Of a stretch of DNA of 64,000 bases, positions 1 through 64,000 are shown one piece after another. Origin of the DNA: an uncultured Eubacteriales bacterium (lineage in GTDB: Bacteria > Bacillota > Clostridia > Peptostreptococcales > Anaerovoracaceae); the NCBI GenBank assembly GCA_902774265.1, contig CACYHR010000006.1:22482-86481 (forward strand), given 5' to 3'. The first letter of the stretch is position 1. Every line of letters begins with the position of its first letter. The position numbers and the translations under genes were made by a program. Under the pieces are notes generated by a model. The model worked only from the letters and a program-made list of their open reading frames with translations, was not told the DNA's origin and did no database searches.

Positions 1-1
1 T

Positions 2-874
2 TTTATAGATGAAAGAGCCGTGTCATCGGCTCTGTTTGGCGCGGTGGAAGACTGGGCGAGAGAGAAGGGTATGGATGCGGTCCACGGACCGCTCGGCTTC
101 TGTGATCTGGACCGTGAAGGCATGCTTGTGGAAGGCTTCGGCCGCAGGAGCATGTTCTATACTTATTACAATCATCCGTACTATGCAGAACATCTGACGG
201 AGCTTGGTTATGTCAAGGATGCCGACTGGATAGAGCATCTTATCCCGCTTAACGGATGGGATGATCCGAATTATATCAGACTCAAGAGGATATCGGATGC
301 TATGCTGAGAAGGACCGGCTTTCACAAGGTCGGGATAAAAAGCAAGCGGGATATCAGGCCGTATATACGCAAGGCATTTGAGCTTGTTAACATAGCATAT
401 GCCGATCTGTACGGTGTCGTTGAACTGAATGAAGCACAGATAAACAAATATACAAACAAATTTCTTCCGCTCGTCGACCCGGATTACTGCTGCCTCATAG
501 TCGATGATAATGACGATCTCATGGGGTTCGGAGTCGGGGCGCCATCTGTCTCCGATGCCATGATAAAGAACAGAGGACATCTTTTTCCGCTCGGATGGAT
601 CCCTGTGCTCAGAGCGCTCAGAAAGAATGACACGCTTGATCTCTTTCTGATAGCCGTAAGACCGGAGCTTCAGAAGACGGGAGTTAACGGGATCATTATG
701 GAGCATCTGTTTACAGGCTGCAATAAGAACGGAATAAGGCATGCTGAAACAGGCCCTCAGCTTGAACTGAATACAAGCGTACACACTCAGTGGAAGATGT
801 TCGGAATAGAACCGCATAAAAGACGCAGATGCTTTATCAAGAAACTGACAGCAAGAGGTACAGACGATGAATGA
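2..874 (+). CDS. GNAT-like N-acetyltransferase family protein, 5' end outside the window
   Basis: The frame is open to the left edge (it reads FIDERAV before the GTG at 20), so the true start lies upstream and only the last ~290 residues are seen. The C-terminal part looks like a GNAT acyl-CoA fold: a hydrophobic strand followed by VRPELQKTGVNGIIMEHL, the position where GNATs bind the acyl-CoA pyrophosphate. The front part (HGPLGFCDLDREGMLVEGF, then FYTYYNHPYY) is the conserved stretch of a long GNAT-like family found in anaerobes; I know of no defined substrate. The gene overlaps the following ABC exporter gene by 8 bases, so the two are probably co-translated and may act together, but this is inference. 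No membrane segment or signal peptide is visible. Confidence 0.75.
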   Translation, partial: FIDERAVSSALFGAVEDWAREKGMDAVHGPLGFCDLDREGMLVEGFGRRSMFYTYYNHPYYAEHLTELGYVKDADWIEHLIPLNGWDDPNYIRLKRISDAMLRRTGFHKVGIKSKRDIRPYIRKAFELVNIAYADLYGVVELNEAQINKYTNKFLPLVDPDYCCLIVDDNDDLMGFGVGAPSVSDAMIKNRGHLFPLGWIPVLRALRKNDTLDLFLIAVRPELQKTGVNGIIMEHLFTGCNKNGIRHAETGPQLELNTSVHTQWKMFGIEPHKRRRCFIKKLTARGTDDE

Positions 875-2642
875 AAGGTCGATGTCGACAGCATATCTTT
901 TAAAACGTTTCTATCCGTATTTCAAACCATATATGCACATACTGATCTTTGATCTGCTGTGCGCGGCATTTACCGGCGCATGCGATCTTGTGCTGCCGCT
1001 TATGGTCAGATATATTACCAATACAGTGACGTCAGATCCGGCAGCTCTGACTATGGAAATCGTGATCAGGATCAGTACTGCTTATATAGTGCTCAGGATA
1101 ATCGATGTGATGGCCAACTACTATATGCAGAACACCGGTCATGTTATGGGGGCATACATAGAAACTGACATGAGGCGCGATCTGTTTGATCAGTTCCAGG
1201 AACTCTCATACGCATATTACAGCGGGAACAAGACCGGACAGCTGATTTCACGAATAACAACGGATCTTTTCGATATAGCCGAATTCGCGCATCACTGCCC
1301 GGAAGAATATTTCATAGCTGCTGTGAAAATAGTCGTGGCTTTCATAATACTGCTGCGTGTAAATGTGATACTGACTCTTGTTGTTTTCGCAATGATACCG
1401 CTGATGCTGTTCTTTGCCATGAAATACAGGGTAAAGCTTCGCAGAGCGTTTAAATGGCAGCGGAGCGAGCTGGGCGAGATCAATGCTCATGTCGAGGATA
1501 GTCTGCTTGGCATCAGAGTCTCAAAATCTTTTGCCAATGAGGATGTCGAACAGAAGCGTTTTGAGGAAGGCAACCGCAGATTTCTTACGACAAAGAAAGT
1601 CAGTTACAGGAATATGGCGGGATTCCGCAGTGTGACCAGACTCTTTGACGGACTGATGTACATAGTGATCGTGTTTCTCGGATCCGTATTTCTCATACAG
1701 GGACGCATCAACGCCGGCGATTTCGTAGCATATCTTATGTATATTGGAGTTCTGCTCGAAGCCATACGCAGGATCGTTGAGTTCACGGAACAGTTCCAGA
1801 AGGGTATAACTGGTATAGAGAGATTCGTCGAGGTTATGGATACACACATCGATATTGATGACGAACCTGATGCCATAGATATACCTGATGTCAGAGGCGA
1901 TATAGAATTCGAGAATGTCTCGTTCTCTTATAACGATACAGACGGGACCGGTGATAAAGCGTCCGGCAGCGTGCTCAGAAATATCAATCTCAGGATCAGG
2001 AGCGGCGAAAATATCGCCCTGGTCGGGCCGAGCGGTGCCGGAAAGACTACTTTCTGCAACCTTATCCCGAGATTTTATGACGTGACCGAAGGAACTATCA
2101 AAATCGACGGTACAGATATCCGCAGATACAAGGTTCGTTCTCTGCGGTCAAAGATCGGAATGGTGCAGCAGGAAGTATATCTCTTTTCCGATACAGTAGC
2201 CGCGAATATTGCCTACGGGCGGCCCGGAGCAACACTCGAAGAAATACGCCGTGCAGCCGTTCTTGCCGGTGCGGACGAATTCATAAATGAGCTTCCCGAC
2301 GGGTATGACACATATGTCGGAGAACGCGGCGCCAGGCTGTCAGGCGGACAGAAACAGCGTATCAGCATAGCCCGCGTATTTCTCAAGAATCCGCCTGTAC
2401 TCATACTCGATGAGGCGACATCAGCTCTTGATAACGAGAGTGAATACTATGTACAGCGGTCGCTGACCGAGCTTGCAAAAGGCAGAACCACAATTACCAT
2501 CGCTCACAGGCTTTCAACTATAAGAAATGCCGACCGCATCATCGTTCTGACAGAGGACGGCATTGCAGAGGAAGGAACGCATGAAGAACTGATGGCAATG
2601 GAGGGAGGAGTGTATGCGGCTATGAACTCGATCATCCTCTGA
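867..2642 (+). CDS. ABC exporter, fused permease/ATPase (MsbA/lipid A-type half transporter)
   Basis: A 591-residue half transporter. Residues 1-330 form the type-1 ABC exporter membrane domain with about six hydrophobic helices. Residues ~350-580 are the nucleotide-binding domain, with Walker A GPSGAGKTT near 390, Q-loop MVQQEVYLFSD, signature LSGGQKQRISIA near 491, Walker B VLILDEATSALD near 515 and the H-loop TIAHRLST. All catalytic elements are intact. It should form a homodimer in the membrane and export a lipid, drug or peptide; the substrate cannot be told. The start is the ATG at 867, preceded by AGAGG at 853-857, inside the end of the GNAT gene; the ATG at 882 is a less likely alternative. 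The stop codon lies inside the left arm of a long inverted repeat. Confidence 0.93.
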   Translation: MNERSMSTAYLLKRFYPYFKPYMHILIFDLLCAAFTGACDLVLPLMVRYITNTVTSDPAALTMEIVIRISTAYIVLRIIDVMANYYMQNTGHVMGAYIETDMRRDLFDQFQELSYAYYSGNKTGQLISRITTDLFDIAEFAHHCPEEYFIAAVKIVVAFIILLRVNVILTLVVFAMIPLMLFFAMKYRVKLRRAFKWQRSELGEINAHVEDSLLGIRVSKSFANEDVEQKRFEEGNRRFLTTKKVSYRNMAGFRSVTRLFDGLMYIVIVFLGSVFLIQGRINAGDFVAYLMYIGVLLEAIRRIVEFTEQFQKGITGIERFVEVMDTHIDIDDEPDAIDIPDVRGDIEFENVSFSYNDTDGTGDKASGSVLRNINLRIRSGENIALVGPSGAGKTTFCNLIPRFYDVTEGTIKIDGTDIRRYKVRSLRSKIGMVQQEVYLFSDTVAANIAYGRPGATLEEIRRAAVLAGADEFINELPDGYDTYVGERGARLSGGQKQRISIARVFLKNPPVLILDEATSALDNESEYYVQRSLTELAKGRTTITIAHRLSTIRNADRIIVLTEDGIAEEGTHEELMAMEGGVYAAMNSIIL

Positions 2643-2761
2643 ACGGCTGAGGATCGCGCATAGCTTTGTCAGCGCACCGGCTCACGTACTCACTTACTAA
2701 GAGTAAGCTCCGTGCGCTCACCGTCACGCTTTCGCGCTCTGCATCGATCCTCAGCCGTTCA
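2640..2761. repeat. Large imperfect cruciform with 17-bp perfect arms
   Basis: The sequence TGAACGGCTGAGGATCG (2640-2656) is repeated in perfect inverse at 2745-2761. Between the arms is a second hairpin (CTTACT-AAG-AGTAAG, about 2693-2707). The left arm includes the stop codon of the ABC exporter. There is no T-tract after it, so it is not a canonical terminator; the structure resembles a REP/palindromic mobile unit. It holds no gene. Confidence 0.75.
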
Positions 2762-2831
2762 GTGTCAGCATGGAGGATCGCGCGTAGCTTTGTTGGGGCG
2801 CCGTATCGCGCATAGCTTTGTCAGCGCACCG
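2653..2831. repeat. 27-bp direct repeats (2 perfect copies, 1 degenerate)
   Basis: A 27-base unit beginning ATCGCGCATAGCTTTG and ending CAGCGCACCG occurs at 2653-2679 and again at 2805-2831 without mismatch. A shorter degenerate copy (ATCGCGCGTAGCTTTGT) is at 2777-2793. The first copy overlaps the left arm of the cruciform. No coding function is visible. Confidence 0.75.
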
Positions 2832-2903
2832 TAGCAACATTGTGACGGCGGCCTTACCTAAAATGTCAATATGCGAAATAATCTGCTTATCATCAGTTAT
2901 AGA

Positions 2904-3038
2904 GCCTCGCGGAGGACCTAGTCTGACGCTTCGCTTGCGACGGCCGGTCCTTAGCCGCTCGCCTGCAGCCTTCTCGCAGCACTCTTAGCGGCTCCTCCAA
3001 ATTCTCTGTCTGTCGCTGCCTTAAAGTCTGTGAATTGT
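2904..3038 (-). repeat. Dispersed ~135-bp intergenic repeat, copy A
   Basis: This segment is the reverse complement of 7485-7618, with only about ten differences over ~118 aligned bases in the core and weaker identity at one end. Internally it can fold: AGCCGCT/AGCGGCT flank a GC-rich loop, and AGGATC/GATCCT form a second stem. It contains no credible gene; the short frames crossing it look like phantom ORFs. The size, dyad symmetry and lack of coding capacity fit a REP/MITE-like element. The rest of 2832-2903 and 3039-3109 shows nothing I can name. Confidence 0.8.
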
Positions 3039-3124
3039 AATTGCTTCGTTGAGTGCTGATGCGCAAATGTATTTCGGATGGTGTATACTGGAAACCCGAA
3101 ACGGCTTTTTAAAGGAGAGAATAT

Positions 3125-4003
3125 ATGAATTTCAGTAAGAAAAACCTGGATAAGATCATTATGATCATTGTCGGCAACCTGAGCTATGCTGCCGGTGTAA
3201 ACCTGATGATCAACCCTATACACCTGTACAGCGGCGGATTTACGGGTATTGCCCAGCTGATCAGAACTTTTCTGCTGGACTTTTTGCATGTTCCCCAGAT
3301 AGGTACGCTGGATTACATGGGAATCATTTATTTCATGATAAACGTGCCTTTCTTTATCATGGCCTACAGGGTCATGGGACGAAAATTCCTCATCAGCACC
3401 GTTATTTCAATCGCGATGTCGTCACTATTTCTGGCGATCATTCCCGTTCCGGCTGAGCCTTTAGTCAGTGACAGGATGATGGCTTCGCTGGTCGGTGGTC
3501 TGGGGTCGGGATTCGGAGCAGGACTCGTTCTCAGGGCAGGAAGTTCGCAGGGAGGCCAGGACCTGATAGGGGTCTGCCTTGCCAAGACGCATCCTGACTT
3601 TAAAGTAGGCGCAATAGGGATAGTGATCAGTATCTGTATTTACACTATCTGTCTTTTCATGTATGATGTCGAGACAGTTCTTTATTCCATCATCTTTGCG
3701 GTGATGACAGGTGTGTTTATTGACAAGGTCCATGTGCAGAATATCAAGATCAACTGCATGATATTCACCAAAAAAGAAGGGCTTGCTGAAGCCATAATGA
3801 AGGATGTAAACAGGGGCGTAACGACCTGGGAGGGAGAAGGAGCCTTTACAAAAGAAGGTTCGCACATACTCGTTACGGTTATATCCAAATATGAAGAACA
3901 GCATCTCAGAGAGGTCATCGCCGGTATAGATCCCGATGCGTTTATGATAATTACGGACAGCGTAAGAGTTGCCGGCAATTTCCAGAAGAGATTCACCGAC
4001 TGA
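3125..4003 (+). CDS. YitT family membrane protein (DUF161 + DUF2179)
   Basis: A 292-residue protein of the usual YitT length. Residues ~10-205 hold about five hydrophobic helices, including the family-typical GGFTGIAQL after the first helix and AGSSQGGQDLIG in the middle. Residues ~210-285 are the cytosolic DUF2179 domain, ending VITDSVRVAGNFQKR-like. The biochemical role of the family is not established. The start is well set by AAAGGAGAG at about 3110. It stands alone, downstream of repeat copy A and upstream of the tmk operon. A -10-like TATACT at about 3084 could be its promoter, but no convincing -35 accompanies it. Confidence 0.9.
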   Translation: MNFSKKNLDKIIMIIVGNLSYAAGVNLMINPIHLYSGGFTGIAQLIRTFLLDFLHVPQIGTLDYMGIIYFMINVPFFIMAYRVMGRKFLISTVISIAMSSLFLAIIPVPAEPLVSDRMMASLVGGLGSGFGAGLVLRAGSSQGGQDLIGVCLAKTHPDFKVGAIGIVISICIYTICLFMYDVETVLYSIIFAVMTGVFIDKVHVQNIKINCMIFTKKEGLAEAIMKDVNRGVTTWEGEGAFTKEGSHILVTVISKYEEQHLREVIAGIDPDAFMIITDSVRVAGNFQKRFTD

Positions 4004-4031
4004 CGGGATCCGGTCAGCAGCTCTTGATGAT

Positions 4032-4053
4032 AAGCAGGGTATTTTGCTTTTTT
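4032..4053 (+). terminator. Weak hairpin with T-tract after the YitT gene
   Basis: AAGCA (4032-4036) pairs with TGCTT (4045-4049) and runs into a T-rich tract ending at 4053. The stem is only five pairs, so termination is plausible but not secure. The following stretch to 4161 is AT-rich and must carry the promoter of the tmk operon. Confidence 0.35.
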
Positions 4054-4161
4054 GAGATTCCTTGCTGTTCACTGAATTGCAGACTCTGCTCCGTTAAGAT
4101 AAATAATATTCTGTATTATTCAGAAAAAATTCACTTACATGTGTTAAAATAGACAATACTT

Positions 4162-4314
4162 ATGATTGTATTCAAGATATTATTAATAATACTGATCTCG
4201 GCGCCGGTGGTCGGGCTGGGATGGATCCTGTATGCTCAGGTGAATAAATTCGTAAGACGAAAGAATGCGAAGGAAAAACAGTTAGCGGCCGAAATCAGAA
4301 GGAGGCGCGTATGA
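4162..4314 (+). CDS. Small single-pass membrane protein in front of tmk
   Basis: A 50-codon frame: ATG at 4162, an in-frame stop 12 bases upstream at 4150, and a TGA at 4312-4314 that overlaps the tmk start as ATGA. The product has one hydrophobic helix (about residues 4-25: FKILLIILISAPVVGLGWIL) followed by a strongly basic tail rich in Lys, Arg and Gln. The tmk ribosome site AGGAGG lies inside its last codons, so the two are probably translationally coupled. No good Shine-Dalgarno precedes its own ATG; a start very near the transcript end is possible. No family is recognised. Support is the intact frame, the membrane-basic-tail layout and the stop/start overlap. Confidence 0.55.
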   Translation: MIVFKILLIILISAPVVGLGWILYAQVNKFVRRKNAKEKQLAAEIRRRRV

Positions 4315-4967
4315 GCATGGATCCATCGGAAACGAAGAAAGGCCTTTTTGTCACTCTTGAAGGCGGTGACGGAGCCGGCAAGACGACACAGATCAACAAT
4401 ATCGAAAGGTTCTTTGAGAAAAAGGGCCTTGTTGTTGTGCGTACAAGAGAACCGGGCGGCACAGAGATAAGCGAAAAACTCAGGGATATCCTTCTCGACC
4501 GGGAGAATGGCTCTATGGAGGCTGTGACTGAGATGCTGATCTATGCAGCTGCAAGGGCACAGATAGTCAGAGAACTGATCATGCCTGCACTGAATGAAGG
4601 AAAAGCAGTTATATGCGACAGATTTGTAGATTCTTCGATCGCCTATCAGGAATATGGAAGAGGTCTCGGCAGTATAGTAGCTGAAGTAAATGAGATAGCG
4701 ACGGGGGGACTCAGACCTGATATCACATTCTGGATGGATATAGATCCCGAAAAGGGAAAAACCAGAGCATCCGGCGCTCGTGAACCGGACCGGCTGGAGC
4801 TCGAAGCAATGGATTTTCATTACAGGGTATATGAAGGGTATAAAAAGATATGTGAAAACGATGCCGGAAGGGTCAGGAGAATAGACGCATCTCTTCCGGT
4901 GGATGAGATACGCGATATAATTTACAGTTATCTGGAGGAATTGTGCGAGTCGAAGGGTCGGAACTGA
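4311..4967 (+). CDS. tmk: Thymidylate kinase (dTMP kinase)
   Basis: This enzyme phosphorylates dTMP to dTDP with ATP, an essential step of DNA precursor synthesis in the cytosol. The 218-residue length is normal. The P-loop GGDGAGKT is at residues 18-25, REPGGT at about 50, the DRF motif in CDRFVDSSIAYQEYGRGLG near 103, and an arginine-rich lid segment follows the MDIDPEKGKTR strand. AGGAGG about 5 bases upstream fixes the start, although a second ATG follows two codons later. It overlaps the small membrane protein by 4 bases and holB by 25 bases, so it sits inside an operon. Confidence 0.96.
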   Translation: MSMDPSETKKGLFVTLEGGDGAGKTTQINNIERFFEKKGLVVVRTREPGGTEISEKLRDILLDRENGSMEAVTEMLIYAAARAQIVRELIMPALNEGKAVICDRFVDSSIAYQEYGRGLGSIVAEVNEIATGGLRPDITFWMDIDPEKGKTRASGAREPDRLELEAMDFHYRVYEGYKKICENDAGRVRRIDASLPVDEIRDIIYSYLEELCESKGRN

Positions 4968-5752
4968 ACAGACTGATAAGGGATATAACAGACGGTGCAA
5001 GAGCTGCGCATGCTTTTATTACAGAGGGAAGATCCGGCAAAGCGCGGGATTCCTTTGTGAACAGCCTTATATCCGGACTCGAATGTACTGCGAAGGATGA
5101 GAAGCTGCGTCCATGCGGCTGCTGCCCGACATGCAGACAGATCGCAGCATCATCATGTATGGATATAGTCCGCATGACAAAAACTGTATCGAAAAGCGGA
5201 AATGCTTCGTACAGAACAGATGATGCAGCAGCTTTTATTGAACGGCTCGGCATGGGTGCATACGGCAGATTTCTGATAGGAGTGATCGATGATGCCGACA
5301 GTATGAGCGAGGTGGTGCAGAACAAGCTTCTTAAGACGCTTGAAGAACCTGCAGACCGGACGATACTGATACTGGCTGCAGCAAACAGGGATGCGCTGCT
5401 GGAGACCGTCAGATCAAGATGCGGAGTGATCAGAGTGTGTGAGTATACCGGCCCGGATGAAGAGGAAATGCAGACGGCTGCCGCTATTTCTGAAACGGCT
5501 GATATCTTCATGGATCAGGGAAGCAGGTTTTACAGATTCAGAGCTGCACTTGACAAAAATATAAAAAATAAAAATGACGCCATGTGCCTGCTTGACGCTA
5601 TAGAGGACAGGGCGGAATCAAATATGAAAGAAGGGGTCTCTCCTGTATATATGGCGGAGCTTATAGGTATGGCGGAGACCGTAAGAACGGATATAATGCG
5701 TGAAATGAATCATAACAGGGCGCTCAGGAGAATGTATCTTGAGTCGCATTAA
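4943..5752 (+). CDS. holB: DNA polymerase III, delta' subunit
   Basis: Delta' is a clamp-loader subunit that helps place the sliding clamp on DNA. The 269-residue protein has the AAA+ layout without a working P-loop: at the Walker A position it reads TEGRSGKARDSF. It keeps the four-Cys zinc module (C48, C58, C61 and C64 region, CGCCPTC), the DDAD Walker-B-like stretch, and the sensor region LLKTLEEPADRTILILAA...RSRC. The start is a GTG at 4943 with GGAGG about 5 bases before it, inside the 3' end of tmk. Next to ricT and the tRNA methyltransferase gene, the order matches the conserved Bacillota tmk-holB-yaaT-yabB arrangement, which supports the call. Confidence 0.9.
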   Translation: MRVEGSELNRLIRDITDGARAAHAFITEGRSGKARDSFVNSLISGLECTAKDEKLRPCGCCPTCRQIAASSCMDIVRMTKTVSKSGNASYRTDDAAAFIERLGMGAYGRFLIGVIDDADSMSEVVQNKLLKTLEEPADRTILILAAANRDALLETVRSRCGVIRVCEYTGPDEEEMQTAAAISETADIFMDQGSRFYRFRAALDKNIKNKNDAMCLLDAIEDRAESNMKEGVSPVYMAELIGMAETVRTDIMREMNHNRALRRMYLESH

Positions 5753-5769
5753 ACAGGAGGATAAAAAAT

Positions 5770-6693
5770 ATGGTAGAGATAGTGGGCGTAGGCTTCATGA
5801 AGGCCGGCAAAACATATTATTTCGATCCGGGAAATACAGAATTTGAGCTGGGAGATATGGTCATAGTTGAGACTGCAAGAGGACTTGAACTGGCACATAT
5901 TCTTATCCCGAACAAATCTATCCCGGAGGAAGAACTCGTAGCGCCTCTCAAACCGGTAGAGCGCAAGGCTACTGATGAAGATCTGAGAAAATACAAAGAA
6001 AACCTGGGCAAAAGAGATGATGCCATGCGTGTTTGTGCGGAAAAGATCGCAAAGCACGGACTGGATATGAAGCTTATCGATGTTGAATTCATGATAGACG
6101 GATCGAAGATAGTGTTTTATTTTTCCGCCGACGGAAGAGTGGATTTCAGAGAACTCGCAAAGGACCTGGCGGGATATTTCCGCAATAGAATCGAACTGCG
6201 CCAGATAGGTGTCAGAGACGAAGCGAAAATGCTCGGAGGAATAGGTATCTGCGGAAGGCCGCTGTGCTGCAGCAAATGGCTGCACGATTTCCATCCGGTA
6301 TCGATCAAAATGGCAAAACAGCAGAATCTGTCGCTGAACCCTACCAAGATATCGGGTACATGCGGAAGACTCATGTGCTGTCTCAATTTTGAAGACAAGA
6401 CTTACAAAGAACTGCGAAAAGGCATGCCTAAGGATAACGAGAGAGTAGAGACGCCGGACGGACTTGCCAAGGTCGTAAATGTCGATTATTTCAACGGCAG
6501 GATCAATACGCGAGGCATAGAGATAGATCCGGATACAGGTGAAGAGATATTCTCGCAGGAAATCAAGTCTTTCACAAAGGATGAGATTAAACGCAAGGGA
6601 AAGAAGGGGAAGCGTGCCAATGATGCTGCAGACGATGATCTCGTTGATGATGCCGAGCTTCGTGCGCTTGAAGAACTGATGAGTGATTTCTGA
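5770..6693 (+). CDS. ricT: RicT/YaaT family PSP1-domain protein
   Basis: In Bacillus subtilis RicT (YaaT) forms the Ric complex with RicA and RicF, which assists RNase Y in mRNA maturation and affects sporulation and biofilm formation. This 307-residue protein begins MVEIVGVGFMKAGKTYYFDPG, has the PSP1 core to about residue 210, and contains the iron-sulfur type cysteine pairs GICGRPLCC and GTCGRLMCC at about 159-167 and 196-204. The C-terminus is a charged, Lys/Asp-rich tail. AGGAGG at about 5756 gives a clear start. The stop TGA overlaps the next gene's ATG by one base (TGATG). Confidence 0.92.
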   Translation: MVEIVGVGFMKAGKTYYFDPGNTEFELGDMVIVETARGLELAHILIPNKSIPEEELVAPLKPVERKATDEDLRKYKENLGKRDDAMRVCAEKIAKHGLDMKLIDVEFMIDGSKIVFYFSADGRVDFRELAKDLAGYFRNRIELRQIGVRDEAKMLGGIGICGRPLCCSKWLHDFHPVSIKMAKQQNLSLNPTKISGTCGRLMCCLNFEDKTYKELRKGMPKDNERVETPDGLAKVVNVDYFNGRINTRGIEIDPDTGEEIFSQEIKSFTKDEIKRKGKKGKRANDAADDDLVDDAELRALEELMSDF

Positions 6694-7448
6694 TGGATGA
6701 TGCAAATGAACGCATAGATGACATCGGTTTCGGAGGGCTGAAAGTTATTCAGAGCAGAGAATTCGGATATGGATTGGATTCTGTTCTCCTTGCAGCCTTT
6801 GCGGCCGGAGAAACCGGCGCCAGAGCTATTGCTCCGGGGTCTGCCGCGGCCGATCTCGGGACCGGAAACGGCATAGTTGCCTATATACTTTCACACAAGG
6901 TAAAGGATCTGCATATCACAGGCTATGAGCTGCAGCAGCCGGCATATTCGAGGGCAGTCAGAGCTCTTGATCTGAATATTCAGGCAGACAGCACTCTGAA
7001 GGACAGAATAGGATTCATCAACTGTGATATCAGTGAAATAAACGGAATGGAGGATATGGATGCTGTAGTCAGCAACCCTCCGTACTTTCGCAGGCAGGGG
7101 GCGATAGCAAGTTCATCTGAGGAAAGGTATCTGTCGAGGCATGAATCCACTGCGGATATAAGAGATTTTGCGGATAAAGCCGCATCCATGCTCAGAAGAG
7201 GCGGCGGATTTTACATCGTGCACAGGCCGGACAGACTTGCAGACATCATCTCTGCAATGAGATCCGCGGGAACAGAGCCGAAATACCTGCAGTTTGTCGT
7301 ACCAAAGGAAGGCGAGGCGCCGAATATAGTTCTTATATGCGGTATAAAAGCTGCCGGACCGGAGCTTCGTGTGCTGCCTCAGATAACCGTGCATAAGCAT
7401 GGCGGCGGCTATACCGATGAAGTGCTCGGGTTATACGGGAGATTATAA
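6693..7448 (+). CDS. tRNA1(Val) adenine-37 N6-methyltransferase family protein (YabB/TrmN6-like)
   Basis: A 251-residue SAM-dependent methyltransferase. The SAM-binding motif DLGTGNGIVAYIL lies at about residues 53-65, and the N6-adenine signature NPPY is at about 128-131, followed by FRRQG and the HESTADIRDF segment seen in the YfiC/TrmN6/YabB family. These enzymes methylate A37 of tRNA1(Val) in Escherichia coli; the exact tRNA target here is inferred from family. It starts on the ATG that overlaps the ricT stop, so it is the last gene of the operon. The 16S methyltransferase gene rsmI, which often follows, is absent; instead a dispersed repeat begins 36 bases downstream. Confidence 0.88.
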   Translation: MDDANERIDDIGFGGLKVIQSREFGYGLDSVLLAAFAAGETGARAIAPGSAAADLGTGNGIVAYILSHKVKDLHITGYELQQPAYSRAVRALDLNIQADSTLKDRIGFINCDISEINGMEDMDAVVSNPPYFRRQGAIASSSEERYLSRHESTADIRDFADKAASMLRRGGGFYIVHRPDRLADIISAMRSAGTEPKYLQFVVPKEGEAPNIVLICGIKAAGPELRVLPQITVHKHGGGYTDEVLGLYGRL

Positions 7449-7484
7449 CGAGTATGTAACAATTCAGCATTCGGCGGATCAGTC

Positions 7485-7618
7485 ACAATTCACGGCTGTA
7501 AGGAAGCGACAGACAGAGAATCTGTAGGAGCCGCTAAGAGTGCTGCGAGAAGGCTGCAGGCGAGCGGCTAAGGATCGGTCGTCGCAAGCGAAGCGTCAGA
7601 CTAGATCCTCCGCGAGGC
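7485..7618 (+). repeat. Dispersed ~135-bp intergenic repeat, copy B
   Basis: This is the inverted partner of 2904-3038. The core from GCGACAGACAGAGAAT through TCCTCCGCGAGGC aligns with the reverse complement of copy A nearly base for base. It can form the same two stems. A separate shared 16-mer (GCGCA-A/G-ATGTATTTCG) is found in direct orientation at 7697-7712 and 3061-3076, so the flanks are also related. Between 7619 and 7790 I see no gene; there are imperfect inverted repeats similar to the core. Confidence 0.8.
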
Positions 7619-7793
7619 AAAGCCGACGAACTTAGCACTCTCGGTGACGGAAGCCTTCTCTGGATGGCGCTGCATTACAGTCTATGAATGATGATTGCGC
7701 AGATGTATTTCGCTCAAATGCATCATAGAATCGGCCGAGTGCTGAATAGTAACGGCGGCTGACCGGGATCTGTAATAAAGATTAATTCTGCAA

Positions 7794-7822
7794 TGTACAG
7801 CAGTGCGTTTTTCCTATATAAT
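7794..7822 (+). promoter_or_regulatory. Predicted sigma-A-type promoter for the two helical membrane proteins
   Basis: TGTACA (7794-7799, four of six matches to the -35 consensus) is followed after 17 bases by a perfect TATAAT (7817-7822). The leader downstream contains a short hairpin CGGCC...GGCCG near 7842-7862 before the ribosome site AAAGGAGAAAG. Confidence 0.55.
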
Positions 7823-7886
7823 AGATTAGATAAGAAGGCGGCCTATGTTTACTGTGGCCGGGATATTGTAGAAAAGGAGAAAGTCT

Positions 7887-8222
7887 ATGATTACAGTAAG
7901 TGTAAAAGGCGTTCTGATCGGTGTTCTGCTGATAGCGCTGATAGTGCTGGTAGTGTATCTGATAATCCTGGTTTCAAATGTCACGGATACCGTCAAGAAA
8001 ACAAATGCGATACTTGACGGCGGCACTGCTGTAGCTATCAGTGCAAAAAACAAAATCGATGAAGTCAATACCTCCGTTAAGGAAAGGGTAGACAAGGTCA
8101 ATAATGTTGTGGACACAGGAGTCAGCACGGTCAAAGGCGCAGCGGAGAAGGTAACTGTTGCCGCAGATAAGGTCACTGGCGTTGCGGATAAGGTAACGGG
8201 CGCGGTCAGGCATACCGTGTAG
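7887..8222 (+). CDS. Small membrane-anchored helical protein, DUF948-like
   Basis: A 111-residue protein with one N-terminal membrane helix (residues ~8-29, GVLIGVLLIALIVLVVYLIIL). The rest is an alanine/valine/lysine-rich amphipathic helix with repeated short units such as VTVAADKVTGVADKVTGA, typical of coiled-coil or apolipoprotein-like repeats. The layout resembles DUF948 proteins of Bacillota, which have no firm function. AAAGGAGAAAG gives the start at 7887. The next gene follows 21 bases later and has the same layout, so the two are probably co-transcribed. Confidence 0.7.
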   Translation: MITVSVKGVLIGVLLIALIVLVVYLIILVSNVTDTVKKTNAILDGGTAVAISAKNKIDEVNTSVKERVDKVNNVVDTGVSTVKGAAEKVTVAADKVTGVADKVTGAVRHTV

Positions 8223-8243
8223 CACAGGATAAGGAGGGAAACA

Positions 8244-9017
8244 ATGGGTTTGACAGTTAATCAGGTACTTGTTATATGCCTCATCCTGGTGCTGATCGCA
8301 TTTGTCGTTGTCGTTGCAAGACTCGTCAGTCCGACGCTTGAACTGATAGCTAAACTCAAAAAACTCAGTGAAGACGCTCAGAATGCAGTTGACAGTTCGA
8401 TGAACATAGTCGACATGACGGGGAACAGCATTATAGAAGCAGCCAATGCAGTAGTTGAGGATACATCACCTATAATCAAGACAACAACAGCTGCAGCAGC
8501 CGGAGTGCTGGGACTTAATACAGTGACCGCAATCGTACGCGGTGTTACGGGCAGGAGTCTGATCCTTTCGACTATAGCTAACAGAAGAGCCGCCAGACAG
8601 GCCCGCAAGGAGCTCAGGACATCGACACAGCTGCTCAAGCAGGTAAATAAGCAGGCAAAGTTAGAGCAAAAGGCAATAAAGAATGCCAGAGTGACGGCTA
8701 TCAAGGCCCGCAAAGCCGAGGAAAAGGCTGTAAAGCGCGTGGATCGCAAGCTGGTAAGAGCAAGAAGAAAGGCGGAGCTCAAAGGGATCAAAGCCGAAGA
8801 GAAAGACAGGCTGAAAGCGATCAGAGCTGCAAAAAAAGCCGCTGCCTACAGAAAGAAAGCGGCACAGCAGGCGACAGAAAGACTTAAGAAATCCGAGAGA
8901 GTCGCAAAGGGAAAAGCTGCCGCAAAATTGACGAAAAAAATCGTAACAGCAGCTGCCGCAAAAGCAGTAGATAAAGTTTTCGGCATTGACGGCAGTGAGG
9001 ATGACAGCTTTGATTAA
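8244..9017 (+). CDS. Membrane-anchored, Lys/Ala-rich helical protein
   Basis: A 257-residue protein. Residues ~6-27 form one membrane helix (VLVICLILVLIAFVVVVARLV); residues ~30-110 resemble the small protein just upstream (SEDAQNAVDSSMNIVDMTGNSI). From about 115 to 245 it becomes extremely rich in Lys, Arg and Ala and is predicted to be one long basic helix, like a histone H1-type tail, before an acidic end (GSEDDSFD). A basic cytosolic tail of this type could bind nucleic acid, acidic lipids or wall polymers; this is only inference. AAGGAGGG precedes the ATG. Confidence 0.65.
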   Translation: MGLTVNQVLVICLILVLIAFVVVVARLVSPTLELIAKLKKLSEDAQNAVDSSMNIVDMTGNSIIEAANAVVEDTSPIIKTTTAAAAGVLGLNTVTAIVRGVTGRSLILSTIANRRAARQARKELRTSTQLLKQVNKQAKLEQKAIKNARVTAIKARKAEEKAVKRVDRKLVRARRKAELKGIKAEEKDRLKAIRAAKKAAAYRKKAAQQATERLKKSERVAKGKAAAKLTKKIVTAAAAKAVDKVFGIDGSEDDSFD

Positions 9018-9063
9018 AAAGCCGTACAGGAAGCATAATACAGACAGCAAAACAGATAATCGG

Positions 9064-9097
9064 AGTTCAGCACGCGGATATATCCGCATACTGAGCT
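9064..9097. repeat. Hairpin between the helical protein gene and murA
   Basis: AGTTCAGCACGCGGAT (9064-9079) can pair with ATCCGCATACTGAGCT (9082-9097), 13 of 16 positions perfectly and the rest mostly as G-U. The centre GCGGATATATCCGC is a perfect palindrome. No T-tract follows, so it is not a standard terminator; an operator or RNA-stability stem is possible. Confidence 0.5.
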
Positions 9098-9129
9098 GTA
9101 AACTAAAATAGATTTTCAGGAGATATTTA

Positions 9130-10404
9130 ATGGCAAAAATACTTGTCAACAACAGCGGACCTCTTCACGGAGAGGTCGTAATAAGCGGCGCAAAGAATTC
9201 GGTTCTGCCGCTTCTGGCCGCGACATTGCTTACTGAGGAGACCTGTATAATAGAGGATACTCCGGATCTGGTAGATGTAGCGGTGATGAAAAAGATGCTG
9301 ACGAACTACGGGGCACAGATAGATGATTCCGAACCGGGTGTCATCAGAGTTTCTGTACCTGAAATCATTTCCTGCGAGGGAGATGCCGATCTCGTTCAGG
9401 AAATGAGGGCGTCGGTTTTCACTATGGGACCGCTTCTCGCAAGAGCAGGCAAAGTCATAATGCCTATGCCGGGAGGATGCACCATAGGCAAGAGACCTAT
9501 CGATCTGCATCTCAAGGGCTTCAGAGCACTCGGAGCAGAGGTTGTTGAGGACCATGAAAATGAAAAGGTCATAGTTTCCGTAGGTGAAAAGGGCCTTACG
9601 GGTGATGTGATATATCTGGATTTCCCGAGTGTCGGAGCAACCGAGAATATACTCATGGCAGCGACTCTTGCAAACGGAACGACTATCATAGAGAATGCGG
9701 CAAAGGAACCTGAGATCATCGATCTTGCCAATCTGCTGAACAAGATGGGTGCAAGAATAAAGTATGCCGGTACTGACATGATCAGGATCGAGGGTGTGGA
9801 CAGGCTTACAGGCTGTATACATGCCGTTATTCCTGACAGGATCGAGACGGGAACATTCATGCTTGCAGCTGCTATCACAAGAGGGGATATACTTGTAAAG
9901 AATGCGCTGCCGGGGCATGTCAGACCTATCATAGCTAAACTCAAGGAGTGCAATGTGGGCGTAGATGTCACTCCGGAAGGCATTTATGTTGATGCCCGTG
10001 ACAGGGAACTCATCGCTACAGACATAAAGACTCTGCCGTATCCTGGATTTCCTACGGACATACAATCGCCGTTCATGGCATTTCTGACAACTGTAAAAGG
10101 TCAGAGCAAGGTACGTGAGACCGTATTTGAAAACAGGTTTATGCATGTTGTCGAACTCAACAGAATGGGTGCCGATATTTCAACGGAAAACCGTGAGGCG
10201 ATCGTCCCGGGCGGAAAGAAACTCAGAGGTGCGAAGGTCAGAGCTACCGATCTGAGAGCAGGCGCGGCAATGGTCCTTGCAGGTCTTGTCGCAAAAGGTA
10301 CTACAGAGGTCAGTGAAATACATCATATAGAGAGAGGCTATGAGAATTTTGTAAATAAATTCAAAGGCCTCGGAGCAGATATAATGAAGATAGAACACGA
10401 TTGA
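9130..10404 (+). CDS. murA: UDP-N-acetylglucosamine 1-carboxyvinyltransferase
   Basis: MurA transfers enolpyruvate from phosphoenolpyruvate to UDP-GlcNAc, the first committed step of peptidoglycan synthesis, in the cytosol. The protein has 424 residues, the normal length. The N-terminal SGAKNSVLPLLAA segment carries the conserved Lys-Asn pair. The catalytic Cys is present at residue 117 in PMPGGCTIGKRPIDLH, so the usual fosfomycin target residue is retained. Late motifs such as PYPGFPTDIQSPF and RMGADI are also typical. The start has CAGGAG about 8 bases upstream. Bacillota often carry two murA paralogues; which this is cannot be said from the window. Confidence 0.95.
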   Translation: MAKILVNNSGPLHGEVVISGAKNSVLPLLAATLLTEETCIIEDTPDLVDVAVMKKMLTNYGAQIDDSEPGVIRVSVPEIISCEGDADLVQEMRASVFTMGPLLARAGKVIMPMPGGCTIGKRPIDLHLKGFRALGAEVVEDHENEKVIVSVGEKGLTGDVIYLDFPSVGATENILMAATLANGTTIIENAAKEPEIIDLANLLNKMGARIKYAGTDMIRIEGVDRLTGCIHAVIPDRIETGTFMLAAAITRGDILVKNALPGHVRPIIAKLKECNVGVDVTPEGIYVDARDRELIATDIKTLPYPGFPTDIQSPFMAFLTTVKGQSKVRETVFENRFMHVVELNRMGADISTENREAIVPGGKKLRGAKVRATDLRAGAAMVLAGLVAKGTTEVSEIHHIERGYENFVNKFKGLGADIMKIEHD

Positions 10405-10431
10405 TTCTGATGATTCACAGGAGGTAGGACA

Positions 10432-12345
10432 ATGGCTGATATCCAGTATCTCAGAGTATCTCAGGCTTCTGGCTGAAAAATATCCGAATCGCAGAGCTGC
10501 AAGAACAGAGATAATCAATCTCAGGGCGATCCTGGCTCTGCCAAAGGCGACTGAATTCTTTCTCAGCGACATACACGGAGAGTATGATGCGTTCCAGTAT
10601 TTCGTAAGATCCGGCTCCGGAATGATAAGGATGAGGATCGATGAATTATTCGGCAATCTGCTGACTGTAAAGGAATGTGATGATATTGCTTCACTTATAT
10701 ACAATCCGCAGGCAGAGATAGCCAGACGCAAAAAGAGTGAAGTCGATTTCGACGCATGGTGCAAGGTAGCTATCAGAAGACTGATTGCTATCTGCCGTGT
10801 CGTTTCCAACAAGTATACGAGATCCAAGGTAAAGAAACGTCTTCCTAAGGCTTCGTCATATATCATGGATGAGCTTCTCTTTGCTGATGATGTACCTGAC
10901 AGACACAAGTATTACGATGAGATCATCGATACTCTCATCGAATACGGAGCTGCAGAGGTGTTCATGTCGGATCTGACTGAGACTATCAGCAATGTGCAAA
11001 ATCCCACATGATCATGGACTATCTGATGGCCAATCAGGGCGTGGATATACAGTGGGGCAATCACGATGTGCTCTGGATGGGTGCAGCCTGCGGCAACAGA
11101 TGCTGCATTTCCACCATAATCAGGATCAATGTCAGATATAACAATTTCGACATGCTCGAGGTAGGATACGGATTCAATCTGAGACCGCTGGCATCGCTTG
11201 CGGAGAAGATATACGGTGATGATCCGTGCGAATTCTTCAAGCCGAATCTGCTCGAAGTCAACAAATACGACCCTATCCCGCCTGAACTTGCAGCAAAAAT
11301 GCACAAGATGATCTCGATCATACAGTTCAAGATCGAGGGGCAGGAAATACTCAGACATCCTGAATACAGGCTCGATAAGAGGAATCTGCTGCTCAATATC
11401 GACTTTGAAAAAGGCACCGTCATGGTGGACGGCAGGGAATATCCGATGAGAGATATGAATCTCCCGACTATCGATCCGAAGGATCCGCTGAAACTGAGCG
11501 AGGAGGAAGAAGAAGTCATGGTGGCTCTCGAATCCTCTATAATCAATTCAGAGAAGCTTCAGAAACATATCGATTATCTGTTTTCACACGGTGCCCTGTA
11601 CAAGGTGATGAACGGAAATCTTTTCTATCACGGTTGCATACAGCTGGATGAGAACGGAGAATTCAAGACCATCACTATAGACGACGGCAAATACAAGGGA
11701 GCTGCCTATATTCGAAAACTCGATGAGATGATCCGTGAAGCCAGGTTCAATCCGCGTGACGGCATGTCATCTGCCGATGCGGCGTCTATCATGTGGTATC
11801 TATGGCTGTCAGAGGATTCGCCTCTGTTCGGAAAGGATAAGATGACGACCTTCGAAAGGTATTTTATCGAAGACAAGGCGACTCACAAGGAAAACAAGGT
11901 GCCTTACTACAGGCTGATGGATAAAGAGGAAATGGCGGACAAGATACTGGAGGATTTCGGTCTTGATCCGAAAAAAGGAAAGATCCTCAACGGTCATGTG
12001 CCTGTCAAGCTTAAAGACGGCGAAAAGCCTGTAAAAGCAGGCGGCAAGCTCTATGTTATAGACGGAGGAATATCAAAGGCTTATCATAAGACGACCGGAA
12101 TAGCAGGCTATACTGCGATTATGACGTCAAAACACATGTATCTGGCCGAGCATAAGCCGTATGAACCTCTTAATGAGGACGGTACACAGGTATTCCACAG
12201 ACCGGTCATGCATCTTGAGGATACTGTTCCGGAGAGAATAAGGATCAGGGATACGGACACGGGAGTAGAGCTGCGCGAGCAGATAGCCAATCTTGAAGAG
12301 CTTCTTTATGCATTTAAGAGCGGCAGCATCAAGGAAATATATTGA
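10432..12345 (+). pseudogene. fbp: Class III fructose-1,6-bisphosphatase, broken by a duplication and a deletion
   Basis: Joined across frames, the product is a class III FBPase, which removes phosphate from fructose-1,6-bisphosphate in gluconeogenesis. Two lesions are seen. First, a 10-base unit AGTATCTCAG is duplicated in tandem (10445-10454, 10455-10464), shifting the frame just after the start; removing one copy restores MADIQYLRLLAEKYP. Second, near 10992-11005 the frame changes again and about 45-55 bases seem to be missing: homology runs from the helix before the second metal motif straight to HMIMDYL. The metallophosphoesterase motif DIHGEYD is present (around 10578-10598) and GNHD is present (around 11058), but the expected GDxxDRGP between them is absent. 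The remaining 445 codons (11008-12345) are intact and family-like. GAGGTAG precedes the original ATG. The enzyme cannot be active as read. Confidence 0.85.
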
Positions 12346-12385
12346 TACTGTAGACTGATACAAATCGGAAAGGCGGAAAAATAAA

Positions 12386-12475
12386 ATGCTTTCAAGAATA
12401 CTGGGAGGCGTACTGTTAGGAATGTGCATATGGTATATACTGCTTTTGTACAAGAATAACAGGAACAGACTGTAG
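12386..12475 (+). CDS. Possible 29-residue membrane peptide
   Basis: A short frame starting ATG at 12386 with AAAGGCGG about 10 bases upstream and ending TAG at 12475. The product is a basic start (MLSR), a hydrophobic helix (ILGGVLLGMCIWYILLLY) and a basic tail (KNNRNRL). It sits between the broken fbp and the PrsW-like gene, whose ribosome site AGGAG begins right after its stop. The layout is that of a small membrane peptide, but a frame this short can arise by chance; no family is recognised. Confidence 0.4.
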   Translation: MLSRILGGVLLGMCIWYILLLYKNNRNRL

Positions 12476-12486
12476 GAGAATAACTG

Positions 12487-13221
12487 ATGGCTAATCATCT
12501 GATGGAGCTTGCGGTAATACCGGGCTTACTCATAATAATTTACGTTTACGGAAAAGATAAAGTAGAGAAAGAACCTAAGGGACTGATCATAAAGCTGATG
12601 TTTTTCGGCGTTCTTTCCTGCATCGCGGCCGGTTATATCGAAGCCTTTGAGGATTCGCTGCTTCCGGAATATCCGGCGGGAAGTCTTGAATTCGCCCTTC
12701 AGACATCATTCCTCGAAGCAGCGCTTGTCGAGGAACTGGTAAAATACACTGCGCTCAGGACCGGTTCATGGAAACATCCTTCGTTCAACTACAGATTTGA
12801 CGGGATTGTTTACGGTGTATCCGCGGCAGTGGGTTTTGCCATATACGAGAATATTATGTATGTAGCTTCCTATGGATTCGAGACTGCGGTCGTAAGGGCG
12901 TTTACTGCAGTTCCGCTGCATGCGTTCTGCGGTGTCTTTATGGGAGTGTTCTACTCGTATGCCAAAAAATCAGATATACTGGGGCAGAACGGCAAAAGGA
13001 GATTATTTACATTCCTGTCGCTTATCGTACCTATGCTGATCCACGGTACATATGACACTCTGGCATTCCTGAATACAGAGGAATCGACATTTATGCTGCT
13101 CGGACTGGTAGTTATACTCTATATTACTGCGATCAGTACTATCAAAAGGCTTTCGAAGGCTGACTTTGAAGCGGGATTTTATCCGAAAGCCCGTTTCATA
13201 GAGTATGATACGGATCTATAG
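12487..13221 (+). CDS. PrsW family intramembrane metalloprotease
   Basis: A 244-residue multi-spanning membrane protein. The family motifs are present: EELVK (residues ~81-85, the EExxK motif), FDGIVYGVSAAVGFAIYEN in the next helices, and histidine motifs PLHAFCGVFMG and IHGTYD in later helices, which together form the proposed metal site. In Bacillus subtilis PrsW cleaves the anti-sigma factor RsiW; the substrate here is unknown and no anti-sigma gene is near. AGGAG 8 bases before ATG sets the start. It probably belongs to a transcript with the short peptide upstream. Confidence 0.88.
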   Translation: MANHLMELAVIPGLLIIIYVYGKDKVEKEPKGLIIKLMFFGVLSCIAAGYIEAFEDSLLPEYPAGSLEFALQTSFLEAALVEELVKYTALRTGSWKHPSFNYRFDGIVYGVSAAVGFAIYENIMYVASYGFETAVVRAFTAVPLHAFCGVFMGVFYSYAKKSDILGQNGKRRLFTFLSLIVPMLIHGTYDTLAFLNTEESTFMLLGLVVILYITAISTIKRLSKADFEAGFYPKARFIEYDTDL

Positions 13222-13258
13222 AGCAAGAGGTACTGCATGATAAGAGGCGCGGCTTGAT

Positions 13259-13603
13259 ATGCACGAATTAAGCATAGTATTTCATGTAATAAAGCAAATC
13301 GAAGAACTGTCTGAAGAGAACAGTCTTACTGAAGTCAGATCAGTCACTCTTCAGCTCGGAGAGGTGACAGGTGCTATCCATGAGGATCTCAGAGACTGCT
13401 GGGACTGGGCGGTAAAAAGGACAGATATAATGAAGGAATGCGAGCTCGAGATCGAGGTCGTCCCGGCTCTTACTTACTGCGAGGACTGTGATAAGACATA
13501 TCCGACCTTACAGTTCGGGAAGACATGCCCGCACTGCGGTTCGGGCAATACATATCTTGTGCAGGGCCGGGAAATGATGATCAAGGAGATAACGGCCTGC
13601 TGA
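13259..13603 (+). CDS. hypA: Hydrogenase/urease nickel-insertion metallochaperone HypA
   Basis: HypA delivers nickel to [NiFe]-hydrogenase (and in some species urease) together with HypB. The 114-residue protein starts with the nickel-binding MHE (His2) and has the zinc site C74-x2-C77...C90-x2-C93 (CEDCDKTYPTLQFGKTCPHC). Length and motifs match the family. No hypB, hypC-F or hydrogenase structural gene is in the window, so it is isolated from its usual partners. It lies 38 bases after the PrsW-like gene and 37 bases before glgB. Confidence 0.92.
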   Translation: MHELSIVFHVIKQIEELSEENSLTEVRSVTLQLGEVTGAIHEDLRDCWDWAVKRTDIMKECELEIEVVPALTYCEDCDKTYPTLQFGKTCPHCGSGNTYLVQGREMMIKEITAC

Positions 13604-13639
13604 AAGAGCAGCATAAAACAACAGGAAGAATCATTAATA

Positions 13640-15565
13640 ATGGCAAAGAAAAATAAGATAAGCAAAATCTACTGTGAGCTTAATGATGAACTCACATATC
13701 TGTATAATACGGGCAAACTGTATTATGCATACCGCAGCTTCGGAGCGCATATTGCGGACGGGGGCGTTCGCTTCACGGTCTGGGCCCCTGATGTAAATGC
13801 GGTCAGAGTAAGCGGTGATTTCAATGAATGGGATCCGTCTGATGACAGATACAGACTGGAGGAATCGGGAACATCCGGAGTATATACCGGATTTATCGAA
13901 GGTATCGGGGAAGGAGCTCTGTACAAATATGATATAGAGCTGAGAGACGGCAGACATATCCTCAAAGCCGATCCGTTCGCATTCGGCTCGGAACTCAGAC
14001 CGGGCACCGCTTCGGCCGTTGCTGATACAAACTACAGATGGCATGATTCAAAGTGGATCAAAGCACGCGAAAAAGCTGTAACATTTAATGCACCGATGAA
14101 TATTTACGAGGTGCATCCGGGATCGTGGAAAAGGCATCCTGCATCGGAGGAGGATGAGGACGGCTTCTATACATATGAAGATCTGGCGGAAACGCTGGTT
14201 CCGTATGTCAAAGAGATGGGATATACTCATGTCGAGCTCATGCCTGTAATGGAACATCCGCTTGATGCTTCATGGGGATATCAGGTGACCGGCTATTATG
14301 CTCCGACGGCAAGATACGGCAAGCCTTCCGGCTTAAAGCATCTTATAGATGAGTTCCATAGGGCCGGGATAGGAGTAATACTCGACTGGGTACCGGGACA
14401 CTTCTGTCCTGATGAGCAGGGGCTCGCCTCTTTCAACGGCGGCTACCTCTACGAGTGTGAAAAGCACCCGGACTGGGGCACATATAAATTCGATTTTGCA
14501 AGACCTCAGGTACGCAGCTTCCTTATTTCCAACGCAATGTACTGGTTCAGCGAGTTTCATGCGGACGGAATCAGGGTTGACGGAGTCAGCAGCATGCTGT
14601 ATCTCAATTTCGGCGTAAGCGATCCTGCAAAGCGCAAATTCAATAAATTCGGTGAAGAGGGTAATCTCGATGCAATAGCTTTTCTCAGAGAACTGAACGA
14701 AACGGTGGGCAGAGAGATAAAAGGGGTATTCACTGTGGCAGAGGAGAGCACCGCGTGGCCTCTTGTGACGAGACCGCCTGAGGACGGAGGACTCGGATTC
14801 CACTACAAGTGGAATATGGGCTGGATGAACGATACTCTCGAATATATGAAACAGGATTATCCTTTCAGGAAATATCACCACAATAAACTGACATTTTCGA
14901 TGACATATGCATACAGCGAGAACTACATTCTGCCGCTTTCTCATGATGAGGTGGTTCACGGCAAGGCTTCGCTGATAGGCAGGATGCCCGGAGATCAGTG
15001 GAGACAGTTTGCCGGTATCAGGCTGCTCAGCCTGTATCAGATGACCCATCCCGGCAAAAAGCTCAATTTCATGGGTTACGAGAATGCGCAGTTCATCGAG
15101 TGGAGAGAGTATGAAGAACTGCAATGGTTCCTGCTGGATTACGAGAATCACCGGAAATACCATGATTATATAAAAGCGCTCAATCATTTATACAGTGAGC
15201 ACCCGGCGCTGTGGGCAAACGACAGCGACTGGGAAGGGTTCAGATGGGTAGATGCCGATAACAGTGAACAGGGCATATATTCCTACCTGAGACTGAACAA
15301 AGATAAAAACGGAGACAGCGACAGTGATGAAACATTGCTGGTCGTTCTCAATACGGATGTACAGGCCTACGAGGAATTCACCATAGGGGTTCCTGAAAAG
15401 GGATTCTATAAGGAGATATTCAACACGGATTCGGGCGAGTTTGCCGGGAGCGGCGTTGTGAACACGCGTCAGGTCAGGGCAAGGAAAGAACCTGCGCACG
15501 GCATGCCTTACTCTATCACAGTAAGGATACCTGCACTCGGCGGCTGTATATTCAGAAAGAAGTAA
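13640..15565 (+). CDS. glgB: 1,4-alpha-glucan branching enzyme
   Basis: GlgB cuts alpha-1,4 chains and rejoins them as alpha-1,6 branches in glycogen. The 641-residue protein has an N-terminal CBM48 domain (residues ~35-120, VRVSGDFNEWDP) and a GH13 barrel with the four conserved regions: DWVPGHF (~249), GIRVDGV with the nucleophile Asp (~314), TVAEES with the acid/base Glu (~368) and LSHDEVVHG (~433). The C-terminal beta domain is complete. The ribosome site is only moderate (AGGAAG about 13 bases upstream). It begins a glycogen gene series that runs to 25.3 kb. Confidence 0.95.
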   Translation: MAKKNKISKIYCELNDELTYLYNTGKLYYAYRSFGAHIADGGVRFTVWAPDVNAVRVSGDFNEWDPSDDRYRLEESGTSGVYTGFIEGIGEGALYKYDIELRDGRHILKADPFAFGSELRPGTASAVADTNYRWHDSKWIKAREKAVTFNAPMNIYEVHPGSWKRHPASEEDEDGFYTYEDLAETLVPYVKEMGYTHVELMPVMEHPLDASWGYQVTGYYAPTARYGKPSGLKHLIDEFHRAGIGVILDWVPGHFCPDEQGLASFNGGYLYECEKHPDWGTYKFDFARPQVRSFLISNAMYWFSEFHADGIRVDGVSSMLYLNFGVSDPAKRKFNKFGEEGNLDAIAFLRELNETVGREIKGVFTVAEESTAWPLVTRPPEDGGLGFHYKWNMGWMNDTLEYMKQDYPFRKYHHNKLTFSMTYAYSENYILPLSHDEVVHGKASLIGRMPGDQWRQFAGIRLLSLYQMTHPGKKLNFMGYENAQFIEWREYEELQWFLLDYENHRKYHDYIKALNHLYSEHPALWANDSDWEGFRWVDADNSEQGIYSYLRLNKDKNGDSDSDETLLVVLNTDVQAYEEFTIGVPEKGFYKEIFNTDSGEFAGSGVVNTRQVRARKEPAHGMPYSITVRIPALGGCIFRKK

Positions 15566-15586
15566 CTTATAACAGAAGGGGATTAT

Positions 15587-18013
15587 ATGATAAGGACCAA
15601 AGAAGAATTTAAACATGAATTTACCCGTGTAGCAAACGTGATGTTCGAGAGAGATCCGGAGCAGCTGGATGCGGGTGATAAGTACGCTGCGCTCGCGAGG
15701 GTCATGAGCTTTGAAGCTGCACAGAGAGTAGAGTACGAGGATGCGAGAAACGGCGTTTCCGCAAAAGACCAGAAGAGAGTATATTATTTCTCCATGGAAT
15801 TCCTTATCGGAAAGCTAATGGAAAACTATCTCATCAATCTTGAGATCCGTGATATCGTAGAAGAGGGACTCAGAGATTTCGGGACAGAGCTGGATGAGAT
15901 TCTTGAGGTCGAGAACGATCCGGGACTCGGAAACGGCGGTCTTGGCAGACTTGCGGCATGCTTTATCGACTCTATGGCAGCTCTCGGCATCAGAGGCGAC
16001 GGAATGGGACTCAGATACAAGTTCGGCCTTTTCAAGCAGAAGATCGAGAACGGTTACCAGATCGAGCTGCCTGACGCGTGGCTCGACGGCGGATATATCT
16101 GGGAGACCGCAAGACCATATGAATCAGTTATCGTAAAATTCGGCGGCAGAGTCGAAAGAAGACTCAAAGACGGAGTCATGGAATATGAGCATGTGGATTA
16201 TTCCACGATCAGAGCCGTGCCTTACGATGTTCCTGTATTGGGATTCGGCGGCAGGACTGTCAACACTCTGCACCTCTGGGATGCTCAGCCTGTACACGAT
16301 ACCATTGATATGACACAGTTCAACAACGGTAATTACAGCGAGGCGATGAGGGAAAAGGCCAATATCGAGGCTCTTACCAGCATTCTCTATCCGGATGATA
16401 CAAACGGCATAGGCAAGAGACTGAGACTCAGACAGGAGTACTTCCTGGTAGCTGCCGGAATGGGAATGATCATCAAAGATTACAAGACTCTTTACGGCAA
16501 TAAAGAATGGGACAAGCTGCCTGACAGAGTGCAGATCCACATCAACGATACCCATCCGACAATGTGTATCCCTGAACTCATGAGGATACTGATGGATGAG
16601 GAAGGTCTCGAGTGGAATGACGCATGGAAGATCACAAAGGCGACTATTTCGTTCACCAACCACACAGTACTTCCTGAGGCTCTTGAAAAATGGCCTATCC
16701 AGCAGTTCCAGGATCTGCTGCCGAGGATCTATATGATTATTGACGAGATCAACAGACGCTGGCAGGAGAGTCTGCCGACCAAGATCGACGACTATAATGT
16801 TCTATCGAGAGAGACTTCCGCCCTCTGGGACGGACAGGTCAAGATGGCGAACCTTTCCGTTATAGGAAGCCATTCGGTAAACGGAGTATCGGCACTTCAC
16901 AGTGATATTCTGACAAAGACTGTATTCAGCAAATTCTATGAACTCGATCCGAAGATCTTCAACAACAAGACAAACGGGATCAGCCACAGAAGATTCCTGA
17001 TGCAGGCCAATCCTTCACTGACTTCGCTGATCAACAAGACTATCGGCACGGATTGGCATACGGATCTCGATGAGCTCAAAAAGCTCAACGCGTATCTTGA
17101 TGACAAGGCATTCCTCAAAGAATACGCAGCTTCAAAGAGAGCCAACAAGCTGAGACTGGCTGAGTACATCCGCAAAAATATGGAAATAGATGTCGATCCT
17201 GATTCCGTATTCGACGTACAGGTCAAGAGGATGCACGCATACAAGAGACAGCTGCTGAACGGATTCAAGATACTCGATCTCTATAACAGACTCAAGGAGA
17301 ATCCTGATCTTCCTATCAACAACTATACATTCATCTTTGCGGGCAAAGCCGCTCAGGGATATGTATTCGCCAAGGAAGTCATCAAATTCATCAACAGCCT
17401 TGCTGATATAGTTAATTCAGATCCTGTAGTCAGCAAGAGGATCAAGGTCGTATTCATCGAGAATTTCTGCGTTTCCAACGCGCAGCTGATTTATCCTGCC
17501 GCTGATATCAGCGAGCAGATCTCAACTGCAGGCAAGGAAGCCAGCGGTACGGGCAACATGAAATTCATGATGAACGGAGCCGTCACTCTCGGAACCATGG
17601 ACGGCGCCAATGTTGAGATCAACCAGCTTGTCGGAGACGACAATATGGGCATATTCGGATACTCATCAGACGAAACCGAGAATTTCTACATACACGGCGG
17701 TTATTCGGCACGTCAGTGCGTTGACAGCGATCCAAGGCTCACACGCATGACATCACAGCTGGTGGACGGATTCTTCAGCCGCTGTGGTCAGGCATTCTGG
17801 GGCATACACGATGCTCTTATCAATGCTAACGATGAATACTTCGTGCTGGGAGATTTCGATTCATATGTAAAGGCTTGGGAAAAGATGGATAAGATATACA
17901 GCAACAGGATGAAGTGGAACAGAATGTCCCTTGCAAATGTTGCGAATTCATCCTTCTTCTCCAGCGACAGGACCATAAAGGAATACGCAGAAGACATCTG
18001 GCACGTTCTGTAG
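15587..18013 (+). CDS. glgP: Glycogen/starch/alpha-glucan phosphorylase
   Basis: GlgP releases glucose-1-phosphate from the non-reducing ends of glycogen using phosphate and pyridoxal phosphate. The 808-residue length is normal. The PLP site is clear: EASGTGNMKFMMNGAVTLGTMDGANVEI, with the Schiff-base Lys at about residue 660. Other family markers are NDTHPT near 325 and RMHAYKRQLLN near 545. It follows glgB by 21 bases with AGAAGGGG upstream, so the two are co-transcribed. A strong dyad lies just after the stop, separating it from glgC. Confidence 0.95.
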   Translation: MIRTKEEFKHEFTRVANVMFERDPEQLDAGDKYAALARVMSFEAAQRVEYEDARNGVSAKDQKRVYYFSMEFLIGKLMENYLINLEIRDIVEEGLRDFGTELDEILEVENDPGLGNGGLGRLAACFIDSMAALGIRGDGMGLRYKFGLFKQKIENGYQIELPDAWLDGGYIWETARPYESVIVKFGGRVERRLKDGVMEYEHVDYSTIRAVPYDVPVLGFGGRTVNTLHLWDAQPVHDTIDMTQFNNGNYSEAMREKANIEALTSILYPDDTNGIGKRLRLRQEYFLVAAGMGMIIKDYKTLYGNKEWDKLPDRVQIHINDTHPTMCIPELMRILMDEEGLEWNDAWKITKATISFTNHTVLPEALEKWPIQQFQDLLPRIYMIIDEINRRWQESLPTKIDDYNVLSRETSALWDGQVKMANLSVIGSHSVNGVSALHSDILTKTVFSKFYELDPKIFNNKTNGISHRRFLMQANPSLTSLINKTIGTDWHTDLDELKKLNAYLDDKAFLKEYAASKRANKLRLAEYIRKNMEIDVDPDSVFDVQVKRMHAYKRQLLNGFKILDLYNRLKENPDLPINNYTFIFAGKAAQGYVFAKEVIKFINSLADIVNSDPVVSKRIKVVFIENFCVSNAQLIYPAADISEQISTAGKEASGTGNMKFMMNGAVTLGTMDGANVEINQLVGDDNMGIFGYSSDETENFYIHGGYSARQCVDSDPRLTRMTSQLVDGFFSRCGQAFWGIHDALINANDEYFVLGDFDSYVKAWEKMDKIYSNRMKWNRMSLANVANSSFFSSDRTIKEYAEDIWHVL

Positions 18014-18021
18014 TGAATGAC

Positions 18022-18048
18022 TGTGACAGGGGTCAGTCCCCTGTCACA
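18022..18048. repeat. Perfect 11-bp-arm hairpin between glgP and glgC
   Basis: TGTGACAGGGG (18022-18032) and CCCCTGTCACA (18038-18048) are perfect inverse copies around a 5-base loop TCAGT. There is no T-tract after the stem, so factor-independent termination is doubtful. A related GGGGACT...AGTCCCC stem is found at 38168-38208, suggesting a dispersed palindrome family. Confidence 0.6.
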
Positions 18049-18133
18049 TAAGTGTGTTAAATCTTCAGATCCGTTAAGACGGTTTTGAGTTTTATAATAG
18101 TTAATTCTGACACCTATAAGGAGGCGAGTGGTA

Positions 18134-19264
18134 ATGAAGAAAAAGAAATGTATTGCAATGCTCCTCGCAGGTGGACAGGGTACGAGACTGGGTAAGCTTA
18201 CATCAAGCATTGCCAAACCGGCGGTTTCATTCGGCGGCAAGTACCGTATCATAGACTTCGGTCTGTCCAACTGCGTCAATTCCGGAATCGATACCGTAGG
18301 TATCCTTATCCAGTATAAACCTCTTATTCTCAACAGGTATGTCGGTACCGGTGAATCCTGGGATCTCGCTGTTGCCGACGGCGGAGTACATATACTGCCA
18401 CCTTATGCGGGTGAAACAGGTGGAGAGTGGTATGAGGGAACAGCCGATGCTATTTTCCACAATATAGATTTTATAGATATGTATGACCCTGAGAATGTTC
18501 TGATACTCTCGGGTGACCATATCTACAAGATGGACTATAACAAGATGCTCGAGGCTCATGAGTCCAGAGAGGCAGACCTCACGGTATCTGTTATAGAGGT
18601 TCCTATGGAAGAGGCAAGCCGTTTCGGCATCATGACCGCAGACAAAGAGGGACGCATCACCAAATTCTCCGAAAAACCTAAGAATCCTGACAGCAATCTT
18701 GCATCGATGGGTATTTATATCTTCTCGTGGAAGGCTCTTCGAAAGGCTCTTCTTGAGGATCATGAAAAAGAAGGTTCGAGTCACGACTTCGGTAACGATA
18801 TAATTCCTAAAATGCTCGGTGAAGGAAAGGATATATTCGTTTACAGATTCGAGGGATACTGGAGAGATGTCGGAACAGTCCAGAGCTACTATGACAGCCA
18901 GATGGATCTGATGGACAATGTGGAGAATATAAATGTATTCACAAAGGACAGCAGAGTGTTCTCCAATTCAAACATATATCCGCCTCAGTATCTCGGACCG
19001 AATGCAAATATCAGCAATTCGATGATATGCAACGGCTGTACTGTATACGGCGAAGTGACTCATTCGATACTGGGATCCGGCGTAGTAGTCGGAGAGGGCA
19101 CAGTGGTGGAGGATTCGATAATCCTTCCTAACGCTGTGATAGGCAGGAACTGCCACATCACAAATGCTATAGTCAATGAAGGCGTAACCGTGGATGACAG
19201 GACAGAGATCGGCACAGCCGACGGCGATATCGAAGTCTACGGCAAAGCGCGTCTGTCGATTTAA
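18134..19264 (+). CDS. glgC: Glucose-1-phosphate adenylyltransferase
   Basis: GlgC makes ADP-glucose from ATP and glucose-1-phosphate, the first step of bacterial glycogen synthesis. The 376-residue protein begins with the nucleotidyltransferase motif [14 protein letters not shown], has [15 protein letters not shown], the [10 protein letters not shown] metal/substrate segment, FSEKP, and a C-terminal left-handed beta-helix of hexapeptide repeats. I chose ATG 18134 rather than the in-frame GTG at 18128, because AAGGAGG at 18118-18124 is spaced 9 bases from the ATG but only 3 from the GTG. A TATAAT at about 18092-18097 may be a -10 element of its own promoter. glgD follows 18 bases later. Confidence 0.95.
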
Positions 19265-19282
19265 CAGGAGGGAGGCGATACT

Positions 19283-20389
19283 ATGAAAACGATAGGATTG
19301 ATTTCCGCAAATTATCAGGGCAACAGATTCGGTGAACTCACTGAGAACAGGACTCTGGCCTCGCTTCCTTACGGCGGCAGGTACAGACTCATAGATTTTG
19401 CTCTTTCAAACATGTCCAACTCGGGCATCACAACAGTAGGTATTATCGCACCTTACAATTCGGGATCTCTGATCGACCATATCGGAATCGGTAATCCGTG
19501 GTCGCTCGGCCGCAAGAACGGCGGACTTTTCCTGATGCCTGGTACTGTGTATGGCGTACAGGCAGAGGGAACCAGATTCCTGCTCAGAGATATGCTGGTA
19601 AACCAGGATTTCTTCAGGAAAGATGATGCCGACTATGTAATCGTTACAGCGAGCAGCGATGTTTATAACATGGATTTCAAACCTCTGATCAAATATCATG
19701 AGGCAAACGGCAAACCGCTGACAATGGTATACACCAAGGTACCAAAGGGCGAAAAAAACGTCGGATTCTTTATGGATATAGATGAGGAAGGCACTGTAAC
19801 ATCCATCAAAAAAGACGGAAAAGGCTGGTCCAATTATTTCATGGACTGCTTCATCATCGACAAAAAGTTTATGCTGGATTTTCTTCAGTGGTTCAAGGCG
19901 CTCGAGCATATGGATCTGTTCGAGATCGTAATGAACAATATGGATTTCATGGAAATCGGCGCATTTGAGTTCAGGGGATATCTCGGCAAGATCAACACTG
20001 CAAAGGATCTGCTCAAGGTCAACCAGGATATGTGTGACTACGGCGTTCGCAATGAGGTATTCTGCAATCCTGACAGAACCATATACACCAAGACTCAGGA
20101 CGAGGCTCCTGCTTTCTTTACGACAGGTTCTGATGTAAGGAACTCGATTATTTCCGCAGGATGCAGGATAGAGGGCAAGGTCGAGAACAGTATAATATTC
20201 AGAAGCGTCAATATCGGAAAAGGTTCCGTAATACGCAACAGTGTTATCATGATGCACTGCGACATTGGTGAAAACGTGGTTCTCGAAAATGTTATCGCCG
20301 ATAAATATGTCAGGATAAACAACGGAGTCAAGATTTACGGCGGCGATGAGGACACACCGATCATCATCGGCAAGAACGAGACTATTTAA
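19283..20389 (+). CDS. glgD: Glucose-1-phosphate adenylyltransferase, GlgD subunit
   Basis: GlgD is the GlgC-related partner subunit found in Bacillota; in Geobacillus it has little activity alone but raises GlgC activity in the heteromer. The 368-residue protein keeps the overall fold (RYRLIDFALSNMSNSGI, C-terminal beta-helix). The N-terminus reads ISANYQGNRFGELTENR in place of the [10 protein letters not shown] nucleotide motif of GlgC, and the SGDHIY segment is replaced by ASSDVYNMDF, consistent with weak or lost catalysis. GGAGGGAGG precedes the ATG. It lies between glgC and glgA with short gaps. Confidence 0.93.
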   Translation: MKTIGLISANYQGNRFGELTENRTLASLPYGGRYRLIDFALSNMSNSGITTVGIIAPYNSGSLIDHIGIGNPWSLGRKNGGLFLMPGTVYGVQAEGTRFLLRDMLVNQDFFRKDDADYVIVTASSDVYNMDFKPLIKYHEANGKPLTMVYTKVPKGEKNVGFFMDIDEEGTVTSIKKDGKGWSNYFMDCFIIDKKFMLDFLQWFKALEHMDLFEIVMNNMDFMEIGAFEFRGYLGKINTAKDLLKVNQDMCDYGVRNEVFCNPDRTIYTKTQDEAPAFFTTGSDVRNSIISAGCRIEGKVENSIIFRSVNIGKGSVIRNSVIMMHCDIGENVVLENVIADKYVRINNGVKIYGGDEDTPIIIGKNETI

Positions 20390-20407
20390 GAGTCTTAAGG
20401 AGAGCTT

Positions 20408-21862
20408 ATGGCAAAGACTAAGAAAAATGTATTATTTGCGGCTTTCGAGGCGTCTCCGTTCATCAAAACGGGCGGTCTCGGTGATGTAGCAGGGGCTCTT
20501 CCGGCTCATGTCAAATCAGATGATTTTGATGCGAGAGTAATACTGCCTCTGCTCGGCAGCATTCCTGAAGTATACAGGAAAAAAATGAAATATGTGATGA
20601 ATTACGAAGTCCCTCTGGGCTGGAGAAAGCTTTACTGCGGGCTGTTCACGCTGCGCATGGGCGGTGTCACATACTATTTCCTCGATAACGAGTACTATTT
20701 CTACAGATCATCAATATACGGAGAGTTCGATGACGGGGAGAGAGTTGCATTTTTCTCAAAGGCAGTGCTTGAGACCGTTATGCATATCAGTAAGAATTTC
20801 AAGCCTGATATCATCCACTGTAATGACTGGCATACTGCTCTTATACCTGTATATCTGAGAGAACACTATAATGATAACGATCTGTACAGAAATATCAGGA
20901 CAGTATTCACCATACACAACCTCAAATTCCAGGGGCAGTACAGCAGGCTCATGGTCGGGGATGTGCTTGGATTACACGATACGCCTGCTGACGGTCAGAT
21001 GAATCACGACGACAGTGTCAATTTCCTGCAGGGGGCAGTTATCTATGCAGATGCCGTAACAACGGTAAGTCCTACATATGCTGATGAGATCTGTTCCGTT
21101 CAGTACGGAGAACGTCTCGAGGGACTGTTCAATTCACGCAAATACAAATTGTTCGGTATCATAAACGGTATAGATACAAAGAACTATGACCCGATGACAG
21201 ACCCGAATATTGCGGTAAACTACGGGCCTGACAGTATAGACAAAAAAATTGAGGATAAGCTGGCTCTTCAGAGAGAACTCGGTCTGACCGAGGATCCTAC
21301 CATTCCGCTGTACGGAATGGTCAGCAGACTGACAATGCAGAAAGGTGCGAATCTCGTTGCCGAACTGCTTCCTCAGTTCATGGAAAGAACCATGCAGCTG
21401 GTCGTCCTCGGTACAGGTGAATACATGTATGAGAACGCCATAGGTGATTTCGCATATCATAATCCTGAGAATTTTGCAGCGAGGATCACATTCGACGAAT
21501 CTCTCTCAAGACGCATATACGCGGGCTCGGATGTATTCCTGATGCCGTCGCAGTTCGAACCTTGCGGACTTGCACAGATGATATCCATGAGATACGGTAC
21601 TCTGCCTCTGGTAAGAGAGACCGGCGGACTTAAGGATACAGTTAGCGGATACTGGGATGTCGGTGAGGAAGCAAACGGATTCTCATTCAGGGACTTCGAT
21701 ATTGAAGGACTCAGAAACGCAGTCGATCTGGCTCAGAATATCTGGTATGATCACCCGGATATCTGGAAAAAGATGCAGAGCAATGCTCTTGCGATGGATT
21801 TCAGCTGGGACAAATCGGCCGGAGAATACAGAGAGCTGTATAACTACATACTCGGGGAATAG
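20408..21862 (+). CDS. glgA: Glycogen synthase (ADP-glucose type)
   Basis: GlgA adds glucose from ADP-glucose to the growing alpha-1,4 chain. The 484-residue GT5 enzyme has the KTGGLGDVAGALP motif (K20-G23), HCNDWHTALIPVYLR, the linker region FGIINGIDTKNYDP, YGMVSRLTMQKG, and the C-terminal catalytic EPCGLAQMISMRYGTLPLVRETGGLKDTV. All expected residues are visible. AAGGAGAG precedes the start. A strong terminator hairpin follows the gene, so glgC-glgD-glgA is likely one transcription unit. Confidence 0.96.
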   Translation: MAKTKKNVLFAAFEASPFIKTGGLGDVAGALPAHVKSDDFDARVILPLLGSIPEVYRKKMKYVMNYEVPLGWRKLYCGLFTLRMGGVTYYFLDNEYYFYRSSIYGEFDDGERVAFFSKAVLETVMHISKNFKPDIIHCNDWHTALIPVYLREHYNDNDLYRNIRTVFTIHNLKFQGQYSRLMVGDVLGLHDTPADGQMNHDDSVNFLQGAVIYADAVTTVSPTYADEICSVQYGERLEGLFNSRKYKLFGIINGIDTKNYDPMTDPNIAVNYGPDSIDKKIEDKLALQRELGLTEDPTIPLYGMVSRLTMQKGANLVAELLPQFMERTMQLVVLGTGEYMYENAIGDFAYHNPENFAARITFDESLSRRIYAGSDVFLMPSQFEPCGLAQMISMRYGTLPLVRETGGLKDTVSGYWDVGEEANGFSFRDFDIEGLRNAVDLAQNIWYDHPDIWKKMQSNALAMDFSWDKSAGEYRELYNYILGE

Positions 21863-21905
21863 GAAATAAGCATTCAGCTTAAACAGCGCAATTGAAATCA
21901 TAAGG

Positions 21906-21970
21906 CGGTTTATCTGCCCGGCGGACATCGGCTGTGACCCGTCCCGGGAACAGATAAACCGTCATTTTTG
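21906..21970 (+). terminator. Rho-independent-type terminator after glgA
   Basis: CGGTTTATCTG (21906-21916) is perfectly complementary to CAGATAAACCG (21951-21961). The long loop itself carries CCCGG...CCGGG, and the stem is followed by TCATTTTTG. This should end the glgCDA transcript, with some read-through into the amylase-MalQ gene possible. Confidence 0.7.
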
Positions 21971-22015
21971 CTAGATACCGGTATTGGAAACAGATATTTG
22001 GAAGGAAAAGACCTA

Positions 22016-25000
22016 ATGAAGATTTTTCACGATTCTCACAGCACTGAATACAGAATGCCTTTCGGTGCAGCCGAAACAGCATCGGATGTCACGATATCGA
22101 TCGATATCACGGACTGTGATCTCCGGAGTGTAATGTTCGGCATGTGGCAGGACGAAGAGGGCAGAGACAGCTGGCAGGAGATGGAAGAGACATCGGACGG
22201 CAGATATTCGGTCACGGTAAGGATGCCTGATACCGGCACTCTCATCTGGTACGCCTTTGCTGTCACATTCGGCACAGAAGGCGGAAACAGAACTATTTAT
22301 TACGGAAACAATGCTGAGAGGCTGGGAGGGACCGGCTGCATATATAATGCCGATCCTGTGCCTTATCAGATTACAGTATACAAAAAGGCAGATGTTCCGG
22401 AATGGTATAAGGACGGCATAATATACCAGATATTCCCGGGCAGGTTCGCGCGCGACAATGACTGGGAAAAACGCTGCAGAGATTCGGCAGATGCTCTTGC
22501 GGAGAGAAGAAGCGATACAAAGAGGGTCATAGAATATGACTGGAACAAAGAAGCCTATTATGTTAAGAACGATGAAGGTGAGGTAACAGAATGGCCTCTT
22601 TACGGCGGAAGCCTCAGAGGAATAGAGGAAAAGCTGGATTACCTCAGATCGTTGGGTGTTACGGGTATATATCTCAATCCCGTAGTTGAATCAGCGTCAA
22701 ATCATCATTATGACACATATGATTATATGAAGGTGGATCCTTCGCTCGGAACAAATGAGGATTTTGAGCATCTCGCAGAGACTGCAAAAAGCCGCGGAAT
22801 AAAGATCATACTTGACGGAGTGTTCAGTCACACCGGCAGAGACAGCATTTATTTCGGCAAATACAGCAGCGACGGCAGCGGAGCATATAACGATCCTGAT
22901 TCACCTTATCGCAGCTGGTATAAATTCGATGAGAGCGAAGCCTGCGGCTATAAGAGCTGGTGGGGAGTCGAGGATCTGCCGGAAGTGGACGAAGAACAAG
23001 CCGGCTTCAGAGAGCTCATAAACGGTGAAGACGGAGTCATCGCAAACTGGATGAAAATGGGCGCATCGGGCTGGAGGCTGGATGTCGCGGACGAGCTGCC
23101 TGATTCATTTATCAGCGAACTCAGGGAAAGGGTCAGAAAATGCGATCCGGACGGGCTTCTGATCGGAGAGGTCTGGGAAGATGCCAGCAATAAGATAAGC
23201 TACGGTGAGAGACGAAGATACTTCATGGGCGATGAACTCGACGGAACCATGAACTATCCTCTCAGGACCATGCTGCTTGATTACATCAATTATACTATCG
23301 GTTCCGGCATGGCAGGCAGAAAACTGGAGAGCCTCAGGGAAAACTATCCGGAGGAGAATTTCTATGCGGCGCTCAACCTGATAGGTTCGCATGACAGAGA
23401 GCGTATAATAACTTCGATGGCAGCTGCCGAGGACCGTCCGTCGGCTGTAAGAAAGGTCAGGCTTCTTTCAACTCTTCAGTACGCTCTCCCGGGCGTCCCG
23501 TGCCTTTACTACGGCGATGAGGCAGGCCTTGGCGGAGGAGCGGACCCTGCAAACAGGAGCTGCTTCCCGTGGGGATCAGAGGATCCTGAACTTGAATACC
23601 ACTACAGGATGCTGGGCCTTATATACAGGGAACATCCCGCACTGGCCGGAGGCGGGTTTACCATGCTTTCGGGCAGATACGGAATAGACGATGATATTTT
23701 CGCATTCGTAAGAAGCGGCAGTGATGAAACGATACTGGTGCTGGCAAACAGGAGCTACGGTCCGGCCGATGTCGATCTCAGCGGGATCAGTGAGATTGGC
23801 GGAAATTATGCTCTTGAGCTGCTGACATCAAAAGAGATAAAGATGACAGACGGCGCGTTCAAGGAGCCTGTGCATATGGAAGCTCTTTCATCAAAGATCA
23901 TATGCATACTCGGATCTGCGCCGGATGAATATCTCAGGGAAAGAAGCGCCGGAGTCATATGCCACATAAGCTCGCTCGGAAAACCGGTAATGGGAAAGCC
24001 GGCGAGAGATTTCATTGATTACCTGGCTTCGGCAGGCATGAAGATATGGCAGATGCTGCCTGTGAATCCTGCAGGAACCGGAGATTCCCCGTACAGCAGC
24101 GGGGCGGCATTTGCAGGAGAACCTTCATTCATCAACTATGATGAGCTGCCTGACGAGAGCGGATTTGAAGATTTCCGCAGGGAAAACTTCCACTGGCTGC
24201 ATGCCTACGTCGCTTATACCATATTAAAGGAAATCAACGAAGATGCAGACTGGCAGGAATGGCCCGAAAAAGAGCGAGATGCCGATTCTCAGGAGATATA
24301 CAGAAGGTTATCGGCTCTCTATGCGGACAGAGTGCTTAAGCTTGAAAAGGAGCAGTACTGGTTTTGGGCGCAGTGGAAAGAGATGCGTGAATACGCCAAT
24401 TCGCACGGCATAAAACTCATGGGAGATCTTCCTATGTATATGGCCGCGGAGAGTGCGGATGTCTGGGCAAACAGGGATATATATCTTATGGATGAAGACG
24501 GCAGACAGAGAGTGCATGCAGGAGTGCCGCCTGATAGTTTCAGCTCTGACGGGCAGGACTGGGGCAATCCGCTGTATAACTGGGAAAAGCTCAGAGAAGA
24601 CGGATATGACTGGTGGCTCAAAAGAATAAATCAGTGTGCCGAAAGGTTTGATATGCTCAGGATAGATCATTTCAGGGGCATGTCCGAGTACTTCATTATC
24701 CCTGAGGGCGGCAGTCCGGCAGACGGATACTGGCAGCACGGTCCGGGAATGGATTTTTTCAGAGCCATCAAAGCTTCTCTTGATGCCGGCGGCCATGATA
24801 TGGAGATACTTGCGGAGGATCTCGGACATCTCGATGCAGGGGTCATGAATCTGCTTAAGCTGGCAGGATTCAGCGGGATGGATATATGGCAGTTCTCAGC
24901 TGAGGAGATGGAGAAGATGCCGGCCCCTAAAGCGGAAAAGAGAGCTTTTTACACCGGTACGCATGATAACGATACACTGAAATCATTCCTGGCAAAACTG

Positions 25001-25285
25001 CATCCTGATGCCGATGACAGGCGTGTCACGCTTCAGGCGCTTACTGATATAGAGAAGATATATCAGAGCCCGGCAGTTCTGGCAATGCTGCAGCTGCAGG
25101 ATATGTTCCTGCTCGGAGAAGAAGCGCGCATGAATGTTCCGGGAATCGCAGAGGGAAACTGGACGTGGCATATCCCGGCAGAGACTGTTCAGGAAGCATG
25201 GCCGGACGCATCGGAAAAAGCCGCATGGTTCAGAGCCCTCGCACAGAGGACAGGCCGGCTGCAGTCAGATAATATTTCCGAATAA
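22016..25285 (+). CDS. Fused GH13 alpha-amylase/neopullulanase-like and GH77 4-alpha-glucanotransferase (MalQ)
   Basis: A 1089-residue, two-enzyme protein for breaking down and rearranging alpha-glucans. Residues ~1-120 resemble the N-terminal beta-domain of cyclomaltodextrinases. Residues ~130-560 are a GH13 barrel: GWRLDVADELP with the nucleophile near 357, LLIGEVWEDA with the acid/base Glu near 385, and LIGSHDRERI near 458. From about residue 640 a complete MalQ domain follows: GMKIWQMLPVNPAGTGDSPYSS, RLRIDHFRGM-like (MLRIDHFRGM) with the nucleophile near 884, LAEDLGHLD near 933 and TGTHDNDTL near 982. Both active sites look intact. I chose ATG 22016 over the upstream TTG because GGAAGGA sits about 9 bases before it. 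No signal peptide is seen, so it acts in the cytosol. Confidence 0.92.
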   Translation: MKIFHDSHSTEYRMPFGAAETASDVTISIDITDCDLRSVMFGMWQDEEGRDSWQEMEETSDGRYSVTVRMPDTGTLIWYAFAVTFGTEGGNRTIYYGNNAERLGGTGCIYNADPVPYQITVYKKADVPEWYKDGIIYQIFPGRFARDNDWEKRCRDSADALAERRSDTKRVIEYDWNKEAYYVKNDEGEVTEWPLYGGSLRGIEEKLDYLRSLGVTGIYLNPVVESASNHHYDTYDYMKVDPSLGTNEDFEHLAETAKSRGIKIILDGVFSHTGRDSIYFGKYSSDGSGAYNDPDSPYRSWYKFDESEACGYKSWWGVEDLPEVDEEQAGFRELINGEDGVIANWMKMGASGWRLDVADELPDSFISELRERVRKCDPDGLLIGEVWEDASNKISYGERRRYFMGDELDGTMNYPLRTMLLDYINYTIGSGMAGRKLESLRENYPEENFYAALNLIGSHDRERIITSMAAAEDRPSAVRKVRLLSTLQYALPGVPCLYYGDEAGLGGGADPANRSCFPWGSEDPELEYHYRMLGLIYREHPALAGGGFTMLSGRYGIDDDIFAFVRSGSDETILVLANRSYGPADVDLSGISEIGGNYALELLTSKEIKMTDGAFKEPVHMEALSSKIICILGSAPDEYLRERSAGVICHISSLGKPVMGKPARDFIDYLASAGMKIWQMLPVNPAGTGDSPYSSGAAFAGEPSFINYDELPDESGFEDFRRENFHWLHAYVAYTILKEINEDADWQEWPEKERDADSQEIYRRLSALYADRVLKLEKEQYWFWAQWKEMREYANSHGIKLMGDLPMYMAAESADVWANRDIYLMDEDGRQRVHAGVPPDSFSSDGQDWGNPLYNWEKLREDGYDWWLKRINQCAERFDMLRIDHFRGMSEYFIIPEGGSPADGYWQHGPGMDFFRAIKASLDAGGHDMEILAEDLGHLDAGVMNLLKLAGFSGMDIWQFSAEEMEKMPAPKAEKRAFYTGTHDNDTLKSFLAKLHPDADDRRVTLQALTDIEKIYQSPAVLAMLQLQDMFLLGEEARMNVPGIAEGNWTWHIPAETVQEAWPDASEKAAWFRALAQRTGRLQSDNISE

Positions 25286-25316
25286 AATCGCAAACCATTT
25301 ACAGGAGGAGAAATAA

Positions 25317-26663
25317 ATGCAGGTCATACCTAGCGATGAGAGGACGGAAGCCCTCTCAAGAATTGCGGAACTGCTCGATCCGGGCAGCTTCATGGAAATG
25401 GGAGAACACATTTCTGCGAGATTTACCGAATTCTATCATCCGGATTCGGTTGTCGAATCAGACGGTGTTGTTACAGGATACGGAACAATAGGCGGAAATC
25501 TGGTCTTTGTTTTTGCGCAGGACGCAGAAGTCATGGGAGGAACCTTCGGCGAACAGCACGGGCGCAAGATCGTCGATCTGTACGAGCACGCCATGAAAGC
25601 CAACGCTCCGGTGATCGGACTGCTTGACTGTGCAGGCTTTCGTATAGAAGAAGGCATGGACGGACTGTATCAGTTTGCCAAGCTGTATAAGAGACAGACA
25701 GAGGCGCGCGAAAAGATACCGCAGATCATGGCGGTGATCGGACAGTGCGGAGGCGGGATGTCTATTGCCGCGGAGCTGGCTGATTTCGTCTTTATTGAAA
25801 AAGACAAAGGCAGCATCTTTGTGAATCCGCAGGGTGTTGTAGCTAATGCTATCGGAAATAATCCTTATGTTTCCGCAGTAGATGACGGGACATATGAATG
25901 GAGTGAGATCGTTGAGAGGATAGGCAGACTGGTCGAGCTGCTGCCGATGAGCAGCGCATTTACACCTCTTATCAAAGAGGTCAGCGACGAAGAACTCAAC
26001 CGAAGCTGCCCAAATCTCGGCTATATGGCAGGTGATGCCAGATCGATGCTTGCCGAGCTTTCGGATGACGGATACGTACTCGAGACCAGTCCGGATTCGG
26101 GACAGGATATGATAACAGCTCTGATACGCATTGCGGGTGAAACAGTCGGTGTTGCCGCATGTAATGAGGTTGACGGACAAAAGCGAATAACCTCTGAAGG
26201 CTGTGACAAGGCGGCCGCTCTTATCGGGCTGTGCAGCCGTTTCAACATTCCGGTTCTCACTGTAACCGACACGGAAGGATATCAGACGACATCAGAGAAC
26301 GAAAAATATCTGCCTAGTTCTGCAGGCAGACTGCTGAGATCCCTTACAGAAGCAAAGGTGCCGAAGATCAATCTCGTTACGGGATCTATAGTGGGCAGTG
26401 CATACAGTCTTCTGAATTCAAAGGGCCTGAGCGCAGATTATGTCTTCATGTGGGAAGGCGCGGATGTAAGTATCGTAGATCCGCGTCAGGCTACGGAGGT
26501 CATATTCGGAACATGGTCGCCTGAGCTCGAGAAGCAGTACCGTGATACACAGTCAGATGCCCTTGCTCTTGCAAGACACGGATTTGCAGACAAGGTCATA
26601 TCCGCCGAAGATTCGAGAAAATACATCATAGGCGCACTGCAGACATTTATTAACAGCAGGTAG
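25317..26663 (+). CDS. Biotin-dependent acyl-CoA carboxyltransferase subunit (MmdA/12S-like)
   Basis: A 448-residue carboxyl-transferase (PF01039-type) protein, somewhat shorter than typical MmdA or PccB (~510). Visible features include the acyl-CoA pocket segments GTFGEQHGRKIVDLYEHA, a glycine pair in IGQCGGGMSIAAELADFVF for the first oxyanion hole, and SIVGSAYSLLNSKG plus EVIFG toward the C-terminus for the second. Family members move CO2 between carboxybiotin and an acyl-CoA such as methylmalonyl-CoA or glutaconyl-CoA. Followed by OadG-, biotin-carrier-, OadB- and OadA-like genes, it should belong to a sodium-pumping decarboxylase or a transcarboxylase. AGGAGGAG gives the start, 31 bases after the amylase-MalQ gene. 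Confidence 0.88.
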   Translation: MQVIPSDERTEALSRIAELLDPGSFMEMGEHISARFTEFYHPDSVVESDGVVTGYGTIGGNLVFVFAQDAEVMGGTFGEQHGRKIVDLYEHAMKANAPVIGLLDCAGFRIEEGMDGLYQFAKLYKRQTEAREKIPQIMAVIGQCGGGMSIAAELADFVFIEKDKGSIFVNPQGVVANAIGNNPYVSAVDDGTYEWSEIVERIGRLVELLPMSSAFTPLIKEVSDEELNRSCPNLGYMAGDARSMLAELSDDGYVLETSPDSGQDMITALIRIAGETVGVAACNEVDGQKRITSEGCDKAAALIGLCSRFNIPVLTVTDTEGYQTTSENEKYLPSSAGRLLRSLTEAKVPKINLVTGSIVGSAYSLLNSKGLSADYVFMWEGADVSIVDPRQATEVIFGTWSPELEKQYRDTQSDALALARHGFADKVISAEDSRKYIIGALQTFINSR

Positions 26664-26671
26664 GTGATCAG

Positions 26672-26989
26672 ATGAGTCTGGGAGAAATAATCAGGATAGC
26701 GCTTACAGACACAGCGCTGGGAATGGGAACGGTTTTCCTCATACTGATATTCATATCGGTATGCATATGGCTGCTTGGGATCGTGTGCAGAGAGAAAAAA
26801 CCTGCACAGGAGGCAGCCGGGGCAAAACCGGCTGAAACAGCTGCCGCGGACGGAGAGATCACGCCTGAGCTTATAGCGGTCATAACGGCAGCTATCCATC
26901 AGTCGATACGCGATGAGTGCGGATCGGATGACGGAGATGAATATATAGTCAGAAATGTACGGAGGGCAACATGGAAACATACATCGTAA
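26672..26989 (+). CDS. OadG-like gamma subunit of Na+-pumping decarboxylase
   Basis: A 105-residue protein with one N-terminal membrane helix (residues ~15-38, TALGMGTVFLILIFISVCIWLLG), an Ala/Pro-rich linker, and a C-terminal segment ITPELIAVITAAIHQSI that is typical of OadG/MmdD proteins, which anchor the soluble carboxyltransferase to the membrane beta subunit. The tail is short and ends RRATWKHTS. It overlaps the following biotin carrier gene by 19 bases. Confidence 0.82.
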   Translation: MSLGEIIRIALTDTALGMGTVFLILIFISVCIWLLGIVCREKKPAQEAAGAKPAETAAADGEITPELIAVITAAIHQSIRDECGSDDGDEYIVRNVRRATWKHTS

Positions 26990-27327
26990 GGGTCAACGGA
27001 GTAGAGTATGAGGTAGAGGTAGAGAAAAAAGACGGAGCGTCTTCATCCAAGGCGGCATCTGCGGAGCCTCAGACAAAAGCGGCAAAGACTCCTGCCGCAG
27101 CATCCGGAGCGAGCGGTGAACCTGTCATCTGCGGAACTTCCGGAAAGGTCTTCAAGATCGTCTGCCATGCGGGAGAACAGGTCAAAAGCGGAGATACCGT
27201 TATAATTCTCGAGGCCATGAAGATGGAGATACCTGTAGTTGCTCCTAAATCCGGAACTGTATCACAGATAACCGTAGCCGAGGGTGAGATGACAGCATCC
27301 GGTCAGACCGTGGCATATATATCTTAG
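26971..27327 (+). CDS. Biotin carrier protein of a decarboxylase/transcarboxylase
   Basis: A 118-residue protein with a short N-terminal strand (METYIVRVNGVEYEVEVE), an Ala/Lys/Ser-rich flexible linker (residues ~25-50) and a C-terminal biotinyl domain. The biotin attachment motif EAMKMEIPV is present, the Lys being in AMKM, as in MmdC, the 1.3S transcarboxylase subunit and the OadA tail. The carrier moves CO2 between the carboxyltransferase and the membrane beta subunit. GGAGGG precedes its ATG inside the OadG-like gene. Confidence 0.92.
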   Translation: METYIVRVNGVEYEVEVEKKDGASSSKAASAEPQTKAAKTPAAASGASGEPVICGTSGKVFKIVCHAGEQVKSGDTVIILEAMKMEIPVVAPKSGTVSQITVAEGEMTASGQTVAYIS

Positions 27328-27338
27328 GAGGCCGGAAG

Positions 27339-28454
27339 ATGGGAGAAACACTGTCAAATCTGGCTCATCAGACTGCATTTTTCAGCCTGACGGCAGGCAA
27401 TGTCATAATGATTGCTGTCGCGCTCGGGCTGATGTACCTGGCAATAGTCAGGCAGTATGAGCCTTTGCTGCTTGTTCCGATATCCTTCGGAATGATGCTT
27501 GTAAACCTGTATCCTCCGATAATGGAGGAAGGCGGTCTGCTGTACTATTTCTTTATGCTGGATGAATGGACCATACTGCCGTCGCTGATATTTCTCGGCG
27601 TAGGGGCGCTGACCGATTTCGGACCGCTTATCGCCAATCCGAAGAGTTTTCTGCTCGGAGCGGCAGCACAGTTCGGGGTCTTCGGAGCATTCTTTATGGC
27701 AATGCTGATAGGATTCGGCCCGGAACAGGCCGCCGCGGTAAGCATTATCGGCGGAGCTGACGGACCGACCTCGATATTTCTTGCCATGAAACTCGGACAG
27801 CGTCAGCTCATGGGACCGATCGCTGTCGCAGCATATTCGTACATGTCTTTAGTACCGATCATACAGCCGCCTATCATGAGGGCGCTCACAACAGAGAAAG
27901 AGCGCTGCATCAAAATGGAGCAGCTCAGAGAAGTTTCAAAGAGAGAACGCATACTGTTCCCGATAATAGTCACCATAGTCGTGTGCACATTGCTGCCTTC
28001 GACAGCTCCGCTGATCGGAATGCTGATGCTCGGAAATCTCTTCAGGGAGAGCGGAGTGGTACGTCAGCTGCAGGATACTGCATCCAATGCGCTTATGTAC
28101 ATCGTAGTCATTCTGCTCGGTACATCCGTAGGTGCTACGACGAGCGCGGAAGCATTTCTGAATCTTAACACTATCAAGATAGTCATACTCGGACTGGTAG
28201 CGTTTGCATTCGGAACAGCGGCCGGAGTGTTATTCGGCAAACTCATGTGCAGACTGACAGGGGGCAGGATCAATCCGCTTATCGGATCCGCGGGAGTATC
28301 CGCGGTGCCTATGGCTGCGAGAGTGTCACAGAAAGTCGGCGCAGAGGCGGATCCGACCAATTTCCTGCTGATGCATGCGATGGGACCTAATGTTGCAGGA
28401 GTTATAGGCACAGCAGTCGCAGCAGGCGTATTTATGGCGATATTCGGGGTATAG
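27339..28454 (+). CDS. Na+-translocating decarboxylase beta subunit (OadB/MmdB/GcdB-like)
   Basis: A 371-residue polytopic membrane protein of the family that decarboxylates carboxybiotin and exports Na+. The most diagnostic motif, SIIGGADGPTSIF, is at about residues 135-147 and includes the conserved Asp of the sodium site; GVSAVPMAARVSQKVG and NFLLMHAMGPNVAGVIG near the C-terminus are also family-typical. AGGAGG precedes the start. It is the membrane part of the five-gene cluster, converting decarboxylation energy into a sodium gradient. Confidence 0.94.
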   Translation: MGETLSNLAHQTAFFSLTAGNVIMIAVALGLMYLAIVRQYEPLLLVPISFGMMLVNLYPPIMEEGGLLYYFFMLDEWTILPSLIFLGVGALTDFGPLIANPKSFLLGAAAQFGVFGAFFMAMLIGFGPEQAAAVSIIGGADGPTSIFLAMKLGQRQLMGPIAVAAYSYMSLVPIIQPPIMRALTTEKERCIKMEQLREVSKRERILFPIIVTIVVCTLLPSTAPLIGMLMLGNLFRESGVVRQLQDTASNALMYIVVILLGTSVGATTSAEAFLNLNTIKIVILGLVAFAFGTAAGVLFGKLMCRLTGGRINPLIGSAGVSAVPMAARVSQKVGAEADPTNFLLMHAMGPNVAGVIGTAVAAGVFMAIFGV

Positions 28455-28477
28455 AATTAACAGATACAGAGGATGAA

Positions 28478-29875
28478 ATGACTAAGAAACTTAAGATAAT
28501 GGAGACTGCCATCAGAGACGGGCAGCAGTCGCTTATAGCTACCAGAATGCCTTTCAGCGATATGGAGCCTGCGCTGGCTCTTATGGACAGCGTCGGTTAC
28601 GATGCTATCGAGTGCTGGGGCGGTGCGACCTTCGATTCGTGCATCAGATTTCTCGATGAGGATCCCTGGGAAAGACTCAGGAAACTGAGAGAGGCTATGC
28701 CGAATACAAGGCTGCAGATGCTCCTGAGAGGGCAGAATATTCTGGGATACAGACACTATTCGGATGATGTCGTCGATTATTTCGTCAAAAAATCAATAGA
28801 TAACGGCATCGATAATATAAGGATCTTCGATGCGCTCAACGATGTCCGCAACGTCAGGACTGCAGTCAAAGCGACAAAGGCGTACGGAGCGCATGCCCAG
28901 GTGGCAATGTCGTATACGATAGGCGAGCCGTATACAGCGGAATACTGGAAGGATCTGGCTCTTCGCATACAGGATATGGGTGCTGATTCGATCTGTATAA
29001 AGGATATGGCGGGACTGATGGTGCCGAATGCGGCAGCAGAGATGATAGGCATGCTCAAGGCGAATATAGATATCCCGGTTCATCTGCATACACACTGCAC
29101 CAGCGGTGTTGCTCCTATCACATATTATACAGCCGTACTGGCAGGGGTAGACGGTATCGATACTGCGATATCGCCTTTCTCCGGCGGGACCAGCCAGCCT
29201 TCAACAGAGGTCATGGTCGAGACCTTCCGCGGCACGGAGCACGATACAGGACTCGATATGGGCAGGCTTGAAAAAATAGCAGCTCATTTCCAGAACGTAA
29301 GAGACAAGGATATCAAAAGCGGCCTTATGGCTACCAAGGTGCTCGGCACGGATATCAAAACGCTGATCTATCAGGTCCCGGGCGGTATGCTGTCCAATCT
29401 GATATCACAGCTTAAGGAGCAGAATGCAGAGGATAAGTATATGGAAGTGCTGCAGGAAGTGCCGAGGGTAAGGAATGATCTCGGCATGCCTCCTCTCGTT
29501 ACTCCTTCCTCGCAGATCGTCGGTACGCAGGCTGTGCTGAATGTACTGCTTGGTGAGAGATATCAGATACTTACTAAGGAAGCCAGAGATCTGCTGATGG
29601 GAAGATACGGATCGACGCCGATGCCTATGTCTCCTGAACTGCTTGCAAAGGTCGATAAGGATGAGATCATAACATGCAGACCTGCTGATCTGCTCGAACC
29701 TGAGCTTGCAAGGCTCAAAGAGGAGGTCGGAGAGTACAGCGAACAGGAAGAGGATGTACTGACTTATGCTCTCTTCGGACAGGTCGCCATGGAATACTTC
29801 AGAAGAAGAGCGGCTCTCAGGAACAAAGTCGATCCTGATGCTATAGATATGAAAAACAAATCATACCCGGCATAG
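28478..29875 (+). CDS. Oxaloacetate decarboxylase alpha / pyruvate carboxylase-type 5S carboxyltransferase subunit
   Basis: A 465-residue carboxyltransferase with a TIM barrel starting METAIRDGQQSL (residues 8-19), the metal-binding HLHTHCTSGVAP near 202-213, and the Lys-bearing CIKDMAGLM strand near 170. The C-terminal region (RVRNDLGMPPLVTPSSQIVGTQA) is the usual post-barrel domain. It has no biotinyl domain, which is encoded separately by the carrier gene. Family members act on oxaloacetate/pyruvate. Having both this 5S-like and the 12S-like subunit in one operon leaves two options: an oxaloacetate decarboxylase with an additional acyl-CoA carboxyltransferase, or a methylmalonyl-CoA:pyruvate-type transcarboxylase attached to a sodium pump. 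Confidence 0.9.
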   Translation: MTKKLKIMETAIRDGQQSLIATRMPFSDMEPALALMDSVGYDAIECWGGATFDSCIRFLDEDPWERLRKLREAMPNTRLQMLLRGQNILGYRHYSDDVVDYFVKKSIDNGIDNIRIFDALNDVRNVRTAVKATKAYGAHAQVAMSYTIGEPYTAEYWKDLALRIQDMGADSICIKDMAGLMVPNAAAEMIGMLKANIDIPVHLHTHCTSGVAPITYYTAVLAGVDGIDTAISPFSGGTSQPSTEVMVETFRGTEHDTGLDMGRLEKIAAHFQNVRDKDIKSGLMATKVLGTDIKTLIYQVPGGMLSNLISQLKEQNAEDKYMEVLQEVPRVRNDLGMPPLVTPSSQIVGTQAVLNVLLGERYQILTKEARDLLMGRYGSTPMPMSPELLAKVDKDEIITCRPADLLEPELARLKEEVGEYSEQEEDVLTYALFGQVAMEYFRRRAALRNKVDPDAIDMKNKSYPA

Positions 29876-29910
29876 AGGTAAAAAACGGGTAAATGAGTGG
29901 AGGTTGGAAA

Positions 29911-30630
29911 ATGCTGAAGACCATTGGAATACTTGGAGGAATGGGGCCGGCTGCAACAGTCGACCTGATGAACAGAATAATAAGTATGACCGATGCGGAA
30001 TGCGATCAGAATCATATACCTATGCTGGTCGACAACAATACGAGGATACCTGACCGCACAGAGGCCATTCTGCACGATGGAGCAAGTCCGGTACCGGAGA
30101 TGCTTGCTTCAGCTAAGAGACTGGAAGCAGCCGGTGCGGATTTCCTCGTGATACCGTGCCATACAGCTCACTATTTCATTCCTCAGATCAAGGATAAGAT
30201 AGGCATACCTATTCTGGACATGCCTACTGAAACAGCAAAGCTCTTAAAGATCAAGGGTGTGAACAGGGCATCCGTACTTGCTACAGACGGTACTGTGCAG
30301 AGTGACCTGTACGGCGCCGCACTGGAACGCATGGGAATACAGACGGTCTATCCGGACGAAGAGCAGCAAAAAATAGTAATGTCCCTTGTCTATGATTTCA
30401 TCAAAAAAGGTATTACGGACGCTTCGCGCATGCCGCGCAATGAGATCATGGGGATAATCGGAGATCTGAGCGGTAAAGGCGCCGAGGCACTGCTTCTGGC
30501 ATGTACCGAGCTCCCTATAGCGTTCAGCATGATGGGACTCAGATCAGAGGCTTTTGTCGATCCTACCATAGTGCTTGCAAAATCAGCTATAAGGATGGCC
30601 GGAGCGCATCGCCGGAAGGAATATAAATAG
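29911..30630 (+). CDS. Aspartate/glutamate racemase family protein
   Basis: A 239-residue PLP-independent racemase. It begins KTIGILGGMGPAATVDLM, the start of aspartate racemases, and carries the two catalytic cysteines: C83 in VIPCHTAHYF and the second near 198 in LLACTELPIAF. Such enzymes interconvert L- and D-amino acids, most often aspartate; the substrate is not certain from sequence. I chose ATG 29911, which has GGAGG 7 bases upstream, over the in-frame ATG at 29893. It follows the decarboxylase cluster by 35 bases and is closed by a hairpin. Confidence 0.88.
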   Translation: MLKTIGILGGMGPAATVDLMNRIISMTDAECDQNHIPMLVDNNTRIPDRTEAILHDGASPVPEMLASAKRLEAAGADFLVIPCHTAHYFIPQIKDKIGIPILDMPTETAKLLKIKGVNRASVLATDGTVQSDLYGAALERMGIQTVYPDEEQQKIVMSLVYDFIKKGITDASRMPRNEIMGIIGDLSGKGAEALLLACTELPIAFSMMGLRSEAFVDPTIVLAKSAIRMAGAHRRKEYK

Positions 30631-30636
30631 TACGGG

Positions 30637-30663
30637 GGAGACGGATGACAGTCATCTGTCTCC
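30637..30663 (+). terminator. Terminator-like hairpin after the racemase gene
   Basis: GGAGACGGATGA (30637-30648) pairs with TCATCTGTCTCC (30652-30663) around a 3-base loop, with one G-U pair. The following bases (TCTGTTATTCG) are only weakly T-rich, so efficiency is uncertain. Confidence 0.55.
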
Positions 30664-30685
30664 TCTGTTATTCGTCAGCGGCTGA

Positions 30686-31300
30686 ATGACAGAGAGCGAA
30701 CGATCAGAAATGAAAGATTCAGAAATGAAAGATGAAAACAGACTTGAGTGGGAAGAGATAAAGTCCGAACATATCGTTCAGGATGAGTGGATAGATTTTC
30801 GGAGATCTGCGTACAGATTTCCTGACGGTCAGGTCTTTGAGCCTTATTACAGCTACAGCCGCAGAGACTACGTAGTTATAGTAGCTGCGGACGAAGACGG
30901 GAATTATATTTGTGTCAGACAGTTCAGGCACGGTATTAAAGAAATTACTACTGAATTTCCCGCAGGCGGAATAGAGCGAAGCGACGGATGTGAATACGGA
31001 CCGGATATGTTTGCAGAGGAGGCTCTGGATGCAGCAAAGCGCGAGCTCATGGAAGAGACCGGCTATATTTCGGATGAGTGGAGACACCTCCTGACCATAC
31101 CGTCAAACGCGACTATAGCGGACAACTATGCAGTGATATTTGAAGCGCGTAACTGTAGGAAAGCCGGCAGTCAGTCGCTCGATGATACGGAATTTCTGAA
31201 TGTAAAGCTGCTGAGCCGCAGTGAGATCAGTGAGATGATAGAGGCAGGAGAATTCCAACAGGCCATCCATGTAATGGCGCTGCTGCTCTCTGAGCAATGA
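30686..31300 (+). CDS. NUDIX hydrolase, ADP-ribose pyrophosphatase-like
   Basis: A 204-residue protein with a NUDIX fold. The catalytic box is recognisable as AGGIE...ALDAAKRELMEETGY (glycine arm, then REL-x-EE-x-G), with an insertion of about ten residues (RSDGCEYGPDMF) between the glycine arm and the helix. Members of this type hydrolyse nucleoside diphosphate-X compounds such as ADP-ribose. The start is uncertain: ATGs at 30686, 30710 and 30725 are all in frame and none has a strong ribosome site. The N-terminus contains a perfect 15-base tandem duplication giving SEMKDSEMKD. The stop abuts the truncated end of the AEC permease remnant on the other strand. Confidence 0.85.
   Translation: MTESERSEMKDSEMKDENRLEWEEIKSEHIVQDEWIDFRRSAYRFPDGQVFEPYYSYSRRDYVVIVAADEDGNYICVRQFRHGIKEITTEFPAGGIERSDGCEYGPDMFAEEALDAAKRELMEETGYISDEWRHLLTIPSNATIADNYAVIFEARNCRKAGSQSLDDTEFLNVKLLSRSEISEMIEAGEFQQAIHVMALLLSEQ
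30704..30733. repeat. 15-bp perfect tandem duplication in the NUDIX gene N-terminus
   Basis: TCAGAAATGAAAGAT occurs at 30704-30718 and again at 30719-30733. It keeps the frame and adds SEMKD once. It also duplicates an ATG, so it may only affect the translation start region. Confidence 0.8.
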
Positions 31301-31733
31301 TCGCGCTTGTCGGAGCAGAGATAAAAGCCGTGCATGCGTCGAAAACTGTGCTGGCGCCTGATACGGTCATAGCCTGATACAGGCCGCTTGCACCTATGAT
31401 CACTCCTGATACGATAGCAATGATGATCGGGGATCTCAGCATGTTCATGACGAGTTCCCTGATATCTGCTTTTTCATCTCCATCCATGGATAAGAGTATT
31501 CACGCTCTGATCCGTAAAGCATGGTAAACAGAGCATATCCGAGCATTCCCGCTTCGAATCCCGTCGTAAGGAAGGGAACAAAGCGGGAACGCCGGAAGCG
31601 CTATGTTTACTGCTACATTCTTGAGTGACTGTACGCCCTCCCGGGAAATTATCTCATTTTTTCTACAGATTACCCCTATCCCCAGCATTATGATTACCGG
31701 GAGGACCGTACTGCTCACTTCGAATATTTGCAT
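31301..31733 (-). pseudogene. Remnant of an AEC (auxin efflux carrier/malate permease) family transporter
   Basis: On the minus strand the frame opens MQIFEVSSTVLPVIIMLGIGVICRK...VAVNIALPA, a clear AEC-family N-terminus, 3 bases after the araD stop. Near 31,600 the reading frame shifts; the next frame continues FVPFLTTGFEAGMLGYALFTMLYG. Around 31,480-31,500 another break joins a later part, RSPIIIAIVSGVIIGASGLYQAM...FISAPTSAII, so roughly 100 residues of the middle are missing. The homology then stops at the NUDIX stop codon, so the C-terminus is lost as well. Intact members have about 310 residues. It was probably the last gene of an araB-araD-transporter unit and is non-functional. Confidence 0.82.
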
Positions 31734-31736
31734 AGT

Positions 31737-32429
31737 TTATTTACCCTGTCCGTAATAAGCATTCTTGCCGTGCTTTCTCAGATAGTGTTTATCGAGAAGC
31801 TCCTGTTGTATATCTCTGTGCTCAGGATTGAGCATAAGCGCATGATAATCCATGAATGCGACCTCTTCCATAACAACTGCGTTATGTACTGCATTCATAG
31901 GATCGGTTCCCCATGCAAAAGGTCCGTGAGAGTAAGTCAGAACTCCCGGGACAGCGGCTGGATCTTTGCCTTCAAAAGCCTCGATGATGACTTTGCCGGT
32001 TTCCTTCTCATACTCTCCCGAGATCTCTTCTGCTGTCATAGGACGCGTGCAAGGAATGTCTCCGTAGAAATAATCGGCGTGTGTAGTACCCATTGCAGGT
32101 ATAGCCATGCCTGCCTGTGCAAAGCTTGTCGCCCAGCGCGAGTGTGTATGAACGATGCCGCCGCATTCAGGGAATGCTTTGTACAGCTCAACGTGAGTAG
32201 GTGTATCACTTGATGGTTTCCACTTGCCTTCTACGACCTTGCCGTCGAGATCGACAACGACCATATCCTCCGGCGACATGCCGTCATACGGAACGCCGGA
32301 TGGTTTGATAACAACGAGGCCGCTCTCTCTGTCGATACCTGAGACATTGCCCCAGGTGAAGGTGATAAGACCGTATTCAGGAAGCTTGAGATTAGCTTCG
32401 CATACTGTTTTTTTGAGTTCTTCGAGCAT
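31737..32429 (-). CDS. araD: L-ribulose-5-phosphate 4-epimerase
   Basis: AraD converts L-ribulose-5-phosphate to D-xylulose-5-phosphate, the last specific step of L-arabinose catabolism. The 230-residue class II aldolase-like protein shows the zinc-binding histidines in [18 protein letters not shown] and the later [13 protein letters not shown] segment, plus the N-terminal [24 protein letters not shown] ribosome site (GGAGAT on the minus strand, just upstream of 32429) fits the start. It follows araB by 59 bases and faces the same way. Confidence 0.95.
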
Positions 32430-32488
32430 TGGAATCTCCTTTATAAAATTGCTTGCTGTAAATATATTATTTCTCTGTAGGTTTCCTC

Positions 32489-34057
32489 TTAAATTGCGCT
32501 GACAGCCGCTGTCTCCACAGGCAGTGCCTTTCTGTATCTTGTCAGGAAGATGTTGAATCCTGCGATGTCCGATTCTTCAGCCATAACAGTATTTACGGAT
32601 GATCCTGCGAATACTCTGTTGTCGAGATAGTCAGGAAGTGATTCACCCTCTGCTTTGTTCAGCATGTATGCAGCAAGCAGCGCGATACCGTAAGGACCTC
32701 CTTCTCCTGCTGTTTCCATGACAGATACAGGGGAGCCGACAGCAGCGGAAAGCATGCGCTGTCCTACCTCCGGAGTCTTGAAGAAACCGCCGTGTCCGTA
32801 TAGTTTATCGACTTCCACGCCTTCGGTCTGCGTAAGAATATCCAGTCCGATCTTGAGAGTGGCAAGTGCAGACAGGATGTGTGTCCTCATAAAGTTGGCA
32901 AGCGTAAAGTTCGAATCAGGAACCCTTACGAATAAAGGCCTTCCGGCATCGAGATCTGTAACGCCTTCACCTGAGAAATAGTTAAAGCTCAGAAGACCGC
33001 CGCAGTCAGGGTCTCCTTCGAGAGCTTTTCTGAACAGCATTGTGAAAAGCTCGCCTTTATTCTGACCGGCACCGATCATTTCAGCAAATTCGCTGAGAAG
33101 GTTCACCCATGCATTGATATCCGATGTGCAGTTGTTGCAGTGTACCATTGCAACAGGGGAGCCGTCAGGTGTAGTGACCATATCGATCTCACGGTGAACA
33201 CCGAGTTTTTTATCTGTAACGATCATCGCAAAGTCCGATGTTCCTGCAGAGACATTGCCTGTGCGGACACGTACCGAATTGGTGGCAGCCATACCCGTTC
33301 CGGCATCACCTTCGCAAGGACATACAGGGATGCCTGCTTTGAGTGTGCCGCTCGGATCGAGGAAACGAGCTCCTTCCTCTGTGAGACAGCCCGCGTTTTC
33401 ACCTGCAGTCAGAACCTCAGGCAGTATATCTCTCAGTTTCCATCCGAATCCGCTTGTTGAAAGCAGAGCATCGAACTGCTGGACCATGGTTTCATCATAG
33501 TCGAGCTTTTCCGAATCGATAGGGAACATTCCCGATGCTTCTCCAACACCCATTACCTTGCAGCCTGTCATCTTCCAGTGGATGTATCCTGCCAGAGTCG
33601 TCAGATAGGCGATATCTCCGACATGGCTTTCCTGATTGAGGATTGCCTGATAGAGATGGGCGATGCTCCATCTCTGCGGGATATTGAAGCCGAAGAGTTC
33701 TGTCAGTTCCTCAGCTGCAACACCTGTAATAGTGTTGCGCCATGTGCGGAACTCTGCGAGCTGATTGCCGTCTTTATCAAAAGGCAGGTATCCGTGCATC
33801 ATTGCGGAAACGCCGATCGCACCTACTGTGTCAAGTTCTGTTCCGAACTTTGATCTGACATCCTCGCGCAGAGCTGCATAGCAAGCCTGTACTCCGGTAT
33901 GGACTGCCTCCATCGAATATGTCCATATTCCGTCCACCAGCTGGTTTTCCCATTCATAATCGCCGGATGCTGCAGGGATATGATTCTCATCGATAAGGAC
34001 TGCCTTGATTCGTGTTGAGCCTAATTCTATTCCAAGTGTAGCTTTGCTCAGATCCAT
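32489..34057 (-). CDS. araB: FGGY-family carbohydrate kinase, probable L-ribulokinase
   Basis: A 522-residue FGGY kinase with the N-terminal phosphate motif [16 protein letters not shown], the central [14 protein letters not shown] region, and the C-terminal adenosine motif [22 protein letters not shown]. Family members phosphorylate sugars; ribulokinase activity is assigned from the neighbours araD and araA, not from sequence alone, since xylulokinases have the same fold. I start it at the internal Met (34057), because AAGGAAG sits 8 bases upstream of that ATG, rather than at the ATG at 34081. It is the first gene of the leftward unit. Confidence 0.85.
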
Positions 34058-34120
34058 TTTGTGTTCTTCCTTTCCATGCATTTTAGCTTCGGATCCGTCA
34101 GGATCCTTTTAGTCCGTCAA

Positions 34121-34150
34121 ATTATAACATCGGCAAAAATAATACGACAA
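34121..34150 (-). promoter_or_regulatory. Predicted promoter of the araB-araD unit
   Basis: Read on the minus strand: TTGTCG (34150-34145), 18 bases, then TATAAT (34126-34121). It lies about 64 bases before the araB start. The same intergenic stretch must hold the divergent promoter of the sensor kinase (TTGACT near 34213 is a candidate -35). No known AraR box was recognised. Confidence 0.5.
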
Positions 34151-34270
34151 TGTAATAATTTAACGGATATATGGAACAATTTACATATTTATTTATTGTT
34201 CCGCGCATGATATTGACTATAATAATAGAAATAGCTTCATGTATATGAATATGCATTGACTTCAGAAAGA

Positions 34271-35959
34271 ATGAATAAACGGATACGGAACAGCATACTT
34301 CTTCAGCTGCTATGCATAATACTGATAATCCTTCTGGTATTTACCGGGTCTCTTATCGTGTCACAGAGATATATTTTTGACATGTCAAAAGCGAACTCCG
34401 AAACCCTGTGTAACAATCTTATGGATCAGATCAATGAATCCCTCACTTTTCACAGAGACAGACTGCGCTATCAGGCGACATATTTTTTCAGAGATCCGGA
34501 ACTGAATGATAATGAATTTAATGCGGATGATCCATCTCAGTCCATGAGCAGTCAGCTTCTTCATCTGTATTCCCAGATCACAGCACAGAACAGGGATGTA
34601 ATAGCTATGATGCTGTTTGACAAAGACATGAACGAAGTAGCGCATCTCGGCCGTAACGCCAAGCTTCCCCAAGACAGGATATACCTTCGTACCGCAGAGG
34701 ATTTTGACGCTGGACATTATCTCGGCAATGACTTTGACTATAATTACGCATATTATTATCCGATCTATACCACCGTTGACGGTAAACTTGCAATAGACGG
34801 AATGTGCGTGTTCATCATGGAGCACTGGGTTATCGACGGAAATATACGGAGTATTCTGGCCGGCCACAGCGCAGCTGCCATGCTGAGCGATTCAAAGATC
34901 TCTGAGCTTGCCGTATATAAAAGCGGTGAGATAGATCCGGATATTACTATGAATGAGATTAGTAATGATCCGGCATACATATACAAAGAGGGTGAGTGGG
35001 ATAACGGTATCAAGGTTGCTGTTGCTGTCAATATTTTTGCCAATACCGAGGGCAACCAAAGGACAAGAACCCTGGTGATACTTGCGTATTCCGTATCGAT
35101 ACTGCTGATGCTGCTGCTGATAGGCTATTCATATTTCCGCATGGCAAAACCTATCGATCAGATCACGGAGTTTATAAACCGGGCAATACGAAACCCTGAT
35201 GAAAGGCTGAATATGCACAGAACCGACGATATCGGTGTCGTAGCGTCGAGCCTTGACAGGCTTCTTGATGAAAACAAACGGATGATAGAAGAACTTAAGA
35301 CCGGCAAAATCACATTGTACGAGACAAAACTGGCGCGTCAGAAAATGGAGATACTGGCTTACAGGAATCAGATCAATCCGCATTTTCTCTATAACACTCT
35401 GTCGTGTATGAGAGATATGGCTCTGATACATGATGAGGATGATATAGCTGATATGGCAATGTCTCTTTCGGATATTTTCAGATACGCTGTAAAGGGCAGC
35501 AATATAGTGACATTCCGTGACGAAGTGCAGTATATAGAAAAATACGCAAGCATCATCAACTACCGGTTCTCCGGCAAGATATCCATAATCACCGATATTG
35601 CAGATGAGGTGCTCGATAAGCCGGCTATAAGATTTCTGCTGCAGCCGCTCGTGGAAAACTCTGTCTTCCACGGTCTGGAGGAGTCGGTCGAACCCGGCTA
35701 TGTTTCTACTAGAGTCTTCATGAACGGCGGAAGGATAGAGATAGCAGTAGAGGATAACGGAGTAGGAATGGACGAGGACACGCTGGAAGCTGTACGGGAG
35801 ATGATAGACGATCCGGGTGAGAGCACCAGCATAGGTCTGAGCAATATAGTGCAGAGACTCAGACTGTTTTATGATGATGAATACACTGTCACAGTAGACA
35901 GTATAAAAGGAGAAGGAACCAGTATAGTAATATCTCTGCCGGACCACATCAAAAAATAG
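34271..35959 (+). CDS. YesM-type sensor histidine kinase
   Basis: A 562-residue membrane sensor. An N-terminal helix (about residues 12-32) and a second near 270-290 (LVILAYSVSILLMLLLIGYS) enclose a ~240-residue extracellular sensing domain. Then come a HAMP-like linker, the His_kinase domain with QINPHFLYNTLSCMRDM (phospho-acceptor His near 371) and an ATPase domain with VEDNGVGM and SIGLSNIVQRL. YesM/YesN pairs usually control sugar transporters. Its position next to a sugar ABC transporter and arabinose genes suggests it senses arabinose or an arabinose-containing sugar. The ATG 34271 was preferred to the TTG at 34256; no strong ribosome site supports either. Confidence 0.88.
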   Translation: MNKRIRNSILLQLLCIILIILLVFTGSLIVSQRYIFDMSKANSETLCNNLMDQINESLTFHRDRLRYQATYFFRDPELNDNEFNADDPSQSMSSQLLHLYSQITAQNRDVIAMMLFDKDMNEVAHLGRNAKLPQDRIYLRTAEDFDAGHYLGNDFDYNYAYYYPIYTTVDGKLAIDGMCVFIMEHWVIDGNIRSILAGHSAAAMLSDSKISELAVYKSGEIDPDITMNEISNDPAYIYKEGEWDNGIKVAVAVNIFANTEGNQRTRTLVILAYSVSILLMLLLIGYSYFRMAKPIDQITEFINRAIRNPDERLNMHRTDDIGVVASSLDRLLDENKRMIEELKTGKITLYETKLARQKMEILAYRNQINPHFLYNTLSCMRDMALIHDEDDIADMAMSLSDIFRYAVKGSNIVTFRDEVQYIEKYASIINYRFSGKISIITDIADEVLDKPAIRFLLQPLVENSVFHGLEESVEPGYVSTRVFMNGGRIEIAVEDNGVGMDEDTLEAVREMIDDPGESTSIGLSNIVQRLRLFYDDEYTVTVDSIKGEGTSIVISLPDHIKK

Positions 35960-36006
35960 TTCGGATAAAGGTGGCATAACGAACTGAACGCAGGAGGAGA
36001 GGAAAC

Positions 36007-36738
36007 ATGCTGACGGTATATATTGCTGATGATGAAGTCTGGATCACACTGGGACTGACCAAACTTCTCGAGAAATCAGGATTTGACATATGGGTCGTCG
36101 GAACAGCAAATAACGGTATTACGGCCAGAGAGGAACTGGCTGAATTCAAGCCGGATATACTGTTTACTGATATACGCATGCCCGGAGCGACCGGACTGGA
36201 GCTGCTTCGCGAAATTCCTGATATTTCGCCATCAACGAAAGTAGTGCTGATATCGGGGTATGCAGAGTTTTCATATGCACAGGAAGCGGTGCAGCATCAT
36301 GCATATGACTATCTGCTCAAACCGATCAAAGAGGAAGAGCTTGCCAGGATACTGAGCAATGTAACTGCAGATGACAGCGGGGAGAAAACCCCGGAGGGGA
36401 AGAGTGTTCAGGTACCGGAAAGAATGATTGACCGTGTCATCAATGATATAAGGGATCATTATACAGAAGATATACAGCTCACCACTCTGGCCTCAAAGTA
36501 TACAGTCAGCATAGCGAGACTGAGTACGGAAATAAAAAAGAAGATCGGCATGACTTTTTCTGACTATGTGACTCAGCTTCGTATACAGAGGGCCAAGGAA
36601 CTGCTGTCGGATGATTCAATGTCTATCAGTGAAATCGCTGAGATAGTCGGATATAACGATTATTTCTATTTCATCAAAGTGTTCAAAAAAGTCCAGGGAA
36701 TATCACCGAGCAAATACCGCAAATCTCTGCAGGAGTAG
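36007..36738 (+). CDS. YesN-type response regulator with AraC helix-turn-helix
   Basis: A 243-residue regulator. The receiver domain has the acidic pair D8-D9, the phospho-acceptor D55 in ILFTDIRMPG, and K106-region LKPIKEEEL. Residues ~140-242 are an AraC-type DNA-binding domain (DIQLTTLASKYTVSIARLSTEIKKKIG; ISEIAEIVGYNDYFYFIKVFKKVQGISPSKYRK). It partners with the upstream YesM-type kinase and should activate the following transporter and araA. AGGAGGAG gives a firm start. Confidence 0.92.
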   Translation: MLTVYIADDEVWITLGLTKLLEKSGFDIWVVGTANNGITAREELAEFKPDILFTDIRMPGATGLELLREIPDISPSTKVVLISGYAEFSYAQEAVQHHAYDYLLKPIKEEELARILSNVTADDSGEKTPEGKSVQVPERMIDRVINDIRDHYTEDIQLTTLASKYTVSIARLSTEIKKKIGMTFSDYVTQLRIQRAKELLSDDSMSISEIAEIVGYNDYFYFIKVFKKVQGISPSKYRKSLQE

Positions 36739-36777
36739 CTGCAGGGGCAGGACTGACAGAGGGCAATTCGCACTTCA

Positions 36778-36809
36778 GGGACCGGAGATCAGCTTCGGCT
36801 CCCTTTTTT
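36778..36809 (+). terminator. Terminator between the two-component genes and the sugar-binding lipoprotein
   Basis: GGGACCGGAG...CTTCGGCTCCC forms a stem with a small bulge and is followed directly by TTTTTT (36804-36809). It lies 40 bases after the response-regulator stop, so the lipoprotein gene needs its own promoter in 36810-36960. A TTGGAA...TACGAA pair near 36857-36885 is a weak candidate. Confidence 0.7.
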
Positions 36810-36977
36810 CATGCAGGCAAAAATTTTTACCAAAAAACGAAAATGAGTCGATACCTTTGGAAGCATCGATGCAATATCATACGAATAGGTCAGGGCAGAC
36901 TGTATGGCTCTGGTCACAAAACAAAATTCACGGAATGTGCGGCCTTCAGCTGCACGATATGTAAATGGAGGAAGAAG

Positions 36978-38153
36978 ATGAAAAAAAGCAATATTAAGAG
37001 GATGCTGGCTCTCTTACTGGCAGTCCTGATGGTATTTTCGCTTGCAGCATGCGGTGGCGGAAGCAGCGAATCTACTGAAGAATCTACTGAGACAGAAGCT
37101 CCTGCTGATGGAAAGATCAAGATCGGCGTTTCCATCTGGAGTTCCACAGACGTTCTCGGCTCCCAGTGCAAGATGATCATTGACGAAGCTGCAAAAGCAC
37201 TCGGCGTTGAGGTTCAGTATGTAGACCAGGGTCACGTATCCGAAAAGGTAACAGCATCTGTTGAGCAGCTCTGCGCAGCAGGATGCCAGGGAATCATCAT
37301 CTGCAACAGTTCAGATACAGAGATGGCTTCCGCAATCAAGACATGTAATGACAACGGCGTATATCTTGCACAGTTCTTCCGTATTATAAGCGAAAAAGAC
37401 AGCGCAGATATCTTCAAAGCAGCAACAGATTCCCCTTACTATGTTGGAGCTGTACATGAGAACGAACCTGAAAACGGCGAGAAACTTGTTCAGATCCTTC
37501 TCGACAAGGGCGACAGAAACATCGGTCTCATCGGCTGGGAGCAGGGCGATGCTACATGGCTCGGCAGATGGGAAGGCTACAAGGCCGGCGTAGAAAAGTG
37601 GAACAGCGAGCATCCTGATGATAAGGCAACTCTTTCTGAGCCACAGTATGCAGGTACTTCTTCAGAGGGCGGCTCCAAGGCTGCAGAGGCTCTGATGAGC
37701 GCTAATCCTGATCTTGATGCTCTTATCCCTGCAGGCGGCGGCGGAGATCCGCTCCAGGGTGCTATCGCAGCAGTTGAGCGTGCAGGCAAGACAAAAGACA
37801 TCGATATCGTTTCCACAGACTTCCTTCCGGATCTCGGAGAGAGACTTGAGAACGGCAGCATGGCAGGCGAGTCCGGCGGACACTACTGCGACCCACTGTT
37901 CGCATTCATGGCAGTATACAATGCAGTGAAGGGCAACTACACAGGAATCGAAGGCAAATTTGAAGATATTCCGTTCCCTTACCTGTATGTATCTTCACCG
38001 GAAGACTATGCAGACTATGAGAAATATTTCGTAGATCAGCTCCCGTACACTGATGAAGAACTCGTAGAAATGTCAGAACTCGACATGGAAGGCCTGAAGG
38101 CAAAGGCAGCATCATTATCGATCGAAGATGCAGCTGCAAGATCCGGCAAATAG
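36978..38153 (+). CDS. Sugar ABC transporter substrate-binding lipoprotein (CUT2 type)
   Basis: A 391-residue periplasmic-binding-protein-like lipoprotein. The signal peptide MKKSNIKRMLALLLAVLMVF ends in the lipobox SLAAC, with Cys as the lipid anchor; an acidic Ser/Glu linker follows. The mature part begins IKIGVSIWSSTDVLGSQCKMIIDEAAK and fits the peripla_BP_4 fold of ribose/arabinose-type binding proteins. I chose ATG 36978 because GGAGGAAG lies just before it and the signal peptide begins there; the longer frame from 36843 is not supported. With two permeases and a double ATPase it forms a pentose-type importer, likely for L-arabinose. Confidence 0.93.
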   Translation: MKKSNIKRMLALLLAVLMVFSLAACGGGSSESTEESTETEAPADGKIKIGVSIWSSTDVLGSQCKMIIDEAAKALGVEVQYVDQGHVSEKVTASVEQLCAAGCQGIIICNSSDTEMASAIKTCNDNGVYLAQFFRIISEKDSADIFKAATDSPYYVGAVHENEPENGEKLVQILLDKGDRNIGLIGWEQGDATWLGRWEGYKAGVEKWNSEHPDDKATLSEPQYAGTSSEGGSKAAEALMSANPDLDALIPAGGGGDPLQGAIAAVERAGKTKDIDIVSTDFLPDLGERLENGSMAGESGGHYCDPLFAFMAVYNAVKGNYTGIEGKFEDIPFPYLYVSSPEDYADYEKYFVDQLPYTDEELVEMSELDMEGLKAKAASLSIEDAAARSGK

Positions 38154-38167
38154 GATATAAGTTACTG

Positions 38168-38208
38168 GGGGACTATCTTTCGGGGTACTTTACCGGGGGA
38201 CAGTCCCC
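38168..38208. repeat. Palindromic element between the binding protein and permease genes
   Basis: GGGGACT (38168-38174) pairs with AGTCCCC (38202-38208); inside, GGGGGAC recurs and a small GGTA/TACC stem can form. No T-tract follows. The position, right after a binding-protein gene, fits a stem that stabilises the upstream mRNA or partly attenuates the downstream genes. The GC-rich core resembles the dyad at 18022-18048. Confidence 0.45.
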
Positions 38209-38287
38209 TTCGATTATCTGGATGACAGCGGCCGGTATCGTGATAAACGACACCGGCTGTCTATGGCTAATGAAAGAGGTGGATTAG

Positions 38288-39256
38288 ATGGTTTCTGCTG
38301 ACGAAACTAAAGTAAAAAAAGGCATGTCCGGAACCGTAAAAGGGTATCTGATCCTTATTGGACTCGTTGTCCTCTCATGGGCAGTTTTCAAAGTCCTGAC
38401 TCCCGGTAATTTCGGTTCACCTGCCAATCTCCTCAGCTATTTCGAGGCATCACTCCTCGCGGCTGTTGGAGCTGTAGGATTTTATTTCGTAATGGTAATG
38501 GGCATGTTCGACTTTTCTATCGGAGCAAATATTATGCTCTCCGCGATAGTCGGATGTGTTTTCGCAACACGCTTCGGAATGGGTTATGCCGGTCTCATCA
38601 TAGGCAGCATTCTGACCGGTGCGATCGTTGGCCTTCTCAACGGATTCTTTTATGTAAAACTCAGGATCCCGTCAATGATCGTTACGACAGGTCTGGCTCT
38701 CATATACGAATCAGTTGCGAACTTTATAGCAGGTGGTGTGGAACAGACACTTCCATCCAACCTGAGAGCGCTCGGCCAGATGCCGGGCAACCTGATTCTG
38801 GCTGTACTTGCTTTCGCGGGTGCATATATTCTGCTTAACTACACCAAAGTAGGAACATATACATACGCTATCGGAAGCAACGAATTCGTAGCCAAGAATA
38901 TGGGTATCAATGTCAATTTCTACAAGGTGCTCGCATTCATCATAAGCGGAGCATTCTTCGGAATCATGGCTGTACTGACTATCAGCTATGGTTCATCAAT
39001 GGTAGCTGTTACAGGTATGGCATCAATGAGCCGTAACTTCGTTCCGACAATGGGCTGTTTCTTCGGCCTTGCATTCAAGAAATACGGAATGCCGCTCCCT
39101 GCTATCATTATCGGTGAGTTCGTTATCAACATCATATTCTTCGGATTCATCGCACTCGGAGCTCCGACAGCTATTCAGGACGTTATCACAGGACTTGCAC
39201 TCCTTATCGTAGTAACAATGACTACTAAGGTAACAAAGGGCGAGATTGTTAAATAG
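38288..39256 (+). CDS. Sugar ABC transporter permease 1 (CUT2, BPD_transp_2)
   Basis: A 322-residue membrane protein with about eight hydrophobic helices and the family segment GMFDFSIGANIMLSAIVG, followed by the cytosolic coupling stretch TKVGTYTYAIGSNEFVAKNMGINVNFYKV (the permease-ATPase contact in RbsC/AraH-like proteins). AAGAGGTGG precedes the ATG. It precedes the ATPase gene by 14 bases. It is distinct from the second permease of the cluster, so the membrane channel is probably a heterodimer. Confidence 0.9.
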   Translation: MVSADETKVKKGMSGTVKGYLILIGLVVLSWAVFKVLTPGNFGSPANLLSYFEASLLAAVGAVGFYFVMVMGMFDFSIGANIMLSAIVGCVFATRFGMGYAGLIIGSILTGAIVGLLNGFFYVKLRIPSMIVTTGLALIYESVANFIAGGVEQTLPSNLRALGQMPGNLILAVLAFAGAYILLNYTKVGTYTYAIGSNEFVAKNMGINVNFYKVLAFIISGAFFGIMAVLTISYGSSMVAVTGMASMSRNFVPTMGCFFGLAFKKYGMPLPAIIIGEFVINIIFFGFIALGAPTAIQDVITGLALLIVVTMTTKVTKGEIVK

Positions 39257-39270
39257 GAAGGAGAAGTACA

Positions 39271-40770
39271 ATGAGTGAAATCAGATTACAGGTTCAGGAT
39301 GTGTGCAAAACCTTCGGTATAACAAAGGCCCTGAATCATGTATCGTTCGATATCAATAAGGGCGAGGTTCATGCGCTGATCGGTGAGAACGGTTCGGGCA
39401 AGTCAACACTTACTAATTCGCTTACGGGAATCTACCAGAAGGACAGCGGCAAGTTCATTCTTGACGGTAATGAGATCCATCCGAAGAATCAGGTAGAAGC
39501 CAACAACGAAGGCGTATCTATCATCGTTCAGGAACTCGGTACCCTTGACGGACTGACTGTTGCGGAGAATATCTTCCTCGGACACGAAGAGCGTTTTGTC
39601 AAAATGGGAATTAAGAACACAAACGCAATGAACCGCGAGGCGAACGAGCTGCTCAAGCAGTACGGCTTTGACCGCATCAAGGCTTCGGACATGGTAGAAT
39701 CATATAATTTCGAAGACAGAAAGCTGGTAGAGATCGTCAAGGCTACATATTTCGATCCTAAGATCGTCGTTATCGACGAGACGACAACTGCACTTTCGCA
39801 GGAAGGACGTGAAGAGCTCTATAAGCAGATGAACAGTATCAGAGATAAAGGCAACACTGTCATATTTATCTCTCACGACCTGCCGGAGGTTCTCCGCATG
39901 TCCGATACCATAACTGTCCTCAGAGACGGTATATACATCGACACAGTAAAGAGTGCGGATATCGACGAGGAAGGACTCAAAAAGCTGATGGTCGGCAGAG
40001 AAGTCACAGGTCATTACTACAGAGCAGACTATGGTGAAAAAATCTCTGACGAAGTAGTTATGTCAGTCAAAAATGTCAGCGTTCCGGGACAGATACACGA
40101 TATCAATTTCGATCTCCATAAGGGTGAGATCCTCGGCTTCGGAGGCCTTTCGGAATCAGGTATGCATGAAATAGGCAAGGCCTGCTTCGGCGCTTCATTC
40201 GACAGAGAAGGATCAGTCACACTCGCTGACGGAACAGAGATCAACGATATCCCTACAGCTATCAGACACAGCATAGCTTATACATCAAAAGACAGGGATA
40301 ACGAGTCTATTGTTCTTAATCAGAGCATAAGGGAGAATATCTGCCTGCCTTCACTCGATGAGCTTGCAAACAAGATGCATCTGCTCAGCGACAAAAAATT
40401 AAAGGATTTCGCTAACGAGCATGCAGCTGCGATGTCGACTAAGATGCAGAGCGTTGAACAATTTGTTTCGGACCTCTCCGGCGGAAACAAGCAAAAGGTC
40501 GTTCTTGCCCGCTGGATCGGTAAGGATTCGGATATTCTTGTTCTTGACAGCCCTACCCGTGGTATAGACATCAAAGTAAAACAGGATATTTATCAGCTCA
40601 TGGACAGAATGAGAAAAGAAGGAAAGTCAATAATCATGATTTCCGAGGAGCTGATGGAGCTTATAGGTATGTGCGACCGTATCATAATCATGAAGGACGG
40701 TGCGATAAGCAGCGAACTCATGCGTGATCCGGAAATGGATGAGAATTACCTCATCGCAAGCATGGTATAA
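39271..40770 (+). CDS. Sugar ABC transporter ATP-binding protein (CUT2, two ATPase domains)
   Basis: A 499-residue protein with two fused ATPase domains, as in RbsA/AraG. The first has Walker A GENGSGKST (residues ~38-46) and Walker B IVVIDETTTAL; its signature motif is divergent (ESYNFEDRKLVEIVKA). The second, from about residue 260, lacks a normal Walker A (GFGGLSESGMHEIGK) but has the good signature DLSGGNKQKVVLARW and Walker B ILVLDSPTRGID. This uneven distribution is normal for the CUT2 family. GGAAGGAG precedes the ATG. Confidence 0.93.
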   Translation: MSEIRLQVQDVCKTFGITKALNHVSFDINKGEVHALIGENGSGKSTLTNSLTGIYQKDSGKFILDGNEIHPKNQVEANNEGVSIIVQELGTLDGLTVAENIFLGHEERFVKMGIKNTNAMNREANELLKQYGFDRIKASDMVESYNFEDRKLVEIVKATYFDPKIVVIDETTTALSQEGREELYKQMNSIRDKGNTVIFISHDLPEVLRMSDTITVLRDGIYIDTVKSADIDEEGLKKLMVGREVTGHYYRADYGEKISDEVVMSVKNVSVPGQIHDINFDLHKGEILGFGGLSESGMHEIGKACFGASFDREGSVTLADGTEINDIPTAIRHSIAYTSKDRDNESIVLNQSIRENICLPSLDELANKMHLLSDKKLKDFANEHAAAMSTKMQSVEQFVSDLSGGNKQKVVLARWIGKDSDILVLDSPTRGIDIKVKQDIYQLMDRMRKEGKSIIMISEELMELIGMCDRIIIMKDGAISSELMRDPEMDENYLIASMV

Positions 40771-40782
40771 GGAGGAGTGGTC

Positions 40783-41754
40783 ATGGCAGGAAAAAATAAT
40801 ATAGCAGCAGACTCGAAAGAGCTCGCTCTAAAAAAACAATCCAGAATGAGCCTTATCCGTGCGGCACTGCCAATCGTAGGACTCGTTGTAGTATTCCTTG
40901 TATTTAATATACTCACGGGCGGCGGTCTGTGGGCAAGCAGAAGTCTCGTACTCAATCAGGTGTACGTTACAATGATTTCTGCAACAGGTGTATTCTTTAT
41001 TATGACAATGGGCGGACTTGATTTCTCCCAGGGATCGATACTCGGTATCGCTTCCATCGTTGTATGCCTCCTGAGCGGAGTCAACATGGGACTGGCTGTA
41101 GTCGGCGGTATTGTCGCAGGAGCAGCTATCGGCGCGATCAACGGATTTTTCTATGTAAACAGGAAGATCAAGTCCTTCATAGTTACAATATGTACGATGT
41201 TCCTCTTCCGCGGCTTCATCAAATACATGGCGTCCAATTCGCCTGTAGCCGCAGATATGAAGGTATATGATTACGATACTACAGCTCTCAAGCTCGGACT
41301 GACACTGGCTGTACTTATTATCGGATATGTAGCATTCCGTTACACCAAGTTCGGAGTATATCTCAAGGCTATAGGTGCAGGAGAAAAAGCTGCAAAATTC
41401 GCGGGTATCCGCACAGACAGGATGAAATTCCTCATCTACGTACTGGCAGGTGCTATTACCGGACTGGCTGCTTTCGTAAATATCGCAAAGAACGGTTCGG
41501 CTACAGCTAATGTAGGTAACCAGCTCGAAACTCAGATCCTCATCGCTCTCGTACTCGGCGGAATGCCTATCTCCGGCGGAGCCAAAGTAAGATTTGAGAA
41601 TGTAGTTGTCGGCGCATTGTTATATACTGTACTTAACAACGGACTCACCATGATGGGTCTTACAACTCAGGCAATGCAGCTCATCCAGGGCGTAGTATTC
41701 CTGATCTTCGTAGCTATCTTCGCAGACAGAGAGAGCCTGAGCGTAATCAAATAA
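40783..41754 (+). CDS. Sugar ABC transporter permease 2 (CUT2, BPD_transp_2)
   Basis: A 323-residue membrane protein with the CUT2 segments GGLDFSQGSILGIASIVVCLLSG, FGVYLKAIGAGEKAAKFAGIRTDRMKF and LGGMPISGGAKVRFENVVVGALLYTVLNNG. GGAGG at 40771-40775 is 7 bases from ATG 40783, so I prefer this to the GTG at 40777. It differs clearly from permease 1 and probably pairs with it. araA begins 40 bases downstream, so transport and isomerase are co-expressed. Confidence 0.9.
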   Translation: MAGKNNIAADSKELALKKQSRMSLIRAALPIVGLVVVFLVFNILTGGGLWASRSLVLNQVYVTMISATGVFFIMTMGGLDFSQGSILGIASIVVCLLSGVNMGLAVVGGIVAGAAIGAINGFFYVNRKIKSFIVTICTMFLFRGFIKYMASNSPVAADMKVYDYDTTALKLGLTLAVLIIGYVAFRYTKFGVYLKAIGAGEKAAKFAGIRTDRMKFLIYVLAGAITGLAAFVNIAKNGSATANVGNQLETQILIALVLGGMPISGGAKVRFENVVVGALLYTVLNNGLTMMGLTTQAMQLIQGVVFLIFVAIFADRESLSVIK

Positions 41755-41794
41755 CAAGCACAAGCATTTTTTAGAACAACAGGAGTAACGAATA

Positions 41795-43234
41795 ATGAGC
41801 AAACTATATTTTATTCCGGGTTCACAGGACCTGTACGGTGAGGAATGTCTCAGACAGGTAGCTGCAGACTGCGCCGAAATGACAGCATTTCTCAATGAGA
41901 AGCTCGCGGGAGTTGCAGAAGTAGTGCTCATGCCTACAGTAGAGACCTCGCGTATATGCGTAGAGGATATGCGCGCTGCTATGAATGATGATGACTGTGT
42001 AGGCGTTATCACATGGATGCACACATTCTCGCCTGCAAAGATGTGGATCAAGGGACTGCAGATCCTGCAGAAACCTCTTCTGCACCTTCACACACAGGCT
42101 AACGAAAAGCTTCCTTATGACCTGATCGACATGGATTTCATGAATCTCAATCAGGCGGCACACGGCGACCGTGAGTATGGTTTCATTCTTGCCAAGATGA
42201 ATATCCCTCATGAAGTCGTAGCCGGATACTATAAGCACGATCATGTTATCGCACGCATCCGTCAGTTTGCAGAGGTAGCAAAGGCTGTTGCGATGTCAAA
42301 GGATCTGACAGTTGCAACATTCGGAAACAACATGCGTGATGTAGCTGTAACAGACGGTAACCGTCTCGAGGCTCAGATTAAATACGGATGGGAAATCAAA
42401 TACTGGGGTATAGGTGAGATCGCTAAGCTTGCTGACGAAGCAACAAAAGAAGAGATCGATGCCAAAATGGATGAGTACACTTCAAAGTACATCATGGACA
42501 CCGACAATGTAGAGGCAGTACGTCAGCAGGCAGCATACGAGATCGCTTTTGAGAAATTCCTTGCAAAGAATAACTGCGAAGCATTTACAGATACTTTCCA
42601 GAATCTCTTCGGAATGGATCAGCTCCCGGGAATCGCAGCACAGAATCTCATGGCCAAGGGCATAGGCTTCGGACCTGAGGGAGACTATAAGATCAGTGCT
42701 CTCTCAGCAGTACTCATGAAGATGGCTGAGTGCAGAGAAGGTGCTACTGGATTTATCGAGGACTACACATACGATCTGACACCGGGTGCAGAGCTCGAGC
42801 TCGCATCACATATGCTTGAGGTCCCTGCATCCTTCGCAAGAACACAGCCAAAGATCCAGGTACATCCACTCGGCATAGGCGGCAAGGCGGATCCTGCAAG
42901 ACTGGTATTTGATTCTGTAACAGGCGACGGAATCCAGGTCACACTTATAGACCTCGGTGATCATTTCCGCATCGTATGCGCAGACATCGAGCTTGTAGAG
43001 GTACCGCATCCAATGCCAAACCTCCCTGTTGCACAGATCATGTACAGACATAAGCCGAGTTTCGAGATCGGAACAGCTGCATGGTGCTATGCGGGCGGAG
43101 CTCATCACTCTGTAGTATCAACAGCGCTCACAAGAGAAGATATCGCTATGTTTGCACGTCTTACAGGCACAGAACTCATCACTATCGGCGACGACACGAC
43201 AGAAGCTGATCTGAGGAAATTCTTTATGAAATAG
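41795..43234 (+). CDS. araA: L-arabinose isomerase
   Basis: AraA converts L-arabinose to L-ribulose, the entry step for the kinase and epimerase encoded leftward in the same locus. The 479-residue protein starts YFIPGSQDLYGEECLRQVAADC, a typical AraA opening, with GVITWMHTFSPAKMWI, HLHTQANEKLPYDLIDMDFMNLNQAAHGDREYG, and the metal-binding Glu/His residues in GEGDYK-like (GFGPEGDYKISAL) and FIEDYTYD...MLEVP segments. Length is close to the usual ~495. AACAGGAG precedes the ATG. A strong terminator follows. Confidence 0.95.
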   Translation: MSKLYFIPGSQDLYGEECLRQVAADCAEMTAFLNEKLAGVAEVVLMPTVETSRICVEDMRAAMNDDDCVGVITWMHTFSPAKMWIKGLQILQKPLLHLHTQANEKLPYDLIDMDFMNLNQAAHGDREYGFILAKMNIPHEVVAGYYKHDHVIARIRQFAEVAKAVAMSKDLTVATFGNNMRDVAVTDGNRLEAQIKYGWEIKYWGIGEIAKLADEATKEEIDAKMDEYTSKYIMDTDNVEAVRQQAAYEIAFEKFLAKNNCEAFTDTFQNLFGMDQLPGIAAQNLMAKGIGFGPEGDYKISALSAVLMKMAECREGATGFIEDYTYDLTPGAELELASHMLEVPASFARTQPKIQVHPLGIGGKADPARLVFDSVTGDGIQVTLIDLGDHFRIVCADIELVEVPHPMPNLPVAQIMYRHKPSFEIGTAAWCYAGGAHHSVVSTALTREDIAMFARLTGTELITIGDDTTEADLRKFFMK

Positions 43235-43291
43235 TTTTCATTATAAATAAGAACATATATAAAGTAATTCTTTATTATTCCTCCATATAGC

Positions 43292-43360
43292 CAGGGCATT
43301 GACTGACGGAACAATTGGTGCATGTTCCGTCAGACGATGCCCTGATTTATCATTTATTAT
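43292..43360 (+). terminator. Strong two-step terminator after araA
   Basis: CAGGGCAT (43292-43299) pairs with ATGCCCTG (43337-43344), and inside it CTGACGGAAC (43303-43312) pairs with GTTCCGTCAG (43324-43333). The stem is followed by ATTTATCATTTATTATTTG. This should end the transporter-araA transcript. Confidence 0.8.
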
Positions 43361-43437
43361 TTGGGATTTCCGTGAATTTATGTTAAAGTTAATTCAGCAT
43401 AATTTTATAAGCATGAATAACTGAAACGGAGATAAAA

Positions 43438-46400
43438 ATGCAGAGAAAATTATCATTTAAATCCGTCATCACATTGCTTTTGTGCGCAGTGATGATGTTT
43501 ACAATGATGCCTGCAGCGGTTTTTGCCGCTGACAGCAGCGTAACGGATAAGACTGTAACACTTACTGAAGGCGATGTTGTAAAGAATTTTGTAAAGATCG
43601 GTACGGCATGTAAATCTGCTGACGAATCTGTTGCGTGGGTAGACGAGAGCGGCAGCCTGAACGCCCTTAAGGAAGGATCGACAGTGATCACTGCCGGTTC
43701 GGGCAGTTCTGCGATGAAATACATTGTGACAGTGAGCGATTACAGCGACGGCTCGGATGTAGTCGGACGGCTCAAGCTGATTGTACGCTGTGATGATGCC
43801 GAACAGTTCGCCGGAGGACACGCATATCTGCTGTTTACATCATACAAAGACGGACTGCAGATAAATACAGACGATCTGTATTGTGCATATGATATATCCG
43901 ACCGGTATTACAAGGATATCAGGGAGAGTATTGCCAATGGTTCAAACCACAGAGGAACTGATGCAGATAAATATTTCAGTTATACTGATGATGCAGATAC
44001 AATGGTCCTTGATCGCGGAGAACTCGTTACAATAGGAATGTACCGTGATTTTTCCATGAGTATGAAAGAGCTGATGAATGAATCTCTCAGGAACAGCTCT
44101 CTCTGGGCAGGTATACGCAGGGAAGGAAAGACCGCAGTGATCGAAAAAATATTCGGTCTTGCAGGCGGCGGAGAGAACTTCACTGAAAAATCATTCGATA
44201 AGGTCATTGCTCTGATCGGAAGACTGGGACTGGATTACAGTAAATGGATGGACGGAACAGTAAAGGGCGGAGTCTGCTTTAACAGAGAACTGTATGCCCA
44301 GAAACTGTCTGAGGATCAGTATGAGAATGTTTCATATGCAGTGGATATAACGCAGAATCAGCTCGACAGTCTGGCCGGAACACTCGGAGGCAGACTTGAT
44401 AAGTATTCGCTGTTCTGCGGCAACAGCGCTACACTTGCTGCAGATGCGTGGAATGCATCTGTGGGAACAAGAAACGGCAAAGATACGGCGTATAAACTCG
44501 AGGCAAAGGACAGATATGGCAGAATTCAGTATGATTCGCCGAACGGACTTAGAAAGAGTGTGATTTCAAGACTGCCGGGATACTGGCTCAATAATTCTAC
44601 CGCTGTGGCCGAACCTGATGCAGGATTCAGGGACAGCACAGGATGGGTATATGTCAGTGCTCCTGCGAAACTGAGCGGAGACGAGCCGGGGGCAGGATCT
44701 GAAGGAATTCTGAGAATATCCGTAAGCGGCGCCGAAGGTACGGATATTTCTACAGAGATATATACTAAAACTGACGGACAAAAGCATGAAATAAGTTCTG
44801 AAACAGTTCTTACCGAAGGGACAAAGATCTTTATAAAGCCATCCTTCGGTACGGATGTAACAGATTCGGATACGCTGTTCAGATATGCTCTTGCAGACAT
44901 AAGCATGAACGGCAGCTCTGTGTTTGATGATGAACATTACGATGCGGCTGAAGGTGCATATTATGTGCTGATGCCGGATAATAAGAACTCAAAACTGAAT
45001 GTAAAATATGCTGAGGCTGAACTGAAGGCCGTGGGAAGCAAGACGATACAGCTGGCGATCGGAAGCACTCTTGATATAGCTGATCAGGCTGAACTGATTC
45101 TCGGATCAGGCAGCAGTTCAAATCATATCAGATGGGGAATAATCGGAGACACTGCATCCGCAGATGTGCTGAAATATACCGATAAGACTCATCGCATCCT
45201 CAAAGCTTCTGCTGAAGGTGAAGCTGATATATGGGCATATGCTGACGGCAATGATCACATTGGTCTGATGTTCCATGTCGAAGTTTACAAAAACTTCAGA
45301 AACATGGTCAGGATCACATACAATGACGGCGGCGCACTTGACATCGTTATAAGCAGCGGTAAAGACAAAGGTAAGATCATTCCTGCTTCCGGATACCGTA
45401 TTCCGAAGGGAACAGTGATCGGATTCAGTCCTGCGCAGACAGATGGTAAAGTACTTGCAGCTCTTACATGCAATAAAAAACCGGTGGCTGCGGGAAAAAC
45501 ATGGAAAGCTGTCAGGAATACAGTCGTAAGGTACAGGATGGCAGCGGCTGCAGTCAAGGGAATGCCTTCGACGGTAAAACTCGCAAAGAAAGGTGACAAA
45601 TATCAGCTGAAGGCGAAGACAAGGTATACAGAAAGACTGATGAAGCTGCGGCCTGTTTATGACAGAAGCATCAAGTATGTTTCATCTGATCCTCTGGTGA
45701 CAGTATCAGAAAAAGGACTTATTAAGATAGCCGGTGATATTCCCGAGGGAGGAAAAGCTGTTTACGTAACAGCATATGCAGGATCCGGTAATTACAGCGT
45801 AAAAGCTGAATGCAGGGTGATCGTAGGCGATTACAAAGGATCGCGAAAGGTCGGAAAGCTTACGATAGTAGCTCGTCCGATATTGAAAGAACAGATGGTT
45901 GGACATGGCTGGATGCATTTTAAAGCGTATGAAGATACTAAAATGAATATCAGCTATTACACATACCATAAGCCTGCGTACAAGTTTGTCAGCCTGGTAC
46001 ATGACTACGAAAAGAATCCGGATAAATACGATTCCGATCCTGTTTTTTATAATGATGACGCGCTTAAGATAAAAGACCGCGAATCGTATTTTGATATCGA
46101 TTACAATGGAAAGCATTCAGATCCTGAGCCGGTCTCGGTCAAATCCGGTGACAGCATCAGCTTTACGAATTATATGTATGATGACGATGCTATTACTCCT
46201 ATAATCAATGCCCTGGCAAAAGGTGAAATCGCTACGAGTACTGAAGCGGCTGAACTGATCAGACAACTTGGGTATTACAAGGCAGGAAGCGAACTGTTTG
46301 ACGGTGAGAAAGCATTTGACGGACTGGTCGGGACATTCAGAGAAGTATACAGATCATCTCTCGCAGGTCATAACACGGCTAACGGTGAAGTCTTAGGTGG

Positions 46401-46758
46401 TATGAGTATCAACCGCGAATCATATAAGGCATTTACGCAGAATTATGTTCAGACACCGAATAACAGCTATTCGGTAGAGATCACAGCAGATGAACTGGCA
46501 GTTTTGTCTCAGTATCTCGCGGATCCTGCCAATAATTACGTTTCGCCATTTGTAATGAACTGCACTTCCGGAGCGACAGCTATGTGGAATCATACGCTGG
46601 CCGACAGACCTCAGTTCAGGGTCAAATCAGATCCGATGAAGTTCGTAAATGATCCAAGCGCTCTCTACATTGACCTGGAAAGACTGAATCTTCAGAAGCT
46701 TGACGGAGAGTTCAACAGGAATTTCATCAACAGGATAGTTGGTCCGGCTGCAAAATGA
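43438..46758 (+). CDS. Large secreted protein with two predicted permuted papain-like (His...Cys) domains and Ig-like domains
   Basis: A 1106-residue secreted protein: signal peptide at residues 1-31 (ends AAVFA-AD). Residues ~35-105 look like a BIG2-type Ig domain. Two homologous units follow at ~110-400 and ~810-1095. Each opens with a strand and a His (LIVRC...GGHAYLLF, H128; TIVAR...GHGWMHF, H823) and ends with the set NRE-x-Y, S-Y-x-V-x-I-T and a Cys-containing helix (FCGNSATLAADAW, C327; NCTSGATAMW, C1042). The His-before-Cys order is that of permuted NlpC/P60-like folds (YiiX/LRAT type), so thiol hydrolase or acyltransferase activity on wall or lipid is possible. Between the units are further Ig-like segments. 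No exact family is recognised; the start has AAACGGAG before it. Confidence 0.6.
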   Translation: MQRKLSFKSVITLLLCAVMMFTMMPAAVFAADSSVTDKTVTLTEGDVVKNFVKIGTACKSADESVAWVDESGSLNALKEGSTVITAGSGSSAMKYIVTVSDYSDGSDVVGRLKLIVRCDDAEQFAGGHAYLLFTSYKDGLQINTDDLYCAYDISDRYYKDIRESIANGSNHRGTDADKYFSYTDDADTMVLDRGELVTIGMYRDFSMSMKELMNESLRNSSLWAGIRREGKTAVIEKIFGLAGGGENFTEKSFDKVIALIGRLGLDYSKWMDGTVKGGVCFNRELYAQKLSEDQYENVSYAVDITQNQLDSLAGTLGGRLDKYSLFCGNSATLAADAWNASVGTRNGKDTAYKLEAKDRYGRIQYDSPNGLRKSVISRLPGYWLNNSTAVAEPDAGFRDSTGWVYVSAPAKLSGDEPGAGSEGILRISVSGAEGTDISTEIYTKTDGQKHEISSETVLTEGTKIFIKPSFGTDVTDSDTLFRYALADISMNGSSVFDDEHYDAAEGAYYVLMPDNKNSKLNVKYAEAELKAVGSKTIQLAIGSTLDIADQAELILGSGSSSNHIRWGIIGDTASADVLKYTDKTHRILKASAEGEADIWAYADGNDHIGLMFHVEVYKNFRNMVRITYNDGGALDIVISSGKDKGKIIPASGYRIPKGTVIGFSPAQTDGKVLAALTCNKKPVAAGKTWKAVRNTVVRYRMAAAAVKGMPSTVKLAKKGDKYQLKAKTRYTERLMKLRPVYDRSIKYVSSDPLVTVSEKGLIKIAGDIPEGGKAVYVTAYAGSGNYSVKAECRVIVGDYKGSRKVGKLTIVARPILKEQMVGHGWMHFKAYEDTKMNISYYTYHKPAYKFVSLVHDYEKNPDKYDSDPVFYNDDALKIKDRESYFDIDYNGKHSDPEPVSVKSGDSISFTNYMYDDDAITPIINALAKGEIATSTEAAELIRQLGYYKAGSELFDGEKAFDGLVGTFREVYRSSLAGHNTANGEVLGGMSINRESYKAFTQNYVQTPNNSYSVEITADELAVLSQYLADPANNYVSPFVMNCTSGATAMWNHTLADRPQFRVKSDPMKFVNDPSALYIDLERLNLQKLDGEFNRNFINRIVGPAAK

Positions 46759-46881
46759 TATATACGGGCCGCAGCAGGGATTAAACTCCGGTAAGAGATT
46801 CTGAATGTATAATATGCTTAAGCAGGCCTGATCCTGCAGACCTGTGAGAATTATCAATATTGCTAAAAAAAGATATAGTGA

Positions 46882-46911
46882 GAAGCCGGGATTTACAAAA
46901 ATTCCGGCTTC
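46882..46911 (+). terminator. Terminator-like hairpin after the large secreted protein gene
   Basis: GAAGCCGG (46882-46889) pairs perfectly with CCGGCTTC (46904-46911), with AAATT/AATTT additions in the loop. It lies 120 bases after the stop. A second terminator follows closely. Confidence 0.55.
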
Positions 46912-46921
46912 CTGCTACGAT

Positions 46922-46951
46922 GCAGCCGACTGAGGCTGCTGTTTTTTGTTT
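46922..46951 (+). terminator. Terminator with T-tract upstream of the OmpR-type regulator
   Basis: GCAGCC (46922-46927) and GGCTGC (46934-46939) enclose a 6-base loop and are followed by TGTTTTTTGTTTC. Together with the preceding hairpin it isolates the secreted-protein gene from the two-component operon. Downstream, TACAAT near 47008-47013 is a -10 candidate for the regulator. Confidence 0.65.
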
Positions 46952-47034
46952 CTTAAGAAAATCGTAATAATTATGATAAGGAGTTCTTAATATTCATAAT
47001 TTAAGATACAATCAGAGGTTGAAAGGAGTAAGTC

Positions 47035-47733
47035 ATGGAGAGAAGCATTCTGATCGTTGATGATGATAATGAAATTGCTGAAGCAATAGGGTTCTATCTG
47101 CGCAGCGAAGGTTACAAGCCTGTCATAGCGCTTGATGGGATCGAGGCGCTGAACATTATGCGGGACAATAACATAAGCCTGATCATAATGGACGTAATGA
47201 TGCCGGGACTCGATGGCATACAGACCACCATGCGCATCAGAGAGGAACACAACATTCCTATCATCATGCTTTCGGCAAAGTCTGAAGACTACGACAAGAT
47301 AACAGGCCTGAATGTCGGAGCTGACGACTATATGACAAAACCTTTTAATCCTCTGGAACTTATTGCGAGGGTCAGATCTCAGCTCAGGAGATATAATCAG
47401 CTGGGAAGCTCTGCTGAGGCTATCGGGGCCAATATATACAGGAGCGGCGGCCTCGAAATCGACGACAATGCGAAGTCGGTCAGTGTTGACGGTGAACCGG
47501 TATCACTGACTCCGATCGAATACGGCATATTGCGCTTCCTTACTGCAAGTGCCGGCAGAGTCTTCAGTATCGAGGAAATCTATGAGAATGTGTGGAAGGA
47601 AGAAGCGTACAGTGCGGAGAACACAGTAGCAGTCCATATACGCCGCATCAGAGAGAAGATCGAGATAGACCCGAAGAATCCGCGCTACCTCAAAGTCGTC
47701 TGGGGTATCGGATACAAAGTAGAAAAATACTAG
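47035..47733 (+). CDS. OmpR/VanR-type response regulator
   Basis: A 232-residue regulator with a receiver domain (D10-D11, phospho-acceptor D53 in LIIMDVMMPGLDG, K105-region MTKPFNPLEL) and a C-terminal winged helix (LTPIEYGILRFLTASAGRVFSIEEIYENVW, HIRRIREKI, VWGIGYKVE). The sequence is of the VanR-like subgroup. AAAGGAG precedes the ATG. The sensor kinase follows 12 bases after the stop. It probably responds to cell-envelope signals, judging from neighbours that encode secreted proteins; this is inference. Confidence 0.93.
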   Translation: MERSILIVDDDNEIAEAIGFYLRSEGYKPVIALDGIEALNIMRDNNISLIIMDVMMPGLDGIQTTMRIREEHNIPIIMLSAKSEDYDKITGLNVGADDYMTKPFNPLELIARVRSQLRRYNQLGSSAEAIGANIYRSGGLEIDDNAKSVSVDGEPVSLTPIEYGILRFLTASAGRVFSIEEIYENVWKEEAYSAENTVAVHIRRIREKIEIDPKNPRYLKVVWGIGYKVEKY

Positions 47734-47745
47734 AGGTTGATCGAT

Positions 47746-49629
47746 ATGGAAAAAGAATTAATGCCAAATGAAATTTACAGCGAAGACACAGCTGAAGAAG
47801 GAACTGAATGCGCGGCTGATGAAGGTAAAATTGCAAATAAAGGGCTGTATGTATTGCTCAGCATGCTGGTCACGGCTCTTGGTACAGCAATCGGGATCCT
47901 TGGCTCGGTGACAGTCGGAGTAGCTCAGCTGACAGATGCATCGAATTACTCTGAACAGGAAATGGAATTTGAAAGCGAAATGGAATATGCCGTTTCGTGG
48001 TTAGCAAAATTTTCCGGAAAGCATGTTCAGGAAGATTTTATCAGCAATGGGATAACCGTAATCATATTAATGTCTATTGCAGCCCTGATATCTCTGATAA
48101 TGCTGTGCGTCATGAGCGGCCGTTTCCGCAAAGATGAGAACGGCAAACCGGTCATGAACCGCTTTGACAGAATATGGAGCGAAATACATATCATGGTGAT
48201 GGCAGGCGCATCTGTCGGAGCAGTTTCTCTGGGGATTCCGATCATATACCTGATCGGCGCAGACAATAGTTTCGGATTGATAAAGCTTGCCGGGATTTAT
48301 GATCCTGTAGTCAGGAATGAGTATTTCTTCAAAATACCCAACAACACAGTATTCTGGTACTGTACGGCAGGAATGGCGGCTTGCATCTGGATCGCCCTGG
48401 TCTGCCTTATCACATTAGTGAAGAAGATAAAGGCGGGAGAACTGATCAACAGATCTCTTCTGGGCAGGATACTCGATCTGCTGGGCTGGGGCGCAAAACA
48501 GACAGAAGAGGGTGCAAAGAAGGCCGGAGCAGGACTCAGGAGCGCAGCCGGGAGCATACGGAAATTCTCGATCCCCGCGGACAGTGACCGAAACGCAGCA
48601 GGCAAATTAATGGTGAAATACTGTGTGATACTTCTGGCATTGATCGTTTTACCGGAGCTTGCGGGAACTTTCTTCAACAGCATTTTTGTATTCCTGATAG
48701 CTGAACTCGCGGCTGTAATTGCAGCGATAATATTTGTCATTCGCAGGATCGGGAAGCTGGCTGAGATAAGGGCAGGTATAATTGAAGTCAGGTCAGGAAA
48801 TCTTACCTATAAAATACCTGTGGATGAAGATGAAAACGGACCGAAAACCGATCTTGATAAGATGGCATCTGATATCAATCATATATCCGAGGCGACTAAT
48901 GCCGCTGTACAGAACGAGATAAAGAATCAGAGACTCAAGACCGATCTGATCAGCAATGTTTCACATGATCTAAAGACCCCGCTGACATCAATGATCAGCT
49001 ATCTGGATATACTGGAAAAAGAAGGGCTGGACAGTGAAGAAGCACCTGCGCATCTGGATATAGTCAGGGAAAAGACGGAGCGGCTCAAGACTCTGACCGA
49101 GGAATTGTTCGAGGCGGCAAAGGCATCGAGCGGCAACATCCCGTGCGAGATAGAGAAGATAGATCTGTCTGCACTGATAGATCAGTCCCTCGCGGAAATG
49201 GGAGACAGACTCAGCAGCAGGAATCTTGATATACGCAAAAAGATCAGCACAGATAATACTCTGGTGATGGCTGACGGTAAACTGCTGTACAGAGTGCTCG
49301 AGAATCTGCTAAGCAATATAAGCAAATATGCTCTCGAGGGCAGCAGAGTTTATATTGATGTTTCAAAACCTAAGCTGCAGCACTTCGGATCAGCCGATGA
49401 GTCTGATAAACTCCTTCTCGAAGTGAAAAACATTTCCAGAGACGAACTCAATATATCACCGGATGAACTGATGGAAAGATTCACGAGAGGAGACAGGTCG
49501 AGAAATACCGAGGGATCAGGCCTGGGTCTTGCAATCGCAAAGGATCTCACAAACCTCATGGGAGGAACATTTGACATAACAATAGACGGCGATATGTTCA
49601 AAGCATCAGTGCTTCTGAATGAAGCATAA
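47746..49629 (+). CDS. Membrane sensor histidine kinase (VanS-like)
   Basis: A 627-residue kinase. The N-terminal ~370 residues contain about six hydrophobic helices in two groups, unusual for a simple VanS, with a charged cytosolic loop rich in Gly/Ala/Lys (about residues 235-280). A HAMP-like region (AGIIEVRSGNLTYKIPVD) leads to the HisKA motif NVSHDLKTPLTSM with His near 407, then the ATPase domain: N-box LLYRVLENLLSNISKYA, and GSGLGLAIAKDLTNLMGG. I chose ATG 47746 over the TTG at 47737, since AGAGG lies 9 bases before it. It partners with the upstream regulator. Confidence 0.9.
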   Translation: MEKELMPNEIYSEDTAEEGTECAADEGKIANKGLYVLLSMLVTALGTAIGILGSVTVGVAQLTDASNYSEQEMEFESEMEYAVSWLAKFSGKHVQEDFISNGITVIILMSIAALISLIMLCVMSGRFRKDENGKPVMNRFDRIWSEIHIMVMAGASVGAVSLGIPIIYLIGADNSFGLIKLAGIYDPVVRNEYFFKIPNNTVFWYCTAGMAACIWIALVCLITLVKKIKAGELINRSLLGRILDLLGWGAKQTEEGAKKAGAGLRSAAGSIRKFSIPADSDRNAAGKLMVKYCVILLALIVLPELAGTFFNSIFVFLIAELAAVIAAIIFVIRRIGKLAEIRAGIIEVRSGNLTYKIPVDEDENGPKTDLDKMASDINHISEATNAAVQNEIKNQRLKTDLISNVSHDLKTPLTSMISYLDILEKEGLDSEEAPAHLDIVREKTERLKTLTEELFEAAKASSGNIPCEIEKIDLSALIDQSLAEMGDRLSSRNLDIRKKISTDNTLVMADGKLLYRVLENLLSNISKYALEGSRVYIDVSKPKLQHFGSADESDKLLLEVKNISRDELNISPDELMERFTRGDRSRNTEGSGLGLAIAKDLTNLMGGTFDITIDGDMFKASVLLNEA

Positions 49630-49687
49630 ACATGCAGACTAAGAACCCACCACCCGGAATCTTCAGACAAGTATGTAGTTCTTTTTG

Positions 49688-49716
49688 GACAATCAATGTA
49701 TACTTGGTTATAATCA
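49688..49716 (+). promoter_or_regulatory. Predicted promoter of the clostripain-like gene
   Basis: TGGACA (49688-49693) and a perfect TATAAT (49711-49716) are 17 bases apart, 43 bases before the ATG at 49759. This suggests that the protease gene is transcribed on its own. Confidence 0.6.
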
Positions 49717-49758
49717 GTATTGTGGTCCTGATCAGCAGAAAAGTAAGGGAGGAAGGAT

Positions 49759-52700
49759 ATGGGGACGATCATAAAACGATGGCTGGGCGCAGGGCTTGCA
49801 TTTCTTCTTTTGTTCACACTGAGTCTGCAGGAAACGGTTGTATTTGCAGCGCCTTTGGAGTCTTACCGGGCGGAAGGAAGCCCGGCGCTGCTTTCTTCGC
49901 AGGAAGAAACGTCGGAGCAGGCGGAGCGCACGATCCTGCTGTATATGTGCGGCTCCAATCTGGAAACAGAGGCGGCGCTTGCCACGCTGAATCTGAAGCA
50001 GGTGCTCGGTGCAAAGTTCAGCCGGGAAAACAAGGTGCACGTTGTGGTGATGACGGGCGGCGCCGAATACTGGTGGCTGGATGAGGACGACTGTGTGATC
50101 CCGGAAGGGATGATGCCAAACTACTTTGATGATACGGAATATAACCGCATCTGGGAAGCCTTCGGATCGGATAAGGCAAACGAGTCGATGCGGAGCAAGC
50201 TGGTGCTGCTGGACGGCGACGGCATTACCGGAGACGGAGAAAACGCGAAAGAGGCATGGGACGAACTGATGTCCGACCCGAAGACACTGCGCGCGTTCAT
50301 CAATTTCGGAGCAGAAAGGTATCCTGCGAAAAAATATGACCTGATACTCTGGGATCATGGCGGCGGACCCGTCGACGGCTTTGCGGTGGATGATTACTGC
50401 CGCGAGCTCGATACCATGTCTCTTCCGGAAATCCTTGATGCGCTTTCTGATAACCAGGTGACAGCAAAAGGCGGAAAGTTTGATCTCATCGATTTTGACG
50501 CATGCCTGATGAACAGCGCGGAACTGAACCTTGCACTGGCGGATTATACGGATTATTACATTGCCTCCGCAGAGACGGAACCGGGCTACGGCCAGGATTA
50601 CCGGGGTTGGCTGAACATGCTCGGGGAAGCTCCTGAAATGAGCGTTCGCGCATTCGGCATGAAACTGGTGGAGGATTTTATCGCGTTTTATAAGGACAAA
50701 AACGGAAACGAAACCGATTACGGAACGCTGGCGCTTGTCGATACTTCCAAGCTGATCAACTCGGGGTTTGCCGATGCAGTTTCCGAACTTGCGGACGTAT
50801 TAAGGGCGCAGATCAATACACAGGATGCTCAGAACGACTATATGTATTATGATGAGCTGGACGCAGCAAAACGTTCCATTCAATACGGAAAACCGGATAC
50901 CTATTACCGGGATCTGGGAAACCTTGCCTCGCTCCTTGCTGTGACCAACAAAGAAGTATCCGCAAAGAGCATTGGAGAGGGCGGCTATACAAAACTCAAT
51001 GATTACGCCGGTGTTTCGGCTAAGATCCAGAGCATCTTAAATGACCCAAACATCATTTACAGCAAATACAGCGAGAGTCTGGTTTCGGAGGAGCCTGTGG
51101 TACTGATGGATGAGAATCAGGAGCTGCAGTATAAGAAGCTTAAGCCGAGCGGCATGTATATCTATCTTCCGGCGGTCCGTGACAGCGATTACGCGCTGGA
51201 GTATCTGGAATCGGTCACGGCTTCGCTTCCATACATTAAGAATGAAAAATCACGCAACGCTCTGCAGAATTATGCGAAAACGGCGGCGCAGTATGCACTG
51301 ATGGCAGATATTGGCTTCTACATTTCCTTCCTGTATGAAATCGGCACGCCGTTGGATGAGATCAATTATGACTATCTGAAAGAGTATCTGGAGGACAGCT
51401 ATCCGGAAGGCGCTGAAACCGAATGGGAGAAACGAATCCTGAAAATGGCAGGATACATTACTGAGAGTCAGGAAGAGGCGGAGCAGTGGATCCGGGGGAT
51501 CATCCGGCAGCAGACCTCCGATTTCATTCAGCCGGAGAATATTACGATCGATTCGAATCCGGACAAAAATTCATTCCGGATCGAAATCAAAAATACTGCC
51601 AAACGAGCGATCGAAGCTGTGAAAGCAAAGGTGATCGCGGAGCTGCCCGCAGTGCAGGCGTATCTGGAGGATGCTCCGGACGATGATTATTCCCGTGGCT
51701 ATCTGGCCTATCTGTATTCGCGTTATCCGGAACGATTCGACTGCAGCATTCGGACAGTTTACGGGATCCGGGATACCGGCGATCTGGGAATAGATTATGC
51801 TGTCGATTCGCTTGACACCATACTGGAAAAATACCGGGACTGGTACCTGAAGGATGGAAGCGTCTGGTATCTGGAAGATAACGATCAGACGGTTCAGGCC
51901 GTTGAGGATGCGGAAGGGAAGTATCATGCGGTCAAAACGGAACCGCTCAGCAAAAAACAGATTATGGCTTACATGATGTATCCGGATCCGAATAAAAAAG
52001 ACGGGACGATGAAAAACGGCTATCTGGTGTTTGAACCGGACGGGGATGACTGGGTGCTGTCTAAGATCAGCCTGACCGGATATGAGGGGGACCGACTGAT
52101 CCCGGTGAAAAAGCTCAATGAGCCTCTCAAGGGTGTTACCATGAGCTTTTCCGTGAAAATAAGCTCGTTCTATCTTACCCTGATCCCCATGTCCGAAACC
52201 GCGTTTACGGTTTCGCCGGACACCGCCGGTTCCGTGAAACTGCTTACCACCGATATCAGCAATGTGCCCGATATCCGGGATACGAACGCAGACGGAAACC
52301 CGGTGAGCCGGAGGATCGTTGTGTCCGATATCTACGGGACAGAATGCGATGTGAGTGTGCAGATCCCCGGCGGAAATCTGGTGGATGTTAAGGATCTGTC
52401 GGTGGAACCGGTTGTGTATAACGGAGGGGAACAGGGACCGAAGCTTATGTATAACGGTAAGGTCCTCAAAGAGAAAACCGATTATATCTGGTATAAGTCA
52501 GACGATACTAAGGCTTATAAAAACGCGGGAGAATATGCTGTTGAGCTGATCGGAAGAGGCCGCTATATCGGCCGGTGCAAAACAACCTATTCCATTCTGC
52601 CTAAGACGGGAACGCTTTCGGTCCGTTTATCCGGAACCGCCTTTGTCTGTAACGGGAAGGTGCAAAAGCCGGCTGTGAAAGCAGTGAAGATCGGAAATAC

Positions 52701-53403
52701 GGTGCTTTCCCCGGAGGACTATGAGGTGACGTATCAGAATGCCGAATCGAAAAAGGTCGGGATCTATACGGTGACCGTGACCTGCAAGGGCAATTACAGG
52801 GGCTCCGTGAAAAAGACGTATCGGATCATCCCAAAGGAAACGACTGTGGAATCTCCGCAAAAGGAGGATCAGGCAGCGGCGGACATTGTGGCAGAACTGC
52901 TCTGTACGATCCCTGAGGATGTCACAACTGCAGCCAAAGAACAGGTAGATGCCGCAAGGAAAGCTTATGATGCCCTGACTCCGGCTCAGAAAGCACTGGT
53001 CGATCCAAAGCTCGCAGACAGACTCGAAAGGGCAGAGGCATACATTGCGTCAGTCTGCAAATACAATGACAAGGTTAAGAAGGCCAGGGTTAAGAAAGTC
53101 AATATCAAGTCTGCCAGGGCGAAGAAGGGCAGAAAAGCTCTGATCACATGGAAGAAGCAGACCGGAATCAGCGGATACCAGATCGTCTATAGCACTTCAA
53201 AGAAGTTTACCGGGAAGACAACTAAGAAAGTCTATGTGAGCAGGAAGACGACCGGGAAGAACCTCAATAAACTCAAAGCCGGCAAGAGGTACTATGTCAA
53301 AGTAAGGACCTGCACATTAGTGAAAAATCCGACAACAGGGAAGAACGAGAGGATCTACGGCAGGAAGTACTCTAAAGTAAAGAGATTCAGAGCAAAGAAA
53401 TAA
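49759..53403 (+). CDS. Secreted clostripain-like (C11) cysteine protease with C-terminal repeat and FN3-like domains
   Basis: A 1214-residue secreted protein. Signal peptide residues ~1-31. The C11 peptidase domain spans about 50-430: TILLYMCGSNLE, the catalytic His in LILWDHGGG (H200) and catalytic Cys in IDFDACLMNS (C249). Clostripain-family enzymes cut after basic residues. After it come a long middle region of unknown fold, two Ig-like segments near 880-1030 (YNGKVLKEKTDY..., repeated as CNGKVQKPAV...), and a C-terminal fibronectin-III-like domain (ITWKKQTGISGYQIVYSTSKKF). Codon use changes along the gene: up to about 52,860 arginine is mostly CGN and isoleucine rarely ATA, whereas the last ~500 bases use AGA/AGG like the neighbours. 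GGAGGAAGG precedes the ATG. Confidence 0.88.
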   Translation: MGTIIKRWLGAGLAFLLLFTLSLQETVVFAAPLESYRAEGSPALLSSQEETSEQAERTILLYMCGSNLETEAALATLNLKQVLGAKFSRENKVHVVVMTGGAEYWWLDEDDCVIPEGMMPNYFDDTEYNRIWEAFGSDKANESMRSKLVLLDGDGITGDGENAKEAWDELMSDPKTLRAFINFGAERYPAKKYDLILWDHGGGPVDGFAVDDYCRELDTMSLPEILDALSDNQVTAKGGKFDLIDFDACLMNSAELNLALADYTDYYIASAETEPGYGQDYRGWLNMLGEAPEMSVRAFGMKLVEDFIAFYKDKNGNETDYGTLALVDTSKLINSGFADAVSELADVLRAQINTQDAQNDYMYYDELDAAKRSIQYGKPDTYYRDLGNLASLLAVTNKEVSAKSIGEGGYTKLNDYAGVSAKIQSILNDPNIIYSKYSESLVSEEPVVLMDENQELQYKKLKPSGMYIYLPAVRDSDYALEYLESVTASLPYIKNEKSRNALQNYAKTAAQYALMADIGFYISFLYEIGTPLDEINYDYLKEYLEDSYPEGAETEWEKRILKMAGYITESQEEAEQWIRGIIRQQTSDFIQPENITIDSNPDKNSFRIEIKNTAKRAIEAVKAKVIAELPAVQAYLEDAPDDDYSRGYLAYLYSRYPERFDCSIRTVYGIRDTGDLGIDYAVDSLDTILEKYRDWYLKDGSVWYLEDNDQTVQAVEDAEGKYHAVKTEPLSKKQIMAYMMYPDPNKKDGTMKNGYLVFEPDGDDWVLSKISLTGYEGDRLIPVKKLNEPLKGVTMSFSVKISSFYLTLIPMSETAFTVSPDTAGSVKLLTTDISNVPDIRDTNADGNPVSRRIVVSDIYGTECDVSVQIPGGNLVDVKDLSVEPVVYNGGEQGPKLMYNGKVLKEKTDYIWYKSDDTKAYKNAGEYAVELIGRGRYIGRCKTTYSILPKTGTLSVRLSGTAFVCNGKVQKPAVKAVKIGNTVLSPEDYEVTYQNAESKKVGIYTVTVTCKGNYRGSVKKTYRIIPKETTVESPQKEDQAAADIVAELLCTIPEDVTTAAKEQVDAARKAYDALTPAQKALVDPKLADRLERAEAYIASVCKYNDKVKKARVKKVNIKSARAKKGRKALITWKKQTGISGYQIVYSTSKKFTGKTTKKVYVSRKTTGKNLNKLKAGKRYYVKVRTCTLVKNPTTGKNERIYGRKYSKVKRFRAKK

Positions 53404-53428
53404 TATCAGCAAGATGATCTTTGAGACG

Positions 53429-53494
53429 GGTTCTCATCCCTTCAGATCTTACGCATAACAAAACGGACGCGCTCTGGCGTCCGCTTTGTTATGG
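53429..53494 (+). repeat. ~67-bp terminator-containing repeat, copy 1
   Basis: A unit beginning GGTTCTCATCCCTTCAGA and ending TCCGCTTTGTTATGG is present here and again in direct orientation at 53613-53679, with differences concentrated in the A-tract and loop. It includes the hairpin described separately. Confidence 0.75.
53455..53492 (+). terminator. Strong bidirectional terminator after the clostripain-like gene
   Basis: ATAACAAAACGGACGC (53455-53470) pairs with GCGTCCGCTTTGTTAT (53477-53492), 15 of 16 positions. The A-rich left arm and T-rich right arm would allow termination in both directions. Confidence 0.75.
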
Positions 53495-53518
53495 TGCGCC
53501 CGTAGGGATAATCCCGCC

Positions 53519-53563
53519 GTCAAGGATCTTAGATCGGCTGCGCCGACGCATTCGCGTCCTTGA
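53519..53563. repeat. Inverted repeat between the two terminator copies
   Basis: GTCAAGGA (53519-53526) and TCCTTGAC (53556-53563) flank a loop that contains CGGCTGCGCCG. It is non-coding. With the flanking direct repeats it gives this intergenic stretch a composite, mobile-unit-like look. Confidence 0.55.
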
Positions 53564-53612
53564 CTGCGGTTTTCCGGGCGGCTCATTATTATACGCCCGG
53601 ATACGAACCCCC

Positions 53613-53679
53613 GGGTTCTCATCCCTTCAGACCTTACGCATAAAAAAAAAGACGCACTTCGGCGTCCGCTTTGTTATGG
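53613..53679 (+). repeat. ~67-bp terminator-containing repeat, copy 2
   Basis: Direct copy of 53429-53494. The hairpin GACGC-ACTTCG-GCGTC (53651-53666) follows a run of nine A and leads into CGCTTTGTT. From 53680 to 54010 the DNA is AT-rich and holds no gene I can support. On the minus strand near 53,785-53,895 a short stretch reads ICTRPLTRTCNRCGYDFVKM, a zinc-ribbon-like end without a start, perhaps a gene remnant. Confidence 0.7.
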
Positions 53680-54029
53680 CTAAAGTGAATAGAAACAACA
53701 ATATCTGAATATCGTCGAATTTTGCATCGGCACATGGCAAAGAAGAATCGAATCAAAATAATGTTTGTCTACCAAATTATTTTGCCGAATACCATTTTCT
53801 ACACTGGCAGCTCATATCTTTTAGGCTGTGCTGATAGCATCTTTACAAAATCATATCCACACCTATTACAAGTTCTCGTTAAAGGTCTAGTACAAATAAT
53901 ATGTCATAGCATACGACTGCTCCTATAGGTGATAGTAATGGGGGGATTATCTCCGCAGATGCTTTAGCATTAATATGCTATACTACAATTAAAAGTAAAT
54001 CCAGGTATTTATAAGTAAAGGAGGGTGGC

Positions 54030-55244
54030 ATGAGAGACAATAAAATGCATAGTCATAGAAAAATGCCCGAATTACTATTAATATGGTCGTTTTTTCTTAT
54101 ATCTTTTTTTTCAATGTCTTTTATTGTATATGGTGAGTGTGATCATGTTTTAAATAATTCCTGTAAGGACTATAAATGTACATATGTGGATGCAAATCAT
54201 CATCAAATCTCAGGTTATTTTGATAGCTGTGGTGAGTATGTGAAGATGCTTGCTGATCACAAATTATCCAGTAATATAAAATATGTAGAATATAATGATA
54301 GTTTTCATAAGATAACAGGATATTGTGGAAGGTGCGAATCTTTCAATGCAGAGCAGATCGAGGCACATAATTTCCAAGAAAAACCAGAATGGGTTACATA
54401 CAAAGATCAAGGTAAAGTTAATGATAGATATCATGGAAGAATGTTTAAATGCGCAAATTGCGGTAATAAAAAAGTAGTTGATGAAGAACATTCATATGGT
54501 CCTTGGAAGGTAAGTAAAGAAGCTACATGTGCAGAAACTGGCTTAAAGATAAGACCGTGTTGGCATTGTGAATATGTTTTGGAAGAAACTATACCGTCAA
54601 CGGAAAATCATAAATGGAGTAGCTGGGTAATAACTAATAAAGGTAATTGCTTGACAGAGGGACTAAAGGAACGTACTTGTTTGACATGCGGCAAGGTTGA
54701 AACTGAAGCAATACCTGTGATTGGCGCGCACGATTGGAAAAACTGGAAAACAGTAAAAGAGCCTACGGTTTTTGAAACTGGGGAAGAAATACGCACTTGT
54801 TATAACTGTGAAGAGTCTGAAACAAGAGCAGTAGAGAAAATAAAAGCTTATGCGAAATTTAAGAAAAGCTGCTATACCTTGACTGCCGGGAAAACATTGA
54901 GTCTTTCTTCCAAGGTGCAAAAGGGTAGAGGTGATTCAGTCAAGAAGTGGAAGTCGAGCAGAAGAAAAATTGCTACAGTCTCAAGTTCAGGCAAGGTAAA
55001 GGCGAAAAAGAAGGGAACAGCAAAGATAACTGTTATCCTAAAATCTGGGGAAAAGGCTACTGTTAAGATCAAGGTTAACGAAAAAAAGAAAAAATCTAGC
55101 GGTGGAGGAGTCGTATACTGGGTAGACAATGGATCTGTTTACCATTACAGCATTAACTGCCCAACGCTTGCAAGATCCACAAATATCCATTCCGGTACTA
55201 TTGCGAAGAGTAGAAAAAGCAGAGCATGCAAAGTCTGTGGATAA
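54030..55244 (+). CDS. Secreted protein with Cys-x-x-Cys repeats, a BIG2-like domain and a terminal YH-C-CxxC module
   Basis: A 404-residue exported or anchored protein with a hydrophobic N-terminal segment (residues ~14-36). Residues ~35-125 hold scattered Cys pairs. From ~150 to 275 there are three ~42-residue repeats of the pattern H-x-W/Y-x-x-W ... G-x-x-x-R-x-C-x-x-C (ATCAETGLKIRPCWHC; NCLTEGLKERTCLTC; TVFETGEEIRTCYNC), common in clostridial surface proteins. Residues ~283-355 form a BIG2-like Ig domain (YTLTAGKTLSLSSKV...GKVKAKKKGTAKITV). The last 45 residues are a module VYHYSINCPTLARS...RACKVC, shared with two other proteins in this region. Binding of metal or wall polymer is possible. 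AAGGAGGG marks the start. Confidence 0.7.
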   Translation: MRDNKMHSHRKMPELLLIWSFFLISFFSMSFIVYGECDHVLNNSCKDYKCTYVDANHHQISGYFDSCGEYVKMLADHKLSSNIKYVEYNDSFHKITGYCGRCESFNAEQIEAHNFQEKPEWVTYKDQGKVNDRYHGRMFKCANCGNKKVVDEEHSYGPWKVSKEATCAETGLKIRPCWHCEYVLEETIPSTENHKWSSWVITNKGNCLTEGLKERTCLTCGKVETEAIPVIGAHDWKNWKTVKEPTVFETGEEIRTCYNCEESETRAVEKIKAYAKFKKSCYTLTAGKTLSLSSKVQKGRGDSVKKWKSSRRKIATVSSSGKVKAKKKGTAKITVILKSGEKATVKIKVNEKKKKSSGGGVVYWVDNGSVYHYSINCPTLARSTNIHSGTIAKSRKSRACKVCG

Positions 55245-55297
55245 TTTAGATAAACTATTGATACTGTAAGATTTGTTCATATGTGAGGTATTGCTTG

Positions 55298-55951
55298 ATG
55301 AAAATCGGGGTTAGAAAACCTAGTGTCAAGAAACGAATAAAAGCCAGGACAACTGGAAAAATAAAGAGAAAGATTAAAAAGGCTACGAATCCCTTTTATG
55401 GTAAAAAAGGGATGGGGATGATAAAGGATCCTAAAAAGTCTGTTTATAATAAGGTCTATAGAAAGACCACTGTCAGCGTTGATGATTTGTTCAAAAGTAA
55501 GCCGGCAAAGAAGAAGAAAAAATCATATAAAAATAATACATATGCCAATAAGAGTAAAGCATATAGAGAGATACAGCGTCCGTATGAAACAAAACAACTA
55601 CATAGTAAGGATAATGTTGCAGGCGATTGGGAAACTAAAATCGGTTGTGGTGGCTTGCTGGCTTTATTCATCGGATTTTGTTACCTTTTCTCAAATATCC
55701 CTTTAGGTATATTGTTGCTGTTATTGGGTATATTATGTGTATTCATTGCAGGTAAAATCCAAGCCGCAAAAGAAAAGAAATCTGAGGAAATACAAACTGA
55801 ATATGTAGTGTATCAGGAGCAGAATTATCAGAATGTAGGCTCTGTTCAAGATTGCTGCGCTTTAGACGAATCATCGTTCGACATTGGCGATGATACTGCT
55901 ATAGATAACGGGTCGGAGAATGATTTAGATAAGAGCAAAGAAGAGGATTGA
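55298..55951 (+). CDS. Hypothetical membrane protein with a basic N-terminal domain
   Basis: A 217-residue protein. Residues ~5-60 are very basic and contain KARTTGKIKRKIKKATNPF, then YGKKGMGMIKDPKKSVYNKVY and KTTVSVDDL, a stretch I know from many uncharacterised Bacillota proteins, often next to membrane helices. Residues ~115-155 form two hydrophobic segments (GGLLALFIGFCYLFSNIPLGILLLLLGILCVFIAG). The tail is acidic (DIGDDTAIDNGSENDLDKSKEED). No function is known. I chose ATG 55298 since TGAGG is 9 bases before it; the GTG at 55283 is an alternative. It follows the Cys-repeat protein gene by 53 bases. Confidence 0.55.
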   Translation: MKIGVRKPSVKKRIKARTTGKIKRKIKKATNPFYGKKGMGMIKDPKKSVYNKVYRKTTVSVDDLFKSKPAKKKKKSYKNNTYANKSKAYREIQRPYETKQLHSKDNVAGDWETKIGCGGLLALFIGFCYLFSNIPLGILLLLLGILCVFIAGKIQAAKEKKSEEIQTEYVVYQEQNYQNVGSVQDCCALDESSFDIGDDTAIDNGSENDLDKSKEED

Positions 55952-56021
55952 AAAACTTAAATTAACAGCTTTTATAATTAGCGCGGATTTAAATAATCAA
56001 TGTTTTATATTGAATCTAACA

Positions 56022-57503
56022 ATGACTGATTTGATACATATGAAGATTAAAGATATTATTAAAGAGAAAAAGAGTAAGAATCAGCCAGTAGTTGTTGAAC
56101 TGACCAGATATTTCAATTGTCCTGTTTGTGATCATGTCGTGCAGACCGGAGATCACGTTTGTCCTTATTGTGGAGCGATGTTTGATGATATAGGCAATAT
56201 TGTATCAAATCCGACTGTAGACAAAATCAAGTATTTCTTCAGGAGAAAGAAAGCGGCTGTTATTGTTATTGCGGCTCTTGTTGCAAGTATGGCCGGAGTG
56301 GATGCCGGTGTTGACTATATGACAGCCTTTTCCGTACCTGATGTTTCCGGAATGACTGCTGTAGAGGCGCAAACCACGCTTTATAATGCCGGGTTTGATC
56401 CTGATGATGTTTCATTTTACTGTGATGAAACCTTATCTGACTCTGATGTTGAGGATGGAGAATATGAGGTCATATCGCAGTCGGTGCCTGCCGGTGAGAA
56501 GGTTCATTCTGATGACGGGATCTTTCTTGAGTGTAATGATATTTACAAAGAGCGTACTGAGGCTATAACAGCCTGCAGATATGAAAAGGCTGAAGAGGCT
56601 ATCAGGACCGCAAAGCAATATGATTACACTTATGAACTGACAGACATTGCTAAGGACAACGGTTTTGAGCAATCATATCGTGAGCTGTCTAATGTAGAAA
56701 AGAATAATTTCTATGTATATGAAATAGCTTCCATCTCAGATGATGATAGATCGGTTATTTTCAAAGTCGACAGCAAAAAGAATATTGAAAAAGAGATCTC
56801 ACGATTATTCACAGGCTGCGTTGATGAGCATGTTTCCGATGCTAAGGACATAGCAAAGTCGTTGGATTTTGAAGTCGAGTGTAAGGACTATAATGGTTCA
56901 TCGGCCAGTGCAAATTCAGACCGTGTGATCATTGGTCTGGAGGATGTGGATTTTACCGATAAATCAGTTGTTTTGAAGACCGATACAGAGCAGCATATCG
57001 AAGATGTAAAAATAATAAGCACTCTTAAGGACAAGATTCCTTATAAGGGACTTAAAGAAAGATATATTTCGGATACAGCTGTAGGTGACTACGATCGCTC
57101 AGAAGACAGCGACGACGATTATGATCTGGGTGATGTTGAAACTGCATATTACTGGATGTCAGATGACGGCAAGTATGATGTCCTAAAGGTAGTATGCAGG
57201 AATGGCACTGTCAGAAAGGTCGGTAAAAAGTATAAGAAGGTATACTGGAAATCATCACTGCCGGATTTCTCTGCGGATAAGGATGCATATGATGCGGAGG
57301 TTGCGGCAAGAGCTGCAGCCAGGGCTGCAAAGAAAGAGAAAGAAGCAGCCAGAGAGGCGGAAAAAGAAGCCCAGGTCTGGATCCCGAGGTCAGGGAGCTG
57401 TTATCACAGCAATGAGTATTGCAGCAATATGAAGAATCCTACAAAAGTATCTCTCTCAACGGGCAAGAGCATGGGATACAGAGCTTGTTCAAAATGCTAC
57501 TGA
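56022..57503 (+). CDS. Zinc-ribbon / single TM / PASTA-like protein with terminal YH-C-CxxC module (paralogue 1)
   Basis: A 493-residue membrane protein. An N-terminal zinc ribbon (CPVCDHVVQTGDHVCPYC, about residues 34-51) is followed by a membrane helix (KAAVIVIAALVASMAGV, ~80-97), then a PASTA-like domain (VPDVSGMTAVEAQTTLYNAGF...VISQSVPAGEKVHSDDGIFLEC). Residues ~180-430 are a region of unknown fold with repeated D-x-x-V-x-F-K-V-D strands, then an Ala/Lys/Glu helix, then the terminal module SGSCYHSNEYCSNM...GYRACSKC. Cytosolic zinc ribbon and external PASTA-like part are inferred. Start is uncertain: ATG 56022 is used, TTG 56010 and ATG 56040 are possible; no clear ribosome site is seen. 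A paralogue lies at 59180. Confidence 0.7.
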   Translation: MTDLIHMKIKDIIKEKKSKNQPVVVELTRYFNCPVCDHVVQTGDHVCPYCGAMFDDIGNIVSNPTVDKIKYFFRRKKAAVIVIAALVASMAGVDAGVDYMTAFSVPDVSGMTAVEAQTTLYNAGFDPDDVSFYCDETLSDSDVEDGEYEVISQSVPAGEKVHSDDGIFLECNDIYKERTEAITACRYEKAEEAIRTAKQYDYTYELTDIAKDNGFEQSYRELSNVEKNNFYVYEIASISDDDRSVIFKVDSKKNIEKEISRLFTGCVDEHVSDAKDIAKSLDFEVECKDYNGSSASANSDRVIIGLEDVDFTDKSVVLKTDTEQHIEDVKIISTLKDKIPYKGLKERYISDTAVGDYDRSEDSDDDYDLGDVETAYYWMSDDGKYDVLKVVCRNGTVRKVGKKYKKVYWKSSLPDFSADKDAYDAEVAARAAARAAKKEKEAAREAEKEAQVWIPRSGSCYHSNEYCSNMKNPTKVSLSTGKSMGYRACSKCY

Positions 57504-57527
57504 TAGATTCGGAAACTCAGATAGTCA

Positions 57528-58535
57528 ATGAAATATAATTTCAAAAGAAAAAGCAAATACAGAAAAATAGTCCTGTTGTCCCTGATGTTGATGGTATTAG
57601 GGGCAATAGGTTTTATTGCATTTTTCAGTTTTGATGCTGATATTGAGACAGGCAATATAAGAGAGAGTATCGGGATTAAGTCTGACCTGCTGTCGTTGCA
57701 GTATGACGGTGATATATCGGTAGAAATCAATGAGAATCGTCCCGTATTTTCAGATGAAGAACTGGAAACTGCGCAAAAAGGGTTTGAAACATACTCAGAT
57801 CTTGATGAAATAGGAAGGTGTGGGACAGCAGAGGCGAGTATTTGTACCGAAACAATGCCGGCTGAAGGTGAGAAAAGAACCGGCATGGGATCCGTGTATC
57901 CTTCCGGCTGGCAGGCAATCAATTTTTGGAGCAGATGTCACTTGATAGGATGGCAGCTTTCTGCAGAAAACGCCAACGAGAGGAATCTTATAACCGGAAC
58001 AAGCAGACTTAATCTATCAGGGATGTTGCCTTATGAAAATAAGGTCGCAGAATATATACATGAACATCCCGGGAATCATGTATTGTACAGAGTAGAACCG
58101 ATATACGATGGAGATGATCCTGTTGCGTCAGGAGTGAGCATGCAGGCCGAGTCAGTTGAGGATAATGGAGAAGGTCTGGCTTTCAATGTTTATGTGTTCA
58201 ATTTTCAACCTGGATATATTATCAACTATAGTAAAGGCACGGTCGTTGATGATCCGGATCACCAAACAATTATAACTATCGAAGATAAGGTCGAAGAATA
58301 CACAGGTGAACCGATAACTATCGATGATGCAGTTGTTGAAGGCAGCACCGGCGATGTAAGATATATCTATTACACTGACGAGGAAGCCAAAATAAAGACT
58401 ACGGAGAATGATGGAGCCTTTAGCAATGGGGCAGCTCCGACAAAGCCAGGGATATATCGTGTCAGGGCAGTTGTTGCCGGGGACAATTGGTATCCTACGG
58501 CTGCAAGTAACATAGCGATGCTGGAAATTGAATAA
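57528..58535 (+). CDS. Membrane-anchored DNA/RNA non-specific endonuclease (DNA-entry nuclease type)
   Basis: A 335-residue protein with an N-terminal membrane helix (residues ~12-33, IVLLSLMLMVLGAIGFIAFF). The nuclease domain spans ~70-245: GMGSVYPSGWQAINFWSRCHLIGWQLSAENANERNLITGT...NLSGMLPYE. This matches the beta-beta-alpha metal (NucA/EndA-like) family, with the catalytic His at H138 in RCHLIGWQL and the metal-binding Asn in ANERNLITGT. The C-terminal ~90 residues form a strand-rich domain (YTGEPITIDDAVVEG...TKPGIYRVRAVVAGDNWYPTA), like MBG/Ig-type bacterial surface modules. The nuclease part probably faces outward and could degrade or take up DNA. It sits between the two zinc-ribbon/PASTA-like paralogues. 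Confidence 0.85.
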   Translation: MKYNFKRKSKYRKIVLLSLMLMVLGAIGFIAFFSFDADIETGNIRESIGIKSDLLSLQYDGDISVEINENRPVFSDEELETAQKGFETYSDLDEIGRCGTAEASICTETMPAEGEKRTGMGSVYPSGWQAINFWSRCHLIGWQLSAENANERNLITGTSRLNLSGMLPYENKVAEYIHEHPGNHVLYRVEPIYDGDDPVASGVSMQAESVEDNGEGLAFNVYVFNFQPGYIINYSKGTVVDDPDHQTIITIEDKVEEYTGEPITIDDAVVEGSTGDVRYIYYTDEEAKIKTTENDGAFSNGAAPTKPGIYRVRAVVAGDNWYPTAASNIAMLEIE

Positions 58536-58663
58536 GCAGTGATTGTGCTGATCTGTCGTGTGAATGATAACTTGCTTTAACTTAGGGATATCATCTGAAA
58601 TAGACTTTCAATTATGTCACTAAAATTATAAATGTAGAATAATACTGAGGAGGAAAGGTTTTT

Positions 58664-59029
58664 ATGAGTTTGATTGGTAACATCCTATGGTTCATATTCG
58701 GAGGCTTTCTAAGTGGATTGTCTTGGATCTTTTCCGGGGTGATATGGTGCATAACAATTATAGGGATTCCCTATGGTAAACAGTGTTTTAAATTTGCATC
58801 CCTCTCATTTTCCCCATTTGGAAAAGAAGTTGAGTACGGAGGAGGCGCAGTCTCAACAGTGGTGAATATTGTCTGGCTATTATTCTTTGGAATATGGATG
58901 GCTCTCGGAAATATGATGATCGGAGTGTTGTGGTGCATAACAATCGTAGGCATCCCGTTTGGGAAGCAATTTTTCAAGATTGCCAAATTATCGCTGACTC
59001 CGTTCGGGGCGAGGGTAATATCAAGGTAG
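58664..59029 (+). CDS. YccF domain-containing membrane protein
   Basis: A 121-residue membrane protein built from two copies of the YccF unit: FSGVIWCITIIGIPYGKQCFKFASLSFSPFGKEV and MIGVLWCITIVGIPFGKQFFKIAKLSLTPFGARV. Each unit has a hydrophobic helix before it. The family is widespread and has no established function. AGGAGGAAAGG lies about 9 bases before the ATG. A loose hairpin with TTTTTT follows at about 59,106-59,135. Confidence 0.92.
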   Translation: MSLIGNILWFIFGGFLSGLSWIFSGVIWCITIIGIPYGKQCFKFASLSFSPFGKEVEYGGGAVSTVVNIVWLLFFGIWMALGNMMIGVLWCITIVGIPFGKQFFKIAKLSLTPFGARVISR

Positions 59030-59179
59030 ATTTATAATCACTTAGTATCTGAGATGTGAGAATTTAAGATGGAGAGATCTTTGAGTTTGTGGATATGGTG
59101 TAATGAACGGCGGTAGCAATTGCCCGTCTTTTTTATGCTATAATAAAACGCTTGGGTCTAAGAAAGGATTTTCAAAGGC

Positions 59180-60859
59180 ATGAGAGCATTTGAATTTAGA
59201 AGATATCTAGTTTCCAGGAATTATTCTGAAGCCGATATCAAAACTCATATTGATAATGTCCGGCATGTTGAAAAGGCCATTGATAAAACTGCTGATAATA
59301 TACCATCCAGGGAATCCGCAGAGAGTCAAATCAAGTGGCATGTTTTTCCGTGGAAGAGGAAGGACCTGCTTGATTCTTTAAGCATATACTTGTCTTTCAA
59401 AAGTTCATATCGTGCACCGTCATTTGTAAAAATTAAGAAATTATATAAAGAATGTCCGGAATGTGGAGGCCAGACACCTCTTGGATCTACATTTTGCAAG
59501 AATTGCGGTGCCGCTATTGGCAGAACCCAGTTTTTTCAAATAAATGCAATCTATGATTCCGTTGAAGATAAATGGAATAATCACAGGGTTGTTGTAATAA
59601 CAGTTGCTGCGGTGATAGCGGCTGCGATCATCGCAATCGCTTTTAATATCATAACAGCCTTCTCGTTATTTGATGTAGTTGATAAAGAGGCCAAGACTGC
59701 GTATGAGATGCTTGTTGAGTCAGGAATACAGGAGAATAAAATCTTATTTGAGTGTGAAGGCGAAAGTATCGATAAAGATGTTGCATTACATGGAGAGTAT
59801 GTAGTCATTTCTCAGCTCCCGGAGGCTGGTGCAAAGGTGCATAAGTCATCGAGAGTAACGCTTTCTTGCAAAGATTTGTTTGCAGAGAGAACATCTGCGA
59901 TCTCAGGTTGCAGATATTCATCTTACGATGACGCAGTCAGCACAGCAGAAAAGTATGGGTATAAATGGAAAACGGAAAATGTTGACGGAAGTAGGGAAGA
60001 CCGAGATCAATACATCTTTTCAGTGGATGATCAAAATGACACCGATAAATCCGTTACATTTGTTCTTGATTCTAGAGAGCATATTGAAAAATGGATAAAA
60101 GATGAGGCAAAAGATTATATTGGCAAGTCTTTTTCTAAAGTCAAAAAGCTGAAAAAAGTATTAGGCTGCGCTGTTGAAGGCTTAGACTATTATGATTATC
60201 CGGTAGAATTTGAAGATGATGAATATATGATTACAGGTTTTAATAGCTTCAGCTTCAAGGACAAAAAACTGATTTTTAATGTGGACTCAGAGTATCATCT
60301 TGAGGAACTTGATTATATCGAAAAACTAAAAGACAAGATCCCTTTTAAAGGAATGCCCGAAGACTATATTGATGATACAGGTGCAGGAGAGCATACAAGT
60401 GAGTCAGATGATGAGGAATCTGGTACGACAGAATATATCTGGAAATCAAAGGATGGTAAATATGATGTATTGAAGGTCATTTGTGAAGATTACGAAGTGA
60501 CAGAGGTTCATAAACTATCAAAAGAGATTTTCTGGAATAATGATCTCCCTGATTATTCTGCAGATGGAGATGCATATTATGCCGAGCAGGAGAGAATAGA
60601 AGAAGAAAAAGAAGCTGCATTAAGAGAAAAAGCAGAAGAATACGCAACTGAAGCAAGAGATAGGATGAGTGTATTCTATACAAGATCAGGAACTTATCAC
60701 ATAAGCGGCTGTGGAGATTTGATGCAGGCTAGCTGGAGCGGTGAGACAACATATGGTGTTGCAAAGAACAGGTATCATGCCTGCATGCACTGTAATCCAG
60801 ATACTTATTGCGAGAGATCATTTGATGATTTTGTCAGTGAATACATGAGAAATCATTAG
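59180..60859 (+). CDS. Zinc-ribbon / single TM / PASTA-like protein with terminal YH-C-CxxC module (paralogue 2)
   Basis: A 559-residue paralogue of the 56022 gene product. It adds a ~90-residue N-terminal helical domain (EFRRYLVSRNYSEADIKTHIDNVRHVEKA). Then follow a zinc ribbon (CPECGGQTPLGSTFCKNCGAAIG, ~94-116), a membrane helix (VVVITVAAVIAAAIIAIAF, ~137-156), a PASTA-like region (DKEAKTAYEMLVESGI...VVISQLPEAGAKVHKSSRVTLSC), an extended region parallel to paralogue 1 (LKDKIPFKGMPEDYIDDT versus LKDKIPYKGLKERYISDT), a Glu/Ala helix and the terminal module SGTYHISGCGDLM...RYHACMHC. A further 20 residues extend past the module. AAGGATTTTC is a weak ribosome site before ATG 59180. Confidence 0.72.
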   Translation: MRAFEFRRYLVSRNYSEADIKTHIDNVRHVEKAIDKTADNIPSRESAESQIKWHVFPWKRKDLLDSLSIYLSFKSSYRAPSFVKIKKLYKECPECGGQTPLGSTFCKNCGAAIGRTQFFQINAIYDSVEDKWNNHRVVVITVAAVIAAAIIAIAFNIITAFSLFDVVDKEAKTAYEMLVESGIQENKILFECEGESIDKDVALHGEYVVISQLPEAGAKVHKSSRVTLSCKDLFAERTSAISGCRYSSYDDAVSTAEKYGYKWKTENVDGSREDRDQYIFSVDDQNDTDKSVTFVLDSREHIEKWIKDEAKDYIGKSFSKVKKLKKVLGCAVEGLDYYDYPVEFEDDEYMITGFNSFSFKDKKLIFNVDSEYHLEELDYIEKLKDKIPFKGMPEDYIDDTGAGEHTSESDDEESGTTEYIWKSKDGKYDVLKVICEDYEVTEVHKLSKEIFWNNDLPDYSADGDAYYAEQERIEEEKEAALREKAEEYATEARDRMSVFYTRSGTYHISGCGDLMQASWSGETTYGVAKNRYHACMHCNPDTYCERSFDDFVSEYMRNH

Positions 60860-60885
60860 GATGAATAGTTTGAGGAGAAAGGCAA

Positions 60886-61404
60886 ATGAATTCACTGAAA
60901 TGTCCTAACTGCGGCAATATAGTAGTGAATAACTCTAAATATTGTGTGAAATGTGGATCGTATTTAATCGACAACAAGGAGTTCATAGATTCAGCTGCTG
61001 ATGATGTTAATCGTGAAAAGCAACAATTGTTGGGGGATATTTATTTTTGCGTTTCTGATTCGGTCGATACGTCATTAAAGAAGTCTTTGGATGCGATCGC
61101 AAAGAAAACTAAATATGTTTACGACTTGATTTTAAAGAGACCTTATATGTATGAAGATGCAAGGCTGCTGATTTCCAGAACTATGTATAAGACCCTGTGC
61201 CAGGTATCGGAGTTAAGCGACCTTCAACGAAAGAAGATAGAATATAGGGCGCAGTTGGCAACGGTAGAGGATTGGCTCGAAAAATATCAGAAGGTTTTGG
61301 ATGAAATTACTGATGCGCTGGTAGAACAGGGAGTAAGTGATCTGGATATAGATATTACAGTTTTAGATTCAAACGATACTGTTGAGTTCTTTTTGAAAGA
61401 GTAG
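60886..61404 (+). CDS. Zinc-ribbon protein of unknown function
   Basis: A 172-residue soluble protein that begins with a zinc ribbon (CPNCGNIVVNNSKYCVKCGSYL, residues 5-26). The remainder is mostly charged helix, including a coiled-coil-like stretch DLQRKKIEYRAQLATVEDWLEKYQKVLDEITDALVEQ. There is no membrane segment. AGGAGAAAGG precedes the ATG, 26 bases after the paralogue 2 stop, so the two are co-transcribed. No family beyond the ribbon is recognised. Confidence 0.65.
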   Translation: MNSLKCPNCGNIVVNNSKYCVKCGSYLIDNKEFIDSAADDVNREKQQLLGDIYFCVSDSVDTSLKKSLDAIAKKTKYVYDLILKRPYMYEDARLLISRTMYKTLCQVSELSDLQRKKIEYRAQLATVEDWLEKYQKVLDEITDALVEQGVSDLDIDITVLDSNDTVEFFLKE

Positions 61405-61574
61405 TTTTAATTAATGTGAATTGACTGTACAATATGTGTTAATAAACATTACTGTACTGTTGCAATTGTTTATCGTATAGGAGTGAATGAGGATATAGAG
61501 CAAGAGATTTCAGAATGATGTTTTGAAAAAGTTAATGGTAGTATTATGGACCATCCCGCAGTTTTCCGAACTAA

Positions 61575-61790
61575 GGAAATCAGCAAAATGATCTTGCTGA
61601 TTCGGCTTTTAAGAGTTTCAGATACATCAGATCCTTTTCTGAACTTACATCTTTGTTCGACAGTGATCATACCTTTGTATTTCAGTTTCGGATTTTATGT
61701 CCAATCAGTCAGGAATTAGGAAATCGCTTTCAACAGTTTGTCATTTCTGAACTATTCAAAAAACTTGCTAAGCACCACTTATGCGTTTAG
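61575..61790 (+). pseudogene. Possible gene remnant between the zinc-ribbon and DUF6076-like genes
   Basis: A 71-codon open stretch without a start codon (a TAA lies just before it) reads like real protein: ADSAFKSFRYIRSFSELT, then FVFQFRILCPISQELGNRF and QQFVISELFKKLAKHHL. No homologue is recognised. It may be the 3' end of a decayed gene or a chance frame. The other parts of 61,405-61,832 show nothing I can name. Confidence 0.2.
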
Positions 61791-61832
61791 GGTTTGACAG
61801 AGCAGAAATGATTAATTATCAAGAGTAATAAG

Positions 61833-61868
61833 GAGAGCATACATATGAGAAGAAAAGCTCTCTTTTTT
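61833..61868 (+). terminator. Terminator upstream of the DUF6076-like gene
   Basis: GAGAGC (61833-61838) pairs with GCTCTC (61857-61862), extendable by AAG/TTT, and runs into TTTTTT (61863-61868). Confidence 0.6.
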
Positions 61869-61970
61869 GTTGACAATTTTATTTAATAAAAAAGAATGTT
61901 GACATATAAAATTTAAAATGCTACACTGTCATAGTCAACAACTGAATACGATAAATATGATTGTTGACAA
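61867..61970 (+). promoter_or_regulatory. Promoter region with four TTGTTGAC-type boxes
   Basis: TTGTTGACAA occurs identically at 61867-61876 and 61961-61970; TGTTGACA is at 61897-61904; the inverse GTCAACAA is at 61934-61941. The second box supplies a perfect -35 TTGACA (61899-61904) spaced 17 bases from TACACT (61922-61927). The other copies suggest operator sites for a repressor or activator around this promoter. Confidence 0.55.
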
Positions 61971-61996
61971 ATATACAATGTGCGGAGGTGCTGAGA

Positions 61997-63049
61997 ATGA
62001 TGACAGGAGATTCAAAACTAAAAATGTATAATGGATTGAATGTCACTTTTGACAGTGATAAATACAGACTGATGATGCCGTATTCGGATAAAGAGTATCC
62101 TGTGGGCGGGCTGATCTGTGAGTACCTGAGGCTGGCACCGGCAGATATCAAAAGGATCATCATGGAATGTGAAAGCCGGGAGAAGGAAGCGAGCGAAGAG
62201 AATTTCATTGATGCTTTTATGCAGTTCACTGAGCGGCTGAATGCCGAGCTGCCGCCGGTGACAAGTGCTATGATCGCGCTTGAGTTCTTTGTGACGGCCG
62301 AAGACTGGTTCAGTGCCTGCCGCTCAGACAGAAGAGCTGAGTTTATCAGATTGCTTGAGTCCGGATCAGATGACAGTGCCAGAGCGTTTGTTCTGCAGGA
62401 TTCCGGTTGCTCTGAGTTTGGCGGAGATTCTGTACTGCAGCTGCTGCTTTCCTGCTACTGCGGATTTATCAGTAAGTATGCTGTTACAAAGTCGATGTTC
62501 ACCAGACTTATGGAAAGTGATGAGATCCGGGATGATGAGCATGAACGCAGCATAAAGGTGCTTGTGCCTTTGTACAGAGATTATATGGATATGCAGCACA
62601 TTGACTACAGACTGGTGCTGACAGACAGAGGACTTGAATCCCTGTATACGGTAAAATCGTCTATCTCGCTTCTGCTCTTTGAGATGGCTCATTGTATAAA
62701 TGGCGAGGTAAACATACAGAAATGCAGGAACTGCGGAAATTATTTTGTTCCGGAAGGAAGATCCAATACTGTTTACTGCTCATATCCTATCCGGGGGGAT
62801 CAGGGTAAGACCTGCAGGGATGTGGGCGCGCAGATAGCGAGGACAAATAAAGAGAAGAATGATGCTGCTACAAAAGCGTATCGGAAGGTATATATGCGGT
62901 ACAAGCAGAATTTGAACCGGCATCCGGACGATACTGAAGCAGCGGCAAGGTTTGACAAACTGACAAACGAGGTTCGAGACTGGAGAAAAAAGATGGCGCA
63001 GGATGAAGCGTCCGAAAAGGAATTTTTGGAATGGCTTGAGCAGTTTTGA
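61997..63049 (+). CDS. DUF6076-like protein with C-terminal zinc finger
   Basis: A 350-residue soluble protein. Residues ~1-240 are mostly helical with no known motif. At ~245-280 is a CxxC...C zinc-finger-like segment (KCRNCGNYFVPEGRSNTVYCSYP) followed by GKTCRDVGAQIARTNKEKND and a charged, helical tail. This combination is that of uncharacterised DUF6076-type proteins, common in clostridial accessory DNA. I chose ATG 61997 because GGAGG is 8 bases before it; the frame opens earlier at TTG 61961, inside a repeat box. An HNH-like frame follows 15 bases after the stop. Confidence 0.75.
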   Translation: MMTGDSKLKMYNGLNVTFDSDKYRLMMPYSDKEYPVGGLICEYLRLAPADIKRIIMECESREKEASEENFIDAFMQFTERLNAELPPVTSAMIALEFFVTAEDWFSACRSDRRAEFIRLLESGSDDSARAFVLQDSGCSEFGGDSVLQLLLSCYCGFISKYAVTKSMFTRLMESDEIRDDEHERSIKVLVPLYRDYMDMQHIDYRLVLTDRGLESLYTVKSSISLLLFEMAHCINGEVNIQKCRNCGNYFVPEGRSNTVYCSYPIRGDQGKTCRDVGAQIARTNKEKNDAATKAYRKVYMRYKQNLNRHPDDTEAAARFDKLTNEVRDWRKKMAQDEASEKEFLEWLEQF

Positions 63050-63064
63050 ATGGAGGTAACCAGA

Positions 63065-63286
63065 TTGAGAAAAGCGATTCGGATCCTGAGCAGCAGCAGA
63101 CCTACCCCGCCGCGATTCTGTGACGTACCATCTCGGATCATCATTCTGCGGAGCATCTTATCTGCAGATTTTTTTGTGTCCCACCGCCCGGGTCAGTCAC
63201 GGGGAGGAACTCATGATATGAGCAATCTGATGTCACTGTGCAGATCATGCCATAATAAGATCCACCATGAGATGGGCGACAGATGA
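63065..63286 (+). CDS. Short HNH endonuclease-like protein, perhaps degenerate
   Basis: A 73-codon frame starting at a TTG with GGAGG 7 bases upstream (63053-63057). The last ~35 residues match the HNH core: VSHRPGQSRGGTHDMSNLMSLCRSCHNKIHHEMGD, with the His, Asn and the CxxCH pair. The first half, where HNH proteins normally have another CxxC pair, has only one Cys and no clear similarity, so the gene may be truncated or rearranged. It follows the DUF6076-like gene closely, and the two may form a unit. From 63287 to 63470 I see no gene. Confidence 0.5.
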   Translation: MRKAIRILSSSRPTPPRFCDVPSRIIILRSILSADFFVSHRPGQSRGGTHDMSNLMSLCRSCHNKIHHEMGDR

Positions 63287-63475
63287 TGCGGAGGGGGCGT
63301 AAAAATCTCCACATTGTATACAACAGGACAACGGCGCACAGTATCGCAGAGAAAAATCGGAATTCAAACGGGGTATTAAGGCAGAGGGCTACTTTCAATG
63401 ATAGTTTCGGCATGCTAAACTAAAGTTGCATAACTGTTTTTTCGTGAAGCTAGTGTTAAATTGGAGGATATTGAA

Positions 63476-64000
63476 GTGAGAAAAGTCAATAAAATTCTGT
63501 CACTAATGCTCGTGCTGCTTATGGCTTCGTTCGCACTTGCAGGATGCGGAGGAGGAGAGAAAAAAGATAGTAACGCCAATAGTGATAATACTAATTCCAA
63601 GCCTATTGCTATTGATGAGATCAAAACTATTGGTGACGCGTTCGAAGTCGCGCCTGAAGATAGTCAGTGGGCGGTATATGATAATAAAGTCATATTTGTG
63701 CTCCAGTCTGGGGAATCATATTACAGATTTATAGCCGATATATCCGAAGCAGACCAACAGGCTTATATGGATATCGATTACAGTGATCCGGATTTTGAAG
63801 CAAAGCAGCATGCTATTGTCGATCCGCTCGTGATAACAAAGACTGAGGAACTGACAGATCAGATTTTAAGCCAGGAGGAGCTGGATGCTCTTATCGGCAA
63901 GACAGGCAAGGAACTTGCAGATGACGGCTGGACATATCAGGGCAGTTATAACCTGGAAGACATGGAAGTCTGGATGGATAAGGGACCTTTCGAGTATTCT
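63476..64000 (+). CDS. Lipoprotein, 3' end outside the window
   Basis: The frame starts at GTG 63476, with GGAGG 9 bases before it, and stays open to the right edge (175 codons seen). The signal peptide VRKVNKILSLMLVLLMASF ends in the lipobox LAGC, followed by a Gly/Glu/Lys and Asn/Ser/Asp-rich linker. The mature part (AIDEIKTIGDAFEVAPEDSQWAVYDNKVIFVLQSG) is not a family I recognise; it has a mixed alpha/beta appearance and includes LDALIGKTGKELADDGW. It is anchored to the outer face of the membrane. Confidence 0.7.
   Translation, partial: MRKVNKILSLMLVLLMASFALAGCGGGEKKDSNANSDNTNSKPIAIDEIKTIGDAFEVAPEDSQWAVYDNKVIFVLQSGESYYRFIADISEADQQAYMDIDYSDPDFEAKQHAIVDPLVITKTEELTDQILSQEELDALIGKTGKELADDGWTYQGSYNLEDMEVWMDKGPFEYS

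What the first reader, a model, noticed from the sequence alone, without database searches (positions are those of the whole stretch)
43438..46758. Secreted 1106-residue protein with two diverged copies of a His-first, Cys-last domain
The product carries two clearly related ~290-residue units, each with GH(A/G)(Y/W) near its start (H128, H823) and a Cys in a helix preceded by NRE-x-Y and S-Y-x-V-x-I-T near its end (C327, C1042). His-before-Cys is the order of circularly permuted NlpC/P60-like enzymes (YiiX, LRAT types), where it forms a thiol catalytic centre. The His-Cys spacing here (~200 residues) is longer than in those families, so this may be an undescribed branch. Ig-like domains surround the units. 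Sequence shows the duplication directly; catalysis is inferred.
Basis: partly seen in the sequence, partly recalled or inferred. Interest (0 to 1): 0.8.

Follow-up and report, generated by a model that had tools for sequence, protein, structure and literature searches.

The report
Secreted protein with twin enzyme-like domains
A secreted bacterial protein carries two related enzyme-like domains of an unnamed branch of a known hydrolase/acyltransferase group; one keeps the full active-site signature, the other lacks its key cysteine, and what it acts on is unknown.

The parts
43438..46758 (+). open reading frame, 1106 aa, secreted double-unit protein (P0001)
   Evidence: only place with these units in its own genome, which is about 91% complete
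43438..43527 (+). Sec-type signal peptide, cleavage near A30/A31 (read by eye)
   Evidence: sequence; no signal-peptide program was available
43543..43716 (+). weak Big_2-like Ig domain, residues 36-93
   Evidence: E 0.0061, below Pfam cut-off
43744..44670 (+). unit A, residues 103-411: permuted NlpC/P60-like unit without Cys in the nucleophile column
   Evidence: model m50fb041c3d63
43819..43821 (+). His128, invariant His of unit A
44281..44289 (+). NRE motif of unit A (residues 282-284)
44416..44418 (+).
44425..44427 (+). Ser330 (AGC), sits in the Cys column; orthologues have TGC (L021) and TGT (L052)
44671..45828 (+). linker region, residues 412-797; no family match; Ig-like nature is a guess
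   Evidence: no match there
45829..46755 (+). unit B, residues 798-1106: permuted NlpC/P60-like unit with His and Cys kept
   Evidence: model m3f654318e750
45904..45906 (+). His823, invariant His of unit B
46411..46419 (+). NRE motif of unit B (residues 992-994)
46561..46563 (+). Cys1042, predicted nucleophile, first residue of a helix in the model
46922..46949 (+). terminator-like hairpin plus T-run after the gene
   Evidence: 3 found in the region, mean 2.1 in shuffles, so weak on its own

Best explanation
The protein is exported and carries two diverged copies of a circularly permuted NlpC/P60 (papain-like) domain. The catalytic His starts a strand near the N-terminus of each unit, and the nucleophile starts a helix some 200-220 residues later, because this branch has an insertion of roughly 65-120 residues, largely helical in the models, between them. 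Unit B (His823, Cys1042) is probably a working thiol enzyme that attacks an acyl ester or amide outside the cell. Unit A keeps its His and the Trp-Asn after the helix start but has Ser330 where other units have Cys, so it is most likely inactive or altered and may bind substrate, with a Ser-based or relocated-Cys activity as the less likely alternative. Shown: the duplication, the conservation pattern, the Cys/Ser difference and the length difference. Supported but not proven: the fold. Inferred: catalysis. Open: the substrate; lipid or lipoprotein acyl groups are favoured because the nearest clades by sequence (DUF4105/Lnb) and by structure (TseH) act on them, according to PMC12994826.
Confidence: 0.6

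Rival explanations
1. Peptidase or peptidoglycan amidase: unit B cleaves a peptide or cell-wall amide bond, as canonical NlpC/P60 enzymes do, with unit A as a pseudo-enzyme partner.
For: Canonical NlpC/P60 enzymes cut peptidoglycan (PMC3142127 passage), and that paper concludes that its permuted enzymes are cysteine peptidases or related enzymes. A rumen precedent with two tandem modules of canonical order, RflaF_05439, was proposed as a peptidase, and in strain 17 its first module also has Ser for Cys (abstract and passages of PMC3573020). A clostripain-family protease gene lies nearby at 49759-53403.
Against: The order here is His before Cys, and the nearest clades (DUF4105, TseH, Tox-Act1) are reported to act on lipids (PMC12994826 passages). 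No cell-wall-binding domain was matched in the window protein.
Confidence: 0.2
2. Non-catalytic adhesion or carbohydrate-binding module: the fold is kept for binding and the His/Cys are structural relics.
For: Partner domains of relatives are binding modules: CBM_2, C-type lectin and TSP3 in the G1012 proteins, VWA and TSP3 in L053. Unit A lacks the Cys in this genome.
Against: Cys kept in 10 of 11 units and His in 11 of 11, although eight of the ten other units are only 18-22% identical to unit B, argues for selection on the pair.
Confidence: 0.15
3. Esterase for acylated plant or host glycans: the carbohydrate-binding relatives bring a thiol acyl-esterase to polysaccharide.
For: CBM_2 (two stretches) plus C-type lectin in two single-unit relatives; nearest permuted clades act on acyl groups (PMC12994826 passages).
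Against: The window protein and its two double-unit orthologues show no carbohydrate-binding domain over cut-off. I know of no member of the superfamily with this activity; only one paper search touched on it.
Confidence: 0.15
4. Unrelated fold with a coincidental His/Cys pattern.
For: Poor models, insignificant Foldseek E-values, no direct profile match.
Against: Near-threshold Lnb_N match of a relative and the same best solved match, TseH, for both units in the second look.
Confidence: 0.15

Closest known systems
Lnb_N / DUF4105 (PF13387), lipoprotein N-acyltransferase of Bacteroides and kin
   Same: His-first, Cys-last order; short relative L054 matches 25-165 of 175 positions at E 2e-4; the DUF4105 clade is said to include a branch enriched in Firmicutes (PMC12994826 passage)
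   Different: Window units give no match; L054 is just below the curated cut-off; window units carry an insertion and come as a pair in a secreted protein
TseH (6v98) and Tox-Act1, permuted NlpC/P60 effectors with phospholipase activity (PMC12994826 passages)
   Same: TseH is the best solved match of both unit models in the second look; same His-Cys order
   Different: No sequence match; no secretion-system gene was noticed near the window gene
YaeF/YiiX (C92, PF05708) and LRAT (PF04970)
   Same: Permuted order, Cys in the C-terminal part (PMC3142127 passages)
   Different: No profile match listed; His-Cys spacing 105 in BcPPNE against 200-222 in the long units here
RflaF_05439 of Ruminococcus flavefaciens
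   Same: Secreted, two tandem NlpC/P60 modules; in strain 17 the first module has Ser for Cys (PMC3573020 abstract and passages)
   Different: Canonical order (Cys109 before His215); bears a dockerin; so a parallel, not a relative by order
MARTX RID (5xn7) and CLN5 (6r99)
   Same: Weak structural matches over the whole unit; RID is described as permuted papain-like (PMC3142127 passage)
   Different: No sequence match; low Z; that CLN5 has this fold is recalled, I saw only a reference title

Membership tests
Permuted NlpC/P60 (papain-like) superfamily | catalytic His precedes catalytic Cys in sequence | tested here: met
   His column 11 of 11, Cys column 10 of 11, His first in all; met by unit B, while unit A of the window has Ser in the Cys column
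Permuted NlpC/P60 (papain-like) superfamily | His on a strand, Cys at the N-terminus of a helix | tested here: inconclusive
   searches show this arrangement but in low-confidence models
Permuted NlpC/P60 (papain-like) superfamily | papain-like fold by structure comparison | tested here: inconclusive
Permuted NlpC/P60 (papain-like) superfamily | third polar residue and conserved Tyr of the active site | not tested
   coordinates not available; no assignment made from sequence alone
Permuted NlpC/P60 (papain-like) superfamily | thiol-dependent hydrolase or acyltransferase activity | not testable with these tools
   needs purified protein
Lnb_N / DUF4105 (PF13387) | match over the curated cut-off (22.2 bits) | tested here: not met
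   window protein: not listed at E <= 1; relative L054: 21.4 bits; other relatives not listed at E <= 10
YiiX/C92 (PF05708) and LRAT (PF04970) | match over the curated cut-off | tested here: not met
   not listed at E <= 1 for the window protein, nor at E <= 10 for relatives; HMMER's filters drop most matches above about 0.1
NlpC/P60 canonical (C40, PF00877) | Cys before His, profile match | tested here: not met
   order reversed; not listed

The most novel reading that the evidence does not exclude
A new extracellular family of permuted NlpC/P60 acyl-enzymes, probably in Clostridia, built as double-headed proteins or fused to cellulose-binding and C-type lectin domains, in which one head keeps Cys and in this lineage the other has moved to a Ser (or relocated Cys327) centre, acting on acyl groups of cell-surface or plant-fibre polymers.
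Probability: 0.2. Interest if true: 0.7.

Novelty: new variant of a known kind. Interest (0 to 1): 0.45.

Why it matters
Several permuted NlpC/P60 clades are reported to act on acyl lipids (Lnb, LRAT, Tox-Act1, TseH; PMC12994826 passages). A secreted, duplicated branch with relatives fused to carbohydrate-binding modules, and without any family model in Pfam or NCBIfam as searched, would widen the range of that fold. A natural Ser-for-Cys difference in one of two linked copies is a clean case for asking whether Ser can replace Cys in this fold or whether one head becomes a binding partner.

Tried and rejected
A gapped reading is possible: the window has AAC AGC GCT ACA where L052 has AAC AGC TGT GCT ACA, so the Cys codon may have been lost and a codon gained just upstream rather than substituted; in either reading no Cys sits at the column.

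Searches with little or nothing: full-length protein in the window's family, 5 of 196 other genomes matched, all within residues 4-107 (the Ig-like end), none over the units at E <= 0.001. Profile A2 in the phylum: no accepted relative in 398 genomes beyond G000; four weak rows, E 0.03-0.09. Weak rows (9 genomes, E 0.004-0.12; 2 genomes, E 0.006 and 0.011; 4 genomes, E 0.016-0.049; 2 genomes, E about 0.005) were dropped and not examined. G1218 (E 6.8e-13) is an 83-aa frame with a TGA inside; dropped from the alignment, not read through. Viral contigs: 0 relatives in five scans. Plasmids: no match with unit B and the L029 and L054 units. Phages: no match with unit A and the L029 unit. PHROGs: nothing convincing over the units. 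PF13387 in 99 class genomes: 1 match, below cut-off, E 0.002; its control rang in 1 of 14 genomes. Short-unit profile A7 in 109 class genomes: only the window's own genome, E 3.4e-5. YiiX and LRAT chains do not appear among the structural rows shown; that absence is not evidence. The gene neighbours that I looked at differ between loci, but this was not a systematic comparison. No dN/dS was computed. The unique-residue counts take L052 as outgroup, which I did not test with a tree.

Full report
WHAT WAS CHECKED. The frame at 43438-46758 + codes for 1106 residues with a signal peptide visible by eye. Units A (103-411) and B (798-1106) align at 27% identity over 265 columns, E 6e-10. In its own genome (about 91% complete) no other place has these units. 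Pfam and NCBIfam name no family over the units; only a sub-threshold Big_2 match at 36-93 and a meaningless weak row (EFR3, E 0.35) appear.

RELATIVES. A scan of one genome per species (84,980 species) with two narrow peptide patterns gave one locus, L021, a 1254-aa orthologue with both units in a record titled Clostridiales bacterium SIG258; the patterns are narrow, so this is a lower bound. Whole-genome profile searches gave, each by a profile that did not contain it: G504 (E 1.9e-12), two proteins of G1012 (E 3.7e-7 and 1.4e-6), and G1203, G1090 and G1151 (E 4.2e-72, 1.8e-20 and 2.4e-7). G1203 has both units in one 1424-aa frame. Later E-values of G504 and G1012 are by construction, as they were then in the profile. 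A fragment in G1218 (E 6.8e-13) has a stop inside and was left out. In the family holding these genomes, 6 of 299 had an accepted match, the G1218 fragment included (8 of 299 at E <= 0.01). In the window's own family 0 of 196 other genomes matched over the units, and in the class only G504 besides the window's genome was accepted among 391. The family thus looks rare and patchy in the genomes searched.

CONSERVATION. Eleven units from eight proteins were aligned: three A, three B, G504, two of G1012, one each of G1090 and G1151. The His is present in 11 of 11. The Cys is present in 10 of 11; the exception is the window's unit A, with Ser330 (AGC; orthologues TGC and TGT). C327 lies three residues earlier in a column that is Cys in no other unit. 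A second MAFFT run gave as invariant columns the His, a Gly before NRE, and Trp and Asn after the Cys, with N, R, E, N and C nearly invariant. Profiles built without each group scored the held-out units at 28.1-111.9 bits, while the best decoy in any of these five tests reached 13.0 (1,936 to 2,114 of 2,200 shuffled decoys were scored per test). The hardest splits were weaker: from the five single-unit relatives, L052B scores only 16.1 bits (E 0.39) and L021B 28.4 (E 6e-5); from the seven long units L054 scores 22.8 bits (E 0.0026) and L032 25.6 (E 4e-4); best decoys there 9.4 and 11.1; E-values for a million sequences.

SPACING. His-to-Cys distance is 200-222 in the seven long units and 125, 136, 137 and 101 in the four short ones. 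Two published permuted enzymes lie at 105 and 108 (His49/Cys154 of BcPPNE; H43/C151 of Tox-Act1; passages of PMC3142127 and PMC12994826). The long spacing is therefore best read as an insertion; both models make that part largely helical, at low confidence.

LINK TO A NAMED FAMILY. L054, the shortest relative, matches Pfam Lnb_N (PF13387, DUF4105) at E 2e-4 over 25-165 of 175 positions, 21.4 bits against a cut-off of 22.2; the other relatives and the window protein do not. [quoted passage not shown] Sequence (DUF4105) and structure (TseH) thus point to the same corner of the superfamily. PMC10318531 (passages and section 13) lists DUF4105 among papain-like families, discusses Ser-for-Cys families, and shows that not all permuted members act on lipids (C97 deubiquitinases). 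The primary Lnb paper is not held, so I did not see it.

CONTEXT. Partner domains of relatives are extracellular binding modules: CBM_2, TSP3 and C-type lectin in the two G1012 proteins, TSP3 and VWA in L053; by eye, a C-terminal membrane anchor in G504 and a lipoprotein signal in L054. The window gene lies between araA and a two-component pair, with a terminator-like hairpin after it.

UNIT A. Among the three double-unit proteins, the window's unit A has 51 residues unique to it, L021's 18 and L052's 51; for unit B 50, 33 and 45. Taking L052 as outgroup, the relative-rate chi-square worked by hand is about 15.8 for A and 3.5 for B. So unit A in this genome has changed faster than in L021, which fits loss or change of catalysis, though a slow L021 lineage would do as well. 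A parallel is known: in R. flavefaciens strain 17 the first of two tandem canonical NlpC/P60 modules has Ser for Cys (PMC3573020 passages).

VERDICT. A real, apparently rare, unnamed branch of probable permuted NlpC/P60-like domains; unit B likely catalytic, unit A altered; substrate unknown. Interesting as a variant, not a new kind. I did not show that no paper describes this family: my text searches covered open-licence papers only and were aimed at the superfamily. Of the papers cited I saw passages (PMC3142127, PMC12994826, PMC12345273), passages and one section (PMC10318531), and abstract plus passages (PMC3573020).

Noticed in passing
window 49759-53403 +: 1214-aa clostripain-family (Peptidase_C11) protein with weak Big_3 and fn3 stretches, next to a VanR/VanS-like two-component pair at 47035-49629.
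   Followed up: no
window 54030-61404 +: Lower-GC block (0.35-0.41 in four 2-kb steps) with a Big_2 protein, two PASTA plus zinc-ribbon proteins, a YccF protein and a DNA/RNA non-specific endonuclease; may be an acquired cluster (guess).
   Followed up: partly
window 21968-25285 +: One frame of 1105 aa holding both an alpha-amylase domain and a GH77 4-alpha-glucanotransferase domain.
   Followed up: no
L057 4221-7475 - and L058 4449-7373 -: Two proteins of one genome, each with CBM_2 (two stretches), TSP3, C-type lectin and a C-terminal short unit.
   Followed up: partly
L021 8074-9000 and L052 2814-3728: Unit B of both orthologues has Pro-His where the other nine units have Gly-His.
   Followed up: no
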